A model generated the notes under the pieces. That model had not been told where the DNA came from, ran no database searches, and worked only from the letters and a program-made list of their open reading frames with translations. From Arthrobacter sp. MYb213 (GTDB lineage Bacteria; Actinomycetota; Actinomycetes; Actinomycetales; Micrococcaceae), in contig NZ_PCQA01000005.1 of NCBI RefSeq assembly GCF_002979915.1, positions 1 to 64,000 on the forward strand: a stretch of 64,000 bases of DNA, given 5' to 3'. Shown here piece after piece: positions 1-64,000 of the stretch. Position 1 is the stretch's first letter. Every line of letters begins with the position of its first letter. The translations under genes were made by a program, and so were the position numbers.

Positions 1-162
1 TTGAAGTAAGTGAAAGTCAGTAATGATGATGGTTTGAGGCCCTGGACACTGTGGTGTTCGGGGCTTCACCTGTTTAACCCGCAGTTTAGTGCTGGTTGCC
101 GGTTGCATGCTGTTGGGTGTTGCCGGCCTGGTGGGGTGGTTGTGGTGTCGGGTTCTGCCTGG

Positions 163-184
163 AAGGGTGGGACCCTTTTTTCTG
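163..184 (+). terminator. Rho-independent terminator-like hairpin
   Basis: A six-base stem, AAGGGT (163-168) with ACCCTT (172-177), closes a GGG loop and runs into a T-rich tract. It would end a plus-strand transcript entering from the left, possibly an rRNA operon outside the window. The stem is short, so the call is moderate. Confidence 0.5.
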
Positions 185-860
185 TTTAACGACACTGATC
201 CACGAGACCGCTGCACGGCCAGGTCCCTGCGCTTTTGGTTCACGGCGGGGTGCGGCTAAAAACTGGACAATATTCACAATCATCCATGCCGCATCACAAA
301 GCGAATGAAGCGTTAGCTAGCTTTGGGAACTGAAGCGGCGACGCAGGCGCCCGCATCAGCGTAGAAACAGATAATAGCTATTTCGCGTAGCCGACGTCTG
401 GAGGCTTTGGCAGCTAGATCTCCAAATGGTTGTGCCGGGATGGTCCGCGGATCTTCAGATGCTAATTGTCAGCGCACTGACACGTACTCAGTCCCAGGCT
501 TAGGAACTCGCCTGATCAGTTGCTGGTTCTCAATTAGAAGACACGACAAGAGGCCCTGCCAGCGCTTTCTTCCTTCAAGGGAGTGCGGAGGCGCAGGTAT
601 TCAGGTTTGGACATGCTCACGGGGTTGTTAGAGCCCGTTACCGGGCCGGAATGACACCTGGTATGCATGCCTTCACCGAGGGCTGCTGGGTCGCCGTCCA
701 ATCCTGCTGCCGTCGACCAATGATTAGCTGACAGTTGGTCCACAATTCGCATTAGCGGTTACATTTTCAGCGAATATGAACTGAAGCTAGCATGGCTATT
801 GTTGCCGGCATGAAGACCAAATAAGTATGGCGAAAGACACTGTTCGTTGGCGCTAATCGA

Positions 861-891
861 TTGGCGTGAACGCCATGAATCCTGTTATAGT
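861..891 (+). promoter_or_regulatory. Candidate promoter of the 5S gene
   Basis: An extended -10 of the form TGnTATAGT lies at 883-891. A TTGGCG at 861-866 could serve as a weak -35, with a 19-base spacer. Initiation near 898 would give a leader of roughly 57 bases before the 5S gene. This is seen by inspection only. Confidence 0.45.
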
Positions 892-955
892 TATTGAGTT
901 ATCGCAACTGCGAATGGCACTGTAATTTTCCCACGGTTCAACCGTGAGGGTTAGA

Positions 956-1074
956 GTTACGGCGATCATAGCGTGGGGGAAACGCCCGGTCCCATACCGA
1001 ACCCGGAAGCTAAGACCCACTGCGCCGATGGTACTGCACTCGGGAGGGTGTGGGAGAGTAGGTCATCGCCGGGC
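956..1074 (+). rRNA. 5S ribosomal RNA
   Basis: The sequence matches actinobacterial 5S rRNA. It begins GTTACGGCG, contains the conserved central AACCCGGAAGCTAAG, and ends with GTAGGTCATCGCCGGGCA, whose CGCC pairs with the 5' GGCG to form helix I. The ends are placed by analogy with Micrococcus 5S and may be off by a few bases. No 23S gene lies within the preceding 955 bases, and a terminator hairpin follows immediately. Confidence 0.93.
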
Positions 1075-1084
1075 ATCTTTTGCC

Positions 1085-1120
1085 GAAGGCTCCGAGATTT
1101 TCTCGGGGCCTTCGATGTTT
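1085..1120 (+). terminator. Terminator after 5S rRNA
   Basis: A 12-bp stem (1085-1096 with 1102-1113, one T-G pair) has a five-base ATTTT loop and is followed by GATGTTT. Placed ten bases after the 5S gene, it is its likely transcription stop. Confidence 0.75.
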
Positions 1121-1143
1121 AACTTAGATTCTGCGGACATCGA

Positions 1144-1195
1144 CAGCAAGCCCCGATCCAATTACCTTAGGTACTCTGGATCGGGGCTTGCTGTT
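1144..1195. terminator. Bidirectional terminator between 5S and ABC ATPase
   Basis: A perfect 17-bp stem (1144-1160 with 1177-1193) has a 16-base loop. A TTTT run follows on the plus strand. On the minus strand it sits 13 bases after the ATPase stop codon, so it probably terminates the otsAB-ATPase transcript too. Confidence 0.75.
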
Positions 1196-1205
1196 TTGAT
1201 GTTGA

Positions 1206-2270
1206 TCAGTTTGCTAAACGCAATCCTGACTCGGTATCAAAGAGATGTACATGTTCGATTTTGGGCACGATGTTCAGTTTCTGTCCACGGGCCGGTGGTG
1301 TGCGGCCGTTGACTCGAACCACAATAGTCTGGTCTTTGCCGGCCAACTGCGCCGTACCGTAAACGTATGCGTCGGCACCGAGCTCTTCAACCACATCCAC
1401 TATTAGTTCCACGCCTTCCGTGGAGGAGCCAAGAGTTAGATCTTCGGGACGAATGCCTAAGGTCGTTGCTCCCTGAGCACCAACTACCGGCAATGATGAG
1501 TCACCAAAGAGCACCTGGCCGTTAGCAGCTTCAAGCTCCACCAGGTTCATTGCCGGTGAGCCGATGAATCCGGCAACAAATACATTTCGTGGGCGATCGT
1601 AAAGCTCGCGTGGCGTGCCCACCTGCTGAATTTCGCCGTCTTTCAGAACAGCGACCCGATCGCCCATGGTGAGGGCTTCAACCTGGTCGTGAGTGACATA
1701 CACGGTGGTGACCCCCAAACGACGGGTCAGCGAGGCAATCTGCGTGCGGGTCTGCACACGGAGCTTGGCGTCGAGGTTAGACAGCGGCTCATCCATCAGG
1801 AATACCTGAGGCGAGCGAACGATCGCGCGGCCCATGGCCACGCGCTGGCGCTGGCCACCGGAGAGGGCCTTGGGTTTACGATTCAAATATTGTTCAAGAT
1901 CCAATAGCTTTGCAGCTTCAAGGACACGCTTATTGCGCTCTTCCTTGTCGATACCTGCAATCTTGAGCGCAAAGCCCATATTTTCGGCGACGGTCATATG
2001 TGGGTAGAGCGCATAGTTCTGGAAGACCATCGCAATATCGCGGTCCTTAGGCGGAACGTTCGTTACGTCCTTATCGCCAATGAGAATGCGTCCTGAGTTA
2101 ACTTCCTCAAGTCCAGCAAGCATTCGCAAGGTGGTTGATTTTCCGCAGCCCGAGGGGCCGACTAATACCAGGAATTCACCGTCTTCGATCTGCAAATCAA
2201 TTGCATCGACGGAGGGCACAAGTGCGCCCGGGTAAATTCGGGTGGCCTTTTCAAAGGTCACAGTTGCCAT
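1206..2270 (-). CDS. Sugar ABC transporter ATP-binding protein (UgpC/MsiK/SugC type)
   Basis: 354 aa, the usual length of MalK-like ATPases that power carbohydrate importers. Walker A GPSGCGKST is at 38-46, the signature LSGGQ at 136-140, the Walker B end FLMDE at 157-161 and the switch His at 194; a C-terminal OB-fold (TOBE/MalK) domain follows from about 235. No permease or solute-binding gene is nearby. In actinobacteria such stand-alone ATPases (MsiK) serve several sugar importers, while SugC serves trehalose recycling. It lies 65 bases downstream of otsB in the same direction and may share that transcript, which favours a trehalose or multi-sugar role (inference). GAAAGGA precedes the ATG. 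Confidence 0.9.
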   Translation of the reverse strand: MATVTFEKATRIYPGALVPSVDAIDLQIEDGEFLVLVGPSGCGKSTTLRMLAGLEEVNSGRILIGDKDVTNVPPKDRDIAMVFQNYALYPHMTVAENMGFALKIAGIDKEERNKRVLEAAKLLDLEQYLNRKPKALSGGQRQRVAMGRAIVRSPQVFLMDEPLSNLDAKLRVQTRTQIASLTRRLGVTTVYVTHDQVEALTMGDRVAVLKDGEIQQVGTPRELYDRPRNVFVAGFIGSPAMNLVELEAANGQVLFGDSSLPVVGAQGATTLGIRPEDLTLGSSTEGVELIVDVVEELGADAYVYGTAQLAGKDQTIVVRVNGRTPPARGQKLNIVPKIEHVHLFDTESGLRLAN

Positions 2271-2335
2271 GATGACAATCCTTTCACGGGCAGGTACGTG
2301 CCCGACGATCCATAGTGAAAGTGATATGGGACACT

Positions 2336-3118
2336 CTAGTGTCGCATGGAAAGCAGCAATTCCAAAAGTTCTGGCAACATTTCTGGGGTTGCGATTCGAT
2401 GCGTGGCCAAAGTTGGACCCTCGCCCACCTTAATTCCGAGATCCTCGCGGTTCAATATTCGAAAGCCATCTTCGTCGGTGACATCGTCGCCAATGAACAG
2501 CAATGCATCTACGTCAAGGACCTCGCGAAGCCACTGTAAGGCCTGTCCCTTGTTACCAGAATGGACCGAAGCCTCTAATACCGATTTGCCTGCCATGAGT
2601 CGTAGTTCGTCTAGGTGTGCAAGGGCCTGCTGCCCTTCGATGATAGCTGCATCGGCCACCTCGATACTGGGTGCCTGACGCACATGAAGGACGGTAGCTG
2701 AGGGCTTATATTCTAAGCTGACCCCAACATGTCGCTGCGCCACTTCGCTGAGCTTGGCGGTCAATTCCTTGAGATTAGCGCGTTGCGAGGCGGACAAATC
2801 TGGCTGTTCCGGGGAGTCGCTGGGCACCGAGGGTACTCGCCGCTCCGCGCCATGGGAACCAATGAGGTTCTCGGGGCGGGGAGCCGGATAAACTTCGGTC
2901 AGTGAATCGAGGTTTCGACCCGAGACCACGGCTGTCCGCACACCATATTGTTGTGAGAGTTCCTCAAAGACCTGAGCTGCCTGCGGGGTGGGCCTGGCAT
3001 CTTCTGGTCGGTCCACGAGTGGCGAAAGTGTTCCGTCAAAATCGAGGGCGACTAAAATTCTGCGATGTCCGGCGAAAGTAGACAGCGCAGCATAGAGCTC
3101 CGGGGCAAATTTTGGCAC
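2336..3118 (-). CDS. otsB: Trehalose-6-phosphate phosphatase
   Basis: 260 aa HAD-superfamily enzyme that dephosphorylates trehalose-6-phosphate to trehalose in the cytosol, the second step of the OtsAB pathway. The catalytic DFDGT motif has its two Asp at residues 26 and 28. The C-terminal IGDDVTDEDGF motif carries the Mg-binding acids typical of OtsB. The length is normal for the single-domain bacterial form. The start is GTG, 29 bases after the otsA stop, so the two genes are almost certainly one operon. Confidence 0.93.
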   Translation of the reverse strand: MPKFAPELYAALSTFAGHRRILVALDFDGTLSPLVDRPEDARPTPQAAQVFEELSQQYGVRTAVVSGRNLDSLTEVYPAPRPENLIGSHGAERRVPSVPSDSPEQPDLSASQRANLKELTAKLSEVAQRHVGVSLEYKPSATVLHVRQAPSIEVADAAIIEGQQALAHLDELRLMAGKSVLEASVHSGNKGQALQWLREVLDVDALLFIGDDVTDEDGFRILNREDLGIKVGEGPTLATHRIATPEMLPELLELLLSMRH

Positions 3119-3147
3119 GATCGTTCCGTTCAGACTAGGCGTGGTAT

Positions 3148-4617
3148 TTAGTGGGCTGGGCTGGGGCTAATCTGGTTTGCCCGTGAATTGATTTCCGCCA
3201 GCTCTGCAAGGAAGCGCGCGGACCAACTGGTGACGTCGTTTTCTAACAGGTGACGATTCATACGCCGCATACGTCGGGCTTGTTCATTTTGATCCATGTG
3301 GACCGCCTCGATGATCTTCGCTTTCATCCCATCGATATCATGCGGGTTCACTAGTACTGCTTGGGTCAGCTGATCCGCTGCCCCGGTATATTCCGAGAGC
3401 ACCAAAACACCTCGTCCGTCTTGATGCGAGGCCACATACTCCTTCGCGACAAGGTTCATGCCATCGCGTAGCGCCGTGACCAGCAGTACGTCAGAGGCAA
3501 GGTACAAGGCGATCATTTCGCGTAGCGGGTAGGAGTGGTGCAGATAGCGAAGGGTTGTGTGGCTCAAGGTGTCGTGCTGCCCGGTGATCTGCCCGACCAT
3601 TAGTTCTACCTGGTCACGCAGTTCCATATACGAGCCGACATTTTCACGGCTAGGGCTGGCGACCTGAATCAGGCAGACATCTCCGGCGCGCAGCGACTGA
3701 TCGTTGAGCAGCTCTCCGTAGGCCTTAAGCCGGTGCCGAATACCTTTGGTGTAATCGAGTCGGTCTACGCCGAGCATGATGGTATTTGGGTTGCCCAGTT
3801 CCAAACGGATCTGGGCCGCTCGGGCAATGATCTGTGGATCGCGTGAAAGCTTCGCAATTTCTTCAGTATCGATTGAAATTGGATGGGCTTCGGCCCGACA
3901 CAAGTTCTGAATGCCATGCGTGGCCGAAGGTGTGGCTTCATGGCCCTTGGTGGAGTAGTCGGTGAAGCGGCGTAGGCAGCGCAGGAAATTCGAGGCATCG
4001 GTCTCACGCTGGAAGCCCACCAAATCGGCTCCTGCGAGTCCTTCGAGGATCTGGGTGCGCCATGGCAGCTGAGAGAACAAGCTGGCGGCCGGGAATGGAA
4101 TATGAAGAAAGAATCCAATCTTCAAATCTGGCCGGGCCCGCCGTAGCATCTGTGGCACTAGCTGCAGCTGATAATCGTGGACCCACACGGTGGCGTGTTG
4201 TGCAGCTGTGCGAGCCACTGCGTCGGCAAAACGTTGGTTGATCTTCTTATACCGGTCCCACCAGGTGCGGTGGTATTCCGGTGGCACGATGACATCGTGA
4301 TAGAGCGGCCAAAGAGTGGAGTTTGAGAACCCCTCGTAGTAGAGATTGAGGTCTTGCTCGCTGAGCGGAACCGGGACGAGATGAATGTCGTCCTTGTCGA
4401 ATTCGGCGAGTTCTTCATCAACACCGCCATGCCAGCCCACCCACGCACCTTCGGACGCGGCCATCACGGGTTCCAATGCTGTTACTAAACCGCCTGGTGC
4501 ACGCTGAAAACCTTGAGTCCCATCAGGCAGCGTAATCCTGTCGACCGGTAGCCGGTTAGCTACCACCACAAAATCGTAGGGATTGTTCTCGCTAGCGACT
4601 GTTAGTTCATTGCTCAC
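3148..4617 (-). CDS. otsA: Trehalose-6-phosphate synthase (UDP-forming)
   Basis: 489 aa glycosyltransferase of family GT20 that joins UDP-glucose and glucose-6-phosphate into trehalose-6-phosphate. Visible family blocks are VVVANRLPVDR near the N-terminus, WVHDYQLQLVPQMLR, VDRLDYTKGI, and the C-terminal LRDGMNLVAKEYVA nucleotide-sugar loop. The frame is open to a GTG at 4635, but AGGAGG at 4624-4629 sits six bases before the GTG at 4617, which is therefore preferred. It is first in an otsA-otsB(-ATPase) operon. Trehalose is an osmotic and desiccation protectant and a reserve sugar in this lineage. Confidence 0.94.
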   Translation of the reverse strand: MSNELTVASENNPYDFVVVANRLPVDRITLPDGTQGFQRAPGGLVTALEPVMAASEGAWVGWHGGVDEELAEFDKDDIHLVPVPLSEQDLNLYYEGFSNSTLWPLYHDVIVPPEYHRTWWDRYKKINQRFADAVARTAAQHATVWVHDYQLQLVPQMLRRARPDLKIGFFLHIPFPAASLFSQLPWRTQILEGLAGADLVGFQRETDASNFLRCLRRFTDYSTKGHEATPSATHGIQNLCRAEAHPISIDTEEIAKLSRDPQIIARAAQIRLELGNPNTIMLGVDRLDYTKGIRHRLKAYGELLNDQSLRAGDVCLIQVASPSRENVGSYMELRDQVELMVGQITGQHDTLSHTTLRYLHHSYPLREMIALYLASDVLLVTALRDGMNLVAKEYVASHQDGRGVLVLSEYTGAADQLTQAVLVNPHDIDGMKAKIIEAVHMDQNEQARRMRRMNRHLLENDVTSWSARFLAELAEINSRANQISPSPAH

Positions 4618-5014
4618 CGTAAACCTCCTGGCCACGTAACTACTGCGAATGGAAGCACCGCAGTTTGCCGGTTGTCAGCACATGATGGTCTAAGTAAACC
4701 AACATCGCTTTTGCCCCAGTTTTCGGATCAAGTCCGGAATCCGGGTGAAACCGTGTTCTACCACTCAATGTACGTGACAAGGCTCCCTATTGCTCTTTTA
4801 ACCCATGGTCAAGACGAATAATGAACTATCGCGTGATGACTTGGTTGAAGTCTCAAATATCCACGGTTAGCGGCTTTGCGCCGTGTTGGTGAATCTTATG
4901 CGCATCCTGTGAAGGTTGGAAAAAGTGCGGGTTACTGGGTATTTGAGCCATTGCATTGGCTAAGCTAGAAGGCAGATTAGAGTATTTCCGTTGAGCCAAG
5001 GAACAAGCAAACTT
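4618..5014. other. Divergent intergenic region
   Basis: About 400 bases separate divergent otsA and the thioredoxin-fold gene. No credible ORF, RNA gene or strong hairpin was seen. It must carry the promoters of both neighbours, but no -35/-10 pair stood out enough to assign. Confidence 0.5.
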
Positions 5015-5881
5015 ATGTCGACAAACAACTCGCGTCCGTCCAAAGCGGAGCGCAGCGCTAGCGCTCGCGAAAAGGCTGCGCAGATGCAGGCAACTCAGGC
5101 TGCCGCTCAGAAGCGAAAGTCATTGATGGTTAAGCTCGGTGTGCTGGCAGCGGTCGTGGTGGTCGTGGCGCTCGTCGTTGTGCTTATCGTACAAAATAAC
5201 AACGCGAAGATTTCCGAAACCGGCTCGGCTCCTCAGGGTGGTAACGCTGCCGGCGGCATCCTGCTGACCTCACCTACCACGGTGGCAGATACCTCCGGGA
5301 TAAAGATCGACAACACCAATCTTGCTCTTAAAGATGATCGACCTACGACGCCGGAACCTAGCGAGCTGACCGTGGGGGCCAAGGGCGAACCAGTGAACGT
5401 AACCTTGTACGTCGATGCGAACTGCGTTCACTGTGCAGAGTTTGAAAGCACTTATGGTCCCCAGCTCAAGCAGTGGCTGACCGATGGCAAGATCACCTTG
5501 GAATACCGCAATGTCGGATTCCTTGACGGTGGCTCACCATCGAACTTCTCTTCACGTGGTGCTAACGCCTTGGCTTGTGTTGCCGATCAGAGCCCAGCGG
5601 CGTACCTAGACTTTGCTACCGCGCTGTGGGGGCATTACGACCAGGGTGAAATGAAGAATGCTGAGCTTTCTGACATGGCAGTTGCTGCTGGAGCTTCCGA
5701 TTCGGTGAAGAGCTGCATCGATAAGGGAACTTTCCGTCCCTTCGTTGAAAAGACCACAGTGACCGCGCAGAACGAAGGCGTAGCTGCCACCCCAAGCATC
5801 TTCGTTCAGGGTAAGAGCGTTGATCTTGCCTCGACGGACTTCGCTGAAGCAGTCGAAGCGGCTATCAAAGCCAACGCCTAA
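5015..5881 (+). CDS. Membrane-anchored DsbA-like thioredoxin-fold protein
   Basis: 288 aa. A charged cytoplasmic N-terminus (Ala/Lys/Arg-rich, about 35 residues) precedes one hydrophobic segment rich in Val at roughly 38-60. An extracytoplasmic domain follows, with the redox motif C137-V-H-C140 and a late cis-Pro region (ATPSIFVQG). This is the DsbA/thioredoxin_4 architecture common in actinobacteria for disulfide formation or isomerisation outside the membrane. A TTG at 4991 is in frame, but the ATG at 5015 has AAGGAA about 11 bases upstream and is preferred. No VKOR-like partner is in the window. Confidence 0.85.
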   Translation: MSTNNSRPSKAERSASAREKAAQMQATQAAAQKRKSLMVKLGVLAAVVVVVALVVVLIVQNNNAKISETGSAPQGGNAAGGILLTSPTTVADTSGIKIDNTNLALKDDRPTTPEPSELTVGAKGEPVNVTLYVDANCVHCAEFESTYGPQLKQWLTDGKITLEYRNVGFLDGGSPSNFSSRGANALACVADQSPAAYLDFATALWGHYDQGEMKNAELSDMAVAAGASDSVKSCIDKGTFRPFVEKTTVTAQNEGVAATPSIFVQGKSVDLASTDFAEAVEAAIKANA

Positions 5882-5934
5882 ACAGGCGCTCATAGCGGGC
5901 AGCATGTAGCTAATTCGCTAATCGACTTCCTGCG

Positions 5935-5985
5935 CTAACGCAAGGCAGTGTCTCATTCGTGAGTCGCTGCCTTGCTTGCGTTAAC
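5935..5985. terminator. Hairpin after thioredoxin-fold gene
   Basis: A GCTAACGCAAGGCAG arm pairs with CTGCCTTGCttGCGTTA across an 18-base loop. It lacks a clear T-tract, but its position between the stop codon and tRNA-Thr fits a transcription stop. Confidence 0.5.
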
Positions 5986-6042
5986 CGCCTCGGCCGCTCG
6001 ATTCGCAGTAGAGCCTAGTCTTCGGATATTCTTATTTAGTAC

Positions 6043-6116
6043 GCCTCCTTAGCTCAGCTGGCCAGAGCAACGCTCTTGTAAAGCGTAGGTCATCGGTTCG
6101 AATCCGATAGGGGGCT
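6043..6116 (+). tRNA. tRNA-Thr (anticodon TGT)
   Basis: A full cloverleaf is visible. Acceptor GCCTCCT pairs with AGGGGGC. The anticodon stem ACGCT/AGCGT encloses the loop CTTGTAA, giving anticodon TGT, and a GGTTCGAATCC T-arm is present. The 3' CCA is not encoded. A strong terminator follows. Confidence 0.96.
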
Positions 6117-6121
6117 CGAAT

Positions 6122-6167
6122 GACCCTCGTCAACGTTTGAAATGAACGGTGACGAGGGTCTTTTTTT
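6122..6167 (+). terminator. Terminator after tRNA-Thr
   Basis: An 11-bp perfect stem (6122-6132 with 6150-6160) is followed directly by seven T residues. This is a textbook Rho-independent terminator. Confidence 0.9.
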
Positions 6168-6336
6168 CACATTATCCGTGCGACACGTGGCGTCTGTGCG
6201 CTGGGCATTTTGCAAAGGCTTGGTTTATTCAGGTTTTTTGTCGTTCGGGGCGCTAAACTTCAGATGAGTTTTGCTGTTGTTTTCTTAGCGGGAACGTGGC
6301 AGACAAAAGACAACATAACAATTCAAGGAGCCAGAC

Positions 6337-7269
6337 ATGGCCGGTGGACTCGTAGCCCTACTCGATGATGTCGCAGCCCTAGTAAAGGTCACCGCGGCGT
6401 CATTAGATGACATCGCCTTGGGAGCTGCTAAGGCAAGTACTAAGTCCCTCGGTGTGGTCATTGACGACGCTGCAGTCACACCCCAGTATGTGAAGGGCTT
6501 ATCGCCCAAGCGGGAGCTTCCAATTATCTGGAAGATCGCGGTAGGTTCCATTCGGAATAAGCTGCTGATCATCTTGCCGCTCGCCTTGATTCTTTCTCAG
6601 TTTGCGCCGTGGGCGCTGACTCCCATCTTGATGCTCGGCGGAGCGTATCTGGTTTTTGAGGGTGCCGAGAAGCTACTCGAAGCCATGGGAGTGATCAAGC
6701 ATCACAGCCCAGGTGGCAAGGAGGGCGAGCGGGACGAGAAAGCAATTATTGGCTCCGCCGTCCGCACCGATCTAGTGCTCTCTGCGGAGATCATGGTCAT
6801 CTCGCTTAACGAGGTATCTCATGAACCCTTCCTGAATCGTGCATTGATTTTACTTGTCATTGCGGTTCTCATGACGGTGGTCGTCTATGGCGCGGTGGGA
6901 CTGATAGTTAAGATGGACGACATTGGGCTACACATGGCTCAGAAAACATCTACGCTTTCGCAGAAGGTTGGCCGTGGCCTAGTTAAGGCCATGCCGATCG
7001 TGATGTCGATCTTGAGCAAGGTCGGTGTTGTGGCCATGTTGTGGGTCGGTGGACACCTCATCCTTGTGGGCATGGACGAACTTGGGTGGCATGCCCCTTA
7101 TGGTTTTGTGCACCACATGGAACTTTTGGTTCATGACGCGACAGGCTCGGCAGGTGCCGTCTTGGGGTGGCTGACAAATACCGCGTTCTCCTGTGTCGCC
7201 GGATTCTTGATTGGCTGCGTGATCGCCGTGGTGGTTGTGGGCATCAACAAGTTGCGCGCCAAGCACTAA
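6337..7269 (+). CDS. DUF808 family membrane protein
   Basis: 310 aa, matching the YedI/DUF808 family by its opening (MAGGLVALLDDVAALVK), the DDAAVTPQYVKG block and the hydrophobic layout. The protein has a soluble N-terminal 70 residues and then several membrane segments, roughly at 75-110, 165-190, 220-245 and 275-305. The function of the family is not established. AAGGAG lies just before the ATG. It stands alone between tRNA-Thr and the restriction-modification genes. Confidence 0.88.
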   Translation: MAGGLVALLDDVAALVKVTAASLDDIALGAAKASTKSLGVVIDDAAVTPQYVKGLSPKRELPIIWKIAVGSIRNKLLIILPLALILSQFAPWALTPILMLGGAYLVFEGAEKLLEAMGVIKHHSPGGKEGERDEKAIIGSAVRTDLVLSAEIMVISLNEVSHEPFLNRALILLVIAVLMTVVVYGAVGLIVKMDDIGLHMAQKTSTLSQKVGRGLVKAMPIVMSILSKVGVVAMLWVGGHLILVGMDELGWHAPYGFVHHMELLVHDATGSAGAVLGWLTNTAFSCVAGFLIGCVIAVVVVGINKLRAKH

Positions 7270-7423
7270 GCGGTCTTTGTACCCCGGGCCAGTAGAATAG
7301 AAGGTGAGAGAAACCTTCCCGCCGTGAATCTGCGAGCCAGCGAAAACCGTTGGAGCTTAGCCCGGTGGATGACCCCCGTTGCTGTCTGGCTAAAACGTCT
7401 GCCGGCCATGGAAAGATCGATGT

Positions 7424-9076
7424 GTGTTGAAGAGCAAAAATAGTAGCGTGAAAGATACCGCAAGGCATGAGCGTGGCGCGTATTTCACCCCAGAACCTGT
7501 GGCTCGCTTTATGGCCCAGTGGGCGCTCGGTGAGCGCGGTCGCCGTGTGCTTGAACCCTCTTGCGGAGAAGCACAATTTTTAACCACTGCACATCAAGTG
7601 ACCAATGACGGCCGCGGGGACGTAGAGCTCTGCGGAGTGGAACTTCACGAACCTTCCGTACTCGCCGCACGGGCACTGCTGGATGCGCAAGGCGCCCCGG
7701 CTAAGATCCGGCACGCAAACTTTTTTGATGTCCCTGGCACCGCAGATATGGATGCCGTCATTGGTAACCCACCCTACGTGCGTTACCAATTACACCGCGG
7801 GGCCCAGCGAGAGCTTTCGCGTGAAGCCGCCCGACGAAGCGGAGTGGAGCTCAACGAGCTTTCCTCCGTCTGGGCTGCCTTTGTAGTTCATGCTACGAGT
7901 TTTCTGAATACTGGTGGACGTCTGGCCTTAGTTCTTCCGGCTGAACTGATGTTCGTCAACTATGCGGGACCGGTTAGAGCTATGTTGCTCGAACGATTCG
8001 CAAATGTTCACCTGGTCGTCTTTGAACAGCGGCTCTTTGCCGATGCTCAGGAAGAAGTGGTGCTTTTACTGGCCGAGGGATATCGCAGTGACTCTAGCGC
8101 TTCTTTTAGCTTGCACCAATTCCGTAACGCGGATGATCTGACTCAACTGACAGAGGGTAGTAAACACACACCAACAACACCTAGCGACCGGTGGACCGGT
8201 TCACTGGTGACCCTAGAAGCCCAAGGGATCTTGAACCATGCATTGTCCAGTGCAGCGTTTAGCAATCTCCAAGGCTGGGGCGAAACGTCATTGGGTGCCG
8301 TGACCGGCAATAACAAGTGGTTTACGCTCAGCCCCGCACGGGCCGAAGAGCTAGGTCTGACCGAGGCCGAACTAGTGAAGATTTCTCCACCAGGCTCACG
8401 GCACCTTCGTGGTTTGGAGCTGAACACAGACCAATGGCAACGCCTGGGTGAGCACGGCATGTCGACCTTAATGTTCCGTCCCTTGGCCGAGGCCTCCACC
8501 GCCGGGGAAGAACTGATTAACAGTGGCGAACTAGATCTGGTGGATCAAGCCTACAAATGCCGGATGCGCACCCCATGGTGGAGAGTGCCGTTGCTGTCTG
8601 TTCCGGACTTGTTCATGACCTATATGAATGCCGACACTCCACGCCTGACAACTAACCATGCGGGGGTGCACCACATTAACTCAATCCACGGTGTGTACCT
8701 GGGCGCAGAAGTTCGCGAGTTGGGGTGTGACTTACTGCCTTTAGCCTCGCTCAATACCTTAACGATGCTCGGTGCCGAGATGGTGGGACGCTCCTACGGT
8801 GGGGGAATTTTGAAGCTGGAACCGAGCGAAGCCGATAAGCTCCCGGTGCCCGCGGCACATCTTGTGGCCCAATTCGAGCAACAGCTGCTAAATATCAAAG
8901 ACGACGTTCGTGTCTATCTGGAGCACGGTAAAAAACAAGAAGCCACTGCGTTAGTTGACGATATTGTGCTGGGTCAAATGTTGGGCTTAGATGATGCGGC
9001 ACTCAGTGCATTGCACGGAGCCCGCCAAGACATGTTAGAACGACGGAAGTCACGAGCAAAGGCAGTGGAGAACTAA
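7424..9076 (+). CDS. Type II DNA adenine-N6 methyltransferase
   Basis: 550 aa class I methyltransferase. An N-terminal GAYFTP block precedes the SAM-binding motif (VLEPSCGEAQF), and the catalytic N115-P-P-Y118 marks amino-group (N6-adenine) methylation. The order SAM motif, NPPY, then a long C-terminal target-recognition half is that of gamma-class enzymes such as M.TaqI and Eco57I-like proteins. It should protect host DNA from the endonuclease encoded two bases downstream. The chosen GTG start has GGAAAG about eight bases upstream; a GTG at 7448 is possible. Specificity cannot be read from sequence. Confidence 0.88.
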   Translation: MLKSKNSSVKDTARHERGAYFTPEPVARFMAQWALGERGRRVLEPSCGEAQFLTTAHQVTNDGRGDVELCGVELHEPSVLAARALLDAQGAPAKIRHANFFDVPGTADMDAVIGNPPYVRYQLHRGAQRELSREAARRSGVELNELSSVWAAFVVHATSFLNTGGRLALVLPAELMFVNYAGPVRAMLLERFANVHLVVFEQRLFADAQEEVVLLLAEGYRSDSSASFSLHQFRNADDLTQLTEGSKHTPTTPSDRWTGSLVTLEAQGILNHALSSAAFSNLQGWGETSLGAVTGNNKWFTLSPARAEELGLTEAELVKISPPGSRHLRGLELNTDQWQRLGEHGMSTLMFRPLAEASTAGEELINSGELDLVDQAYKCRMRTPWWRVPLLSVPDLFMTYMNADTPRLTTNHAGVHHINSIHGVYLGAEVRELGCDLLPLASLNTLTMLGAEMVGRSYGGGILKLEPSEADKLPVPAAHLVAQFEQQLLNIKDDVRVYLEHGKKQEATALVDDIVLGQMLGLDDAALSALHGARQDMLERRKSRAKAVEN

Positions 9077-9078
9077 GC

Positions 9079-10005
9079 GTGGGAACTGGCGCAGTCGAAA
9101 AAACCTTAGCCTTTGCAGAATATGATGCGACTTTGCTATCTGCACCGAAAGATTCTCCCTGGATCCGTAACGGGGCTGTCACCCAGGAGTTTAACCCGTC
9201 CTTTGAGACCTTAGAGCGGTTATTGAGCATTCCAGTGCGCTCTAAAGCAGCGACGCGCTCCGGACGCTTCGCGCAAGGCGTGGACGCTTGGTTAGCGCAT
9301 GAACTGCGCAGGGCCGGGTTTGACGCAGATTTAGTCTGGCCACGCGCCGAAGCGCCACGGGTGCTGTCCTCAGACATTCTTGAACTGCTGCGGAAATTAC
9401 CCGAACGGCTCTCTGAGGAGCTACACGACGCGATCTTGGCAGGTAAAGCAGGAAGTACCGACGCAAGAATCCTAGGCCGCGCCTATATGAAACAAACCGA
9501 CGTGGTGATGACCCACTGGTCCACCGGACCCGAACTGCTATTGAGCACGAAGGCCATGACTTCCTCATTTGGAAAGAACCTCTCCAATCGATATGAAGAA
9601 GCCTATGGGGATGCGGCAAACCTCCGTGCCCGTTACCCTCTGGCTGCCGTCGGATTCTATTTTGTCCAACGCGCGACAATCCTCGAATCCGAGCCCGCAG
9701 CATTCCGACGCACCGTTGATATGATCCGGAAACTACGCGACTTCGGTGACGGCTTTGGATACAGCGCCACGGGACTCTTATTGGTGGACTGGGATGACCA
9801 GGCCGAGAAGCCCGAGGTTAAAGTCGTGCACAGTCCCGTCCCGGATGATATTGGAACCGCTCAGTTCATGAATGCAATGGTCGATTCGGTCTTGAAGGTC
9901 ACGCCCATCGACCTGCATGAAGCAGCGCGCGCTCGCCGGGCTGGAGAAGTGGCCCCGCTTCCGGGGCATGACCCAATAGATGAGTTACAAGAAGCGCTCT
10001 TTTAG
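9079..10005 (+). CDS. Putative Type II restriction endonuclease, PD-(D/E)XK fold
   Basis: 308 aa, starting with GTG two bases after the methyltransferase stop, which strongly suggests a restriction partner. D141 and S156-T-K158 resemble a PD-(D/E)XK site, with serine where the acid usually sits. The following helix, SFGKNLSNRYEEAYGDA, carries E173/E174. A similar 'SFGxNxxNRxEEAxG' stretch occurs in XhoI/PaeR7I-type enzymes as I recall them. An S-x-K with a displaced glutamate is known from Cfr10I/NgoMIV enzymes. Activity and recognition site are inferred, not shown. Confidence 0.72.
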   Translation: MGTGAVEKTLAFAEYDATLLSAPKDSPWIRNGAVTQEFNPSFETLERLLSIPVRSKAATRSGRFAQGVDAWLAHELRRAGFDADLVWPRAEAPRVLSSDILELLRKLPERLSEELHDAILAGKAGSTDARILGRAYMKQTDVVMTHWSTGPELLLSTKAMTSSFGKNLSNRYEEAYGDAANLRARYPLAAVGFYFVQRATILESEPAAFRRTVDMIRKLRDFGDGFGYSATGLLLVDWDDQAEKPEVKVVHSPVPDDIGTAQFMNAMVDSVLKVTPIDLHEAARARRAGEVAPLPGHDPIDELQEALF

Positions 10006-10574
10006 CTCATCTGGTTGGCTTCACATGGCTCATCACGGCCCCGCACTGCGAGAACTGGAGTGGAATTTCTTTGAGCAGCCACCAACGGAAACTCGTAATC
10101 GGGCGTAGCAGCTGTGCGTTCGGCTAAAGCTGGAACAGCACGGTAAATATATTTGATCTGCCCCTGATGTTCAAAGCTACGTTCGCGCTCCCATACCTCT
10201 GACCGTTCGTAGGCAGCCCAAGATCCTGGATTGGCAGAGTCAATGACGGTGATGGGTGTGCATCCGGTTTTGAGCACAAAATCCAACCGTAGCTCGGTGA
10301 TCTGCTGCCGGATTCCTCGGCGTCGGTACTCTGGACGTACGCTCATGCAACCGAGCTCGAGCGCGCCCATGACGCTCGTCGGAGCAATCACCGAGTCGTG
10401 CACGATTCCTGCAGCAATGAGCAGGTGAGAATCGTAGACCGAAACAATATAGCGGGCACGGTCGATTTTCTGATTCCAGCGGTCATCAATCACTGGGTAC
10501 AGGCTTTCCAGTTCGGAACGAGCAGCACCAAACGGTATGGAAGTGGAGAGGGCATAGCGCAGAAAAGAGTGCAC
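10002..10574 (-). CDS. GNAT-family N-acetyltransferase
   Basis: 190 aa. The central LGCMSVRPEYRRRGIRQQI fits the acetyl-CoA pyrophosphate-binding motif A (R-x-x-G-x-G/A variant) after a beta-strand, and a following NPGSWAAYERS segment fits motif B. The substrate is unknown. The gene is convergent with the endonuclease and their 3' ends overlap by four bases. The start is a GTG with AGGA about nine bases upstream. The last 40 residues look disordered. Confidence 0.7.
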   Translation of the reverse strand: MHSFLRYALSTSIPFGAARSELESLYPVIDDRWNQKIDRARYIVSVYDSHLLIAAGIVHDSVIAPTSVMGALELGCMSVRPEYRRRGIRQQITELRLDFVLKTGCTPITVIDSANPGSWAAYERSEVWERERSFEHQGQIKYIYRAVPALAERTAATPDYEFPLVAAQRNSTPVLAVRGRDEPCEANQMS

Positions 10575-10979
10575 TGGGATCGGTCCTAAGGCTAAGACGA
10601 ACGAAAGATTTGGCTTTTGCTTTGTGGCGGTATGCCAGTCGGCGGATTTCGTTGGCCTTCAGGGGACCGGTACCGGTGGGTTCCGGTAGCTTCCTTGTAG
10701 GGCCCAGCTTGAGCTCGATGAGCTAGAAAAATTATGCGGTTTAGCGGGCCTAATTGGCAAGCTAAAAAGGGGGCCAAAATGTTAAATCTAGATAAACGAA
10801 ATGACTCCATATTTTCGTGCTTGTCATTGGCTCTTTTCTTGCTGACTAGTGTGGCAGTGATAGAAAAAATGGTGGGACCACGGTTGCCCAGACGGCTGCA
10901 CTGGCAAAATCGATTTTGTGCGTAGGACAAAGACCGCTAAGATCATTTAGGTGCTTGACCGGCAGGTCAGCGCGCAGAT
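10575..10979. other. Intergenic region before tRNA-Val
   Basis: No protein gene could be supported; the two overlapping short frames here lack ribosome sites and family resemblance. An ACCGGTACCGGT palindrome sits near 10667. A possible tRNA promoter lies at the right end and is listed separately. Confidence 0.5.
10916..10943 (+). promoter_or_regulatory. Candidate promoter of tRNA-Val
   Basis: TTGTGC (10916-10921) and TAAGAT (10938-10943) are separated by 16 bases, about 37 bases before the mature tRNA start. Match and spacing are fair. Confidence 0.4.
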
Positions 10980-11056
10980 GGATCTTTAGCTCAGTTGGTT
11001 AGAGCGTTCGCCTCACACGCGAAAGGTCGCTGGTTCGAGTCCAGTAAGATCCACCA
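10980..11056 (+). tRNA. tRNA-Val (anticodon CAC)
   Basis: A complete cloverleaf is visible. Acceptor GGATCTT pairs with AAGATCC. The anticodon stem TTCGC/GCGAA closes the loop CTCACAC, giving anticodon CAC. A GGTTCGAGTCC T-arm is present and the 3' CCA is encoded (11054-11056). Confidence 0.96.
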
Positions 11057-11058
11057 AA

Positions 11059-11107
11059 GAACGAGGAAGCCACCGCATTGATGCGGCGGCTTCCTCGTTC
11101 TACTTTT
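11059..11107. terminator. Terminator shared by tRNA-Val and monooxygenase gene
   Basis: A 20-bp stem with one mismatch (11059-11078 with 11081-11100) is followed by TACTTTTG. It lies between the tRNA and the convergent monooxygenase gene and can serve both. Confidence 0.85.
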
Positions 11108-11129
11108 GTGTGGGCTCTTTGGCTCGGTT

Positions 11130-12185
11130 TTACTTGGCGAGCAGCTCGTGTACGAGCGGCTTGACTTCTTTACCAAGAAGTTCGATGCTCTCCAGCATCG
11201 TCTCGTGTGGCAACGAACCTGCCGAATACTTAATGTCCACCCGGCTGAGGCCTAAGCTCTTGGCGACCTTGGCCATTTTCGTGGCCACGGTCTGTGGGCT
11301 ACCTGCCATCATGGATCCATCAAGTCCCATGGAAGCCTCCAAACGCATCTTGCTTGCTGGTGGCCATCCTCGTTCTGCACCCAAACGGTTCATGGTCCGC
11401 TGATAGTGCGGCCACAACAATTCCAGGGCTTCTTTGTCGGTCGGGGCGACAAGCCCGTGGAAGTGCGCCCCTACCCGCTGTGTTGGCTGTCCGAACTGCT
11501 TCAACGCACGGTGGTAGAGCTGTACAAGTTGTTCAAAGGCAGCCGGCTGTCCGCCAATGATCGCCATGAACAGGGGAAGCCCATGGCGGGCGGCTCGAAT
11601 CACTGACTGTGGGCTACCGCCCACACCAACCCAGGTGGTGAGTGGATCTTTTTCTAGCAGTGGGTAGAGCTGTTGATCTTCAAGGGCTGCGCGATGCTCA
11701 CCGGCCCATGTCACCGGTAGTCCGGTGCGGACCTTTGCTAAAAGTTCAAGTTTTTCTTCGAAGAGTGATTCGTAGTCATCGAGGTTGAGCCCGAAAAGTG
11801 GGAATGACTCGATGAATGATCCTCGACCTGCGATGATTTCGGTACGGCCCTGAGAAATGGCGTCCAAGGTTGCAAATCGTTCGTAGACTCGCACCGGGTC
11901 ATCACTCGACAAGACGGTCACCGCGGTTCCCAAACGGATTTTTTCGGTGGCCTGAGCCAGCGCAGCGAGAATAATTTCCGGAGCCGACACTGCATAATCA
12001 TCGCGGTGGTGTTCGCCAATGCCAAAGTAATCCAGCCCAACCTGCTCGGCCCGCTGACCTTCGATTATGACGTTGCGAATTACCTGTGCAGGGGACATCG
12101 AATTGCCCTGTAAGTCTTCGGTGATATCTCCGAAGGTTTCCACGCCAATCTCGGGCGTCTGCGGGGTCGGTACAACAGAAGTCAC
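11130..12185 (-). CDS. LLM-class flavin-dependent oxidoreductase
   Basis: 351 aa bacterial luciferase-like monooxygenase, a TIM barrel using reduced flavin. Recognisable blocks are GLDYFGIGEHH near the N-terminus, RLGTAVTVLSSDDPVRVYE, and GRTEIIAGRGSF in the middle. It resembles the Atu2307/SP_0267 subgroup, whose substrates are unknown. The frame is open to a TTG at 12203, but GAAGAGGA lies five bases before the GTG at 12185, so that start is used. It is a single-gene unit. Confidence 0.87.
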   Translation of the reverse strand: MTSVVPTPQTPEIGVETFGDITEDLQGNSMSPAQVIRNVIIEGQRAEQVGLDYFGIGEHHRDDYAVSAPEIILAALAQATEKIRLGTAVTVLSSDDPVRVYERFATLDAISQGRTEIIAGRGSFIESFPLFGLNLDDYESLFEEKLELLAKVRTGLPVTWAGEHRAALEDQQLYPLLEKDPLTTWVGVGGSPQSVIRAARHGLPLFMAIIGGQPAAFEQLVQLYHRALKQFGQPTQRVGAHFHGLVAPTDKEALELLWPHYQRTMNRLGAERGWPPASKMRLEASMGLDGSMMAGSPQTVATKMAKVAKSLGLSRVDIKYSAGSLPHETMLESIELLGKEVKPLVHELLAK

Positions 12186-12385
12186 GATTTTCCTCTTCTC
12201 CAAAAAAATTCATGCAATTGCATCTAACTAGGTAACTCGTTGGAGTCATCTTTTATTTCCGAGAACAAAAATGACAGATGTGTTCAGGGATACTCAGCGG
12301 ATGGGGGGTTCCCCTCTGCCGGTTGACAGGCCATGGTTGTATCGTGAGGAAGACGAGTAAAAAAGAGCCTCAGGGGGAGTGATTC

Positions 12386-14056
12386 GTGGCGCAGCAAGAC
12401 CATGGCGAGAAGTCCGTGGAATCGAAAGATGCGGGAGAAGATCCATCGCCATTGGCCGGGTCGCTGCCTCGTATTTTGACGAGCGAAATCAACATGGGAC
12501 ACCTACCAGAAACGGTGTCCGTTGAAACGACGATGGCTTCAGAACTGCCGTTAAATACTGCAGTAAGTGCAAGCGTCGCAGCAGCTGACGCTACCGACAT
12601 CGAGTCACGCACCGGTCAGGTTCATACCTCAGATGAGGGCATCACCTTAATGCCAACGCGCGCCAACCCGGTAGCCCGTCGTCTGTTGGCAAAAATGTGG
12701 ATTTCAGACACGCCACCAACCGAAGCTCTAAAAGTGGTTGACCGGTTACGCGGAACCCCGTACGCCAATCCAAAGGTGAACGTCGATCAAGATGCCTCGG
12801 CCCGACGGACCATGGAATTTGCCCTAGACCTCGGCGAGACACTGATCCGTTATGGTGCTGGCGCACTGGAAGTCGAAACCAGCATTATCGCGGTGACCGC
12901 CGCCTTGGGGCTCAGCCATCTAGATGTTGATATCACTAACCAGTCCCTACATCTGAACTACAGCCCACCTGACGCTGAAAGCTATTCGATTTTGCGCGTG
13001 GTGCGTTCCTACACCACCAACTATGCAGGCCTGGTAATGGTTCACGAGTTGGTCTCGGATATTATTGCCGGCGGTGTATCGCGGACTTCTTCAGCCAAAC
13101 AACTGAAAGAAATTACGCGGAAACCGAAACCCTTCCCACGCTGGGTGGTGGCCTCGGGACAGTCGATCTTCGCGGCAGCCTTTGTGCTCTTCATTGGCGG
13201 TTCGTGGCTTGGCGCCTTGGTCGCGATGGCCTCATCATGGCTGATCTCGCAGATCGGGCGCTATGGCTCCCGCTGGCGCGTGCCGGAGTTCTTCTCCGTC
13301 GCCACAGCAACCTTTACCGTGACCGTAATTGCCCTGCTTAGCCACCAAGTGCACGCCCCACTGGATCCTGCGTTGGTTGTTTCCGGCGGGATCTTGTTGC
13401 TCTTACCTTCGGGTAGATTCGTCTCCGCGTTACAAGATGCGATCAATGGGTTCCCGGTGACTGCCGTGGGGCGCCTATTTTCCGCCGGTCTGACCTATAC
13501 GGCGATCCTCTCGGGGATTTCATCAGCCTTGGTCGTCTCTTCGGTCTTCGGCGGCGACAAGGTGGACGTTCACCGGATCGTTGCAATCAACTATCCAACG
13601 TGGATGCTTGTTAGCTTGGTAGCAGTGGCTATCCTTGCCGGTGCGGTGACCGAGCAGACCGCGAAGCGGCTGCTGATCCCTACCGCGTTGATAGCAGTGG
13701 GCGGCTACCTAGTCTTGTTGTTGGCCGAGCAGATCGGATTGGGCTCTCGGGCTACCCCGGCCGTTGTCGCGACAATTATCGGTTTCGCAGCGCGTTTCTT
13801 GGCGGATAAATTACGCTCACCGCAGCTAGTGATTGCAGCGCCTGCTGTCATGTTTATGCTCCCCGGGCTGATGATCTTCCGTGCAATGTACGGCATCGTT
13901 TTCGATGTGGAAGATATGTTCTCTAGCTTGGTGGAGATGTTCAACGCATTTGCCATCATGCTGTCCATCGCCGGCGGTGTGGTCTTCGGCGATACGCTCT
14001 GTCGGCCATTGACCTCAAATGCTCGACGTGAACGTCGCTGGATCCGCCGCCGCTAG
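12386..14056 (+). CDS. Threonine/serine exporter family protein (ThrE-like)
   Basis: 556 aa. About 100 poorly conserved N-terminal residues precede the soluble DUF1212 domain (roughly 150-270: LDLGETLIRYGAGALEVE), then about ten membrane segments forming the ThrE/DUF3815 transport part to the end. The Corynebacterium glutamicum relative exports L-threonine and L-serine. Here the substrate is inferred. A GGGGGAG site seven bases before the GTG sets the start. Its last four bases overlap convergent ung. Confidence 0.88.
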   Translation: MAQQDHGEKSVESKDAGEDPSPLAGSLPRILTSEINMGHLPETVSVETTMASELPLNTAVSASVAAADATDIESRTGQVHTSDEGITLMPTRANPVARRLLAKMWISDTPPTEALKVVDRLRGTPYANPKVNVDQDASARRTMEFALDLGETLIRYGAGALEVETSIIAVTAALGLSHLDVDITNQSLHLNYSPPDAESYSILRVVRSYTTNYAGLVMVHELVSDIIAGGVSRTSSAKQLKEITRKPKPFPRWVVASGQSIFAAAFVLFIGGSWLGALVAMASSWLISQIGRYGSRWRVPEFFSVATATFTVTVIALLSHQVHAPLDPALVVSGGILLLLPSGRFVSALQDAINGFPVTAVGRLFSAGLTYTAILSGISSALVVSSVFGGDKVDVHRIVAINYPTWMLVSLVAVAILAGAVTEQTAKRLLIPTALIAVGGYLVLLLAEQIGLGSRATPAVVATIIGFAARFLADKLRSPQLVIAAPAVMFMLPGLMIFRAMYGIVFDVEDMFSSLVEMFNAFAIMLSIAGGVVFGDTLCRPLTSNARRERRWIRRR

Positions 14057-14826
14057 GCAGTCGGTAACATCCAATTAATAGGCGCCTGACCAGAATCGGT
14101 CAGGTGCCTATTAATTTGTGAGAAGGGTTTTGAACCAAAGAAGCCCCGGCTGGCCGACAACGGAGAAGGGTGGACGCTGTGCACCTGTGCCATATTGCTC
14201 ATCAAAGGACTCAGCTTTTGCGCGTGGGCGCCCCATAGCACGGCAACTACCGGATCTCTACGTGAATTGAGGGCGCCAATTATCGCCTCAACAAGCGGAG
14301 CCCAGCCCAGCTTTTGATGACTTCCTGCCTGCCCGGCGGTCACCGAGAAGAGCTGGTTGAGTAACAAGACTCCTTGTTCGTGCCAGGGGCTGAGGTCCGG
14401 ATGCGGGGCTTCAGGAATCGCAAGGTCGGCGCGGAGCTCCTTATAGATATTGCGTAAACTGCGAGGTAGTGGCCGAACATTTTTCTCTGCGGCGAAGGCC
14501 AACCCATTTGCGTGTCCTGGGGTTGGATAAGGGTCTTGGCCGATAATCAGAACTTTAGTTTTGGCTAGTGGAAGCAACAGTGCGCGCAACATCACCTCTG
14601 GGGCCGGCAATATCTGCTCACCAGCCTGCGAACGCAGTGCTAAGTGTTGGGCAATATCCCGCAACACGCCATCAAGTGGCTCCACTGTCGACACCCAGTC
14701 TTCTGCGATAAACCCGTTGCTGGCTAGTGATTTTGCACCAAAATAGAACGGGAAGTCAGTGGCTGAATACACCGGCAGAGGCTGTGGGGCAGGAGCCTCA
14801 AAGAGCGCTGGCTGTTGGTTGTTCAT
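14053..14826 (-). CDS. ung: Uracil-DNA glycosylase
   Basis: 257 aa family-1 enzyme that removes uracil from DNA, starting base-excision repair. The catalytic water-activating loop GQDPYPTPGHANG has Asp98, and the C-terminal HPSPLSASRGFFG loop holds the catalytic His. Both diagnostic motifs are intact. The N-terminal 25 residues are a Pro/Ala-rich extension. It is convergent with the ThrE-like gene and divergent from the DUF3263 gene. Confidence 0.96.
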   Translation of the reverse strand: MNNQQPALFEAPAPQPLPVYSATDFPFYFGAKSLASNGFIAEDWVSTVEPLDGVLRDIAQHLALRSQAGEQILPAPEVMLRALLLPLAKTKVLIIGQDPYPTPGHANGLAFAAEKNVRPLPRSLRNIYKELRADLAIPEAPHPDLSPWHEQGVLLLNQLFSVTAGQAGSHQKLGWAPLVEAIIGALNSRRDPVVAVLWGAHAQKLSPLMSNMAQVHSVHPSPLSASRGFFGSKPFSQINRHLTDSGQAPINWMLPTA

Positions 14827-14980
14827 AACAACTATTCTGCCCGTTTTCGGCGCGGTTGTGCCGCGTTACACGGCATCGAGTTCATTGATTGGTTAGAATA
14901 TCGGTGGTGTGTCCACCATGTGTGGATATGAAAGCATAAAGAGACCCGGCTAATCGGTGTTCAAGGAAGAGGTGAGACGC

Positions 14981-15271
14981 ATGGCAGGCAATGAGGTTTT
15001 GGTGGATTTTGTAATGAATCCCGATTCAGAGCTTGATGAGCGTTCACAGCAAATCTTGAACATGGAAAAACTGTGGTGGAAATATGCCGGAGCCAAGGAA
15101 CAGGCCATCACTAAGCAGTTCTCAATTTCGCCGACGAACTACTATCAGTTGCTCAATCAGCTGATCGACACGGACGCGGCGATGGCCTATGACCCAATGC
15201 TGGTAAAGCGGTTGCGTAGACTTCGATCTACCAAGCGTCGTGTGAGCGGTACCGTCGGCGGAGAACGTTAA
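14981..15271 (+). CDS. DUF3263 domain protein
   Basis: 96 aa, an actinobacterial family of unknown function. The DERSQQILNMEKLWW opening and the helix-turn-helix-like region (KQFSISPTNYYQLLNQLID) are typical. The basic C-terminus (RLRRLRSTKRR) and predicted HTH shape suggest nucleic-acid binding, which is inference. The frame extends upstream to 14957, but the GAAGAGGTGAG stretch just before the ATG at 14981 supports this start. The LytR_C gene follows after 45 bases. Confidence 0.85.
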   Translation: MAGNEVLVDFVMNPDSELDERSQQILNMEKLWWKYAGAKEQAITKQFSISPTNYYQLLNQLIDTDAAMAYDPMLVKRLRRLRSTKRRVSGTVGGER

Positions 15272-15316
15272 GTTCTTAGTCGGCCTCGGCCAGCCAGACC
15301 TCGAGCAAGGACAAGA

Positions 15317-15919
15317 ATGACCAACTACCCACGTGACGAATTCGATCGCGTTCCGGAGTTTAGTACCCGTGTGGGGTCGCATCATGCCCACGGCTGGGCG
15401 CAGTCTGCCGCCGCCAAGGGCAAGGACAGCAAGCTTCGTTGGGTAGTCCTGTCCGCAATAGCGGTGTTGCTCATCGGTGGAGTGGGCTTCTTCTATGGTC
15501 CAAGCGTCGCCGATCGTCTCAGCGGTTCCGAATCGACACAGAATACCGAAGCGACAGGAAACGAAACTTCGCAAAGTCCTAGCGCCGAACCTACCGAAAG
15601 CGCTACCCCCTCAAGCACCATTGATGACGCCGACGTGTTGTACGGTCAGCTCATTGGCGTGTACAACGGCGCGAATATTGCGGGCACGGCCGGTGCAGGT
15701 GAAGAATTATTGACCGAGGCCGATTTTACAAACATCGTCACGGATAACTGGACCCGAGATGCGGAAACCTCGACCGTCTATTACATGTCCGAGGCCTACC
15801 GGACCACCGCAGAAAAAGCCGCCGAGGTCCTAGGTATCGACCAGGTTTTGCAGACTCAGAACATTCCTAACCGTGTCACGGTGGTCCTTGGTGCCGACGA
15901 TACGTTGAACTCCAAGTAA
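15317..15919 (+). CDS. LytR C-terminal domain membrane protein
   Basis: 200 aa. A soluble N-terminus of about 38 residues precedes one membrane helix (roughly 41-62), a Ser/Thr/Glu-rich linker, and a LytR_C domain from about 108 (VLYGQLIGVYNGANIAGTA) outside the membrane. The domain occurs at the end of LCP cell-wall ligases, but here it stands alone without the catalytic part, as is common in actinobacteria. A cell-envelope role is inferred. It is likely cotranscribed with the DUF3263 gene. Confidence 0.85.
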   Translation: MTNYPRDEFDRVPEFSTRVGSHHAHGWAQSAAAKGKDSKLRWVVLSAIAVLLIGGVGFFYGPSVADRLSGSESTQNTEATGNETSQSPSAEPTESATPSSTIDDADVLYGQLIGVYNGANIAGTAGAGEELLTEADFTNIVTDNWTRDAETSTVYYMSEAYRTTAEKAAEVLGIDQVLQTQNIPNRVTVVLGADDTLNSK

Positions 15920-15946
15920 TATTTCGCTTCGCTCACAGCCGATCAG

Positions 15947-15973
15947 CTTGCACTCGCCATGCGAGAGTGCCAA
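15947..15973 (+). promoter_or_regulatory. CIRCE-like operator, upstream copy
   Basis: CTTGCACTC, nine bases, then GAGTGCCAA. The right arm matches the CIRCE half-site GAGTGCTAA at 8 of 9 positions. Together with the copy eight bases downstream it forms a tandem HrcA-type operator in front of groEL. Confidence 0.6.
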
Positions 15974-15981
15974 TATTTGTA

Positions 15982-16008
15982 TTAGCACTCATGCGTTACG
16001 ACTGCTAA
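15982..16008 (+). promoter_or_regulatory. CIRCE operator, downstream copy
   Basis: TTAGCACTC, nine bases, then GACTGCTAA. The left arm is a perfect CIRCE half-site and the right arm matches 8 of 9. CIRCE is bound by the HrcA repressor and links groEL expression to heat stress. It lies about 200 bases before the groEL start. Confidence 0.85.
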
Positions 16009-16094
16009 TGCCGATCGGCTGTTCGTTTAAAAATCGAACCCTTTCGACCCTCGCGGTTTGTTAACGCACGGAGCGTGAAGAATACCTCAGATAG

Positions 16095-17846
<1,752 letters not shown>

Positions 17847-17890
17847 GCCCCCGTACCTCGCTCAGCGATCGCGCAAGCGGTACTAGCAAA

Positions 17891-17927
17891 CCTGAGGGCC
17901 TGCTTCATTATGAAGCAGGCCCTCAGG
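17891..17927. terminator. Bidirectional terminator after groEL
   Basis: A perfect 17-bp stem (17891-17907 with 17911-17927) has a TTA loop between convergent groEL and the DUF4031-HD gene. Confidence 0.85.
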
Positions 17928-17959
17928 TCGTTAAGCCCGACCCGTTGGGCGGCACGTAG

Positions 17960-18850
17960 TTAGAACTGTGTGGAGAGCTGTTCCAATTCAGTGGCCAAAT
18001 TGCTGCGAGCAACGCTCTCCCAACGCTGTCGGCCCTGTGCAGTGCCGAACAACTGGTCCTTGTCCAGTAACTCACGAAGTATCTTGGACCGACCACGGGC
18101 AAAGTCTGCCTCGGACACCTGAGCGTACTCGGCACGAACGGCCTGCGTATAACGCAGGTAGGCGGGGGCAGGGCGAGCCAAAACTTCTAGATCAGCGTCG
18201 CACAGTAGCGCGCCGAGTAGGTCCTCAGCCTGTGGCTGATGGGTGCTGGTCAGCATAATTAGCCGCTGAATCGAAGCTACCGCGTGCTCGGGTAAGAGAC
18301 CTTGTAGGCATTGCCCTGCGAGCTGAGCCGACTGATGCTCGTCGGTACTCTGACCTTCATAAACGGCGTCATGAAACCAGGCCGCTAATTCAAGGATTTG
18401 CCGGTCCTGCTCAGAGACCTGCTTGCCACACAATAAATCTAGTGCTTCAAGTACGGCGAGCAGATGCACCCGATCGTGATAATAGCGGTGTTCCTGACTC
18501 CATGTGGATAAAAGAACCGTCGCAAGTTCAGAGTGCCCGGGAAAAGTGCGTTCCCAGCGTTTGCGCAAGGCCGGGTCCAACCGTTCGGGGCGCAAGCGCG
18601 CGGCTATCCGCAGTCCCGAACGCACGAGCGCCCGAGCAAGTTCTCCACCGCTGACCTCGCGCGCACCCGCGGCGACAATCTCGGCATAGCGTTCGCGGGG
18701 CACATCATAATGATCCCTGTCGAAGGCTCTACGACTAATGCCCAGTGCGAGGGCGAATTGATGTAGCTCCTCTAGGGACGAGTCCGAGACCAAATGGGAA
18801 AAGACGGTGCCGTGAGCGGGCCAGCGCGGCGGGTCGATCAATAAGCTCAT
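17960..18850 (-). CDS. DUF4031-HD domain fusion protein
   Basis: 296 aa with two parts. Residues 1 to about 80 match DUF4031 (LIDPPRWPAHG, RRAFDRDHYDVP). Residues from about 115 form a predicted metal-dependent HD-type hydrolase, with YYHDRVHLLAVLEAL and ELAAWFHDAVYEG supplying the His/Asp ligands and a later Asp in LLCDADLEVL. The substrate is unknown. It starts 33 bases after the WXG100 stop in the same direction, so the two may be cotranscribed. Confidence 0.8.
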   Translation of the reverse strand: MSLLIDPPRWPAHGTVFSHLVSDSSLEELHQFALALGISRRAFDRDHYDVPRERYAEIVAAGAREVSGGELARALVRSGLRIAARLRPERLDPALRKRWERTFPGHSELATVLLSTWSQEHRYYHDRVHLLAVLEALDLLCGKQVSEQDRQILELAAWFHDAVYEGQSTDEHQSAQLAGQCLQGLLPEHAVASIQRLIMLTSTHQPQAEDLLGALLCDADLEVLARPAPAYLRYTQAVRAEYAQVSEADFARGRSKILRELLDKDQLFGTAQGRQRWESVARSNLATELEQLSTQF

Positions 18851-18883
18851 GGACTAAGCGTACCGAGCGCCCGCCTACACCAA

Positions 18884-19174
18884 TCAGTAGCGGAACAGCG
18901 AGGTGTTCACCTGTTCGACTTCTTCGTACTGCATAGAGGCGTGGTTCAGCGCGGTGGCGATGCTACTGAGCGCTTCCTCGATGCGTACATGGGTGCTGCG
19001 CCACTCGGCAACGATGGATTGGAACGAGGTGGCGGCGGAACCCTGCCAGGTGCTCTGCAGTTGGTCCAAATTCATTTGCATCGTGGAGACTTCTGACCGC
19101 AACCGGTCGATGGTGTTCATGACAGCCTGGGACTTGACCTGCATTTCGCCGGTGTTGGTTGAAAAGGTGCTCAT
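18884..19174 (-). CDS. WXG100-family (ESAT-6-like) protein
   Basis: 96 aa, exactly the family size, with the W43-Q44-G45 turn between two predicted helices. Such proteins form helical-hairpin dimers and are exported by type VII secretion. The C-terminus lacks an obvious Y-x-x-x-D/E export signal apart from YEEVE at about 86-90. No EccC ATPase or other secretion gene is in the window, so it is an orphan substrate here. The ORF is open further upstream, but the ATG at 19174 with AGGA upstream fits the family start. Confidence 0.87.
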   Translation of the reverse strand: MSTFSTNTGEMQVKSQAVMNTIDRLRSEVSTMQMNLDQLQSTWQGSAATSFQSIVAEWRSTHVRIEEALSSIATALNHASMQYEEVEQVNTSLFRY

Positions 19175-19284
19175 GGGAGATCCTGCCTTAGGAGAGATCG
19201 GATTGATGAGATCACCATAATTCCGGCCGCGGCAGTAGCGTAGCTTTCCTGAGCCCTTTGTGGACAACTAGGCGCAGGTGGTTC

Positions 19285-20814
19285 CTACTGGTCGTCCTCG
19301 TCGAGTTCTCGTGGTTCTTGGAGCGGCACGTAGGGCAAGCAGATCGCCATAGTCGCTCCGCCCCCAGCGGTCTCGCTGAGCGCTACCGAGCCACCATGTT
19401 GCTGCACGATCGCCACGACTATAGCTAGTCCAAGACCCGAGCCACCGGTCTCGCGTTGTCGCGAGCTGTCCGCTCGGTAGAAGCGTTCGAAGATCCGGTG
19501 GGCGTCTTCCTCCGGGATGCCCGGCCCATGGTCACGAATCTCAAGTACCGCGTCTAATGCGCCGGCTACAAGCGAACGAACACCCACCGCGATCTCAATC
19601 GCTGAGTCTTCCGGGGTGTAGCGCAGCGCATTGGTGATCAGGTTCGCGATGACCTGGCGGATTCGTGCGTCGTCTCCGACGGTGCTGGCAGGAGCTGGAT
19701 ATTTCGTGTCTAATCCGACCAGGCTCACGTTGCGCAACGGTGCACGGACCTTGGTGTCTTCCACGGCGTCTTGGCCGAGAACCAAGAGGTCTACAGATTG
19801 TTTCTCCAGTGGGCGCTGTTCATCGAGGCGAGCGAGCATCAACAGATCTTCGACCAGATGTGCCATGCGTTTGGATTCAGCTTCAATGCGGCCCATGGCC
19901 GAGTCCAAAGCTTCTGGATCTGCCAGTCCTCCATGACGATAGAACTCCGAATAGCCCTGAATGGTGACCAAGGGGGTGCGTAACTCGTGGGACGCGTCTT
20001 GGATGAACCGGCGCATTTTGGTTTCCGAGGCTTCACGGTCGCGGAAGGCTCGCTCAATTTGCGCAAGCATGGCATTCAATGAACGCGAGAGTCTGCCGAC
20101 TTCTGTTTCCGGCGGGTAATTTCGTACACGTTGGGACAGGTCGCCGTCGGCAATCATTGCGGCGGTACGCTCAACGCGAATGAGCGGAAGCAACGATCGC
20201 GAAGTTAGACCATAGGCGATCATTGACATGATTAATGTGGCAAGCAGGCCGGTGGAGAGAACGAGAATTGCGGTTTTTTGGACCGTATCATTGACGTTTT
20301 CAAGAGGTAAGGAAATGAAAACACTTAACCCGCTGGTGGGCAGTGGCACGACCATCGCGCGCCAGCCTGCAGAACCCGCATGCATGCCCGGGACGGTGAC
20401 AGGGGACCAGGGGGTCTTGGCTAATTCAGCCGTTTGTTCCGGTGCAAGCAAAGGAGTGTCAGCGTTGTTGCCGGGGGTAACGCGGCTACGCGGCATAATG
20501 TAAACGATTTTGCCGTTTTCATCGCGAATATCAGCGTACGAGCGGTTGAGCCCGAGCAAAGTTGGATCAATGCCGCCGTTGTCGCCGGACTGGTCATTAT
20601 CCAGGGAATACTGGTAGGCCTTATTTAGGCCGAAGCCCATTGTGGGACCCGAGACATTAAGCTGATCATCGATTTGATTAGTCATCGAAATGCGAAGTGT
20701 GTGTGCTGAACCGAACGCTGTGGCGCCGATGCCACAAATCATCAAGGCGCACATCAGCATCACCAATTTGGTGCGCAAGGATGTACGACGCCACAGTGTT
20801 CTTAAAGCCTGCAT
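19285..20814 (-). CDS. HAMP-domain sensor histidine kinase
   Basis: 509 aa. A first membrane helix near 17-40, an extracytoplasmic sensor region of about 130 residues, a second helix near 178-200, HAMP, HisKA (DASHELRTPLVTIQGYSE, phospho-His in SHELR) and HATPase (NLITNALRYTP, DHGPGIPEEDA, GSGLGLAIV) are all present. It forms a pair with the response regulator encoded 44 bases upstream in the same transcript. The signal sensed is unknown. The overall layout resembles PhoR/TcrY-type actinobacterial kinases. Confidence 0.92.
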   Translation of the reverse strand: MQALRTLWRRTSLRTKLVMLMCALMICGIGATAFGSAHTLRISMTNQIDDQLNVSGPTMGFGLNKAYQYSLDNDQSGDNGGIDPTLLGLNRSYADIRDENGKIVYIMPRSRVTPGNNADTPLLAPEQTAELAKTPWSPVTVPGMHAGSAGWRAMVVPLPTSGLSVFISLPLENVNDTVQKTAILVLSTGLLATLIMSMIAYGLTSRSLLPLIRVERTAAMIADGDLSQRVRNYPPETEVGRLSRSLNAMLAQIERAFRDREASETKMRRFIQDASHELRTPLVTIQGYSEFYRHGGLADPEALDSAMGRIEAESKRMAHLVEDLLMLARLDEQRPLEKQSVDLLVLGQDAVEDTKVRAPLRNVSLVGLDTKYPAPASTVGDDARIRQVIANLITNALRYTPEDSAIEIAVGVRSLVAGALDAVLEIRDHGPGIPEEDAHRIFERFYRADSSRQRETGGSGLGLAIVVAIVQQHGGSVALSETAGGGATMAICLPYVPLQEPRELDEDDQ

Positions 20815-20858
20815 GTAATGACTTTACAATCCGTTAGGGCCGCAAAGCGGCATTGTGC

Positions 20859-21566
20859 TTAGCGTCGGTCGGGAGTGCGCATGAGGTAACCAACACCGCG
20901 CTTAGTCTGAATCAGGGCTGGCCACTCTGGGCGGTCAACCTTACGACGCAGGTAGGAAATATAAGATTCCACAATCGATGCGTCACCGTTGAAGTCGTAC
21001 TCCCACACGTGGTCCAGGATCTGCGACTTGGACAGCACCCGATTCGGGTTCATCATGAGGTAGCGCAGTAGTTTGAATTCGGTCGGTGAAAGGTCAATGA
21101 CCTCACCTGCACGACGGACTTCATGGGCATCATCATCAAGCTCTAGGTCTGAAACCACGATGGTCGCGTTCTCGTCTTCGCCCGAGGCGGTACGACGTAA
21201 TACGGCACGAATGCGGGCCACCACCTCATCGAGGCTAAATGGCTTGGTGACGTAGTCATCGCCGCCGACGGTCAAGCCAGTGACCTTGTCGGTGGTGTCA
21301 TCACGAGCGGTCAGAAATAATACTGGGAAGTGACGCCCTGCGGCGCGCAGCTTGCGGGTGATGGTAAACCCATCCATGTCCGGAAGCATGACGTCTAATA
21401 CGGCAAGGTCTGGCTCTTCTGCTTCGACTGCTGCCAGAGCTTCGCGGCCATTAGCTGCGGCGACCACTTCGAAGCCCGCAAAACGCAGGGAAGTGGAAAG
21501 GAGTTCGCGGATGTTTGGCTCATCATCCACAACAAGAAGTTTGGCCTCTGGGGTTTTTGCACTCAT
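20859..21566 (-). CDS. OmpR/PhoP-family response regulator
   Basis: 235 aa. The receiver domain (1-125) has the acidic pair D14-D15, phospho-acceptor D58 in AVLDVMLPDMDG, and the conserved Lys in YVTKPF. The C-terminal winged helix (about 138-232) carries LSPTEFKLLRYL and VESYISYLRRKVD. Similarity by eye is closest to mycobacterial PhoP/TcrX. It precedes the kinase gene in one operon and is itself monocistronic upstream. Confidence 0.93.
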   Translation of the reverse strand: MSAKTPEAKLLVVDDEPNIRELLSTSLRFAGFEVVAAANGREALAAVEAEEPDLAVLDVMLPDMDGFTITRKLRAAGRHFPVLFLTARDDTTDKVTGLTVGGDDYVTKPFSLDEVVARIRAVLRRTASGEDENATIVVSDLELDDDAHEVRRAGEVIDLSPTEFKLLRYLMMNPNRVLSKSQILDHVWEYDFNGDASIVESYISYLRRKVDRPEWPALIQTKRGVGYLMRTPDRR

Positions 21567-21624
21567 AAATCCCAGTGTGCACGTGAAGTCTGGGAGTCGC
21601 CTGAGAGCTAACTGAGTACCGCGA

Positions 21625-21843
21625 TTAGCTGTTGCGCCGCCTAAGGATGTTGGCCACTACTACGACACCGGCCAAGATGAAAGCAATGGGCAGGCCAAAA
21701 ATGCCAAACGCCATGACTACTGGCGGGATGGAAATTTCTTGGAAATACAAAACTAATACCGCCACCAGTGATAGCGCCGAAAGTATCGCAAGAACGATAG
21801 CTGTGCGCGAAATGACGGACAAGGTAATCGAAGAAGAGCTCAC
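21625..21843 (-). CDS. Small two-helix membrane protein
   Basis: 72 aa from the GTG at 21843, or 87 aa if a TTG at 21888 is used; neither start has a strong ribosome site. Two hydrophobic stretches (AIVLAILSALSLVAVLVLYF and a later VVMAFGIFGLPIAFILAGVV) end in a basic RRRNS tail. No family recognised. It lies upstream of the two-component system in the same direction with a 58-base gap. Confidence 0.6.
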   Translation of the reverse strand: MSSSSITLSVISRTAIVLAILSALSLVAVLVLYFQEISIPPVVMAFGIFGLPIAFILAGVVVVANILRRRNS

Positions 21844-22083
21844 GTCTCTTAACGATACAGCGAATCTGAAGCGGCTCCCGTGACTCAAGGTGAAGTTACG
21901 GGCACCAAAGTGTCATAATCTTAGGTATCGGACTTTATTCGAATCCGTACGTTGAGCACCCGGTGCAAGAACAATAGATAGCCCGGCTGAATGCTCCATG
22001 GATTCGGAGACATAAAAAAGCGTGGCGTGAGGTACATTGCACAGTACGCGCTACAGCACGAGAAACGAACGAGGTAGAGGATC

Positions 22084-22467
22084 ATGCCTAGCGGCAAGGT
22101 TAAGTGGTACGAAAAGTCCAAGGGCTTCGGTTTCATTACTACCGAGGACGGCAAGGAAATATATGTGAACGCCACGGCACTGCCGGAAGGTGTTCATGAT
22201 CTGCGCCCAGGTATGCGTTTGGAGTTTGGAGTGGCGGAGGGCCGTAGGGGCCCGCAGGCGCTGAGTCTGCGCATCTTGGAAGAAGCTCCTTCGGTAGCGC
22301 GCGCAAAGCGCAAAAACCCGGAGCAGCAAGCCGCAATGATTGAGGACTTGATCAAGGTCCTTGATCAAGTATCTAATACCTTGCGCAAGGGACGATACCC
22401 TGAACAAGCGCATGGCAAAAAGGTTGCTACCGTGCTTCGCGCGGTAGCCGATGATCTGGACGTTTAA
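22084..22467 (+). CDS. Cold-shock domain protein with C-terminal extension
   Basis: 127 aa. Residues 1 to about 66 are a cold-shock domain with RNP1 KGFGFI and an RNP2-like IYVNAT, for binding single-stranded nucleic acid. A 60-residue helical extension follows, as in the larger actinobacterial Csp variant. GAGGTAGAGG precedes the ATG. The DUF3027 gene starts three bases after its stop, so the two are an operon. Confidence 0.92.
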   Translation: MPSGKVKWYEKSKGFGFITTEDGKEIYVNATALPEGVHDLRPGMRLEFGVAEGRRGPQALSLRILEEAPSVARAKRKNPEQQAAMIEDLIKVLDQVSNTLRKGRYPEQAHGKKVATVLRAVADDLDV

Positions 22468-22470
22468 CTA

Positions 22471-23091
22471 ATGGCCCGTAAACCCAAATTAGACACCATC
22501 CTTGCTGACGCGGTTGATGTAGCGCGAAATGCGCTCACGGAGATCGCGGTAGACACGGAAATCGGTGAGTATCTCGGAGCTACGTCCGAGGGTGAACGAT
22601 TAGTCACCCATCGATTTGTCTCCCAGAAAAAGGGTTACCGAGGCTGGACGTGGTTCGCGACACTCGCACGGGTGCCACGGGCGAAAGCAAAAGATCTCAC
22701 CGTTTGTGAAGCCGGCATTGTTGCCGGCGAAGACGCTCTTCTCGCTCCAGCATGGCTGCCATGGGCGGATCGTTTAGCAAAGGAAGAAATCGAAGCAGCC
22801 GAGGCCGACAACGCGACAGATGAATCCGATCAGGTGAGCCCCGAGGGGCAAAACGGTGTGTCTACTGAAAAAGAGTCGGAAGCTACCCAGGAACCAGCCG
22901 AGAGCGGTTTAGAGGAAGGAACCGACGGTGTTACTCAGCAAGAGTCGGCTGAGTCTGCTGAAGCAAATGTTGTAGAGAGCATCAAGACTCCTGCGCGACG
23001 TCAAGTTCGCCGACGTCGCACAGCGCAGCGTACTGCTGCTCGTCGCCGTGCTGCGCAGCGCAGTCGTCCACGTAAAGATAACTTGGACTGA
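22471..23091 (+). CDS. DUF3027 family protein with acidic-then-basic tail
   Basis: 206 aa. The first 110 residues match DUF3027 (THRFVSQKKGYRGWTW, VARVPRA-like strand, LAPAWLPWADR). The rest is low complexity: a Glu-rich acidic stretch of about 60 residues and then an Arg-rich tail (RRQVRRRRTAQR and further RRR clusters). The family has no known function. The basic tail and tight coupling to the cold-shock gene suggest RNA or nucleoid contact (inference). Confidence 0.85.
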   Translation: MARKPKLDTILADAVDVARNALTEIAVDTEIGEYLGATSEGERLVTHRFVSQKKGYRGWTWFATLARVPRAKAKDLTVCEAGIVAGEDALLAPAWLPWADRLAKEEIEAAEADNATDESDQVSPEGQNGVSTEKESEATQEPAESGLEEGTDGVTQQESAESAEANVVESIKTPARRQVRRRRTAQRTAARRRAAQRSRPRKDNLD

Positions 23092-23121
23092 CACAAGACT
23101 GAACAAAACTGAGATATTACG

Positions 23122-23168
23122 CAACGGTCCGCGGTTGAATCCTTGAAGGGTTCAACCGCGGACCGTTG
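23122..23168. terminator. Bidirectional terminator between DUF3027 and serC
   Basis: A perfect 18-bp stem (23122-23139 with 23151-23168) has an 11-base loop between convergent genes. Confidence 0.85.
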
Positions 23169-23182
23169 TGTTAACTGCGTGG

Positions 23183-24304
23183 TTAGAGCTGTTCGACGAC
23201 GTAATCGATGCTCTGCAGTAAGGCAGCAACATCACTCGGGTCGATCGCCACGAATGTGGCAATGCGCAGCTGATTGCGGCCAAGCTTACGGTAAGGCTCT
23301 ACATCGACCACTCCGTGAGCGCGCAAGACCTTGGAGATGGCGGTGGCGTCAATCGAGTCATCGAAGTCAATGGTCGAAATGACATTGGAGCGGTGCTCCG
23401 GGTTGGTGACGTAAGGCGTTGCAAACTCAGAAGCCTCAGCCCAGGCGTAAATCTTCCCTGCAGATTCCGCGGTACGTTCCGCAGCCCACTTGAGACCGCC
23501 ATTAGAGTTGATCCACTTGATCTGAGCGTCCAAGGTGACCAACGTGGTCAGTGAAGGCGTGTTGTACGTCTGATTCTTCAGCGAGTTATCGAGGGCGGTC
23601 TTCAGATTCAAGAAGTCCGGGATCCAGCGGTCGGTCGCTGCGATTTCCTCAATGCGAGCCATGGCGGCGGGGGAGAAGAAGGCTAGCCACAGTCCGCCAT
23701 CGGAGGCGAAGTTCTTTTGAGGCGCAAAGTAATAGACATCGGTCTCTGACAGGTCGACAGCTAGTCCGCCCGCAGCGCTGGTGGCATCGATGACCACGAG
23801 TGCATCCTCATTAGCCCCTACCACACGCTTGATTGGGGCTGCGGCTCCGGTGGAGGTTTCGTTTTGAGGCCATGCATAGAGATCTACGTCAGCATCGGCA
23901 ACGGGAGTCGGTACTGAGCCCGGCTCGGCGGTGATAATCGATGAAGCGGCAAGGAATGGTGCCTTATCGGTGGCCTTGGCGAACTTCGAACCGAACTCGC
24001 CAAAGGACAGGTGCTGTGCCTTATTACGTACCAAGGAGAATGTAGCAGCGTCCCAGAACGCTGTGGATCCACCGACGCCCAGAAGTACTTCGTAGCCCGC
24101 CGGGGCGCTGAACATTTCTTTAAGACCGTCCTGCACGGAAGCGACCAGGTTTTTGACTGGCGCCTGACGGTGGGAGGTGCCCAGTAGGTTGGCACCCGCG
24201 TCTACGATTGCCTGAATTTGTTCCGGGCGAACCTTTGAAGGGCCTGCGCCGAATCTTCCGTCGGCAGGCAGAAGGTTCTTTGGAATGTTGATGCCGGTGC
24301 TCAT
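23183..24304 (-). CDS. serC: Phosphoserine aminotransferase
   Basis: 373 aa PLP enzyme converting 3-phosphohydroxypyruvate and glutamate to phosphoserine in serine synthesis. The motif YFAPQKNFASDGG contains the PLP-binding Lys, and FGAGPSKVRPEQ near the N-terminus fits the SerC family of actinobacteria. GAGGAG four bases upstream picks the ATG at 24304 over the ATG at 24316. It is divergent from ideR. Confidence 0.94.
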   Translation of the reverse strand: MSTGINIPKNLLPADGRFGAGPSKVRPEQIQAIVDAGANLLGTSHRQAPVKNLVASVQDGLKEMFSAPAGYEVLLGVGGSTAFWDAATFSLVRNKAQHLSFGEFGSKFAKATDKAPFLAASSIITAEPGSVPTPVADADVDLYAWPQNETSTGAAAPIKRVVGANEDALVVIDATSAAGGLAVDLSETDVYYFAPQKNFASDGGLWLAFFSPAAMARIEEIAATDRWIPDFLNLKTALDNSLKNQTYNTPSLTTLVTLDAQIKWINSNGGLKWAAERTAESAGKIYAWAEASEFATPYVTNPEHRSNVISTIDFDDSIDATAISKVLRAHGVVDVEPYRKLGRNQLRIATFVAIDPSDVAALLQSIDYVVEQL

Positions 24305-24565
24305 CGCGCTCCTCATTTAGCGTTTGGTTGAAAGTGCTGGTATCCCGACGGTGTTCCGTAAATATGGAATAGTTCAGGATAGTTTTGACGTTTCAGTTAA
24401 CATCTTCGCAAATTGCGAGGGGATGAGAGAAAAACAGGACCGTCGGTTACGACATGCAAATTATGCTGTGGTCGCAGGGAACGCTTCCATACCAAGTAGA
24501 GTTGCATACTGACGTTCCGTTTTTTCTAGCGAACCTAACTGTTGTGACTTCCAGGAGTGGCTAAC

Positions 24566-25264
24566 GTGTCTGACCTTATCGATACAACTGAGATGTACCT
24601 GCGCACCATTCTTGAACTTCAAGAAGAGGAGATCGTGGCCTTGCGTGCGCGAATCGCGGAACGTCTTGGGCATTCAGGGCCTACTGTGTCGCAAACTGTC
24701 GCTCGGATGGAACGCGACGGACTCGTTGTAGTCTCCACCGACCGTCATTTGGCTTTGACTGAAAAAGGTCACGAACTGGCTACGGGCGTGATGCGCAAGC
24801 ATCGTCTAGCTGAGCGTCTGCTTTCGGACATGATTGGTCTTGAGTGGGAGTACGTGCATGACGAGGCTTGTCGCTGGGAGCATGTCATGAGCGAACGTGT
24901 TGAGCGTCGACTTTATGACTTGCTGGGCAAGCCTACAGTTTCCCCTTACGGCAACCCGATCCCGGGCCTTGAGGTCCTAGGTGGACCGAAAGTAACGGAT
25001 ATCTCATCTGAGGTTGAGAACCTAGATAACGCATTGCTCTCCGGAAACGTCGGCCCGCTGGCGATCGACCGCTTGGCTGAACCGATCCAAACGGACCCAA
25101 TCCTGCTCGGACAACTGAATGAGGGCGGAATCCGTCCCGGAGCGATAGTCAATCTAGAGCGCGCAGATGATTACGTTGTGGTTCGTGTGCAGGGTATCGA
25201 AGGTGCCCTAGAGTTGCCCGTTGAGGTCAGCGCACACGTCTTTGTACGCACAAATCAAAGATAA
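24566..25264 (+). CDS. ideR: Iron-dependent repressor IdeR/DtxR
   Basis: 232 aa: N-terminal winged helix (SGPTVSQTVARMERDG recognition region), dimer and metal domain, C-terminal SH3-like domain. With the GTG at 24566 (AGGAG eight bases upstream) the metal ligands fall at M10, H79, E83, H98, C102, E105 and H106, the same numbers as in the characterised DtxR/IdeR proteins. That settles the start and supports a working Fe(II) sensor. The window ends in a siderophore-interacting protein gene, a typical target. Confidence 0.94.
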   Translation: MSDLIDTTEMYLRTILELQEEEIVALRARIAERLGHSGPTVSQTVARMERDGLVVVSTDRHLALTEKGHELATGVMRKHRLAERLLSDMIGLEWEYVHDEACRWEHVMSERVERRLYDLLGKPTVSPYGNPIPGLEVLGGPKVTDISSEVENLDNALLSGNVGPLAIDRLAEPIQTDPILLGQLNEGGIRPGAIVNLERADDYVVVRVQGIEGALELPVEVSAHVFVRTNQR

Positions 25265-25354
25265 CGAAATTGTAACTTTTCCGATCGACCGGTAAGGTTG
25301 TTCGAGGGCGTTAGAGGTTTATCTAATGCCGATTCCGAAAGCGCAAACACCGAG

Positions 25355-25515
25355 TATTGCCCTGCCTTCCGGATGTGACAAGAACTTTTAGGGCAATAGC
25401 GGGGAACCCACTCATCTGACGAGTCATTCGTCTTGGGGTGAAGTCATGCAAATAAGCACGACCGGACCAATCACAGGACCGAACCCGACAGCTAACTTCG
25501 CAGGTGTAGATGTGA
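25355..25515 (+). ncRNA. c-di-AMP riboswitch (ydaO/yuaA type), first copy
   Basis: The leader of the M23 gene contains the ydaO-type conserved blocks in order: GCGGGGAACCC (near 25400), TTGGGGTGAAG (near 25433) and CCGAACCCGACAGCTAAC (near 25482), ending CTTCGCAGG just before the gene. In actinobacteria this class precedes cell-wall hydrolase genes and turns them off at high c-di-AMP. Borders are approximate because no folding was run. Confidence 0.85.
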
Positions 25516-25525
25516 GAGGAATGCT

Positions 25526-26557
25526 TTGGCAGAAATCAGGACGACTGGTCGACGTCGCGCAGCAAATGTCGAAATTGACGTGATTGCTGAAATCGCAACG
25601 GCCGCTACCGAACGACCCGTTGGCCGCCGCGCATCGCGCGAAGCCACTGTCGAAGCATTAGAAATTCTCGCACCAGTGTGTGCTGACTATGTTGGACGCC
25701 GATTCACCTCGGGACAGCGTTACGGTATCGCACCAACATCGAAAACTCTTGCTGCTCAGGATGTTGACGGAAACGTCATTGCCCTACCTACGGCCAAGCC
25801 GGTCATGGCTTCCGAGGGTGCAGTAGCCAGTAATGGGGAACTCGTTCAGAGTCTCCATGCATCACCTAAAAAAGCTTCCCGCTTAGGGTTCACGCATAAG
25901 ATCGCTGCCGTTGCCGCGGTATCCGGGCTGGCCCTTGCCGCAGTTTCCCCGCAACTAAACGGAACCGAGGCAGACGAGCCGGCTTCCGTGGCTAGTGCTC
26001 AGCGCACCGCGACTTCCGCTGTGGTTGATGTTAAAGCACCGGAAAATGCAGGGCTAGAGGTTCAGCGTGCCGCATTGAAGTCGGATATCAATCCAAGCGT
26101 GGCCGAAGAAAACAAGCTTTCTGAAATCCTGACCGCTTCCGGTGGAAATATCCAGAAGATCGGTTCTACGGGCGGTCTGCTAGAGCGTCCCGTGGAAAGC
26201 AACCGCATCACTTCACCCTTCGGGCACCGCAAGAATCCAACCGGCGCCGGCTTCATGGTCCACAGTGGCACAGATTACGGTGTGCCGAGCGGCACAAAGG
26301 TTTACGCGGCTGCTTCGGGCACCGTGGAGGTCGCAGGATGGGCCGGTCACTCCGGCCAACGCGTTACCATCGGTCACGGAAATGGGCTGGAAACTGGCTA
26401 TAGCCACAACTCCAAAGTCCTAGTCAAGGTCGGAGACAAGGTGCAGCGAGGCGATGTGATCGCGCTGGCCGGCAGTACCGGTAACTCGACGGGCCCTCAC
26501 GTGCACTTTGAGGTCATCGTTGATGGGCAGTTCAAAGACCCAGCAGGTTGGTTATAA
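25526..26557 (+). CDS. Secreted M23-family peptidoglycan endopeptidase
   Basis: 343 aa. A basic N-terminal region of about 115 residues and one hydrophobic segment (roughly 128-147) lead to an exported part ending in a peptidase M23 (LytM) domain. MVHSGTDYG supplies the first His/Asp zinc ligands and GPHVHFEV the last His pair. It should cleave peptide cross-bridges in the wall. The start is a TTG with AGAGGA six bases upstream. Expression is probably set by the c-di-AMP riboswitch in its leader. Confidence 0.88.
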   Translation: MAEIRTTGRRRAANVEIDVIAEIATAATERPVGRRASREATVEALEILAPVCADYVGRRFTSGQRYGIAPTSKTLAAQDVDGNVIALPTAKPVMASEGAVASNGELVQSLHASPKKASRLGFTHKIAAVAAVSGLALAAVSPQLNGTEADEPASVASAQRTATSAVVDVKAPENAGLEVQRAALKSDINPSVAEENKLSEILTASGGNIQKIGSTGGLLERPVESNRITSPFGHRKNPTGAGFMVHSGTDYGVPSGTKVYAAASGTVEVAGWAGHSGQRVTIGHGNGLETGYSHNSKVLVKVGDKVQRGDVIALAGSTGNSTGPHVHFEVIVDGQFKDPAGWL

Positions 26558-26625
26558 CGTTGAACGTCACCTTACCGTGATCAAAACGTGACATTTGAAA
26601 GATAGTCCTATAGGCTTATCTGCGT

Positions 26626-26842
26626 GCCAGGGGGAAGCCCTGAGCAACATTGCATGTGATCCGAGCACTGCCAGCATGCAATGAGCAGTTATACACAACT
26701 CGTACGGCAGTGGCGGGGGAACCATCATCGGGTCGTTAGTTTTGACTAACAGCCCTAGGGGTTAAGTGGACAAGAAGGAAACTTCGAATCCACCGAGGTA
26801 ACTCCACTTCGAACCCGACAGCTTACCTCGTAGGAATCAAGG
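26626..26842 (+). ncRNA. c-di-AMP riboswitch (ydaO/yuaA type), second copy
   Basis: The leader of the NlpC/P60 gene repeats the same blocks: GGCGGGGGAACC (near 26712), AGGGGTTAAGT (near 26757) and TTCGAACCCGACAGCTTACC (near 26810) with CTCGTAGG before the start. An inserted hairpin (ATTGCATG with CATGCAAT) lies in the 5' part. Borders are approximate. Confidence 0.85.
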
Positions 26843-26854
26843 AGAGGCATTATT

Positions 26855-27706
26855 GTGACCAAGCGTCAAACCCATGGACGTCGCCGCGCCGACGTGCCAC
26901 GCACTAACTCGCTAGAGGCGATTTCTCAGGCCGTAGCGTCTAACGCGGGCTCAGTCGGTCGACAGGCAGCCGTTGTTGCTGCTGCGTCCGGTTTGATCGT
27001 CACCCTAGGCGTTCCAGGACAGGCTACCGCACCTCGCGATGTATCCGCTGCACCGGTTGACACCATTAACCCTGAGCGCGTATCGGTAAAGACCGTCAAG
27101 GTCGACACCAAGAAGGCCGACAAGCTCGACATCGAGCGCGCCAGCTTCACCGCTGAGCCAAAGCCTGAGCCAGAGCCAGTCGTTATCGCTGTTGCTGACA
27201 GCATTGAGCCAACCACCCGTCAGAACTCGGGCAGCTCCGATTCTTCGGGAAGTGCTGACTCCATGGCGCCGATGACCCGCCAGAACCGTGGCGGCAACAG
27301 CCAGCAGAGCGCACCAACTCAGAAGCAGGAAACCAAGAAGGAAACTTCGGCTCCTAGCAAGAACCTGACTGGTATTGCAGGAACTGCAGCCAAGTACTCA
27401 GGCGTTCCATACGTCTGGGGCGGCAACACTCCAAGCGGCTGGGATTGCTCGGGCTTCGTCAAGTATGTTTACGCACAGCACGGCATCAACATCGCTCGTG
27501 GCACCTCCGCGATTCTAGGCTCCGGCCAGTTCAAGCGCACCAGCAGCCCGAAGCCTGGCGACCTGGTGTTCCAGAACGGTGGCGGCCACGTAGGAATCTA
27601 CCTCGGCGGTGGCCAGATGATCGGTGCACAGAACCCTAGCGTCGGTACCATGATCCACTCGGTAACACGCAACCCGTTGTACGGGTACTACACCCTAGCT
27701 GGCTAA
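26855..27706 (+). CDS. Secreted NlpC/P60 cell-wall hydrolase
   Basis: 283 aa. A basic N-terminus and a hydrophobic export segment (about 38-57) are followed by a Pro/Glu/Ser/Gln-rich linker, then an NlpC/P60 domain from about 170. Its catalytic Cys198 is in WDCSGF, its His in GGHVGIYLGGG, and the VPYVWGG strand is canonical. It should cut gamma-D-Glu-diaminoacid or related peptide bonds. AAGGAGAGG precedes the GTG. The c-di-AMP riboswitch in its leader links it to envelope stress or osmolyte state. Confidence 0.92.
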   Translation: MTKRQTHGRRRADVPRTNSLEAISQAVASNAGSVGRQAAVVAAASGLIVTLGVPGQATAPRDVSAAPVDTINPERVSVKTVKVDTKKADKLDIERASFTAEPKPEPEPVVIAVADSIEPTTRQNSGSSDSSGSADSMAPMTRQNRGGNSQQSAPTQKQETKKETSAPSKNLTGIAGTAAKYSGVPYVWGGNTPSGWDCSGFVKYVYAQHGINIARGTSAILGSGQFKRTSSPKPGDLVFQNGGGHVGIYLGGGQMIGAQNPSVGTMIHSVTRNPLYGYYTLAG

Positions 27707-27717
27707 ACAGTCTGCTC

Positions 27718-27760
27718 CCATTGGCCATCGAACGTAAAGTTCGGTGGCCAATGGTCGTTT
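27718..27760 (+). terminator. Terminator after NlpC/P60 gene
   Basis: A 10-bp stem (27718-27727 with 27745-27754) encloses a second 5-bp stem CGAAC/GTTCG and is followed by TCGTTT. Confidence 0.75.
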
Positions 27761-27931
27761 AACACAGTGAACTCCATGCTACTTCGCGATGAAAATCAGC
27801 GAATATCTTCCTATTTTTAGCCCCGAATATGCCACATATCGCATAGGCTAACGGCAAGAGGACTAACCGAGACGAGCTCGTCGTTATCAACTTCAAGTGA
27901 TGCGTACGAATTCATTGAAGGAAGTAAACGC

Positions 27932-28426
27932 ATGAGAACGTTGGTTTTGAACGCAGGATTTGAGCCACTGGCCGTGGTGACCTTTCGTAGAGCGCTTATC
28001 CTTGTGCTAACAGAAAAAGCAACGATCATCTTGCAAGACGATGAATCACCGGTTCGCGGTACCGACAGGGAATTACCCCGACCCACCGTCATCGTGTTAA
28101 AACGATATGTGCGACGCCCCTACAGGAACATGATCCATGTGACCCGTAGGGGCGTTCTTCGTAGGGACCACTTTCGTTGTGCATACTGTGGGAAAACTGC
28201 CAATACAATCGACCATGTGATCCCGCGCAGTAGGGGAGGGCAGAACACCTGGGAAAATCTAGTAGCAGCGTGCCTGTCATGCAATAGTCGTAAGGCTGAC
28301 AAAATGCTCGCTCAGCTCGGTTGGCAATTGCTACTCACACCACATCAGCCGCGAGTGGGCGGGCACCTAGTTTCCGGGTTAGAACATATTGATGCTTCGT
28401 GGAATCAATATCTTCATGCCAGCTAG
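27932..28426 (+). CDS. HNH endonuclease domain protein
   Basis: 164 aa. The C-terminal half has the HNH core: CAYCGK, TIDHVIPRSRGGQNTWENLV, then CLSCNSRK, giving two CxxC zinc knuckles and the catalytic His. The N-terminal 75 residues (MRTLVLNAGFEPLAVV) are typical of a chromosomal actinobacterial HNH family whose role is unknown; a DNA-processing function is inferred. It starts with an ATG after AAGGAAG and stands alone. Confidence 0.87.
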   Translation: MRTLVLNAGFEPLAVVTFRRALILVLTEKATIILQDDESPVRGTDRELPRPTVIVLKRYVRRPYRNMIHVTRRGVLRRDHFRCAYCGKTANTIDHVIPRSRGGQNTWENLVAACLSCNSRKADKMLAQLGWQLLLTPHQPRVGGHLVSGLEHIDASWNQYLHAS

Positions 28427-28492
28427 GAAATATCTAGACTCCGTGAGATGTTGAGACGTTAGTACTATCTGAACAAATCACGGAGGTAACTT

Positions 28493-30370
28493 GTGAGTAT
28501 GGAAGGCGCGGCGTGGAGCACGCTGTGGCAGCTGTCTAAAAGTGAGCAGCGACGGGCTTATCGGCCCGATACCCCTGGACGAGTTTATAGATTCGCGCTG
28601 AGTTACAAAGCCAGACTCATAGTCTTCGTGATTTTCTCCGTATTCTCTGCAGCGATAGCCGTGATCACTCCCGTACTCGCCGGACGAGTCGTGGACGCAA
28701 TTGTGGGTCAGGGGGACTGGGCGACAATTCGCAATTTAGCCATTGCTATGGTGATAGTTGCAGTCTTTGACTCCATTTTTGCAATGCTCGTCCGCTGGCA
28801 ATCATCAACCCTCGGCGAACAGATCATCTATGACCTTCGTACAAAGGTGTTCGACCACGTACAAAAGATGCCGATCGCTTTCTTCGCACGGACTCGAACC
28901 GGTGCGCTGACGTCGCGGCTCAATTCAGATGTTATCGGCGCACAGGCCGCCTTCGCGGGAACGCTGTCAGGGATCGTCTCCAATGCGGTGGCGTTGGTCT
29001 TGACGGCGATCGTCATGTTCACGACCTCCTGGCAAGTTACGCTGCTGGCGCTGGTACTGTTCCCAATTTTCTTACTCCCGGCCCGACGCTTTGGTAAATC
29101 CTTGGCGGGCTTGCGCAAGGAGTCTGCGGATCTGAACGCCTCAATGAGTACCCAGATGACCGAGCGCTTTTCGGCACCCGGGGCGACACTGATCAAACTT
29201 TATGGCCGCCCGCACGAGGAATCAACGCAGTTTGGTCTGCGCGCCGCACGTGTACGCGATATCGGTATCAAGATGACCTTGCGACAATTTGCGTTCGTGA
29301 CGGTACTGGGCTTTGTCGCGGCACTCTCATTGGCTCTGGTCTACGGGCTTGGTGGTTTCTACGCCCTGCGTGGAGACATGGCCGCTGGAGACGTAGTGGT
29401 GCTCGGGATGCTCATAATTCGGCTCTATACACCCCTCACAGGGCTTGCGAACGCTCGAGTGGAGATTACCAGCGCTTTGGTCAGTTTTGATCGAGTCTTC
29501 GAGGTACTAGACCTTGAACCCTTGATCAAGGATGCTCCAGACGCGATCGCTTTACCCAGCGAACCAGTGGCAGTGAAATTTGATCGGGTGACGTTCGCAT
29601 ATCCGAGTGCCGAGGAAGTTTCCCTCGCATCTCTGGAGGAGACCGCGGTACTTGACGGGCGTGGCGGTGAGGAAATTTTGCATGATATTTCCTTCGAGAT
29701 TAAACCAGGGCAAACGGTGGCGCTTGTCGGTTCATCCGGTGCAGGTAAATCCACCATTGCTCAGCTACTCGCTCGACTATACGATGTGCGCGGGGGAGCG
29801 ATTACGCTCAACGGGCATGATCTACGCCAGCTAAAGCTCGCATCTCTGTATCACGAATTGGGGATGGTGACTCAGGACGGGCATCTGCTTCACGAGACAG
29901 TACGTTCAAACCTACTGTTGGCCAACCCTGAAGCCGAGGAAGCGCAGCTCTGGGCTGCTTTAGAAGATGCGCAGTTAAGAACGCAGATCGAATCCTTACC
30001 GGACGGGCTGGAAACGGTGGTCGGAGAACGCGGGTACCGCCTTTCGGGCGGGGAACGTCAACGTATGACTATCGCTCGTATGATCCTAGCGAACCCAGGG
30101 CTGGTGATACTGGACGAAGCCACTGCTGCTTTGGACTCACGCAGTGAACTTGCAGTGCAACTAGCATTGAGCCGCGCTTTGGAAAACCGCACGGCGTTAG
30201 TGATCGCCCACCGCTTGTCCACGATCCGCCAAGCGGACCAAATCCTTGTGATTGATGGTGGGCGAATTGTCGAACGAGGCACCCATCTAAGTTTGCTAGG
30301 CGAAAATGGTGCCTACGCAAAGTTTTACCAGACACAGTTCAGCTCTGATCAGGGTGCAGAACCTCAATAG
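28493..30370 (+). CDS. ABC exporter, fused permease and ATPase
   Basis: 625 aa half-transporter. The membrane domain (about 40-340, six helices) is followed by an ATPase with Walker A GSSGAGKST near 412, signature LSGGERQRM near 517 and Walker B LVILDEATAALDS near 536, plus H-loop IAHRLST. Full type IV exporters form dimers. The substrate, lipid or drug, is unknown. GGAGGT five bases before the GTG fixes the start. No partner gene follows. Confidence 0.9.
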   Translation: MSMEGAAWSTLWQLSKSEQRRAYRPDTPGRVYRFALSYKARLIVFVIFSVFSAAIAVITPVLAGRVVDAIVGQGDWATIRNLAIAMVIVAVFDSIFAMLVRWQSSTLGEQIIYDLRTKVFDHVQKMPIAFFARTRTGALTSRLNSDVIGAQAAFAGTLSGIVSNAVALVLTAIVMFTTSWQVTLLALVLFPIFLLPARRFGKSLAGLRKESADLNASMSTQMTERFSAPGATLIKLYGRPHEESTQFGLRAARVRDIGIKMTLRQFAFVTVLGFVAALSLALVYGLGGFYALRGDMAAGDVVVLGMLIIRLYTPLTGLANARVEITSALVSFDRVFEVLDLEPLIKDAPDAIALPSEPVAVKFDRVTFAYPSAEEVSLASLEETAVLDGRGGEEILHDISFEIKPGQTVALVGSSGAGKSTIAQLLARLYDVRGGAITLNGHDLRQLKLASLYHELGMVTQDGHLLHETVRSNLLLANPEAEEAQLWAALEDAQLRTQIESLPDGLETVVGERGYRLSGGERQRMTIARMILANPGLVILDEATAALDSRSELAVQLALSRALENRTALVIAHRLSTIRQADQILVIDGGRIVERGTHLSLLGENGAYAKFYQTQFSSDQGAEPQ

Positions 30371-30447
30371 AATCTATCGGTCAAAGTGCCCACGGCATCG
30401 ATACGAAAGACATTAGGTATTTCATCACTTGGAAATCGTTGATTAAA

Positions 30448-30864
30448 CTAGGCACCATTGTCATTCGCGTTGGCCAACAACGTAGGTAAAACGTGTTCCC
30501 TTAGCAGCGGTGCAATGTCATCGCGTAGTAGTGCATCGCGCGGATCAATCCACAAGAGCTCTTCGAGTTCGGCTAAGGGCTGGGGTGAACCATTAAATCT
30601 TGCGGCGAATAAATAAGCTTGGATTGAAGTATCCTCTTCATTCGCCGCAGGACCATTCCATTCTCCATATGGTTCGAGGTCCTTTAGTTCAAATTCCACG
30701 CCTAATTCTTCGAAGACCTCACGCATCACGGTCTCTATGGGTGTTTCGCCGGGCTCTGGTTTCCCGCCAGGCTGCATGAATTTTGATGTTCCTCGCTTCC
30801 GAACTAGGAGTATTTGTCCTTGGTCGTTGATTAAACACGCTGCTGAAATAGTTAAAGTTTTCAT
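30448..30864 (-). CDS. NUDIX hydrolase
   Basis: About 138 aa. The Nudix box GX5EX7REUXEEXGU is complete (GKPEPGETPIETVMREVFEELGV region). Family members hydrolyse nucleoside diphosphates linked to other moieties; the MutT-like length suggests nucleotide-pool cleaning or a similar role. The start is uncertain: two adjacent ATGs at 30867 and 30864 precede KTLTISAACLI, and the frame is open to 30903. No good ribosome site was found for any of them. Confidence 0.85.
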   Translation of the reverse strand: MKTLTISAACLINDQGQILLVRKRGTSKFMQPGGKPEPGETPIETVMREVFEELGVEFELKDLEPYGEWNGPAANEEDTSIQAYLFAARFNGSPQPLAELEELLWIDPRDALLRDDIAPLLREHVLPTLLANANDNGA

Positions 30865-31052
30865 CATCAAAACACAATATCGCGTGTGAAAACGCATGAC
30901 CAATGGTAACGTGCATTAATGGATCTCCAACGTTTTTAGTTGAGAGGCACCATGATTCGACAACTCGCAGTTTCGAATCAGGTGTCGCAGTCTTGGCGGT
31001 ACGTTGGAATGGAGAGATCGATCCATCAACTTTATAGATCTATGGAGCTTTA

Positions 31053-32282
31053 ATGCGACGGGGTACAAACTTAGGCCGCCTAGGCGATTTTAATCAGGCG
31101 GTAATTCTAGAGTCCATCCGACGAGCCCCAGACGGCATCAGCCGTGTGGAGCTTGCAGGTTCGACTGGACTTTCACCACAGACAATCTCAAACGTAGTGC
31201 GTCGTCTGCTGGACGACGGCATTGTCCGCGAAGACCGCACCATCGTGTCCGGACCGGGTAAGCCACGTACCGTTCTTGAACTAGAGGGAAACCGCCTAGT
31301 TTCTATCGGTATCCACCTTGACCCTAGCGTTCTGACCTTTGTAGCGATGAACCTGCGCGGTGAAGTTCTTCGCGAGCGCAGTATCGATTTACCTAACCTT
31401 GAGGTAGCTACCGAGACCATCCAGCTGATGGCTGACACGGTCAAGGAAATGATTGCCGAGATTCGCATACCTAAGAAGCACATCGTTGGTGTGGGTATCG
31501 CAGTGCCAGGGCCGGTCAACGTTGAAGACGGCGTGGTACTAAACCCACCACTACTGGACGGTTGGGCTGACGTTGAGCTGGTAACTCCGTTGCGTAAGCT
31601 GTTGCGCCTACAGGTCATCATCGAGAAAGATACCATCGCTTCCGCTGTCGGCGAGCTATGGCAGTCCAAGGAAGAGAAGTCTGATGACTTCGTCTTCGTT
31701 TACTGCGGACATGGATTTGGTGCAGGCATCGTCATCGATGGCGAAGTCCACCACGGTTCAAGCAATAACGCTGGCGAAATCGGGCACTTCTCCACCGGGC
31801 AGAAATCGGTTACCTGCGAAGAGTGCGGTGCGGATGATTGCTTGGCTGCAGGCACCTCATACGAGTTCATGGCCGCACAGGCCAAGGAGCGTGGCCTGGA
31901 ATTGCCTTCCTACGAGATCATGGGCCCAGAGCAGCGCTCAGAGGGTCTAAACCGACTCACCGAACTTGCTCTGGAAGGCAACACTGTTGCCAAGGAACTT
32001 ATCGTAGAGTCGATGGTTCGCGTTGGTGAAGTTGCCGGTCAGCTAGCAAACGCGCTAGACGTAAGCGAAGTTGTTTTTGGCGGCCCACAGTGGGACAAGG
32101 TGCGCGAGCTAGTCTCCGACGACGTTGATGCGGCCGTAAAGCGTCGCTTTGGCCTACGCGGAGTGCACGAGCTTGGTACTCGAAGCTCAACTCTTGGCTC
32201 GCAGGTCGGCGCGATTGGCGGCGCATGCGTAGTCATGGATGCGTCCCTTTCACCGAAAGCCACCGCGTTACTACTGCGCTAA
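31053..32282 (+). CDS. ROK-family transcriptional regulator
   Basis: 409 aa. An N-terminal winged helix (SRVELAGSTGLSPQTISNVVRRLLDDG) is followed by a ROK sugar-kinase-like domain with GVGIAVPGPV, GHGFGAGIVIDG and the zinc-loop-like CEECGADDC. This is the NagC/XylR architecture, repressors that sense sugars or sugar phosphates. The target genes are unknown. The ATG has a GGAGCTTTA site. Codon use is strongly biased, suggesting steady expression. Confidence 0.88.
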   Translation: MRRGTNLGRLGDFNQAVILESIRRAPDGISRVELAGSTGLSPQTISNVVRRLLDDGIVREDRTIVSGPGKPRTVLELEGNRLVSIGIHLDPSVLTFVAMNLRGEVLRERSIDLPNLEVATETIQLMADTVKEMIAEIRIPKKHIVGVGIAVPGPVNVEDGVVLNPPLLDGWADVELVTPLRKLLRLQVIIEKDTIASAVGELWQSKEEKSDDFVFVYCGHGFGAGIVIDGEVHHGSSNNAGEIGHFSTGQKSVTCEECGADDCLAAGTSYEFMAAQAKERGLELPSYEIMGPEQRSEGLNRLTELALEGNTVAKELIVESMVRVGEVAGQLANALDVSEVVFGGPQWDKVRELVSDDVDAAVKRRFGLRGVHELGTRSSTLGSQVGAIGGACVVMDASLSPKATALLLR

Positions 32283-32300
32283 GCTTTCTCGCAAGTCTGA

Positions 32301-32345
32301 AGACCGTGGTCCCCTTCCTCTGAGGAAGGGGACCACGGTCTTTTT
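32301..32345 (+). terminator. Terminator after ROK regulator
   Basis: A near-perfect long stem from AGACCGTGG to CCACGGTCT closes through CCTTCC/GGAAGG and is followed by TTTTT. Confidence 0.88.
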
Positions 32346-32467
32346 AGATAGATGCGAGCTTCAGGGTAATAACTTGCTAAGCAGGCTCGAAGTCGCCGAA
32401 AACTATAATGTTCGCCAGGCGACGCGAAGAGGCGGTATTCGAAAATTCATCGGGGACATCATCACCG

Positions 32468-32515
32468 AAAAAAGAATACCGACGACTGCCCACTTCGGTG
32501 GGCATCCGTCGGTAT
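32468..32515 (-). terminator. Terminator after tRNA-Arg
   Basis: On the minus strand, the stem formed by 32476-32493 and 32498-32515 has a four-base CGAA loop and runs into a T-rich tract (32468-32473 as A on the plus strand). Confidence 0.85.
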
Positions 32516-32521
32516 CTTATG

Positions 32522-32598
32522 TGGTGCCCCTGAGCGGAATTGAACCGCTGGCCTACCCTTTAGGAGAGGGTCGCTCTATCCAACTGAGCTACAGAGGC
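32522..32598 (-). tRNA. tRNA-Arg (anticodon CCT)
   Basis: The reverse strand gives a full cloverleaf. Acceptor GCCTCTG pairs with CAGGGGC, the anticodon loop CTCCTAA gives anticodon CCT, the T-arm is GGTTCAATTCC, and the 3' CCA is encoded. It decodes AGG, a rare codon in this genome type. Confidence 0.96.
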
Positions 32599-32654
32599 GA
32601 AGGCGCTAAGCGCCACATCAACACTATCCTACAAGGAAGTTGATGATGAATTTT

Positions 32655-33296
32655 TCATGATTGTTGGTTACGAACCTCGGCCATTTTATTAATCAGCGCC
32701 TTATTAGCCCGGCGAGCTCCAAGGCCAATGATCAACGCTGCCGTGATAAATAGAGTCACCCATCGAACAGTGGTCAGTACCGACGCTAGGGCAACCGTCC
32801 CTTCATTGAGATCCGCTCCAAACAGCGAGTCAATGGCGAAATTCTCCCAAAGATCGGTGACCGCGAAGAGCAATGGTGCGGCCCAAGCAAACCAGCGCAT
32901 CTGACGATTTGGGATCCAGCGAATAAAAACAAGCATGGAGAACAAAGCGGTCAAGAGAGGGAATAGCAGCCCTGCAGTCTTGTGAAGGTAGTTCAACTGA
33001 CCGGTGGCATCTGCATCCATGACCCCACGCAGTGCCTCAATGTCAGTGACCGTGTAGCCAAAGACACGCTGGTCAGGCATAGCGAGCCCATTGCTGAGAT
33101 CGGTCATCTGGTGCATTACCAGCAAGTGGTAGTAGACAAAGAGGAAGACGCAGGTGACTAAGCCCGCCGTGATGAGCAGCATTGGGTTTGATGAAGATTC
33201 GCGTTTCTGCGCAGCCGCTTGCATTCCCTTGACCTGATGATCTTGGAACTGTGAGGGCTTGCGATACTCTTTACTCTTCTTAACGTTCTTTGCCAT
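32655..33296 (-). CDS. Hypothetical membrane protein
   Basis: 213 aa from the ATG at 33296 (the ATG at 33305 is also possible; the longer frame would run into divergent pcrA). A Lys-rich soluble N-terminus is followed by about four membrane segments: MLLITAGLVTCVFLFVYYH, then a block near LLFPLLTALFSMLVFI, one near RWFAWAAPLLFAV, and one near WVTLFITAALIIGLGA. No family was recognised. It is divergent from pcrA with about 63 bases between starts. Confidence 0.7.
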   Translation of the reverse strand: MAKNVKKSKEYRKPSQFQDHQVKGMQAAAQKRESSSNPMLLITAGLVTCVFLFVYYHLLVMHQMTDLSNGLAMPDQRVFGYTVTDIEALRGVMDADATGQLNYLHKTAGLLFPLLTALFSMLVFIRWIPNRQMRWFAWAAPLLFAVTDLWENFAIDSLFGADLNEGTVALASVLTTVRWVTLFITAALIIGLGARRANKALINKMAEVRNQQS

Positions 33297-33321
33297 ACCG
33301 TCCATTATGCCGGGTAGTTCA

Positions 33322-33350
33322 CTGAAACCGTCGTAGAGCCCACGTAGACT
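33322..33350 (+). promoter_or_regulatory. Candidate leaderless promoter of pcrA
   Basis: CTGAAA (33322-33327) and TAGACT (33345-33350) have a 17-base spacer. The -10 ends nine bases before the pcrA ATG, so transcription would begin at or just before the start codon, giving a leaderless mRNA. This agrees with the lack of a ribosome site. Confidence 0.45.
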
Positions 33351-33359
33351 GACTACACC

Positions 33360-35735
33360 ATGGATTTCCTTAACGATGACTTCGCCGCGGAGCCGGCACA
33401 GCGCACCATACCAACTCCAGAAGAACTGTTGGTGGGGATGAACGAACAGCAAGATCAAGCGGTTCGTTATCACGGTGGACCGCTTCTAATCATTGCCGGT
33501 GCGGGTTCTGGAAAGACTCGCGTGCTCACTCATCGCATTGCCTACTTGCTTGCTACCGGCCGGGCACGGCCGCACGAAATTCTAGCCATCACCTTCACGA
33601 ATAAAGCAGCCGCAGAAATGCGTGAGCGAGCCGCTGAACTGATTGGTGAGACGCAGGCAAAGAAAATGTGGATTTCGACCTTCCACTCCTCCTGTGTGCG
33701 CATCTTGCGCCGAGAGGCCGCGACTATTGGCCTGAAATCGAATTTCTCGATCTACGATTCTGCGGACTCACTGAGGCTTATTACGTTAATCGCCAAGGGT
33801 CTAGACATCGACCCGAAACGGTTTGCCCCGAAGGCTATCGCTCATAAGATTTCTTCACTCAAAAATGAATTGATTGATGAAGAAGACTACTCCGCGACGA
33901 TTAACGCCCATGACCCCTTCGCCCTAGCCGTGGCCGAGGTTTACCGTGGCTATACTCGCCGGTTGCGTGCCGCGAACGCCATGGACTTCGACGACCTGAT
34001 TGGTCAGGTCGTGTACATGTTCCGGGCGTTCCCTGCAGTGGCGGATAACTACCGTCGGCGTTTTCGTCATGTCTTAATCGATGAGTATCAGGATACAAAC
34101 CACGCACAGTACTCGCTGGTGCGTGAGCTCACCGGCCCAGACGGGTTAACCACACCAGGGGAGCTCACCGTGGTTGGCGACTCCGACCAGTCTATTTATG
34201 CTTTCCGCGGGGCAGATATACGCAATATCGTGGAATTCGAAAAAGACTATGCGGACGCCGCCACGATCAAACTCGAACAGAACTATCGTTCGACGCAGAA
34301 CATCCTCTCTGCAGCCAACGAGGTTATCAAGCGCAACCCTGAACGCAACGACAAACGTCTGTGGACCGCCAGCGGAGATGGCGAGCCGATCATTGGGTAC
34401 GTAGGTGAATCCGAAGGCGATGAAGCTCGCTGGATTGCGGAAGAAATTCTGCGACTCAATGATGAGCAAAGCGTACGCCCTGGCGATGTCGCTATCTTCT
34501 ACCGGACCAATGCTCAATCGCGTGCATTGGAAGAACAGCTAATGCGTGTGGACCTGAAATACCGAGTCGTCGGCGGAACCCGATTCTACGACCGTAAAGA
34601 GATTAAAGACGCGCTGTCCTACCTTCGTGCACTAGTTAACCCGGAAGACGACATAAACGTTCGTCGAATTCTCAATGAGCCCAAGCGCGGTATCGGTGAC
34701 CGTGCTGAAGGTGCCGTGGCAGCGCTCGCCGAACGGGATCGGATTTCGTTCATGGATGCCTTGCGACGCTCGGATGAGGCCCCGGGGTTAGGTACTCGCG
34801 GTATAAAAATGACCGCGGCCTTCGTGTCATTGATGGATGACCTCAAGGTCGTAGCCGATGGTTCCAGTCCTGCCGAGGCGCTCGAAGCTGTCTTGGAGCA
34901 GACCGGTTATCTCGAGATACTTCGCACGTCCAGTGACCCTCAAGATGAGTCACGGGTGGAGAACCTTGCAGAGCTGATCGCGGTGGTTCGAGACTATGTC
35001 AAAGATGAACCAGAAGGTGGGCTTGAAGGATTCTTGGAACGTGTGGCCTTGGTAGCCGACGCTGACCAGATCCCTGAAGCTCCCGCAGATGACGAGGGTG
35101 CCGCAATGGCTGCTCGCGAAGGTGTGGTCACCTTGATGACCTTGCATACGGCTAAGGGCCTAGAATTTCCTGTGGTCTTTTTGACCGGTATGGAACACGG
35201 TATTTTCCCGCATCAGCGGTCCCTGACCGACGAAAAAGAACTGGCCGAGGAGCGTCGGTTGGCCTATGTAGGTTTAACTCGTGCCAGAGAACGCTTGTAC
35301 CTCACTCGGGCTGAACAGCGTAGCCTCTGGGGGCAATCGCAGTACAACCCTGCAAGCCAGTTCCTTGACGAAATTCCGTCCCACTTATTGGAATGGAAAC
35401 GTGAAGGGTCAATGTCTTCCGGGTGGGGTTCGGGTAGCGGAACGGTGAATTTCGCCACCAGTCGTTATGATCGTGGATCGCATTGGGCGGCAGGTACCGC
35501 ATCTAATGCAATCTCCCGGGGGCATAACGCCGCGCCCGTCGCAAAACAGCGTGTACAGCAAAACAAAGAAATTGTCGTTCCAAAGGTTGGACAAAACGTA
35601 AAACATTCCGGCTTTGGCTTGGGAGTTGTTATTGCCATAGAAGGAGCCGGAGACAAAACGGTTGCAAAAGTGCAATTTGTGGATTCTGAAAAACGGCTCC
35701 TACTGCGCTATGCACCATTGGAAATCGTCGAATAA
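33360..35735 (+). CDS. pcrA: ATP-dependent DNA helicase PcrA/UvrD
   Basis: 791 aa superfamily-1 3'-5' helicase used in excision repair and replication-fork upkeep. Walker A AGAGSGKT is near 47-54, the Q-motif MNEQQDQAV is just before it, motif II is DEYQDTN, and VGDSDQSIYAFRGAD, QNYRST, LMTLHTAKGLEF and VGLTRARERLYL are all intact. The C-terminal Tudor-like segment (KVGQNVKHSGFGLGVVIAIEG) is the RNA-polymerase-contacting domain of PcrA. Length is as usual for the family. Confidence 0.96.
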   Translation: MDFLNDDFAAEPAQRTIPTPEELLVGMNEQQDQAVRYHGGPLLIIAGAGSGKTRVLTHRIAYLLATGRARPHEILAITFTNKAAAEMRERAAELIGETQAKKMWISTFHSSCVRILRREAATIGLKSNFSIYDSADSLRLITLIAKGLDIDPKRFAPKAIAHKISSLKNELIDEEDYSATINAHDPFALAVAEVYRGYTRRLRAANAMDFDDLIGQVVYMFRAFPAVADNYRRRFRHVLIDEYQDTNHAQYSLVRELTGPDGLTTPGELTVVGDSDQSIYAFRGADIRNIVEFEKDYADAATIKLEQNYRSTQNILSAANEVIKRNPERNDKRLWTASGDGEPIIGYVGESEGDEARWIAEEILRLNDEQSVRPGDVAIFYRTNAQSRALEEQLMRVDLKYRVVGGTRFYDRKEIKDALSYLRALVNPEDDINVRRILNEPKRGIGDRAEGAVAALAERDRISFMDALRRSDEAPGLGTRGIKMTAAFVSLMDDLKVVADGSSPAEALEAVLEQTGYLEILRTSSDPQDESRVENLAELIAVVRDYVKDEPEGGLEGFLERVALVADADQIPEAPADDEGAAMAAREGVVTLMTLHTAKGLEFPVVFLTGMEHGIFPHQRSLTDEKELAEERRLAYVGLTRARERLYLTRAEQRSLWGQSQYNPASQFLDEIPSHLLEWKREGSMSSGWGSGSGTVNFATSRYDRGSHWAAGTASNAISRGHNAAPVAKQRVQQNKEIVVPKVGQNVKHSGFGLGVVIAIEGAGDKTVAKVQFVDSEKRLLLRYAPLEIVE

Positions 35736-35760
35736 CCGCGAATTATTTGGGGTAAGTAAT

Positions 35761-35786
35761 GAAGTTTTCGCTTGCGCGGAAACTTC
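35761..35786 (+). terminator. Hairpin after pcrA
   Basis: GAAGTTTTCGC pairs with CGCGGAAACTTC in part across a short loop, 25 bases after the stop. No T-tract, so it is a weak terminator call. Confidence 0.4.
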
Positions 35787-35973
35787 ACGGAAAGTTCTCT
35801 ACGTGCTGTAAAAGTGGGAAGTTTGCAAAACTAGGGATAGTCTGAGAAGTGCGCACGGCTACGGCGCCGTATGACTGCCGATAGTTGCGGTGCGCTCTCT
35901 AAGGCATGGCATAGATCTCGATCTATGGCCATGTCGCGAGTCAGCATGAACTTCGAACGAAGGACACAAACCC

Positions 35974-37146
35974 GTGGACCTGTATGAGTACCAGGCGCGC
36001 GATCTATTCGAGGCACACGGCGTTCCCGTGCTTGCCGGCATCGTCGCTTACACCCCGGAAGAAGCTAAAGCCGCAGCTGAGAAGATTGGCGGCGTAGTTG
36101 TAGTTAAGGCACAGGTCAAGGTTGGCGGCCGCGGTAAGGCTGGCGGCGTTAAAGTTGCCAAGACCGCAGACGAAGCTTTCGAGCACGCAACCAACATTCT
36201 CGGTATGGACATCAAGGGCCACACCGTCAATAAGGTCATGATCGCTCAGGGCGCCGACATTGCTGAGGAGTTCTACTTCTCGGTACTGCTGGACCGTGCA
36301 AACCGAAACTACCTGGCCATGTGCTCGGTAGAAGGTGGCATGGAGATCGAGGTGCTCGCTGTCGAGCGCCCCGACGCTTTGGCTAAGGTCGCCGTTGACC
36401 CGTTGGTTGGCATCGATGCAGCCAAGGCTGCCGAGATCGTCGCTGAAGCTAACTTCCCTGAAGAACTGCGCGCCAAGGTCGCAGATACCATCCAGAAGCT
36501 CTGGGTTGTATTCAAGGAAGAAGACGCCACCCTCGTTGAGGTTAACCCACTGGTGAAGACCGGTGCCGGTGACATCGTTGCCCTTGATGGCAAGGTGTCC
36601 CTGGATGAGAACGCCTCCGAGGTTCGTCACCCAGATCACGAAGCTCTGGAAGACAAGGACGCGGCTGATCCACTGGAAGCCAAGGCTGCAGCAGCAGGCC
36701 TGAACTACGTCAAGCTGGACGGCGAAGTAGGCATCATCGGTAACGGTGCTGGCCTAGTTATGTCGACCCTTGACGTTGTTGCCTACGCTGGCGAGAACCA
36801 CGGTTCGGTCAAGCCTGCTAACTTCTTGGACATTGGTGGTGGAGCATCGGCTGAGGTCATGGCTAATGGCCTTGACGTCATCCTGAACGACCCACAGGTC
36901 AAGTCGGTCTTCGTTAACGTCTTCGGTGGCATTACCGCGTGTGACGCTGTCGCAAACGGCATCGTTGGCGCGCTGAACACCTTGGGTGACGCAGCGAACA
37001 AGCCACTGGTTGTTCGTCTAGACGGCAACAACGTTGAAGAGGGTCGCGCCATCTTGGCCGAAGCCAACCACCCATTGGTAACTGTGGCAGCAACCATGGA
37101 TGAGGGCGCCGACAAGGCTGCCGAGCTCGCCAACGCAGCGAAGTAA
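35974..37146 (+). CDS. sucC: Succinyl-CoA synthetase, beta subunit
   Basis: 390 aa ATP-grasp subunit that binds nucleotide and succinate in the TCA cycle. [19 protein letters not shown] at the start, [19 protein letters not shown] and the [13 protein letters not shown] loop are canonical. It starts at a GTG with AAGGA ten bases upstream. sucD follows after 16 bases, forming the usual operon. Codon bias is high, as expected for central metabolism. Confidence 0.97.
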
Positions 37147-37162
37147 GAGGGATAAGCGAACA

Positions 37163-38065
37163 ATGAGCATTTACCTGAACAAGGACTCTAAGGTCATCGT
37201 CCAGGGCATCACCGGCGGCGAAGGCACCAAGCACACCGCCCTGATGCTCAAGGCTGGCACCAACATTGTCGGTGGCGTGAACGCCCGCAAGGCTGGCACC
37301 ACCGTCACCCACGGTGACCAGGACATCAAGGTGTACGGCACCGTGGCTGAGGCCAAGGCTGAAACCGGCGCAGACGTATCGATCGTCTTCGTGCCACCTA
37401 AGTTCACCAAGGACGCTGTAGTTGAGGCTATCGAGGCTGAAGTTGGTCTCGTTGTTGTCATCACCGAAGGTGTTCCAGTACAGGACTCCGCTGAGTTCTG
37501 GGCTCTGGCACAGTCGAAGGTTGACGCCGACGGTAACCAGATCACCCGCATCATCGGGCCTAACTGCCCAGGTATCATCACCCCAGGTGAAGCGTTGGTC
37601 GGTATCACCCCGAACAACATCACCCAGAAGGGCCCAATCGGCTTGGTTTCCAAGTCCGGTACCCTGACCTACCAGATGATGTACGAACTGCGCGATCTTG
37701 GCTTCTCGACCGCAATCGGAATCGGCGGTGACCCAGTGATCGGCACCACCCACATCGATGCACTGGCAGCGTTCGAAGCTGACCCAGAGACCAAGGCTAT
37801 TGTCATGATCGGTGAAATCGGTGGCGATGCTGAAGAGCGCGCCGCTGAGTACATCAAGGCTAACGTCACCAAGCCAGTTGTTGGCTACGTGGCTGGCTTC
37901 ACCGCCCCAGAGGGTAAGACCATGGGCCACGCAGGCGCCATCGTCTCCGGCTCTGCCGGTACCGCTCAGGCAAAGAAGGAAGCTTTGGAAGCTGCAGGCG
38001 TGAAGGTGGGCAAGACTCCTTCAGAGGCTGCTCGCTTGCTACGCGAAGTTTTCGCTGCTCTCTAA
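37163..38065 (+). CDS. sucD: Succinyl-CoA synthetase, alpha subunit
   Basis: 300 aa CoA-binding subunit. It has the Rossmann opening ([15 protein letters not shown]), [14 protein letters not shown], and the active-site His in [12 protein letters not shown] that is phosphorylated during catalysis. The ATG at 37163 is the family start; the frame is open back into sucC, but that extension is not used. It is the second gene of the sucCD operon. Confidence 0.97.
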
Positions 38066-38081
38066 GCTGAAACTAAGTTGA

Positions 38082-38126
38082 GGGCCTGGTTGCGGATCGG
38101 TAAAGATCCGCAACCAGGCCCTTTCT
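38082..38126 (+). terminator. Terminator after sucCD
   Basis: A perfect 17-bp stem (38082-38098 with 38105-38121) has a GGTAAA loop and is followed by TTTCTG. Confidence 0.88.
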
Positions 38127-38192
38127 GTATCCCGTGAAGATTTTATAGGGTTCGCAGTGTTGCGGGATCCCAGGGGAATAGACAGAGCAGAA

Positions 38193-38236
38193 ACCAACGG
38201 CCACCGTCCCAGATATCTGGGACGGTGGCCGTTGGT
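38193..38236 (-). terminator. Terminator of the MHS transporter gene (44-bp palindrome)
   Basis: 38193-38236 is a perfect 44-base palindrome centred on AGATATCT. On the minus strand it is followed by CAATC-free sequence and then, further upstream in plus coordinates, by no long T-run; on the plus strand TCAATCAAAAACC follows toward the transporter stop. It lies 18 bases after the transporter stop codon. Confidence 0.75.
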
Positions 38237-38254
38237 CAATCAAAAACCAGTGCG

Positions 38255-39742
38255 TTAGGGGTTCGCTGGTGCCTCATCAAATAAAGCATCAACGTCAAGA
38301 TCTGGATTTTCATCCTGAGTTTTCACTAGTTCAACGGCTTCAGCATCGGTAGCTACCGACGGCATAGAACCCGGAAGTGGTTTGCGTGCTGATTCTTTGA
38401 GGAAACACACGGCAATAAAGCCGGCTACGGACGTCCCCATAACCCAGAAGGCAGGAGCCAGTGAAGAGCCTGACATTGTCACAAGGGCTTGCATGATGAA
38501 CGGAGCGAAGCCACCAAAAATAGCGACTGCAAAGTTATACGAGATCCCCATTCCACCATAGCGAGAAGAGGTAGGGAACAGCGCAGGCAGCGAGGAGGCG
38601 AGGTTAGAGACGTAGAATGTCACTGGGATCGCCAGTAGGGCTAGGCCAAGCAGAGTGGACCAGATGGCTCCGTGCATCATGAACAAGAATGCCGGAGCGG
38701 CTAGTAGCACCGCGGAGACCGAACCGATGAACAGCACGCGACGGCGACCGATCTTGTCCGATAAGTGGCCCGCTAATGGGATGCACAAAGACATGCCCAC
38801 CAGAATAGGCAAGGTCAGCAAGTTACCGTGCACCGGATCGTACTTCAAGGTTTCAGTCAGATACGTTGGCATATAGCTGGTTAGTGCGTAGCCCGCGGTG
38901 TTTGCCGCTGAAACCAAAACGAAACCGGTGAGCAGTTCACGCCAATAGGATTTGACCAGGTCGATGACACCCTTCGGAGCATCTGCAGAGTTCTTGGCGT
39001 CGTCGCTGACCTGATTGGCTGCTTCCTGAGCTTCCTTGAATGCTGGAGTGTCCTCGATCTTGGAACGGAACCACAGGGCGATGACACCAAGGGGCAAGGC
39101 AACTAAGAACGGTATGCGCCAAGCGAAGCCTTCCATCACGTCTTCGGTGAGGGTTAGCTGGAGGATCGAGACGAAGGCTGCACCCACGGCAAAGCCCATG
39201 TATGAGCCGAGATCCAGAAGCGACGCATAGTAACCGCGACGCTTATCCGGTGCATACTCGGTGATAAAGGTTGTGGCGCCGGCATACTCACCACCGGTGG
39301 AGAAGCCCTGAACCAGCTTCAGGACGACGAGAAGAATTGGTGCTGCGACGCCCCAAACTGAGTAGTCTGGCAAAATACCGATGCCAAACGTCGCCAAGGC
39401 CATCATAAGGAGTGTGAAGACAAGAATCTTCTGGCGGCCGACACGGTCACCGAGCTGTCCAAGGATGACGCCGCCTAGTGGGCGTGCCACGAAGGTTACG
39501 GCGAAAACACCGAGGCTAAATAGGGTCTGCATGGACGGGGCAACGGTATCTGGCATGAATAACTTGCCGATAATTACCGCTAGGTATCCGTAGACGCCGA
39601 CGTCGTACCATTCCATCAAGTTGCCGACAACGGTACCGCCGATTGCTTTTTTGAGCATCGAATCGTCAACAACGTTGACGTCCTCTACCTTCAGCCGGCG
39701 TTTCTTGAAAAATTTCGGCCCACGAGTATTCGCTGCTTCCAT
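38255..39742 (-). CDS. MFS transporter, metabolite:H+ symporter (MHS) family
   Basis: 495 aa with twelve predicted membrane helices. The signature GNLMEWYDVGVYGYLA, GQLGDRVGRQK after helix 2, GFSTGGEYAGATTF, and the second-half GHLSDKIGRRR place it with ProP-like MHS symporters for osmolytes or carboxylates. The C-terminal 50 residues are acidic. GAGGAG eight bases upstream selects the ATG at 39742 over the in-frame GTG at 39751. The substrate (proline/betaine or an organic acid) cannot be read from sequence. Confidence 0.9.
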   Translation of the reverse strand: MEAANTRGPKFFKKRRLKVEDVNVVDDSMLKKAIGGTVVGNLMEWYDVGVYGYLAVIIGKLFMPDTVAPSMQTLFSLGVFAVTFVARPLGGVILGQLGDRVGRQKILVFTLLMMALATFGIGILPDYSVWGVAAPILLVVLKLVQGFSTGGEYAGATTFITEYAPDKRRGYYASLLDLGSYMGFAVGAAFVSILQLTLTEDVMEGFAWRIPFLVALPLGVIALWFRSKIEDTPAFKEAQEAANQVSDDAKNSADAPKGVIDLVKSYWRELLTGFVLVSAANTAGYALTSYMPTYLTETLKYDPVHGNLLTLPILVGMSLCIPLAGHLSDKIGRRRVLFIGSVSAVLLAAPAFLFMMHGAIWSTLLGLALLAIPVTFYVSNLASSLPALFPTSSRYGGMGISYNFAVAIFGGFAPFIMQALVTMSGSSLAPAFWVMGTSVAGFIAVCFLKESARKPLPGSMPSVATDAEAVELVKTQDENPDLDVDALFDEAPANP

Positions 39743-40477
39743 AAGCTTCACTCCTCATATCTTTCTTAATCTTCTCGTATGCTCTAGGTCGCTCAGCTTT
39801 CCTGTGCTGAAAGGCTACGGGGAATCGTGCCACATGATGGCCTAGCCTCAGAAACTTTCTGCAGGCTGGATCGAATTCTCCCCAGATCACTGGCGACGAT
39901 TGCTCAACGAACGATGAAGTGCATAATCGGACAAGCAACAAGACTAGCAAAATACGCAATGGCACTTGCGCGTGGAGTAAAGCATTTGTATTGGTTTTGG
40001 AGGTTAATGCATCCGAGTCAGCGGGGCTCGAATGTTGCGCCATGCTCCATGAGTCCAATTGCAATACGGAAGAACCCCGAGGAATATAGGCTGACTAGGC
40101 GATTAGTTGCATAATGCAATCGATCTGCGCGGCTAGTTTCACGTCGAAATTTTAGGATCAACCACGTCGAATTATCAACGTGCAGAAGGGAATAATAACC
40201 GAGAACCAGCAGATATAGCCCAGTCCTTCCATGAGGAATTTGCGATATATAACACAGATCAAACCGAGATCTGCCCAGTTTCAAAGTCTCGTGGTTGGTT
40301 TCTGCTACGGCGGTTCAAGGGTTAGTGCTCGTCAATACTTGGGATATCGAGTCGGATAGCTAGCGAAAACGTCGGAAAAATGAAGATTAGCAGTGTCCTG
40401 AATGAGGCAAATGCCAAGACTTTCCCTCAGTAGTCTTCGGATAACGCACGTTTTTCACGAAGTTTCAGGGCATAAAG
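39743..40477. other. Long intergenic region, no gene seen
   Basis: About 735 bases without a supportable gene. The short frames on both strands lack ribosome sites, family resemblance and coding-like codon use. A GTTGCATAATGCAAT partial palindrome sits near 40106. The left edge must hold the transporter promoter. This may be decayed sequence. Confidence 0.5.
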
Positions 40478-40512
40478 ATGCCCCAAGACTGCCTGTAGGT
40501 ATCTTGGGGCAT
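40478..40512 (-). terminator. Terminator-like hairpin after small ORF
   Basis: An 11-bp stem (40478-40488 with 40502-40512) has a 13-base loop and is followed on the minus strand by CTTTATG. It sits 15 bases after the stop of the small minus-strand ORF. Confidence 0.6.
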
Positions 40513-40527
40513 ACGGTGGGAAGAATA

Positions 40528-40764
40528 CTAGCCGCGTAGGCCAGCCGCCGCATCGGTGTCTACCCTCAAAAAGGAGGAGCCGATGACAGCGAAGGCTCCC
40601 GGAATTAACAGCATGCGGTGCTTCGGGTTATAGAAAATCTCCTCGAGCGGCGAAGCGATAACTCGCCGGATTTTTTCCAGGAGTCGTTCGTTGTCTAGGG
40701 ATAGACGTTCCTGCTCGGTTTCAATCACCACACGGTCTTGTTCGGTGCTCACCGACGCGCTCAT
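40528..40764 (-). CDS. Small hypothetical protein
   Basis: 78 aa from the ATG at 40764, or up to 100 aa from 40830. A charged, possibly helical N-terminal half (EQERLSLDNERLLEKIRRV) precedes a short hydrophobic stretch (LLIPGAFAVIGSSFL). No family recognised. Support for a real gene is the terminator-like hairpin 15 bases after the stop, plus a GGTTATAACC element about 50 bases upstream that could hold a -10. No strong ribosome site was found. Confidence 0.45.
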   Translation of the reverse strand: MSASVSTEQDRVVIETEQERLSLDNERLLEKIRRVIASPLEEIFYNPKHRMLLIPGAFAVIGSSFLRVDTDAAAGLRG

Positions 40765-40973
40765 CCAGTCGTCGCTCGGTGCACTCAGAGTCTCCGATTT
40801 AATCAGGGACACGGTTATAACCGCCTTCATCTTGCGTTATGCCACCGGAGAAGACCTCCGAGGCTACCTCTTTGCGTACGCTCAGTGTGGCAGAGAACAC
40901 GCAACGAGACATATTGAATATAGCGCGATTCGCTGGTAAAAGCCCGTCAAACAGCACAGATGTAATCAAGCTG

Positions 40974-43900
40974 TTACTCAAGCAGCCCGCGAATATCCTG
41001 AGCCGTCAAAGCCTTGGAAAAACCATCGGCCTCATCCATCACGGTAGAGATCAGCTTCCGTTTGGTGTCCTGCAAGGCCACCACCTTTTCCTCAATGGTT
41101 CCCTGAGCAATCATGCGATAGACCATCACCTGACGGGTCTGACCGATGCGGTGTGTGCGGTCAATGGCTTGAGCTTCCACGGCAGGGTTCCACCATGGAT
41201 CAAGGAGGAAGCAGTAATCAGCCTCGGTCAGGTTCAAACCGAAACCACCGGCTTTCAGCGAGATCAAGAACAATGGAGCTTCGCCGTCCTTGAACTGCTC
41301 GATTACCTTGGCGCGGTTTCGAGTATTGCCATCCAGATACACATAGGGAATACCCTGCGCTTCTAGCTTCGCAGCAAAAATCTTCAAGTAAGAGGTGAAC
41401 TGCGAGAAGACCAAGGCGCGGTGATTTTCGCTAAGCACATCCTCAAGTTGCTCAAAGAGCGCTTCCAGTTTCGAACCTGGGATCTCTGAAAGTTCAGGAT
41501 CCACTAGGGATGGTTCCAACGCAAGCATCCGCAAATGAGTGAGCGACTGGAAGATCGTAAAGCGGTTGCGGTCCAGGTCTTCAACCAAGTGCAGAATTTT
41601 CTGGCGTTCGCGGTTCAGATGAGTGTCATAGACATGCTGATGTTCGTCACTCAAACGAACTAGGACCTGCTGCTCCTGCTTAGCAGGAAGGTCCAGCACC
41701 ACAGACTCCTTGGTACGGCGCAGCATGAATGGCTTCACGCGGCGCTGTAAAAGCTGTAGCGTTTCGCGATCGCCGAGCACCTCGATAGGTCGAGCAAACT
41801 GACGGTTAAAACGACTGGAGTTCATGAACAGCGACGGGGAGGTCAGAGACAACAATGCCCCTAGTTCAGAGAGGTTATTCTCCATAGGAGTACCAGTCAC
41901 AGCCAGTTTGAAGTTTGTCTGGATATTGACCGCACTGCGGTGAGCCTTCGTTGAACGGTTCTTCACGAACTGTGCCTCATCGAGAATAAGGCCAGCAAAG
42001 CGTTGCCCCTCATAGACCTCATCGTTCAGGCGAAGCAAGGTGTAGGTCGTCAGGATGACATCATAGTTTGCCACCAGTTCTTTCAGCTCATGTTCTGAAC
42101 CGAAAGTTCCCTCCACCGTAATCACCCTCAAACTTGGGGCGAATCGTTTAATTTCCATCTCCCAGTTTGATACAACCGAGCTTGGAGCCACGACAAGGAA
42201 CGGCGCGCTCATTCGTTGTGCTGCGGGAAGAGTGGCCATATGCTCTGGGTCGTCCCAGAGTTTGCGGGCATGAAGCATCAAAGCAATGGTCTGCAAGGTT
42301 TTACCCAGCCCCATATCATCGGCGAGGATTCCGCCGAATCCGCCTTGATACAGACGCGCAAGCCACTGGAATCCCTCAACCTGGTAAGGGCGAAGCGTAG
42401 CGTTAAGGGTGTCCGGTACTTGAGCTTCTTCGCCCTCTGCCACACGTAGCAGCGAACGCATGCGCCCTATAAAGAGGTCAGCCCCGTCGATACCTTCGGC
42501 CAGCTCATCAAACTCGTCAAAGAGCGAGACTTGGAAGACTGAGAGCTTCAAGTCCGCGTCTTTTGGTTTGTCGTTGAGGGATTGTGCTTCGTCGACAAGC
42601 GACTTCAGCTTGGCAAACAGAGGATGATCCAATGAGAACCAGGTGTTGTCGGGCAGCTTGACCTTCATGGAACCGCTGGTCAGTGCCTCCATGATGGTGG
42701 AGAAAGGAACCTCGTGGTCACCAACGGTGATGAGCAAGCCTAAGTCCAGCCAGTCATTACGTTCGTGGCTCACGGCATTGATTTTCAGCTGTGGAAGTTC
42801 ACGCAGCTGACGGTATACCGGGCGGATTCCTTCCTCAGTGATTTTCATAATGGATAGACCGCGCAGCGCAGGAAGCAGATCCGAAACGAACGTGATCATA
42901 TGTTCTCCGGCGAAGAACCTTGAGGACAGATCGTGGTTGCTGGTGTCGGTGTGCTTCTCAAAAACGTCGTTAACGGTCCGGTATAGCGCTTGCTCTGCTT
43001 GCGCATCATAAACTTCGTGGTCGTAGGGGACCCCTGGGTACCGGATCTGGAAGTAAATAGCTGCCGAATCTTTGACCGTGCCGTCGGCTTGTTCTTCACG
43101 ACTGAAATTCACCGTGGCATGAACCTCAGGTGGCGCCAGCGAGGGCAGTACCAGTCCTTCACTAATGCTGCGCAAGCTAAAGCGGCGCGCAAGTCGAGCA
43201 TACGACTCATTAAAGAAGTCCTGCATTTGGTCTGCAGGGATCTGTAGCGGTTCACGATTCTGGTACCAACGGCGGTGCTGGGCAGGAATTATTTCGTCGC
43301 TAGGCGCCAACCATATTTGGTCTGGAGCATCAAGTTCGACGTAAAAACCATGATCAGCGACGGTTCCCGCGGGGGACTCTGCGTTAAGGCTTAGGCTTTG
43401 TCCAGCAATGTGCAGTTGGCCCGCAACGTTGAGAGACTGATCTTCCGTCAGGCTGGCCAGAAGCTCAAAACGAGACTGGCGATCAATGTTTACGGTGGTC
43501 TCGTGACGGGTGGCAATGAGCTCGATTCCAAGCTCTTGCGCCTCGTCGAGCATTGGCCACAACAAGTTGGAAGCGTACTCGTCTAAAAACAGCCAATCTT
43601 CATCGACCTTGAACTGCAGCTGTGTATTGCCCCGTGCCAGGGCTGCAAAGCGAGTAAACCAATGGTGCTGGCCGCGAAGCAAGTTCCAGCCGTAAGTTTT
43701 AAAGGCAATGGTGGTCCACCGAAGCTGGCCACGAACCCAGCGGCCCTCAGAATTACGCACCATGGGGCGAACGCCTAAGCGGAATCGCTTGTTCCGAGTG
43801 GGGTGTGGCACCGAACCGGAGGGCATCCACTGTTGTTGCTGAGAAGTATTTTTAGAGTCAAAAACCATGAACTGCAGGGCCATAGCCACTACAGGATCAT

Positions 43901-44324
43901 TGGGAGAACCTAAGAGTCCCTCGGATGGACCCGGTTCTGGTTCCTCAAACCAGGTATCTACCTGAGTTGACCAAGCAGAAACGGTTCTTTTCGCCTCGGC
44001 CATTGACGGACGTGGTTGGTTTGCAATCTTATTTGCAGTCAGCGCGAGAGCCGCGACATGAGGGCAGACCGATCCTTTGTTACAACTGCAGTCGGTACTT
44101 TCTACGGTCCAGCCAGTTGCACTTCGAACCACCGTGATAGTGGAGGCAAACTGCTGGTCGTCTTCTACGATAGTGCCGGAGATGACGCTACTGCTTTCAT
44201 CAAAAGCGACGTCAACTACCGATTCGTCTTTTTTGGCGAGCTGCTGCCCGAAGAAGAATGGAACGTCGCCCAAGTACGCCAGTAGGTGCCTTGCGTCGAT
44301 GAGTGGTGGCACAGAATCAGTCAT
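40974..44324 (-). CDS. SNF2-family helicase with SWIM zinc finger
   Basis: 1116 aa. Residues near 75-95 carry a SWIM finger (CSCNKGSVCPH). A long middle region of unknown fold follows, then a SNF2 ATPase from about 645: DDMGLGKTLQT (Walker A), LDEAQFVKN (motif II), TGTPMENNLSELG (III), SLKAGGFGLNL (V) and DRTHRIGQTRQV (VI). This is the HepA/RapA-related class of bacterial SWI2/SNF2 translocases. Its job is probably chromatin- or transcription-related DNA translocation, not strand unwinding. No methyltransferase or defence partner is adjacent. Confidence 0.93.
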   Translation of the reverse strand: MTDSVPPLIDARHLLAYLGDVPFFFGQQLAKKDESVVDVAFDESSSVISGTIVEDDQQFASTITVVRSATGWTVESTDCSCNKGSVCPHVAALALTANKIANQPRPSMAEAKRTVSAWSTQVDTWFEEPEPGPSEGLLGSPNDPVVAMALQFMVFDSKNTSQQQQWMPSGSVPHPTRNKRFRLGVRPMVRNSEGRWVRGQLRWTTIAFKTYGWNLLRGQHHWFTRFAALARGNTQLQFKVDEDWLFLDEYASNLLWPMLDEAQELGIELIATRHETTVNIDRQSRFELLASLTEDQSLNVAGQLHIAGQSLSLNAESPAGTVADHGFYVELDAPDQIWLAPSDEIIPAQHRRWYQNREPLQIPADQMQDFFNESYARLARRFSLRSISEGLVLPSLAPPEVHATVNFSREEQADGTVKDSAAIYFQIRYPGVPYDHEVYDAQAEQALYRTVNDVFEKHTDTSNHDLSSRFFAGEHMITFVSDLLPALRGLSIMKITEEGIRPVYRQLRELPQLKINAVSHERNDWLDLGLLITVGDHEVPFSTIMEALTSGSMKVKLPDNTWFSLDHPLFAKLKSLVDEAQSLNDKPKDADLKLSVFQVSLFDEFDELAEGIDGADLFIGRMRSLLRVAEGEEAQVPDTLNATLRPYQVEGFQWLARLYQGGFGGILADDMGLGKTLQTIALMLHARKLWDDPEHMATLPAAQRMSAPFLVVAPSSVVSNWEMEIKRFAPSLRVITVEGTFGSEHELKELVANYDVILTTYTLLRLNDEVYEGQRFAGLILDEAQFVKNRSTKAHRSAVNIQTNFKLAVTGTPMENNLSELGALLSLTSPSLFMNSSRFNRQFARPIEVLGDRETLQLLQRRVKPFMLRRTKESVVLDLPAKQEQQVLVRLSDEHQHVYDTHLNRERQKILHLVEDLDRNRFTIFQSLTHLRMLALEPSLVDPELSEIPGSKLEALFEQLEDVLSENHRALVFSQFTSYLKIFAAKLEAQGIPYVYLDGNTRNRAKVIEQFKDGEAPLFLISLKAGGFGLNLTEADYCFLLDPWWNPAVEAQAIDRTHRIGQTRQVMVYRMIAQGTIEEKVVALQDTKRKLISTVMDEADGFSKALTAQDIRGLLE

Positions 44325-44411
44325 CCTCTCATCGTTTCACGTTCCGCGCGCTGGTGGAAGTTGAGAACCCTAACTGTGAATAATCACCCGTATTCGCGGT
44401 AGCTTAGTTAC

Positions 44412-45590
44412 ATGTCTCAAGTGTGGCCGTATATCCCCGCCCGTGCAGTCAATATCACCACTTTGGTGGAATTCGACAGGCTAGCCGCCGAAGCTCTCGA
44501 TACCCAGTTGGCACGTGCCAGGAACTGGCGTGTACACCGGGTTGATTTGCAGACAAGAGACTCGGTCCTGGGTGCTCTTGATCTAGCAGACTGTCTTTTT
44601 ATCGATTGTGTCTTCTCCTCCCATGGGCGTGCTCTGGTTGAAGCTACCGGTGGGCTTTGCATGAGTAGCGGAGCGCAACTGCCTTTTGACATTTCCGAAC
44701 GAGATTTATATACCCCGTATGAACTGTATTCAGGGATCAAAGAAGTTCCATATGCGCAGGTGCCTGATGCGCAGATATATACCTATTCACAAGCTAAATC
44801 ACCGCTGAAATTTGCTACGGACGACATGGCGATGGCTAGCACATTGCATGACCACCATATTGGGCAGGCAATGTTAAACGCGGTGTACGACGGAGTTTTC
44901 GCCAACACCCCGATGATTGGGGTCATGGGTGGGCATGCGGTTCAACGCGGAACCCAAGAATTTGCCGATGCAGTTAAGCTAGGGGCCAGCCTCACCCGTA
45001 CGGGCTATTCGATTGTGACCGGTGGAGGTCCTGGTGCGATGGAAGCCGCCAATGCAGGTGCTTGGCTTGCAGACTATGAGCCCCAAGACATCGTTGCGGC
45101 GTTGGACATTTTGGCGCAGGCGCCTGATGCCATCCGTCACCGCACCTTGTGGGCGCGCACGGCGGTACGAGTGCGTGAGCAATTTCCTAGCAAAAATCAT
45201 TCGTTGGGCGTTCCCACCTGGTTTTATGGGCATGAGCCTCCGAACCTCTTTGCCACGCATATTGCCAAGTTCTTCACGAATTCAATTCGTGAAGCGATCT
45301 TGCTCGAACAATCAAACGGCGGAATCATAGTGTTGCCAGGAGCCGCCGGGACCGTCCAAGAAATTTTCCAAGATGCCTGCGAAAACTACTATGCGACCGG
45401 TGCGCGCGTCACCCCTATCGTCTTGGTCGGAGACAAACATTGGCGCGAGGAGCTACCGGTCTGGCCTCTGTTGCAAGCGCTGGCCGTGGGCCGCGCCATG
45501 GAAGAGCGAATTGCGTTGGTAGACACCGTGGATGAAGCGGTCGCATTCATTGAAACCATGACTCCGTTGCGTCGCCGCACACGGTTTTAA
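44412..45590 (+). CDS. LOG-family nucleotide-binding protein (PpnN-like)
   Basis: 392 aa. The lysine-decarboxylase-like Rossmann domain has VTGGGPGAMEAANAGAW and a VLPGAAGTVQEIFQ motif in the position of the PGGxGTxxE signature. Length and N-terminal extension resemble PpnN/YgdH nucleotide 5'-monophosphate nucleosidases more than small LOG cytokinin enzymes. Nucleotide salvage is inferred. Its stop codon lies inside the 14-bp target duplication of the insertion sequence, so the protein is complete and unchanged by the insertion. Confidence 0.85.
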   Translation: MSQVWPYIPARAVNITTLVEFDRLAAEALDTQLARARNWRVHRVDLQTRDSVLGALDLADCLFIDCVFSSHGRALVEATGGLCMSSGAQLPFDISERDLYTPYELYSGIKEVPYAQVPDAQIYTYSQAKSPLKFATDDMAMASTLHDHHIGQAMLNAVYDGVFANTPMIGVMGGHAVQRGTQEFADAVKLGASLTRTGYSIVTGGGPGAMEAANAGAWLADYEPQDIVAALDILAQAPDAIRHRTLWARTAVRVREQFPSKNHSLGVPTWFYGHEPPNLFATHIAKFFTNSIREAILLEQSNGGIIVLPGAAGTVQEIFQDACENYYATGARVTPIVLVGDKHWREELPVWPLLQALAVGRAMEERIALVDTVDEAVAFIETMTPLRRRTRF

Positions 45591-45597
45591 AAAACTT
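45584..45597. repeat. Target-site duplication, left copy
   Basis: GTTTTAAAAAACTT directly abuts the left end of the insertion sequence and is identical to 47219-47232. It includes the LOG stop codon (TAA, 45588-45590). Confidence 0.88.
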
Positions 45598-47218
45598 TGT
45601 TATGTCGCAGGACATCGGTGACAGTTCTGTATCAACACATCGGTGACAGTTCCGGGGTTTTTAGTGGTGACACTTCCACCCATAATTAATAACTTCCAGC
45701 AGTAACTGGCATGAAACCCGCTGCATCCGCTCGACTAGGTCAGTGAAGAGTAACGAACCGGTTGATCCGCGGACCCGTCTAGCAATAGCCCAATGGCCTG
45801 ATGATGCCCCACGTGGTGCCGTGACCACGTTCTGCGACGAGCATCAACTCAGCCGCAAAACCTTCTACAAGCTCCGTGCGATCGCCAAAGCCGATGGGCA
45901 AGACGCCGTCTTGGAGCCGCGTTCACGCCGCCCGAAAACCTCTCCGACCCGAATCACCGAAGACTCCAAAAAGCAGGCGGTAGCAGTACGTGCTGCGTTA
46001 GAAGCCTCCGGTCTGGACCACGGCCCGATCAGTGTGCATGACAAGATGATTTCCTTGGGTTTCCCGGCGCCGTCCATCGCTTCATTAGCGAGAACTTTTC
46101 GTGAAATGAACGTGGCTCGTTCCTCTCCGAATAAGCGGCCACGCGCTGCGTACCGCCGTTTCGTCTATCCGGCACCGAATGCTTGTTGGCAGCTGGATGC
46201 TACGGAGTATGTCCTCACCGGTGGGCGTAAATGCGTGATCTTCCAACTGCAAGACGATCATTCCCGTTTGGCCGTCGCCACGCATGTGGCACGCAGCGAA
46301 AACAGTGAAGACGCCTTGATTGTGATGCGCAAAGGTATCGCAGCACATGGTGTTCCGCAAAGGCTCTTATCAGACAACGGGCTGGCCCTAAATCCATCTC
46401 GCCATGGGTGGGTCGGTCAGCTGGTCGCGTATGTAACTTCCTTGGGCGTCAAGGCCATCACTGGTAAGCCGGGACGGCCTACCACTCAGGGCAAGAACGA
46501 GCGCTTCCATCAGACCCTGTTCAAATGGCTGGACAAGCAGCCAATCGCGCAGAGCCTTGAGCAACTGCAAGAATTCGTGGATCGCTTCGACCTGATCTAC
46601 AACACCCAGCGTCCTCACCAAGGGTTGCCGGGGAGGATTACGCCTCAACAATCGTGGGATGCTACCGAGCTCGCGGCAGAGCCTCGCCCCAGCGATGGGG
46701 GCTCCGGCCTGAAGCTACCTGTGGTTGACCAAGCAATCGAAGCCGATGCCACAGCCCGAATCGTTGCTGTGTATGCCGAGCGGATTGATGATGCGATCAG
46801 CAATACAGAAGCTATTGCACGAGCCGAGACTGCAGCAGTTACCAATCAGGTGGTTGATCCTGGCAAGCTACGCGGCGCAATCAAATCTCTGGGTGAGAAC
46901 GGGCACCGGAAGATGAAGGTCTACACGAACGGAACATTGAGACTGGGTGAAATCACCTTCCACCTGACCTCCCGTATGGGTTCGCGCGTGGTGCTGGTGG
47001 ATTGGGATCCGGAGAATATCCTCGTCTCAACTGAAGACGGTGAGCTGATAGCAGATTTTCCTCGACCTGCTCAAGGAACGAAGTATGTCGGTATCGCTCA
47101 AGCGACTGTCAGCTTTCGAACCAGCTCCGAGAAGGGGTAAGTGTTACCGAAGTCTTGAGACAGCGAGTGTTACCGATGTCCTGATACAGAAGTGTCACCG
47201 CTGTCTTGAGACAAGACA
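45598..47218 (+). mobile_element. IS481-family insertion sequence, intact
   Basis: A 1621-bp element flanked by identical 14-bp direct repeats and bounded by TGT...ACA. The ends are imperfect inverted repeats: left TGTTATGTCGCAGGACATCG, right (reverse strand) TGTCTTGTCTCAAGACAGCG, each continuing into CGGTGACA and TTCTGTATCA. Each end also holds two or three repeated GGTGACA/GGTAACA units about 25 bases apart, likely transposase-binding sites. One transposase gene fills the interior. Confidence 0.92.
45743..47140 (+). CDS. IS481-family DDE transposase
   Basis: 465 aa. An N-terminal HTH region (AVTTFCDEHQLSRKTFYKL) is followed by an rve catalytic core: WQLDATEYV (first Asp), LLSDNGLA (second Asp) and TTQGKNERFHQTLF (Glu). 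It is followed by the WL and QRPHQGL blocks typical of IS481, then a C-terminal extension with a beta-rich domain. All three catalytic acids are present and no frameshift was seen, so it looks functional. The start is a GTG. Confidence 0.93.
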   Translation: MKSNEPVDPRTRLAIAQWPDDAPRGAVTTFCDEHQLSRKTFYKLRAIAKADGQDAVLEPRSRRPKTSPTRITEDSKKQAVAVRAALEASGLDHGPISVHDKMISLGFPAPSIASLARTFREMNVARSSPNKRPRAAYRRFVYPAPNACWQLDATEYVLTGGRKCVIFQLQDDHSRLAVATHVARSENSEDALIVMRKGIAAHGVPQRLLSDNGLALNPSRHGWVGQLVAYVTSLGVKAITGKPGRPTTQGKNERFHQTLFKWLDKQPIAQSLEQLQEFVDRFDLIYNTQRPHQGLPGRITPQQSWDATELAAEPRPSDGGSGLKLPVVDQAIEADATARIVAVYAERIDDAISNTEAIARAETAAVTNQVVDPGKLRGAIKSLGENGHRKMKVYTNGTLRLGEITFHLTSRMGSRVVLVDWDPENILVSTEDGELIADFPRPAQGTKYVGIAQATVSFRTSSEKG

Positions 47219-47232
47219 GTTTTAAAAAACTT
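47219..47232. repeat. Target-site duplication, right copy
   Basis: GTTTTAAAAAACTT, identical to 45584-45597. On the minus strand it forms the T-tract of the VIT gene terminator. Confidence 0.88.
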
Positions 47233-47262
47233 CTGGCCGCCGCCCCAATGGGCAACGGCCAG
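47224..47262 (-). terminator. Terminator of the VIT-family gene
   Basis: CTGGCCG (47233-47239) pairs with CGGCCAG (47256-47262), with an inner GCCC/GGGC stem. On the minus strand it is followed by AAG and six T residues. The T-tract is supplied by the insertion sequence's target duplication. Confidence 0.8.
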
Positions 47263-47276
47263 ACAAGCAGCGAGCG

Positions 47277-48383
47277 CTACGCTACCGAAGTTCCGAAGAG
47301 CAGACCCAGACAGTACGTAACCGCAGCAGCACCCAAACCAATGGCAAGCTGACGCATACCGCGTTTGATTGGGGAAGCCCCGGAGAGCAAACCGACAATA
47401 CCTCCGGTGAGAAGCAACGCAATACCGACTAAGACGACGGCTACAATCACCGCGGCAAGGCCAGAGAGCCCAAAGATATAGGGAAGAATTGGAATAACCG
47501 CGCCAGAGGCAAAGAACATAAAGGATGACATGGCCGCTCCGGGAGCCGATCCAAGTTCCTCATGTTCGCGTTCAAGTTCAGCCGAGTGTACTTCCGGGTG
47601 GAGCGAGAACGAGGGGTTGCAATCGCAAGTGAATAGACCCATGCGTTCGGCGGCACGGTGCTCTGCATCCTCATCGTTCATCCCTCGGGCCTTATAAATC
47701 AGGACCAATTCGTTCGCGTCCAAATCTAGGTTCTGAGCCGCAGAGAGTGTGACCTGAGTGGGACGTGATGCGGAGAGCAGTTCACGTTGGGAGCGCACCG
47801 AGACGAACTCGCCGGCTGCCATGGACAGCGCACCTGCCAGCAAACCGGCAATACCGGAGAAGAGCACAAATGAGGACGCCACCCCCGTAGCGCCAATACC
47901 CATGACCAACGCCAAATTTGAAACTAGACCATCGTTGGCTCCGAAGACCGCTGCGCGGAAGTTGCCAGATAGACGGGTTCGGCCCGCGGTCGCCAAGGCA
48001 CGAACAACCTCCTCATGCACCTGTTCATCTGCAGCCATTTGCGGGGCGGCATCTTGATCGGTGGCGTAGGGAGAATTACCTTCGGCGCGCTGGGCTAACG
48101 CCAAAACAAAGACGGAACCAAAATGGCGGGCCATGAAACGCAACATAGTCCGACGCAGCGAGGGGCGGACCGGTCGGGCATGCTCGCCTAGTTTTGCGCG
48201 CCAGTAGTTTTCGTGGCGTTCTTCGGCTTCGGCCAGTCCGCGCAAAATCTGGCGTTCTTGCCCGGTGCGTTTGACCGCTAGTTCGCGGTAGATCGCACCT
48301 TCGGCGACTTCGTCGGCCATATATTTACGCCAGCGACGTACTTGTACCTTGGTTGGTTGGGGTGTTGAGCTTTGGGTCATCAC
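47277..48383 (-). CDS. Ferritin-like-VIT1/CCC1 fusion metal transporter
   Basis: 368 aa. Residues 1 to about 135 form a ferritin-like helical domain with paired Glu/His ligands (LAEAEERHENYW, ADEQVHEEVV). From about 142 a VIT1/CCC1 Fe/Mn transporter follows (FGANDGLVSNLALVMG, ALSMAAGEFVSVRSQ, about five membrane helices). The arrangement resembles rhizobial MbfA, an iron exporter with a ferritin-like sensor, although here the order and substrate are only inferred. The start is GTG (48383) or ATG (48380) after AGGAG. Confidence 0.88.
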   Translation of the reverse strand: MMTQSSTPQPTKVQVRRWRKYMADEVAEGAIYRELAVKRTGQERQILRGLAEAEERHENYWRAKLGEHARPVRPSLRRTMLRFMARHFGSVFVLALAQRAEGNSPYATDQDAAPQMAADEQVHEEVVRALATAGRTRLSGNFRAAVFGANDGLVSNLALVMGIGATGVASSFVLFSGIAGLLAGALSMAAGEFVSVRSQRELLSASRPTQVTLSAAQNLDLDANELVLIYKARGMNDEDAEHRAAERMGLFTCDCNPSFSLHPEVHSAELEREHEELGSAPGAAMSSFMFFASGAVIPILPYIFGLSGLAAVIVAVVLVGIALLLTGGIVGLLSGASPIKRGMRQLAIGLGAAAVTYCLGLLFGTSVA

Positions 48384-48443
48384 GGGGATGAGTCTCCTGA
48401 GACAGAGTGGATCTAGTAGGCAGGCTAATGATCCGAGGTAGGT

Positions 48444-48710
48444 TCAACTGTTCAGTTTAGTGAGCGAAGTCAGAGCTGGGAATTTGGCAAGGCTAAATAC
48501 ACGGGCAATACCGCGATTATGCCCGGAGCATGCGATGAAAACAGAGAGTTCTTCTCGGGAAACATCAAAACTAGGGGTTTGTACGGTGCGCGTCAGTGAT
48601 TCGGCGAGACGTCGAGGATTAGTAACAAAATAACTGACCCAGACCCCATGCAGCGGAAACTGCACCTGACCGGTTTGCAGATCGATAATCGGAAGAACAT
48701 TGATACTCAT
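48444..48710 (-). CDS. Small hypothetical protein
   Basis: 88 aa from the ATG at 48710. The sequence (SINVLPIIDLQTGQVQFPLHG) looks globular and mixed, with a C-terminal KFPALTSLTKLNS. No family recognised. A GAGGG lies about 11 bases upstream. It is in the same direction as the VIT gene, about 60 bases before it. It could be real or a chance frame. Confidence 0.4.
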   Translation of the reverse strand: MSINVLPIIDLQTGQVQFPLHGVWVSYFVTNPRRLAESLTRTVQTPSFDVSREELSVFIACSGHNRGIARVFSLAKFPALTSLTKLNS

Positions 48711-48945
48711 GGCAGCACGTACCCTCAAGAGAGCTCTTGCCCGCAGCCGGTCGGCGTACGGACCGCTTCTTCATCCGAACCACCCATGAACCTGGGGTTG
48801 GTGTGCGGCCAGTCGGAGCTTGACGCCGCATCTCGTGAAGCAACATTACGATGCTACACCGACGCCAGCTGCGCCCGCGTAGTGCTACGTAATACTAGGA
48901 TTACCGGCCCTGCGCTCGCCGAAGACGTAACCACTGGACGCCCTA

Positions 48946-49542
48946 CTAACGCTGGATGGCCTCTTGCGAAAGCTGTTGCAAGTGCCGATATTGTTCTTGC
49001 CATTGAGCGGAACTGTAGCTCGGGAGATTTAGGGCCTGTTCCCGAAGACCAACCTGACCGTCGAGCAACTCACGAACGATATCAAGCTGTCCCGCGTGCC
49101 TAGAGGTCTCTGAGATCATATGGACGATGAGATGTTCTACGGTGCTATGGCGATGGACCGACCACCAAGGGATGAGGGCCGGAGAGGATAACTCTGAATT
49201 ATCCAACGCCGCTTCGGCGAAGGCGATGGATTTTCGGTACAGGTCTAATACGTCTTGAACCGAGTAATCTGCCGGAGGCAAAAAATCGATTTGTGAATCC
49301 GTGCTTTGCAGTAATTGGAGTACCTGATCATCGTTAGGGACCAGCCCTAGACATTCACCGAAATAACCATATTCGGTCACTGCTAGATGGTGCACGATGC
49401 CTAGCATGTGAGTGCCGGTAGGCGTCATCGGACGGAGGGCCAGTTCTTCGCTCAGCGCCTCGCACTTCCACAGCACGTTGCTACGCGCCTCATTCAAATA
49501 TGCGCGAAGCCTTTGGGCGGACGGATCGTTTTTGGTGTCCAT
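48946..49542 (-). CDS. DinB/DUF664-family protein
   Basis: 198 aa four-helix-bundle protein. HMLGIVHHLAVTEYGYF and EHLIVHMISETSRHAGQLDIVREL carry the three His expected for the DinB/YfiT metal site, and the latter block is typical of the DUF664 (mycothiol-dependent-like) subgroup. Members are thiol-dependent transferases or of unknown function. The C-terminal 25 residues are Gln-rich. It stands divergent from the XRE-cupin regulator. Confidence 0.85.
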   Translation of the reverse strand: MDTKNDPSAQRLRAYLNEARSNVLWKCEALSEELALRPMTPTGTHMLGIVHHLAVTEYGYFGECLGLVPNDDQVLQLLQSTDSQIDFLPPADYSVQDVLDLYRKSIAFAEAALDNSELSSPALIPWWSVHRHSTVEHLIVHMISETSRHAGQLDIVRELLDGQVGLREQALNLPSYSSAQWQEQYRHLQQLSQEAIQR

Positions 49543-49687
49543 GCGCTGAGTCTAATTTCAGTCGCGTCTAATGGATAGCACCGAAACGACATTAAGGTGG
49601 TGTGGCTAGCAGGACCGCGACTGCTTAAGGCGGGTCCGGGTTTCCTATTGGTAAACTGACCCAATGTAAGGGTCTGATCAGAATGGT

Positions 49688-50317
49688 TTGGCCACATCTG
49701 AGACCGAGGGCCACCAATCCGTGGAGTCTTGGCAACAAGAATGGTGGGAGCGCATGAAAACACTGCCCGTAGAACCCACCGGCACAGCGATCAATATTGG
49801 CGCCCGCTTGCGAGGCGTACGACAAACGCGCCGGCTAACAATCGACCAAGTTGCCGAGATGTCGGGGTTGACTAAAGGTTTCTTGTCTCGGGTCGAACGA
49901 GACCTGACAAGCCCATCGGTGTCGACATTGCTCAAGCTCTGCGACGTGTTGGGACTAGAAATTGGCCAACTTTTTTCTGTACCCGAAACAAAACTAGTGA
50001 GGCTTCAAGACGCACCACGCATTGCCCTCGGCGGTGAGGGAATCACCGAACAGCTTGTTACTCCACGCACCGAAACACGTGTGCAAATGATTAGGGCTGA
50101 GGTCGCGCCACAGGGTGCGGGTGAAGCCGAACTATATTCGGTGGACTGCAAAGTGGAAGTGTTGCATGTGATTTCCGGAGGTTTCACCTTGGTGTTGCCC
50201 GAGGATCGTATCGAATTGCAGGCCGGGGACACCGTGACTTTTCCGGGCCGCGAGCCACACAGTTGGGAAAATACAACTGATCAGACGGCCGTAGTCACGT
50301 GGACTCTCTTACTGTGA
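49688..50317 (+). CDS. XRE-cupin transcriptional regulator (PuuR-like layout)
   Basis: 209 aa. An XRE helix-turn-helix (about 37-92: IGARLRGVRQTRRLTIDQVAEM, then SGLTKGFLSRVERDLTSPS) is joined to a C-terminal cupin (about 135-205: VLHVISGGFTLVLPEDRIELQAGDTVTFPG). PuuR and related regulators of polyamine and amino-acid breakdown have this layout. Nearby ureohydrolase and decarboxylase-like genes fit such a role, but control of them is inferred. The start is uncertain: TTG at 49688 or ATG at 49754 with GGGAG. Confidence 0.85.
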   Translation: MATSETEGHQSVESWQQEWWERMKTLPVEPTGTAINIGARLRGVRQTRRLTIDQVAEMSGLTKGFLSRVERDLTSPSVSTLLKLCDVLGLEIGQLFSVPETKLVRLQDAPRIALGGEGITEQLVTPRTETRVQMIRAEVAPQGAGEAELYSVDCKVEVLHVISGGFTLVLPEDRIELQAGDTVTFPGREPHSWENTTDQTAVVTWTLLL

Positions 50318-50453
50318 GCGAGGTTGAACGGTTTGTTGGGGAAAATTTTCACCACGCTCAACTGACCGTTTTAGCTAGATAAATTCCAAAGCGTATCCTT
50401 GAAACACTGTTAACAACTTTAATCGACACCGCTAAATAACCGAAGGGAGCTCC

Positions 50454-50867
50454 GTGACGGAAAGTGAGCCACGGGCTGAACAGTCGGAACTACGCTCTGC
50501 CAATTGGTGGATGTCTGCAATTCTCGGTGTCCTCATTGGCGTAACCATGACGTTGATTCGCACTCAACGTAATTTTTTCATTCTAGGTGCAGGGATTCTT
50601 GCCGGCGTAATTTTAGTGTTGGGGCTTCGCACTATTTACCGGCGCTCACGCTACCCACAGATGGCTCAGGCTAAAACTTCATGGGTATATGGGCTTTGGA
50701 CCGTGTTGCTGCTGGTGCTTGCTGGCCCGGTACAACTCATATATGTGGCAGACGAACTCGACGAGATTGCCATCAAGTCGTTAGTACTCTCGTTAGGTTT
50801 CACCCTCGGGTTCCATGAAGTGGACCGGGCCATAGTTGATAGCAGTAAGAAGTCCTTTAAAGCTTAA
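50454..50867 (+). CDS. Hypothetical membrane protein
   Basis: 137 aa with about four hydrophobic stretches (MSAILGVLIGVTMTLI, FFILGAGILAGVILVLGL, VYGLWTVLLLVLAGPVQLIYV, and a weaker IKSLVLSLGFTLGF). No family recognised. AGGGAG precedes the GTG. The ROK kinase gene follows after 34 bases in the same direction. Confidence 0.7.
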   Translation: MTESEPRAEQSELRSANWWMSAILGVLIGVTMTLIRTQRNFFILGAGILAGVILVLGLRTIYRRSRYPQMAQAKTSWVYGLWTVLLLVLAGPVQLIYVADELDEIAIKSLVLSLGFTLGFHEVDRAIVDSSKKSFKA

Positions 50868-50901
50868 CCACCAGACAGCGCTCACTCAGAGGGAGGAAAC
50901 C

Positions 50902-51858
50902 ATGCCTGCCGAGAACCTCGCGATCGGAATCGACATCGGGGGAACTAAAATTGCCGGGGGCGTTGTAGATGGTAATGGCCAGATCCTACGCCGAAGTTTC
51001 CGTCCCACTCCGGGCCAGAACGCAGCCTTGACTGAAGATGCTATCGCCGCCGTAGTTACTGAGCTGAGCGATGGTAACCAACACCTACCAGTAGGTATCG
51101 GTGCTGCCGGGTGGATTAATCGAAGTGGCTCTCACGTCCTTTTTTCACCTCATCTTGCTTGGCGCGATGAGCCGGTGTTGGAACGTCTCGAAGCTAAAAT
51201 GAACCGCCAGGTCAGCTTGAACAATGATGCGGATGCTGCTGGATGGGCAGAGCATCGTTTTGGTGCCGCACGCGGCGAAAAGCTCAGCGTTTGCCTAACG
51301 CTTGGCACCGGCATTGGCGGCGCAATCATTTTTGATAATCGAATTTTACGGGGCAGCTTTGGCGTTGCCGGCGAGTTCGGCCATCAGACCTTAGTAGTAG
51401 AGGGGCACCGCTGCCCCTGCGGCAACCGCGGGTGTTGGGAGCAATATGCCTCAGGCAACGCGCTGGGACGCGAAGCCGCAGAGCTTGTCCGGCTCAACTC
51501 TCCCCGGGCGCATAATCTTCGTGACGCCTGCTCCTCGGACCCTGCGTTGGTCACCGGCGCGATGGTGACATCTTTGGCAGCCGATGGTGACCTAGCCTGT
51601 ATGGAACTCATTGAAGAGATGGGGCATTGGTTAGGACTGGGGATCTCAAACCTTGCAGCAGTTCTGGATCCTGGTGTCGTGGTGATTGGTGGGGGACTGG
51701 GATCTGCTTCTACTTCCCTGATTGCAACGGCCGAGGCAACGTACCAAAAACTCCTCCCGGGACGTGGATATAGACCCTATGCCCGCATTGTCCGTGCGCA
51801 GCTCGGTGCGGATGCCGGGTTGATCGGTGCCGCGGATTTAGCACGGCATGGCCGCTAA
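50902..51858 (+). CDS. ROK-family sugar kinase
   Basis: 318 aa without a DNA-binding domain. The phosphate-1 loop IGIDIGGTKIAGGVV, the catalytic-region LNNDADAAGWAE, LTLGTGIGGAIIFD, and the zinc loop GHRCPCGNRGCWEQYASG are intact. It probably phosphorylates glucose or an amino sugar such as N-acetylglucosamine or N-acetylmannosamine. GGGAGG six bases before the ATG at 50902 sets the start; the longer frame is rejected. Confidence 0.9.
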   Translation: MPAENLAIGIDIGGTKIAGGVVDGNGQILRRSFRPTPGQNAALTEDAIAAVVTELSDGNQHLPVGIGAAGWINRSGSHVLFSPHLAWRDEPVLERLEAKMNRQVSLNNDADAAGWAEHRFGAARGEKLSVCLTLGTGIGGAIIFDNRILRGSFGVAGEFGHQTLVVEGHRCPCGNRGCWEQYASGNALGREAAELVRLNSPRAHNLRDACSSDPALVTGAMVTSLAADGDLACMELIEEMGHWLGLGISNLAAVLDPGVVVIGGGLGSASTSLIATAEATYQKLLPGRGYRPYARIVRAQLGADAGLIGAADLARHGR

Positions 51859-52166
51859 GCAACCTGAAAGAGGGTAGGGCGGCCTGTAGTCCAGATTTGA
51901 TATTCAAGATAATGTTTCGGTCTGTCTGCAGGGGCCCACGTCATTCTCCTGCAGGGCGAGCCGGGGCATCGACTACGCGACGAGTTGGATGTTCCAAGGC
52001 AGGACCTCATGGACACGACTAAAAATTTGCCTAAGTGACCGTTTGAGAGCCTCACTTTTCCGTTAGCGCGGGAGAGTGGGGCTCTCAATGTTTACAAACT
52101 TGTCCCCATTCTGGACGAATACACCTTGACGGTAGGCGCGCCAATAAATAGCATGGGAGGAAACTC
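51859..52166. other. Intergenic region before ureohydrolase gene
   Basis: About 310 bases with no gene seen. A stem of GAGAGCCTCACT with AGAGTGGGGCTCTC (about 52045-52090) looks like a terminator for the ROK kinase transcript but has only a weak T-tract. The promoter for the ureohydrolase unit should be in the right half and was not resolved. Confidence 0.5.
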
Positions 52167-52220
52167 ATGTTTCATATTAGGCAACTCTTGATTGGGTGTG
52201 CCGGGAGGAATCATTCATGA
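52167..52220 (+). CDS. 17-codon upstream ORF coupled to ureohydrolase
   Basis: ATG at 52167 has GGGAGG six bases upstream and encodes [17 protein letters not shown]. Its TGA overlaps the ureohydrolase ATG as ATGA (52217-52220). A second GGGAGG inside it serves the downstream start. This could be a translated leader that couples or gates ureohydrolase translation. It is too short to judge by codon use, so it remains a candidate. Confidence 0.5.
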
Positions 52221-53203
52221 AAGAAGTACGGATCGAAGAAAATGGGAACATCGGCCCCATCAATGCCGCCGTCATTCCCCGTTACGCAGGCGGTGGAACC
52301 TACGCACGGTTGCCACGCCTAGATCAGGTATCAAAGTCGGATATCAAAATTGTTGGCGTTCCGTTCGATACCGGTGTTTCTTACCGCCCCGGGGCCCGCT
52401 TCGGCGCAAACCACGTGCGTGAATCGTCGCGATTGATCCGTCCTTATAACCCGGCCATCGACGTTTGGCCTTTCGCCTTGAGCCAGGTCTCCGACGCTGG
52501 GGATATGGCAGTCAACCCGTTCAATATCAATGAAGCCATTGAGACCATCGAACACAACGCACTGGAGCTGACCGAGGACGGTGCAACGTTGGTGACTATC
52601 GGTGGTGACCACACCATTGCACTACCTTTACTGCGTGCCGCCTCACAGCGCGCAGGAGCACCGGTAGCTATGTTGCACTTCGATGCGCACTTGGACACTT
52701 GGGATACCTACTTCGGCGCCGAATATACCCACGGCACACCATTCCGTCGTGCTGTTGAAGAAGGCATCCTCGATACTGAAGCGATCTGCCATGTGGGAAC
52801 CCGTGGTCCCCTCTACGGCAAGAAGGACCTCGAAGATGACAAGCGTTTCGGCTTTGGTATCGTTACCAGCTCAGATGTCTACTATCAGGGCGTTAAAGAA
52901 ATTGTTGCCAAACTGCGAGATCGTATCGGCAACCGTCCGCTCTACATCTCGGTAGATATCGACGTTCTTGACCCAGCACATGCCCCTGGCACTGGCACGC
53001 CAGAAGCCGGCGGTATTACTAGCCGCGAACTGTTGGAGATTTTGCGCGGCCTGCGTGGAATGAAAATTGTGGGCGCCGATATCGTTGAGGTGGCACCTGC
53101 CTATGATCATGCAGAGCTCACGGGCGTTGCGGCCTCGCACGTCACCTATGACTTGATCAGCTTGATCAGTGAATACCGTCAGCTGAATGGACAGAACAGC
53201 TAA
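52217..53203 (+). CDS. Agmatinase/guanidinobutyrase-family ureohydrolase
   Basis: 328 aa binuclear-manganese hydrolase. Metal ligands are in GGDHT, FDAHLDT and [16 protein letters not shown]. Family members split agmatine or 4-guanidinobutyrate into urea plus putrescine or GABA. The next gene, overlapping by one base, encodes a ThDP 2-keto acid decarboxylase-like enzyme. That favours guanidinobutyrase in the arginine transaminase route over agmatinase (inference). GGGAGG eight bases before the ATG at 52217 sets the start. Confidence 0.9.
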
Positions 53204-54876
53204 TGAGCAACGAAGTGCAGCGTAACGGTGGTGACCTCGTTGTTGAAACGCTCAGTGCTCTCGGAGCTAAAACAGTCTTCGGGATTCCCGGGCAACATGC
53301 ATTGGGTCTTTTTGACGCATTGTCCCGCTCCAATCTGCAATTCATTTCTTCGCGGGTGGAAAACAACTCGGCATTCGCCGCGGATGGTTATAGTCGCGCC
53401 ACCGGTGAGGTAGGAGTACTTTTCCTTTCCACCGGCCCCGGAGCACTGACGTCGCTGGCCGGATTGCAGGAAGCCTACGCCACCGGTGTACCCATGGTGG
53501 TTATTGCAAGCCAGATCCCGCTGGATGGCTTGGGCGCACGACGTAAAGGCATGTTGCACCAACTTGATGACCAGAAGGCTTCGGCTGCGAACGTCACCAA
53601 GTTCCAGCAAACGGTGCATCACGCCTCCGGTATACCTTCGGCGATCCAAGATGCGTGGGCCCAGGCGGTAACCGTACCGATGGGTCCGGTCTGGGTTGAA
53701 GTGCCGCAGGACGTCCTACTAGCACCGGTCTTTGTTCCACCCGTGCACGATGCTCTGGCCGAGGCTTATGAGCATCCACCCCGGGTAGAGCTGATTGATG
53801 AGGCAGTTCGCTGGCTCTCAGATGCTAAACGACCAGTCATTGTCGCCGGTGGTGGAGTGCGACGGGCCTCAGCAGCAAGTGAACTGTTGCAGGTCGCCGA
53901 GAAGCTTAATGCGCCAGTGCTTTGTACCCCTGGTGGCAATGGTGCATTCCCTTGGGAACACGAGCTTTCTTTGCAGTCTTGGGTGGAGGACCGCTACGTC
54001 ACCGAGGTCTTAGAGGACGCAGACGTCTTGGTCGTTGTGGGCTCGTCGCTAGGCGAAGTGTCCAGTAACTATTTCACCCTGGCTCCTCGAGGACACATGA
54101 TTCAAATCGATGCCGAGCCACGGGTGCTGGAGTCAAACACCCCGGCCCTGGGAATCCGCGCTGATGCCAAGACTGCGTTGGAATTTCTAATCTCGAAACT
54201 CAACGCCACTGAATTGTCTAGTACCCCTGACTGGCACGGACAAAGCCCGGCGCAACTGGTTGCTCAAACCCTAGGCAAGGTGCAGGACCGATTGCGCGGA
54301 CAAGGGCTGGACCTCGAACAGAAGTTCATGGCCGATATCCGTGAAGCGGTGCCAGCGGATATGCAGACCTTCTGGGATATGACGATTGCGGCTTACTGGG
54401 GCTGGAGCTGCTGGGACTCTCGCGATGGTGAATTCCATTCGGCGCAAGGCGCCGGTGGATTAGGCTTTGGATTCCCGTCGGCCATTGGCGGTTCCATTGG
54501 CCTGCAAATCAAGGGTGCCTCGGCCGCACAATCGCGAGTTCTAGCTGTATCGGGCGATGGTTCGTCCATGTATTCAATCGCTGAGCTGGCCACCGCGAAG
54601 CAACACAACGTGCCTGTGACATGGCTAATCGTTGATGATGGCGGGTACGGAATTCTGCGTGAATATATGGAAGGGGCTTTTGGTAAGGCAACAGCTACCG
54701 AGCTAACGCGTCCCGATTTTGTGGCGCTTGCTCAATCGTTCGGGGTTCCAGCGCGGTTGGTGGAAGTAGATCAGATTGGTGAGGCGCTACGTGAATCATT
54801 TGCGGGCGAAGGACCTAATGTGATCGTTGTGCAGACGCTTCTACGCATGTTTGCGCCGACCCACCTAGGGGAATAG
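53203..54876 (+). CDS. ThDP-dependent 2-keto acid decarboxylase-like enzyme (AruI-like candidate)
   Basis: 557 aa with the three-domain acetolactate synthase/decarboxylase fold. The activating Glu is in SSRVENNSAF, and the ThDP motif begins GDGSSMYSIAEL. The second metal-binding position reads VDDGGYG instead of the usual NN-x-x-Y, so one ligand is Asp. Its ATG overlaps the ureohydrolase stop (TAATG). AruI of Pseudomonas, a 2-ketoarginine decarboxylase, is a similar acetolactate-synthase homologue, so 5-guanidino-2-oxopentanoate decarboxylase is a reasonable guess. Benzoylformate decarboxylase-like activity is the alternative. Confidence 0.8.
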   Translation: MSNEVQRNGGDLVVETLSALGAKTVFGIPGQHALGLFDALSRSNLQFISSRVENNSAFAADGYSRATGEVGVLFLSTGPGALTSLAGLQEAYATGVPMVVIASQIPLDGLGARRKGMLHQLDDQKASAANVTKFQQTVHHASGIPSAIQDAWAQAVTVPMGPVWVEVPQDVLLAPVFVPPVHDALAEAYEHPPRVELIDEAVRWLSDAKRPVIVAGGGVRRASAASELLQVAEKLNAPVLCTPGGNGAFPWEHELSLQSWVEDRYVTEVLEDADVLVVVGSSLGEVSSNYFTLAPRGHMIQIDAEPRVLESNTPALGIRADAKTALEFLISKLNATELSSTPDWHGQSPAQLVAQTLGKVQDRLRGQGLDLEQKFMADIREAVPADMQTFWDMTIAAYWGWSCWDSRDGEFHSAQGAGGLGFGFPSAIGGSIGLQIKGASAAQSRVLAVSGDGSSMYSIAELATAKQHNVPVTWLIVDDGGYGILREYMEGAFGKATATELTRPDFVALAQSFGVPARLVEVDQIGEALRESFAGEGPNVIVVQTLLRMFAPTHLGE

Positions 54877-54884
54877 CACCTAGT

Positions 54885-54912
54885 TTCGGCGCCCTCGAAA
54901 GGGGGCGCCGAA
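54885..54912. terminator. Terminator after ThDP enzyme gene
   Basis: A perfect 10-bp stem (54885-54894 with 54903-54912) has a TCGAAAGG loop between convergent genes. Confidence 0.8.
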
Positions 54913-54922
54913 GGTGTCTGTG

Positions 54923-55135
54923 CTAATGCGTGAAGTGGTAAACCACTCCGAATAGCAATGTGGAAACGCCCATACTTACACCGATGAGCAATGGTTCCCA
55001 GTCCAGAGACTGGATCGCCAACATCACTGCGAAGGTCGCGAAGAGCAATATTGCCCCAATACCTCCGATGATCACCCCTCCGCCACCATGATGCTGCACG
55101 GCGGAATGTGCAGTCCTTTGGATATGTGGTGCCAT
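54923..55135 (-). CDS. Small two-helix membrane protein
   Basis: 70 aa. A His/Gly-rich N-terminus (HHGGGGVIIGG) precedes two hydrophobic helices. GAGGGC lies just before the ATG. No family recognised. Convergent with the ThDP enzyme gene and sharing its terminator. Confidence 0.65.
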   Translation of the reverse strand: MAPHIQRTAHSAVQHHGGGGVIIGGIGAILLFATFAVMLAIQSLDWEPLLIGVSMGVSTLLFGVVYHFTH

Positions 55136-55196
55136 GCCCTCATGGTACGACCGAAGACAGCGAAATTACCCTGCTTTGGTAAAAAATTCGCTATTG

Positions 55197-56072
55197 TCAG
55201 ATTTGATTGGAGCGCGTCTGAGTGCGCAGTTGATGTACTCGCAGCGCAGCATTGTTGAGTGATTCGTAATTAGCTCCGGGGCCTTGGGCGATGAACCCTT
55301 CGCAGAGGTGATCGGCAGTGACCTGTTTGCCGAAAGCCAAACCTCGATAAGTCCCGCCAGCCATCCGAATTAGGTGTGCGCCGGCGGCGATGTCCCACGG
55401 TTTGGTATCAAAACCGATACTAGCGTCGCACCATCCGGCCGCCACGTGCGCGAGCGCCAGCGCGGCCGACACTTTGCGACGTACCGTGGCAAAGTCGTGA
55501 ATCCATGCTCCGAATAGTTCCAAAGCCAGAGGTCCGTCTTTAATCATGGATTCAGCGCCGGGGTAGTCGGTCATCAGATTCGCTCGTGCCTGCTCGGGAC
55601 GTTGACCCGGGCTAAGACGCTGATTGTTGAGGAATGCAGCCTCGGCGTTAGCACTAAATTGATCGCCAGAGATCGGGTCGACGATTACTGCGGCAACCAA
55701 CTGATTGTCGATGGCCGCAGCGATAGAGACGCAAAAAAACGCAATGCCGTGCACGAAGTTGCTGGTCCCATCGATTGGATCAACGATCCATTGCACTTGG
55801 GCGGCCGCCGGTGTTCCCGAATCCATGTCAATATTCTCTTCACCAAGAACCCAAGAGTCCGGAAAAGCGGTACGCAGCGAGCTGGTGATGATCTCCTGGC
55901 TTTGCTTGTCCACGGCGGTGACTAGATCATGACTGTTAGTTTTCTCTTCAACGGTGATGTTGTTTCGAAATGCTCCTTGTATTACGGGAGCAGCCTGTAG
56001 CGCGGCGTTCAGCGCCGTGAGTCGAAGAGTCTCAGCCAGTTCAGGCAGGGAAGCTATTTTGTGTGAAGTCAC
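55197..56072 (-). CDS. Inositol monophosphatase family protein
   Basis: 291 aa metal-dependent phosphatase. The motifs GEENIDMDSG, VDPIDGTSNFVHG (catalytic Asp-Pro-Ile-Asp-Gly-Thr) and WDIAAGAHLIRMAGG are complete. Substrates in this family include inositol, histidinol and nucleotide 3'-phosphates. It stands alone and is divergent from the GntR gene. The start is a GTG with no strong ribosome site. Confidence 0.9.
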   Translation of the reverse strand: MTSHKIASLPELAETLRLTALNAALQAAPVIQGAFRNNITVEEKTNSHDLVTAVDKQSQEIITSSLRTAFPDSWVLGEENIDMDSGTPAAAQVQWIVDPIDGTSNFVHGIAFFCVSIAAAIDNQLVAAVIVDPISGDQFSANAEAAFLNNQRLSPGQRPEQARANLMTDYPGAESMIKDGPLALELFGAWIHDFATVRRKVSAALALAHVAAGWCDASIGFDTKPWDIAAGAHLIRMAGGTYRGLAFGKQVTADHLCEGFIAQGPGANYESLNNAALRVHQLRTQTRSNQI

Positions 56073-56148
56073 GGTTTAACCCTACTCGGTGCGCGGTCAT
56101 CGGTCAGTTTTGCGGGGTTATTGAAGTCCGGACAGTTAGACTTCCAAT

Positions 56149-56868
56149 ATGAGTAGCATGCAACCGATTTTGCCTAAAGAGTCATTGACGGATCAAGTCA
56201 CCACCAAGATTCGTGCGGCGATTGTTTCCGGTGAAATGACGCCGGGCAATCACTACTCGGCGATTGCTATTTCTGAGAAGCTTGGAGTTTCGCGTACTCC
56301 GGTACGTGAAGCGTTGCAGTTGCTCGAAAAAGAAGGCATTGTGACCGTCGCGAAAAATCGTGGTGTGCGCGTGAATCAGATTTCCTTGGACGATATTGTC
56401 GAGGTATTCCAACTTCGCTTGGTTGTGGAGCCGCCAGCCGCAGCCCGTGCGGTACTTAATGCCAGTGAAGCTGATCTCGAAGTCTTACGCGAACTGCACC
56501 ACGAGATGATCCTGGTGGGGCAAACCGGAGATGGCCGCGCCACCTTAGAGGCGGATAAAAAGTTCCATCTTTACTTACTTGGGCTGGCGCGTAACGCAAA
56601 ACTTGACGGCATTGTCGGAGAGCTGCGCAATTTGGTCTTAGCCCATGGGCAGGTCACGATCCCACAGGCGCGAACTAGCCAAGATCTAGCGGGTGACCGT
56701 GACGAGCTCATGAACGCAATCTTGAATCGTGATTCGTCCGGCGCGCAGATCGCCATGCAGAATCACGTTTTGCGCACTGCACAAATGCTCGTACGAGCCG
56801 TGTGCGCACGCACGCCAGGGCTTGACGATGAGCAGTACTTGTCTCGTTTGGAAGAGCTCATCTTTTAG
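56149..56868 (+). CDS. GntR-family regulator, FCD subgroup
   Basis: 239 aa. An N-terminal winged helix (IAISEKLGVSRTPVREALQLLEKEGIV) is followed by an all-helical FCD ligand domain, with Arg/Asp/His acids (HHEMILVG, HLYLLGLARN, HVLRTAQM) that can bind a metal and carboxylate effector. Its position directly before the catabolic block, with a promoter-overlapping palindrome between them, makes it the likely local regulator. Confidence 0.92.
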   Translation: MSSMQPILPKESLTDQVTTKIRAAIVSGEMTPGNHYSAIAISEKLGVSRTPVREALQLLEKEGIVTVAKNRGVRVNQISLDDIVEVFQLRLVVEPPAAARAVLNASEADLEVLRELHHEMILVGQTGDGRATLEADKKFHLYLLGLARNAKLDGIVGELRNLVLAHGQVTIPQARTSQDLAGDRDELMNAILNRDSSGAQIAMQNHVLRTAQMLVRAVCARTPGLDDEQYLSRLEELIF

Positions 56869-56906
56869 CCCCGATTATTCCCTGTGCTATTGAACACAAG
56901 ATCTAA

Positions 56907-56939
56907 TTGACATACAGTTGCATGCAACATGTAACTGTA
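56907..56939 (+). promoter_or_regulatory. Promoter and operator of the CoA-transferase operon
   Basis: TTGACA (56907-56912) and TGTAAC (56930-56935) are 17 bases apart. A perfect 12-bp palindrome GTTGCATGCAAC (56917-56928) fills the spacer, and a wider TACAGTT/AACTGTA pair (56913-56919, 56933-56939) brackets the -10. A regulator binding here would block the promoter. The GntR protein encoded just upstream is the obvious candidate. Confidence 0.7.
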
Positions 56940-56967
56940 CTTTTTAGGATTAGATCGTAGGTGGCCC

Positions 56968-58113
56968 ATGACTCAACCAATGCAAGGCGTTAAGGTCGTA
57001 GACCTGTCGCGGATTCTTGCCGGTCCGTTATGTACCATGACGCTGGGCGACTTCGGGGCCGAGGTGCTCAAAGTCGAAAGTCGCGCGGGGGACGAAACGC
57101 GAGGGTGGTTGCCACCTGTCACCAGCGATGGTGTGAGCACGTACTACTCGGCAGTGAACCGTAATAAACAGGCAATTGTCGTTGATTTCAAAAACTCCGA
57201 CGAACTGCGCGAATTATGCAAAATTATTGACGATGCAGATGTGCTCGTACAAAACTTTCGTCCCGGTGTGCTCACCCAATTCGGACTCGACTACGAATCT
57301 GTTAAGGAAACGAACCCCGGCCTGGTGTATTGCTCAATATCCGGATTCGGTGACCGGGGTGGTGCCACTCTTCCAGGGTTTGACCTTCTGGTTCAGGCTG
57401 TCGGCGGATTGATGAGTATTACCGGAGAACCAGAGGGGACGCCAAGCAAAGTCGGTGTGGCTTTAGTCGATGTACTTGCGGCCCAGAATGCAACGACCGG
57501 AATCCTGCTTGCCCTGCGCGAACGCGAACAAAGTGGCCTAGGGCAAAAGGTAGATATTTCGCTGATGACATCCATGCTGGCAGGACTCACGAATCAAGCC
57601 AGCAGTACCGTAGCCACTGGTGAATCGCCGCCGCGCTTGGGCAATGCGCATCCGAGTATCGCGCCTTATGAAACCTTCGCAACAGCGGACGGAGTAATGG
57701 TGATCGCTGTCGGAAATAATCGCCAGTTCTCGGCCTTGGTTGCAGAACTAGGGGTGCCTGAGCTCGCCATCGACAAACGTTTTGTTGAAAACCTGGAGCG
57801 CGTAAAACATCGACGCGAGCTCAAGGAGCTCATTGAAGAAATTACCGTTCAGGACAGCGCTAGTCGGTGGACAAATCGCCTAATGCAGGCTGGAGTTCCA
57901 GCAGGCAAAGTCAACTCTGTCGGTGAAGCCTTAGAGCTCGCGGCAACGCTCGGACTGGAACCGCTGGTGAGTATCGAGGACTCAGCTACCGGACGGCATT
58001 CAACACAGGTGGCAAGTCCTATTAACCTCTCGCGAAGTAAAGCAGAATACCGTCTTGTGCCTCCAGACATAGGCGAACACCAGCAGTCTTTTCTCAGCAC
58101 CACCAAACTCTAA
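56968..58113 (+). CDS. CaiB/BaiF-family CoA-transferase
   Basis: 381 aa type III CoA-transferase. VVDLSRILAGPLCTMTLGDFGAEV at the start (the CoA-binding region), YSAVNRNKQAIVVD, and the catalytic Asp in VGVALVDVLAAQN are present. Given the glutaryl-CoA dehydrogenase-like gene next door, transfer of CoA from succinyl-CoA to glutarate (as in SUGCT) is the best guess. It starts an apparent four-gene operon. Confidence 0.88.
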   Translation: MTQPMQGVKVVDLSRILAGPLCTMTLGDFGAEVLKVESRAGDETRGWLPPVTSDGVSTYYSAVNRNKQAIVVDFKNSDELRELCKIIDDADVLVQNFRPGVLTQFGLDYESVKETNPGLVYCSISGFGDRGGATLPGFDLLVQAVGGLMSITGEPEGTPSKVGVALVDVLAAQNATTGILLALREREQSGLGQKVDISLMTSMLAGLTNQASSTVATGESPPRLGNAHPSIAPYETFATADGVMVIAVGNNRQFSALVAELGVPELAIDKRFVENLERVKHRRELKELIEEITVQDSASRWTNRLMQAGVPAGKVNSVGEALELAATLGLEPLVSIEDSATGRHSTQVASPINLSRSKAEYRLVPPDIGEHQQSFLSTTKL

Positions 58114-58126
58114 AGGAGATAATTTC

Positions 58127-59311
58127 ATGAATGATTCACTGTCGACTGCACCTCTAGATCCGGCCGATCTGATCAATTTTGATGCGTTACTCAGCGGCGA
58201 AGAACTCGCCTTACGTAACAACGTGCGCTCATTTGTTAATGAAAACATCAAGCCGAATATTGCGAACTGGTATGAAAAAGCCATTTTCCCCTTGGAAATC
58301 GTACCGGAGATGGCGAAGCTCGGCCTGCTTGGCATGCACCTTGAAGGCTACGGCTGTGCAGGACGTTCAGCAGTTGAATATGGTCTAGCTGGTGCCGAAT
58401 TGGAGGCCGGAGATTCCGGACTACGCACCTTCGTCTCGGTTCAAGGATCATTGGCCATGAGCGCCATTTACAAGCACGGTTCGGAAGAGCAAAAACAAGA
58501 ATGGTTGCCACAGATGGCAGCGGGCCAAGCGATTGGTTGTTTTGGTTTGACTGAGCCGACCGCGGGTTCGGACCCTTCTAGCATGACAACTTTCGCCCGC
58601 CGGGATGGGGATGACTGGGTACTCAACGGACTGAAGCGTTGGATCGGCTTGGCCAACGTTGCTCAGGTAGCGGTAATTTGGGCGCAAACCGACGAAGGTA
58701 TCCGCGGATTTGTGGTTCCCACCAAGACTGCCGGGTTCAAAGCCACACCCATTGAGCCTAAACTCTCAATGCGTGCCTCTATACAATGTGAAATTGAAAT
58801 GACCGAGGTTCGTCTGCCGGCAACCGCAGTGCTTCCCAACGTGGTCGGTCTCAAGGGCCCATTCTCTTGTCTAAATGAAGCTCGCTACGGAATTATCTGG
58901 GGTGCTATGGGCGCTGCACGCGACTCCTTTGAAGTGGCGTTGAAATATTCGCAAGAACGATTGCAGTTTGATAAGCCGCTGGCCGGTTACCAGATGACAC
59001 AGCAGAAACTGGTCGACATGGCCTTGGAGATCAACAAGGGCTTCCTGCTTGCGCTACATATTGGTCGTCAGAAGGACGCCGGATCTCTGGATCTGCACCA
59101 GATTTCAGTGGGCAAACTCAATAACTGCCGTGAGGCCATCGCAATCTGTCGAGAAGCTCGAACCATTTTGGGCGGTAACGGCATTACTCTGGACTACTCG
59201 CCATTGCGTCATGCCAACAACCTAGAGTCCGTGCGTACCTACGAAGGAACCGATGAAGTGCACACGCTGATACTTGGTAATAAGCTCACCGGCATTCCGG
59301 CCTTCCGCTAA
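58127..59311 (+). CDS. Acyl-CoA dehydrogenase, glutaryl-CoA dehydrogenase type
   Basis: 394 aa, the length of glutaryl-CoA dehydrogenase. The FAD-binding CFGLTEPTAGSDP, the WIGLANVA strand, QLFDKPLAGYQMTQQKL-like helix, and the C-terminal VRTYEGTDEVHTL with the catalytic Glu are characteristic of GcdH, which oxidises and decarboxylates glutaryl-CoA to crotonyl-CoA. It follows the CoA-transferase by 13 bases with AAAGGAGA before the ATG. Other acyl-CoA dehydrogenase activities cannot be excluded. Confidence 0.88.
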   Translation: MNDSLSTAPLDPADLINFDALLSGEELALRNNVRSFVNENIKPNIANWYEKAIFPLEIVPEMAKLGLLGMHLEGYGCAGRSAVEYGLAGAELEAGDSGLRTFVSVQGSLAMSAIYKHGSEEQKQEWLPQMAAGQAIGCFGLTEPTAGSDPSSMTTFARRDGDDWVLNGLKRWIGLANVAQVAVIWAQTDEGIRGFVVPTKTAGFKATPIEPKLSMRASIQCEIEMTEVRLPATAVLPNVVGLKGPFSCLNEARYGIIWGAMGAARDSFEVALKYSQERLQFDKPLAGYQMTQQKLVDMALEINKGFLLALHIGRQKDAGSLDLHQISVGKLNNCREAIAICREARTILGGNGITLDYSPLRHANNLESVRTYEGTDEVHTLILGNKLTGIPAFR

Positions 59312-59341
59312 AGATCTTCTGTACAAGAAAAGCCGAAAAAT

Positions 59342-60796
59342 ATGACACAGCAGACCGCAGTAACTCTCCGCCAATATATAAATGGCCAGTGGAACCTCGG
59401 CCAAGCCGACGAGATCGTCTCGACGAGTGCAGCCGACCCAGAGATTCTCGTGGCCACTGGAAAAGCCGCAAATACCGGACAGGTCACCGAGGCTTTCACA
59501 GCAGCTGAGGGTGCCAGGGCTAGCTGGTCCGCCACGCCTATGGCCGAACGCGCAGGGTATCTCCTTAGGGCCTCGGCTTATCTTAACGAGCATGCGCAGC
59601 AGTTTGGAACCGAGCTGGCCACCGAAGAGGGCAAAACTCTCGCCGAAGGAATCGGCGAGGTACGTAGGGCAGGGCAAATACTGTCCTACTACGCAGCGGA
59701 GTCTGAACGAAGCAGCGGAAGTATCTTCCACTCTCCTCGCGCGGGAGAACAGATCCTGGTGTCCCATAAGCCTTTGGGCGTGGTGGGGATCGTAACGCCG
59801 TTCAACTTCCCGATAGCCATCCCCGCATGGAAAATTGCGCCGGCACTGATTTTTGGGAACACCGTGGTGTTCAAACCTGCAAGCCTCGTCCCGTTGTTGG
59901 CGACGCGGTTGGTCCAGGCCTTTGAATATGCGGGCCTGCCGGAGGGAGTGCTTAACCTGATCATCGGTCCTGGCTCGCTGGGGGACTCAATTATGGATCA
60001 GCCACAGCTTTCAGGATTGTCATTCACTGGGTCTACAGGAGTTGGACGTAAACTCTGTGCTCTGGGAGCGGCGCGCGGAATACCGGTGCAAGCTGAAATG
60101 GGCGGTAAGAATGCCTCGGTAGTGCTTGCTGATGCGGATCTGGATCTTGCCAGCGAACAAGTACTGTTCGGCGCTTTTCGGTCTAGCGGACAAAAATGCA
60201 CCGCCACCAGCAGACTCATCCTTGACGAGTCTATTGCCGATGAATTTCTGAAAAAACTCATCCTACGATTGTCCCAATGGGTTACCGGTGATCCGCTGGA
60301 TCCAGCCGTACATATGGGGCCTGTCGTTGATATCAAATCAGCTAACTCCGTCCGGAATGGGATTACCAAGGCGAAGTCCGAGGGCGCCGAGGTCGTCTTT
60401 GAAGGTCTGGCACCTAAGGGCGCAACTTATATCGCGCCCACAATTTTGGGGATCAGCAATGATGCCCGAGGCCGAGCCAATCCGGCTTGGCGCGACGAAT
60501 TTTTCGCGCCGGTACTCACCTTGTTGCGAGTCTCTGGAAATGAAGAGGCTTTTGCCGCTGCTGAGGACTCAGAATTTGGGTTGAGTCTAGCCTTGTTCAC
60601 CCGGGACTTAGCTACGGCTATCGACGCGCAGCAACGCCTAGATGTCGGCATTCTCCATGTGAATTCGGAATCTGCCGGAGCCGATCCGCATGTACCATTT
60701 GGCGGTGCCAAAGCTTCGGCTTATGGTCCGAAAGAGCAAGGAGCAGCGGCGAGAGAGTTCTATACTCACACCACGACAGTTTATTTACGAGGTTAG
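59342..60796 (+). CDS. NAD(P)-dependent aldehyde dehydrogenase
   Basis: 484 aa. The catalytic Cys is in SSGQKCTATSR and the general-base Glu in AEMGGKNASVV; the TPFNFPIAIPAWK and FTGSTGVG blocks bind cofactor. The 'QKCTATSR' form is typical of 2-oxoglutarate semialdehyde dehydrogenase relatives, but the context also allows glutarate or succinate semialdehyde, or 4-guanidinobutyraldehyde. Thirty bases separate it from the dehydrogenase gene upstream, consistent with one transcript. Confidence 0.9.
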   Translation: MTQQTAVTLRQYINGQWNLGQADEIVSTSAADPEILVATGKAANTGQVTEAFTAAEGARASWSATPMAERAGYLLRASAYLNEHAQQFGTELATEEGKTLAEGIGEVRRAGQILSYYAAESERSSGSIFHSPRAGEQILVSHKPLGVVGIVTPFNFPIAIPAWKIAPALIFGNTVVFKPASLVPLLATRLVQAFEYAGLPEGVLNLIIGPGSLGDSIMDQPQLSGLSFTGSTGVGRKLCALGAARGIPVQAEMGGKNASVVLADADLDLASEQVLFGAFRSSGQKCTATSRLILDESIADEFLKKLILRLSQWVTGDPLDPAVHMGPVVDIKSANSVRNGITKAKSEGAEVVFEGLAPKGATYIAPTILGISNDARGRANPAWRDEFFAPVLTLLRVSGNEEAFAAAEDSEFGLSLALFTRDLATAIDAQQRLDVGILHVNSESAGADPHVPFGGAKASAYGPKEQGAAAREFYTHTTTVYLRG

Positions 60797-60808
60797 GAAG
60801 AAGAAAAG

Positions 60809-61675
60809 TTGAGTATCAATAATATTCTCGTCATTGGCGCCGGGACCATGGGGCGTCAGATTGCCATGAGTTGTGCGCTGAGCGGCTTCACGACGGTCCT
60901 GCAAGATATCTCAGACTCGGCCTTGCAAGCAGCTCGCGCGGAATTGGAAAATTGGGCGGCTGGGAGAATATCCAAGGGTAAATTGAGCGCCGAAGACGTT
61001 GAGTTGGCCCTAGCTCGGCTGACTCAATCCACCGAATTAGCTTCCAGTGCTGCGCAGTCGGATCTTGTGATCGAGGCTGCCACCGAACGCCTGGATATCA
61101 AGCGAGCCATCTTCGCCGAGTTGGGCCAGCACGCGCCAGCCCACGCGATTCTTGCAACAAACTCGTCGACCTTGGCATCATCCCACGTAGCTGAAGCGAG
61201 TGGGCGGGCCTCCCAAGTTTGCAACATGCATTTCTTCAACCCGGCCTTGGTGATGAAATGTGTGGAGATTGTGCGAAATGCGCAGACTAGCGATGCGACG
61301 ATTACTGCGGTCACTGAGGTGGCCCGAGCATTGGGCAAGGAGCCAGTGCTGGTGAATAAGGAGATTCCAGGGTTCATCGCTAACCGTATGATGGGCGCTA
61401 TTCAGCAAGAAGCCCTGAATTTGGCTTCGACAGGGGTAGCGAGTATCGAGGATATCGATACCACCGCACGCACGGCACTAGGCCACCCTATGGGTCCCTT
61501 TGAATTGATGGACCTGGTGGGATTGGACGTAATTGATTTCATCGCGCAGGCGACCTACGCGGAAACTGGTGAGCCGAGCGATCAGCCGCACCCGATGATC
61601 ACCGAGAAAGTCGGTGCGGGAAAGATCGGACGTAAGAGCGGTCAGGGATTTTACCGCTACGACCAAGAAAAATAG
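60809..61675 (+). CDS. 3-hydroxyacyl-CoA dehydrogenase (3-hydroxybutyryl-CoA type)
   Basis: 288 aa. A Rossmann NAD site (VIGAGTMGRQIAMSC) at the N-terminus is followed by ATNSSTLASSHVA and HFFNPALVMKCVEIV, and the C-terminal helical domain contains GFIANRMM and HPMGPFELMDLVG. This is the short, single-function form. It would oxidise 3-hydroxybutyryl-CoA to acetoacetyl-CoA. A TTG start with GGAAGAAG is used, 12 bases after the aldehyde dehydrogenase stop. Confidence 0.92.
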   Translation: MSINNILVIGAGTMGRQIAMSCALSGFTTVLQDISDSALQAARAELENWAAGRISKGKLSAEDVELALARLTQSTELASSAAQSDLVIEAATERLDIKRAIFAELGQHAPAHAILATNSSTLASSHVAEASGRASQVCNMHFFNPALVMKCVEIVRNAQTSDATITAVTEVARALGKEPVLVNKEIPGFIANRMMGAIQQEALNLASTGVASIEDIDTTARTALGHPMGPFELMDLVGLDVIDFIAQATYAETGEPSDQPHPMITEKVGAGKIGRKSGQGFYRYDQEK

Positions 61676-61684
61676 CCTGCGTAC

Positions 61685-61724
61685 TAGTTGTGATGGCCGG
61701 CGCCTTGAGCGGCCATCACAACTA
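61685..61724. terminator. Bidirectional terminator after catabolic operon
   Basis: A perfect 15-bp stem (61685-61699 with 61710-61724) has a 10-base loop between convergent genes. Confidence 0.8.
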
Positions 61725-61749
61725 TCGCCTGCGGGCTGTTAGCGAAACA

Positions 61750-62181
61750 CTAGACGATTTCTGGCTGTTCGCCCAGAATAAAGTGTCTCCCCGAAATTGA
61801 GTCGACGGTAACTCGGATCCAGAAATCTTTAATTGTCTGTACCCACGGGGTGACACCACTTTCACGTGCCTCAGTGATGTCGGCTTCGTGTTCTAGTACT
61901 TCCGCGGTTCCATGGACAACGACGGACCAAGCCTCATTAGATAAAATTCCATCCGCCTCGAACGCGATAGAAGAATTAACCACCATCGAGGCAAGTTTGT
62001 TGCCAGGTGAAGTTCGTAGGTAAATATTCCCCTTATGAACCGCGTAATTAACCGGGACGATATCGATCATCGCGCCAACAGTCGTGGCTACCCGTCCATG
62101 TGCTGTGTGGGCGAGTAATTCCCAAGATTGCTCATCGTTGAGCACCAATACGGGTGCACCGTTTTCGTGTTCGAATCTCAT
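61750..62181 (-). CDS. Pyridoxamine 5'-phosphate oxidase-family protein
   Basis: 143 aa split-barrel flavin-binding fold. HGRVATTVGAMIDIVPVNYAV, and IYLRTSPGNKLASMVVNSSIAFEAD fit the small PPOX-like (Rv1155/nitroimidazole-resistance) group, which bind FMN or F420. The substrate is unknown. It is convergent with the catabolic operon. Confidence 0.87.
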   Translation of the reverse strand: MRFEHENGAPVLVLNDEQSWELLAHTAHGRVATTVGAMIDIVPVNYAVHKGNIYLRTSPGNKLASMVVNSSIAFEADGILSNEAWSVVVHGTAEVLEHEADITEARESGVTPWVQTIKDFWIRVTVDSISGRHFILGEQPEIV

Positions 62182-62277
62182 AACCTAAGTTTTCTACGTT
62201 ATGTAGAAAAAGGCAAGAGGTATAGCGGCTTTTGTTTTGAGCCACATCGAAGCCGTTGAACGTGAAAGACTAGGAAT

Positions 62278-63360
62278 ATGAGCCATGCTGCAAATGATGG
62301 GGTCGCGCGCCACGTCGCGTCGCGAATTGAAGATCAGTTTCTGCAATTTCGGGCACGTCGTGCCATAGACAAGGGTCTAGACCCAGTAATCCTTCCCTAT
62401 AACGGATATGGCTATGCCTCTAAAGACGGTGGGTGGGTGCGTGTCCTGGCGCGAGTCGTAATGGCTAAACCCGGCGCCTTTGAAGGCGGAAAGCATAAAG
62501 CCAAAGTTGTCGAAGATGGTATCCGTGGATTTCGAAACTTCACTTCCGCGGTTCTACCTTTCGGTAAGGTCACGGTATTAGCCGCCGGCCAGCACTTCGA
62601 AGTTCACGCAGATCGTGGTGGGGTACTCGACGTTAAGCTCGCGGTCGATTTGCCCGTTGGGTGGAATGATATTCAATTGATCGCGCACAATGGGCAATCG
62701 GCCACCGCGCAGGTTCTTGTGATCGACGAGAAACAGCGCTTTGGCATTATTAGCGATATTGACGACACCGTTGTGGTCACCGCGTTGCCCAGGCCTCTTC
62801 TCGCGGCATGGAATTCTTTTGTGCTTTCCGAACATGCCCGTGTTGCGACACCTGGCATGGCGGTAATGATGCAACGTGTACTGGCTGAGCATCCTACGAG
62901 TCCCACGATTTATCTGTCCACCGGTGCGTGGAATGTCGCGCAGACTTTAGAGAGATTCATATCGCGCAATCTGTACCCGAGGGGACCGTTGCTGCTAACG
63001 GACTGGGGACCCACAGATCGTGCGTGGTTCCGTAGCGGGATGCAACATAAGGTTGATCAGTTGCGTAGACTCGCCGAGGAATTTCCAAACATCGAGTGGA
63101 TGCTCATCGGCGATGATGGGCAGCATGACCCGACAATCTATGCTGAGTTTGCGCGTCGCTATCCGGAGCACGTGCGTACCATCGTCATTCGTCAGCTGAC
63201 TCCTTCAGAAGCAGTGCTTGCAGGTGGCCGTTCCACGGATCTGCGGCGCACCACACCTGGTATTCGCTGGACTTATGAACCAGATGGATCGCAAATTCTT
63301 GAACAGCTATCTGAGTACAAATTGATCAGTCCTGAAGAACGCATGCCGGAGGCGAACTGA
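62278..63360 (+). CDS. App1-family phosphatidate phosphatase-like protein
   Basis: 360 aa. The N-terminal half is a beta-sandwich-like region; the C-terminal half is a HAD-like DUF2183 domain with D160-I-D162-D163-T (DIDDTV) and a later IGDDGQHDP motif, as in yeast App1. It should be Mg-dependent. The ATG follows a GGAATATGA stretch. The thioesterase gene overlaps its stop by one base, so the two are translationally coupled. Confidence 0.88.
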   Translation: MSHAANDGVARHVASRIEDQFLQFRARRAIDKGLDPVILPYNGYGYASKDGGWVRVLARVVMAKPGAFEGGKHKAKVVEDGIRGFRNFTSAVLPFGKVTVLAAGQHFEVHADRGGVLDVKLAVDLPVGWNDIQLIAHNGQSATAQVLVIDEKQRFGIISDIDDTVVVTALPRPLLAAWNSFVLSEHARVATPGMAVMMQRVLAEHPTSPTIYLSTGAWNVAQTLERFISRNLYPRGPLLLTDWGPTDRAWFRSGMQHKVDQLRRLAEEFPNIEWMLIGDDGQHDPTIYAEFARRYPEHVRTIVIRQLTPSEAVLAGGRSTDLRRTTPGIRWTYEPDGSQILEQLSEYKLISPEERMPEAN

Positions 63361-63827
63361 TGACCGGCGCAGTTTTACGTGTAGAGATACCCATGCGTTG
63401 GGGTGACATGGATGCATACGGTCATGTCAACAACGTCAATTTGATCAGGCTTATGGAGGAAGCGAGGATCGCTGGATTCGGGGTACCAGGGGGTACCGGT
63501 GCGCCGGGTGTTATGCCGAAGGTAAATATTTTTTCCGCGGTTCCCGAAGGTGTCCAGATTCTTGTAGTGGAGCATCGCGTGCGGTATTCCAAGCCCTTAG
63601 AATACCGAAATGTTCCAGTCAACGTGGACTTGTGGGTAGCTAATATCAAACCTGCAAGCTTCGATATCTGTTACGAATTTCGAGATCCGGTGAGCGATCA
63701 TGTCTGTGTTAAAGCACTAACCACGCTTGCCTACTTCGATCCGGCGGTCGGTCGTGTGCAGCGTCTCAGTAGTGGCGAGCGTAGTTCGCTGGCCACGATG
63801 GAAGGCGTTTCGACATTTGTGCGGTAA
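63360..63827 (+). CDS. Hotdog-fold acyl-CoA thioesterase
   Basis: 155 aa. MRWGDMDAYGHVNNVNLIRLMEEAR is the 4-hydroxybenzoyl-CoA thioesterase signature, with the catalytic Asp before the H-V-N-N turn. A hydrophobic beta-strand region follows, as in YbgC-like enzymes. The acyl substrate is unknown. The ATG overlaps the App1 stop codon (TGATG). Confidence 0.9.
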   Translation: MTGAVLRVEIPMRWGDMDAYGHVNNVNLIRLMEEARIAGFGVPGGTGAPGVMPKVNIFSAVPEGVQILVVEHRVRYSKPLEYRNVPVNVDLWVANIKPASFDICYEFRDPVSDHVCVKALTTLAYFDPAVGRVQRLSSGERSSLATMEGVSTFVR

Positions 63828-63850
63828 ACATTCGACGACTAATCAAATAG

Positions 63851-63862
63851 GATAGAACTATC
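63851..63862. promoter_or_regulatory. Imperfect inverted repeat before siderophore-interacting gene
   Basis: GATAGAACTATC is a 12-base palindrome inside AGGATAGAACTATCTAG. It recalls, imperfectly, the IdeR iron-box arms AGGTTAG/CTAACCT, with one extra base at the centre. A real IdeR site is only a possibility. Confidence 0.35.
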
Positions 63863-63890
63863 TAGCCTTATTCGATGGGGGAGTGGTTTT

Positions 63891-64000
63891 GTGGCACGAC
63901 CAGAAGATGGTCGCCCAGTGCGTCCACAGGTAGTTTTGCAGGTTGTTAAGCGTCAACAAATTTCCGATCATTTGGTGCGCCTCACCTTTGGCGGTCCTGG
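63891..64000 (+). CDS. Siderophore-interacting protein, 5' end only
   Basis: The first 36 codons run off the window edge. VLQVVKRQQISDHLVRLTFGGPG matches the N-terminal FAD-binding barrel of siderophore-interacting (SIP/ViuB-type) ferric reductases, which free iron from imported ferric siderophores. GGGGGAG precedes the GTG. Confidence 0.8.
   Translation, partial: MARPEDGRPVRPQVVLQVVKRQQISDHLVRLTFGGP

Follow-up and report, generated by a model that had tools for sequence, protein, structure and literature searches.

A conserved ureohydrolase–ThDP enzyme gene pair in Arthrobacter sp. MYb213 and its putative role in arginine catabolism via 4-guanidinobutyrate

A conserved gene pair and its neighbours

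The stretch of DNA analysed here, hereafter the window, comprises 64,000 nucleotides of Arthrobacter sp. MYb213 (contig NZ_PCQA01000005.1, positions 1 to 64,000) and contains a ureohydrolase gene followed by a gene for a ThDP-dependent enzyme, with these features in and around the pair:

49688..50317, forward strand: XRE-family HTH and cupin transcriptional regulator with a TTG start (Pfam HTH_3/HTH_31 and Cupin_2)
50454..50867, forward strand: small membrane protein, not core (homologue in 15 of the best 80 of 208 related loci)
50836..51858, forward strand: ROK-family sugar kinase, positioned after the regulator and ahead of the pair (TIGR00744, 248.8 bits against a cut-off of 260.35)
52160..52173, no strand: palindrome GAAAC-N4-GTTTC, candidate operator; 43 bases separate its end from the start codon of the ureohydrolase
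52217..53203, forward strand: ureohydrolase, on the best reading a putative 4-guanidinobutyrase (PF00491, 310 bits; PDB 3NIO; R72 equivalent; clade and contexts)
53203..54876, forward strand: ThDP-dependent enzyme, on the best reading a putative 2-ketoarginine decarboxylase (PF02776/PF00205/PF02775; NF005712; tree and AU test)

The ureohydrolase reading frame (52196-53203) opens at a GTG at 52196, and its likely start is the ATG at 52217, which is preceded by GGGAGGA. Its TAA stop codon (53201-53203) shares one base with the ATG of the ThDP gene (53203-53205); the overlap and the frame positions given by the first-pass annotation are confirmed. In Pfam terms, the first protein matches Arginase at 310 bits, and the second matches TPP_enzyme_N, M and C above cut-off.

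How closely are the two genes tied to each other? Among the best 80 of the 208 related loci found, the sample behind every count out of 80 in this text, they lie adjacent and on one strand in all 80 (79 pass when a length filter is applied), which argues that the pairing is not due to chance; the ureohydrolase stop codon and the first ThDP residue in the alignment are -3 to 141 bases apart, with a median of 45. The pairing is kept in all seven genomes of a second genus, taken to be Streptomyces, that were found by the ThDP protein alone, and it recurs with symporter and regulator on an Arthrobacter plasmid; the annotation examined for such a pair reads agmatinase and thiamine pyrophosphate-binding protein. 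There are two exceptions: a ThDP homologue on an Embleya plasmid with no ureohydrolase within 8 kb, that ureohydrolase being encoded about 480 kb away, and a 40% homologue in the genome G413 that adjoins an aldehyde dehydrogenase gene instead. Of 197 genomes sampled from the family to which the window belongs, about 150 carry the ThDP gene (162 matched at E 1e-60, from which 12 with a best E weaker than 1e-100 are discounted).

An XRE-cupin homologue lies near the pair in 73 of the 80 loci and a sodium:solute symporter gene in 58, the two being divergent in all 57 loci scored for both; a symporter 87% identical is encoded elsewhere in this genome (C9:136804-138303). The regulator had been described as having a PuuR layout, and its HTH/cupin architecture bears this out, but membership of the PuuR family does not hold, the score being 71.6 bits against an equivalog cut-off of 211. 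The ROK kinase, with a homologue in only two of the 80 loci, probably stands outside the module. The palindrome occurs once in the window and lies upstream of the ureohydrolase in six of 79 loci (0.1 expected), namely in four records named Glutamicibacter and two named Arthrobacter.

Families and partners of the two enzymes

The best PDB match of the ureohydrolase is the guanidinobutyrase 3NIO. All five metal ligands are kept (H129, D152, H154, D156 and D243 in GbuA numbering), as is a carboxylate-capping arginine at the equivalent of GbuA R72, a residue from the neighbouring subunit that, according to the relevant passage of PMC9772407, can extend to the carboxylate of the substrate. The enzyme belongs to a clade of 68 rows supported at 99/98, in 65 of which this arginine is present (the other three have Q, K or H), and its predicted guanidino-acid character gains support from this residue. 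Within the clade the partner changes: some members adjoin a ThDP enzyme of the window type, others one of the AruI clade (L186, L187, L192, L204), and L172, L188 and the Tsukamurella locus L230 adjoin an L-amino-acid monooxygenase, with or without a C-N hydrolase. The respective routes would all meet at 4-guanidinobutyrate. A separate observation counts against reading the pair as a module, namely that 45 of the 59 ureohydrolase class loci lack a ThDP gene of these types (at least 45% identity, within 5 kb).

The ThDP enzyme scores 333.1 bits with the AruI model NF005712, the cut-off of which is 500. In a tree of 44 rows it falls outside the AruI clade (AruI rows 99/99) and is joined, at 100/98, to rows of no assigned function; a tree constrained to group the window type with AruI is worse by 70 log-likelihood units (AU p 1.8e-5, for a group named after the tree had been seen). 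The window enzyme and AruI, both ThDP-dependent, have the columns H32, H119, D392 and Y398 in common, most of the shared residues also occurring in the rows of no assigned function, but they differ at position 479, which is Asn in AruI and Asp here. The first-pass match of the pair to AruI and guanidinobutyrase survives in part: orthologous ureohydrolases do have AruI-clade enzymes as neighbours in the corresponding position, and the guanidino-acid features are there, but the ThDP enzyme itself lies outside the AruI clade.

Which known systems does this arrangement resemble? At the gbuA locus of P. aeruginosa, the speB gene of which holds the 3NIO segment, an R72 ureohydrolase, a sodium:solute symporter and an AruI-family ThDP gene likewise lie together; the ureohydrolases are, however, only 39% identical, the regulator there is a LysR instead of an XRE-cupin protein, the ThDP enzyme scores above the AruI cut-off (883 bits), unlike that of the window, and the locus further includes genes for a cytosine permease and an FAD-binding oxidoreductase. 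A Shinella locus combines permease, speB, AruI and aldehyde dehydrogenase genes with, further along, those for a D-amino-acid dehydrogenase and an alanine racemase. In the AspC/IlvB1/SpeB2 network of Sinorhizobium meliloti, as outlined in PMC7268258, a 2-oxo-acid decarboxylase and a ureohydrolase similarly operate around 4-guanidinobutanoate. Finally, a possible counterpart is the Zn-guanidinobutyrase / D-arginase reported from Arthrobacter sp. KUJ 8602 (Arakawa 2003, cited in PMC11271267), a guanidinobutyrase of the ureohydrolase superfamily from a strain that, by its genus name, shares the bacterial family of the window.

A candidate route from arginine to GABA

The reading that we consider fairly probable is that the pair encodes a 2-ketoarginine decarboxylase and a guanidinobutyrase, forming the core of arginine catabolism via 4-guanidinobutyrate, with the substrates deduced from context. 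The ThDP enzyme would decarboxylate 5-guanidino-2-oxopentanoate (2-ketoarginine) to 4-guanidinobutyraldehyde; an unlinked aminobutyraldehyde-type aldehyde dehydrogenase, here probably that at C7:562532-563905, would oxidize this product to 4-guanidinobutyrate; and the ureohydrolase would release GABA and urea, so that flux would run from arginine towards GABA. Uptake of the substrate may fall to the symporter that is linked in most relatives, and control of the module to the XRE-cupin protein. Although one product is routinely labelled agmatinase and the other resembles acetolactate synthase, the two more probably belong to a variant of the known 4-guanidinobutyrate route of arginine, with a decarboxylase whose lineage has no assigned function. 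A point against this scheme comes from S. meliloti: passages of PMC7268258 report a sevenfold higher activity of the AruI homologue IlvB1 on 5-amino-oxopentanoate and acceptance of 2-ketoarginine by SpeB2, so that the order of steps could be reversed.

The aldehyde dehydrogenase at 59342, once proposed to supply the missing step, exists in a separate run of genes, occurs in eight of the 80 loci and comes last of the 14 genome matches to the module-linked aldehyde dehydrogenase of relatives; the proposal gains no support. The unlinked aminobutyraldehyde-type enzyme fits better in this genome (699.8 bits, cut-off 615); that of relatives scores 637.6 bits against the same cut-off, and its gene lies downstream of the pair in four of ten class loci with a window-type ThDP enzyme.

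Where would 2-ketoarginine come from? A transaminase, a D-amino-acid dehydrogenase, or the L-amino-acid oxidase/monooxygenase of contig C4, acting as an oxidase, could each provide it. The arginine transamination network of S. meliloti is described as redundant (PMC7268258). Five aminotransferase queries (E 1e-8) gave no match in the window, a difference from that network. In relatives of one family, four of the 59 class loci (L175, L178, L181, L183) carry a candidate transaminase gene 4-5 kb away; for the only copy scanned, that of L181, the second-best model was MppQ (233 bits, cut-off 540). Directly before the ureohydrolase, four of the best 80 loci (L006, L011, L013, L015) have a 4-aminobutyrate-transaminase-like gene, a neighbour that fits a guanidinobutyrase because GABA would be its product. 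Its rarity, its scores below the model cut-offs (601-611 bits against 639; 488-493 against 506.65) and its absence from the window count against the module reading.

A different account, which we hold to be unlikely, would have the guanidinobutyrase fed mainly by a monooxygenase acting on arginine, with 4-guanidinobutyramide as the intermediate on the way to 4-guanidinobutyrate, leaving the ThDP enzyme to another or broader 2-oxo-acid substrate. Such a route is proposed for Streptomyces in PMC10322714; as presented there it also ends in 4-guanidinobutyrate, and its homologues adjoin the same ureohydrolase clade, but it employs a flavin monooxygenase and an amidase and no ThDP enzyme. Contig C4 groups a C-N hydrolase, a PucR-like regulator, an amino acid permease and the L-amino-acid oxidase/monooxygenase (753.7 bits to 3WE0); at L172, monooxygenase and C-N hydrolase homologues stand beside XRE-cupin, ureohydrolase and window-type ThDP genes; the Tsukamurella ureohydrolase (L230), on a plasmid, adjoins a monooxygenase; and the 45 ThDP-lacking class loci point the same way. 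Against this, a strong ThDP match is found in 49 of 61 genomes with the monooxygenase and in 101 of 136 without it, and thus does not track it; none of the 80 loci has a monooxygenase or C-N hydrolase gene in the stretch examined, yet the ThDP gene stays next to the ureohydrolase; and in this genome the contig C4 monooxygenase may act on lysine instead. The C4 cluster is a possible second source of 4-guanidinobutyrate. It is also conceivable, but doubtful, that an unassigned ThDP lineage acquired 2-ketoarginine decarboxylation separately from AruI and, in genomes like the present one, supplies the second arm of an arginine pathway fed by an L-amino-acid oxidase/monooxygenase: what that enzyme makes as a monooxygenase would be processed via the amide, 2-ketoarginine made by its oxidase activity would be handled by the ThDP enzyme, and the two arms would converge on 4-guanidinobutyrate and the shared ureohydrolase.

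If the reading as 2-ketoarginine decarboxylase and guanidinobutyrase is correct, a ThDP lineage left unnamed by the NCBIfam models would gain a function, and a widespread family of soils and cheese surfaces would possess an arginine-to-GABA route of the kind that one genome paper, on A. arilaitensis Re117, records as absent or incomplete (PMC2991359). That record itself counts against the module reading.

Other substrates for the ureohydrolase

Could the enzyme be a true agmatinase, converting agmatine to putrescine under PuuR-like regulation beside an unrelated ThDP partner? It scores 214.3 bits with the TIGR01230 equivalog (cut-off 174.3), the regulator has the PuuR domain layout, and the genome encodes one protein of the Orn/Lys/Arg decarboxylase family. 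However, the guanidinobutyrase GbuA passes the same model at 212.1 bits, so that this score does not discriminate, and the first-pass suspicion that the agmatinase label may be wrong proves justified in that the label is unreliable. Moreover, E. coli SpeB has Ala in place of the R72-type arginine, with an insertion beside it in the alignment, the decarboxylase-family protein reaches no model cut-off, no SpeA lies above cut-off in the genome, and agmatine hydrolysis would leave the ThDP enzyme without a role; an agmatinase is accordingly improbable. With the guanidinobutyrase reading, the agmatinase label would be unfit for inferring polyamine synthesis, as the relevant part of PMC9772407 found for the human enzyme.

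The position of GbuA M161 is occupied by Tyr here, as in GpuA and in 65 of the 68 clade rows. Met161 is the residue to which Lee, in 2011, reportedly ascribed a role in specificity. Identities are nearly equal (GbuA 39%, GpuA 41%, SpeB 37%, PAH1 39%), and together with the GpuA-like Tyr they would allow 3-guanidinopropionate or a wider range, against the guanidinobutyrase reading. A guanidinopropionase-like pair, the ThDP enzyme acting on a shorter guanidino 2-oxo acid, would accommodate this Tyr and the slightly higher identity to GpuA. We nevertheless deem it very improbable: two speB loci read as guanidinopropionase contexts, one with a protein 86% identical to GpuA, hold genes for an aminotransferase and a methylmalonate-semialdehyde dehydrogenase, as would suit beta-alanine, whereas the linked transaminase of the four relatives is GABA-type and the other partners suggest a C4 chain.

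A clavam-type biosynthetic pair, resembling carboxyethylarginine synthase and proclavaminate amidinohydrolase, is scarcely credible. Genes for these two kinds of enzyme do lie together in the clavam paralogue cluster on a plasmid of Streptomyces clavuligerus, but the speB protein of that cluster, PAH1, has His at R72 and falls outside the ureohydrolase clade, its ThDP protein CEAS1 forms a separate long branch, and an asparagine-synthase-like gene, missing between the two genes here, separates the pair there, whereas the two genes of the window overlap.

Layout and conservation of the gene pair

The genes concerned are the following.

49688-50317: HTH and cupin regulator (XRE-cupin type), with genes for a small membrane protein and a ROK-family kinase lying between it and the gene pair
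52196-53203: arginase-family ORF (ureohydrolase), likely start ATG 52217
53203-54876: three-domain ThDP ORF

Judged from sequence, we favour, with a little more than even confidence, reading the pair as a 4-guanidinobutyrate module that combines a guanidinobutyrase with a 2-ketoarginine decarboxylase of the ThDP type, the ureohydrolase assignment being the more secure of the two. The ThDP enzyme would decarboxylate 2-ketoarginine, and the ureohydrolase would hydrolyse 4-guanidinobutyrate with GABA as product; the order of steps could differ, since in Sinorhizobium meliloti the ureohydrolase SpeB2 accepts 2-ketoarginine too and the homologue of the 2-ketoarginine decarboxylase AruI has higher activity on 5-amino-oxopentanoate, as stated in PMC7268258. 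The pathway type is known, its variant features being the ThDP lineage and the regulator; among the literature matches listed, no paper assigns this ThDP lineage and none describes the pair in Arthrobacter or Streptomyces.

The arrangement is strongly conserved. In the best 80 of 208 relatives found with the window ThDP protein, the nearest named one being Glutamicibacter ardleyensis (98% identical over the ThDP protein), all 80 loci have the ureohydrolase immediately ahead of the ThDP gene and on one strand with it (79/80 with a length filter). The interval between the ureohydrolase stop and the first aligned ThDP residue runs from -3 to 141 bases, with a median of 45; in the window the two ORFs have one base in common, so the overlap reported in the first-pass annotation is borne out. 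The same holds for the XRE-cupin regulator it placed nearby, a homologue of which falls inside the fetched stretch in 73/80 loci. A sodium:solute symporter does so in 58/80, and the two are divergent neighbours in all 57 loci scored for both. Neighbours were counted from tblastn matches covering at least 50% of the query in these 80 loci, at least 45% in the class loci described below, and at least 40% in the phylum-sample and plasmid loci and in the aminotransferase listing. The module symporter has no match in the window; elsewhere in the genome (3.79 Mb, 14 contigs) a symporter 87% identical to it lies at C9:136804-138303 (contig C9). No other gene of the genome matches the module symporter at E 1e-20. 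In locus L283 (8787-12378) this symporter gene is oriented divergently to another ThDP gene 418 bases away, which belongs to an unnamed subfamily (573.9 bits vs a cut-off of 539).

Within the window's family the ThDP protein is matched in 162/197 genomes at E 1e-60; 12 of these matches fall short of 1e-100 and could represent other ThDP enzymes. At E 1e-90, a phylum-wide sample of 296 genomes yields ten with a match: G413, two members of the window's family and seven genomes of a single further genus (f5 g38), which we take to be Streptomyces. All seven carry a ureohydrolase (70-71% identical) directly upstream of the ThDP gene, and G413, whose ThDP homologue has 40% identity, has an aldehyde dehydrogenase (ALDH) in the ureohydrolase's place. 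Symporter, regulator, speB and ThDP genes all occur together on an Arthrobacter plasmid, and an Embleya plasmid has no ureohydrolase within 8 kb of its ThDP homologue, one lying about 480 kb away.

Several smaller observations follow. Arthrobacter plasmid NZ_AP024658 (L136) holds the ThDP gene in two copies under one protein accession, the second in inverted ThDP-ureohydrolase-regulator order and with a ureohydrolase match of only 52%. In a record titled Sporosarcina beigongshangi, a Bacillota genus (L024), the ThDP protein is 79% identical to that of the window; this reflects either transfer or an assembly that is mislabelled or mixed. The regulator is preceded, a few kb away, by an integrase-core (rve) transposase-like gene (45743-47140), and none of three pattern matches in viral contigs encodes a ureohydrolase relative. 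The palindrome GAAACTCATGTTTC (52160-52173), present once in the window, ends 43 bases before the ureohydrolase start, and its pattern lies upstream of the ureohydrolase in 6/79 loci. The operator search found no exact palindrome recurring before both regulator and ureohydrolase; three palindromes are common to the two sides, none in more than 2 loci on either, and TTGCCT-N3 precedes the regulator in 12 loci.

Substrate of the ureohydrolase

The doubt cast by the first-pass annotation on the agmatinase label proved well founded. On TIGR01230, where the cut-off is 174.3, the window protein reaches 214.3 bits. A P. aeruginosa protein (record NZ_CP131792) with an exact copy of the 3NIO guanidinobutyrase segment in its sequence is likewise annotated agmatinase and reaches 212.1, which leaves the label unable to tell agmatinase from guanidinobutyrase. 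In sequence identity the window protein stands about equally far from guanidinobutyrase GbuA (39%), guanidinopropionase GpuA (41%), agmatinase SpeB (37%) and proclavaminate amidinohydrolase PAH1 (39%). In a tree of 75 ureohydrolases, 68 rows including the window's form one clade (support 99/98), and all four reference enzymes fall apart from it. The metal ligands are kept. At the position of GbuA M161, said by Lee in 2011 to influence specificity, the window enzyme has Tyr, as does GpuA, and 3-guanidinopropionate is therefore a possible substrate on sequence. An arginine matching GbuA R72 occurs in the window protein, as it does in 65/68 rows of its clade; E. coli SpeB has Ala there (an uncertain alignment, beside an insertion) and PAH1 has His. 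According to PMC9772407, which deals with a human enzyme annotated agmatinase, R72 caps the neighbouring active site and is able to contact the substrate carboxylate. A clavam-type pair was rejected, PAH1 having His at R72 and falling outside the 68-row clade. One further locus (L206) has Gln at R72 and a class III aminotransferase directly alongside the ureohydrolase, which may act on another substrate.

Elsewhere in the window's genome, one rival ureohydrolase is HutG (310.9 bits vs a cut-off of 229). A second, 388-aa arginase-family protein (contig C11; L265, 6082-7248) has no NCBIfam match at E 1e-40. No SpeA exceeds its cut-off in the genome, and the single Orn/Lys/Arg decarboxylase-family protein is under every model cut-off. 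Tandem ureohydrolase genes, 37% and 53-54% identical to the window protein, occur in two genomes of one family (L213, L214).

The ThDP enzyme and its alternatives beside one ureohydrolase clade

The proposal that the ThDP enzyme is AruI-like holds for its position and fails for its lineage: it occupies the same slot as AruI-family proteins, but lies outside the AruI clade, and its scores stay below threshold for both the AruI model (333 bits vs 500) and an unnamed subfamily (340 vs 571). In a tree of 44 rows, window-type sequences group together (100/100) and attach to function-unassigned ThDP rows (100/98), separate from the AruI clade (99/99), and holding window-type and AruI rows together was rejected (AU p 1.8e-5, for a group chosen after the tree was seen). 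His32, His119, Asp392 and Tyr398 (window numbering) are common to both types; since they are mostly present in rows without assigned function too, they do not mark AruI activity, and Asp479 stands in the window type where AruI has Asn. Given this tree position and these non-diagnostic residues, the decarboxylase role is assigned from the slot filled, not from orthology. In the P. aeruginosa gbuA locus that slot holds an AruI-family protein (883 bits), and in Shinella, where speB, AruI and ALDH genes form a run, D-amino-acid dehydrogenase and alanine racemase genes come next but for two intervening genes, which suggests one source of 2-ketoarginine. Among the nearest rows not of the window type, with neighbours judged by eye, only X_L121 has an ALDH alongside. 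The AlphaFold model (mean pLDDT 68; below 50 at 400-422) was left out of the reading owing to its low pLDDT.

Which partners accompany the ureohydrolase more widely? Among 59 loci fetched from the 97 matches of a class-wide search, a window-type ThDP gene lies within 5 kb in 10 and an AruI-clade (type B) gene in 4, the one type B protein scanned reaching 475.6 bits, just under the AruI cut-off; an L-amino-acid monooxygenase is found in 2, one of them also with a window-type ThDP gene. In 45 of the 59 neither ThDP type lies within 5 kb; these include L193, which has a weak ThDP match. On a Tsukamurella plasmid, speB (61%) is accompanied by an XRE regulator, a permease, a C-N hydrolase and a flavin oxidoreductase; among solved structures, the best match to this oxidoreductase is an L-amino acid oxidase/monooxygenase (677 bits). 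For Streptomyces, a route to 4-guanidinobutyrate by way of a monooxygenase and an amidase has been proposed (PMC10322714), and the alternative partners, ThDP enzymes of either type or monooxygenase, would share 4-guanidinobutyrate as product.

Transaminases, aldehyde dehydrogenases and a possible monooxygenase locus

Five aminotransferase queries taken from fetched records and run against all loci found no match in the window. In 4/80 loci (L006, L011, L013, L015) a class III aminotransferase lies directly before the ureohydrolase, its best models being 4-aminobutyrate--2-oxoglutarate transaminase at scores slightly under the cut-offs (601-611 bits vs 639; 488-493 vs 506.65). Such neighbours fit GABA as the ureohydrolase product, and finding them raised our confidence in the decarboxylase-guanidinobutyrase reading slightly. 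Between regulator and ureohydrolase (about 4190-8820) these loci also hold, by eye, a membrane-transport-like ORF of 516-525 aa and an opposite-strand PucR-regulator-like ORF, together with the GABA-transaminase-like gene. Aminotransferases are matched in 11/60 other loci. Four loci of one family (L175, L178, L181, L183) have a PLP aminotransferase at a distance of 4-5 kb from the ureohydrolase; that of L181, although under both model cut-offs (PdxR-like, 247.7 vs 320; enduracididine enzyme MppQ, 233.1 vs 540), could be a guanidino-acid transaminase.

The ALDH at 59342, which had been put forward as the missing step, belongs to another run:

56149-61675: GntR regulator, CaiB-type CoA-transferase, acyl-CoA dehydrogenase, ALDH, 3-hydroxyacyl-CoA dehydrogenase

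Homologues of the genes in this run are limited to 7-10 of the 80 loci, and among the 14 proteins of the genome that match a relative's module-linked ALDH the one at 59342 ranks last (30% identical); on these two grounds it was rejected as a linked part. The first of the 14, C7:562532 (contig C7), is 45% identical and scores over the aminobutyraldehyde cut-off, with 699.8 bits. ALDHs of that subfamily lie near the ureohydrolase in 5/59 class loci, 4 of them with a window-type ThDP gene, and the L181 copy scores 637.6 bits (cut-off 615). The run itself is perhaps a dicarboxylate (glutarate) catabolic cluster; the best model of its CoA-transferase is succinate-glutarate CoA-transferase, below cut-off. 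Of the 2-ketoarginine module first proposed, the 4-guanidinobutyrate reading is still favoured, but with a ThDP enzyme outside the AruI clade, the nearby ALDH rejected and no aminotransferase match in the window.

A further locus of the same genome lies on a 7.7 kb contig:

C4 321-7595 (L268): C-N hydrolase, 483-aa ORF, PucR-like regulator, amino acid permease, L-amino-acid oxidase/monooxygenase

With its oxidase/monooxygenase scoring 753.7 bits to 3WE0, C4 is possibly an arginine or lysine monooxygenase locus, and lysine could be the substrate. Homologues of its C-N hydrolase and monooxygenase occur in 0/80 loci, and monooxygenase and ThDP genes show no association (strong ThDP match in 49/61 genomes with the monooxygenase and in 101/136 without); in one class locus (L172) both homologues stand with an XRE-cupin regulator, a ureohydrolase and a window-type ThDP gene.
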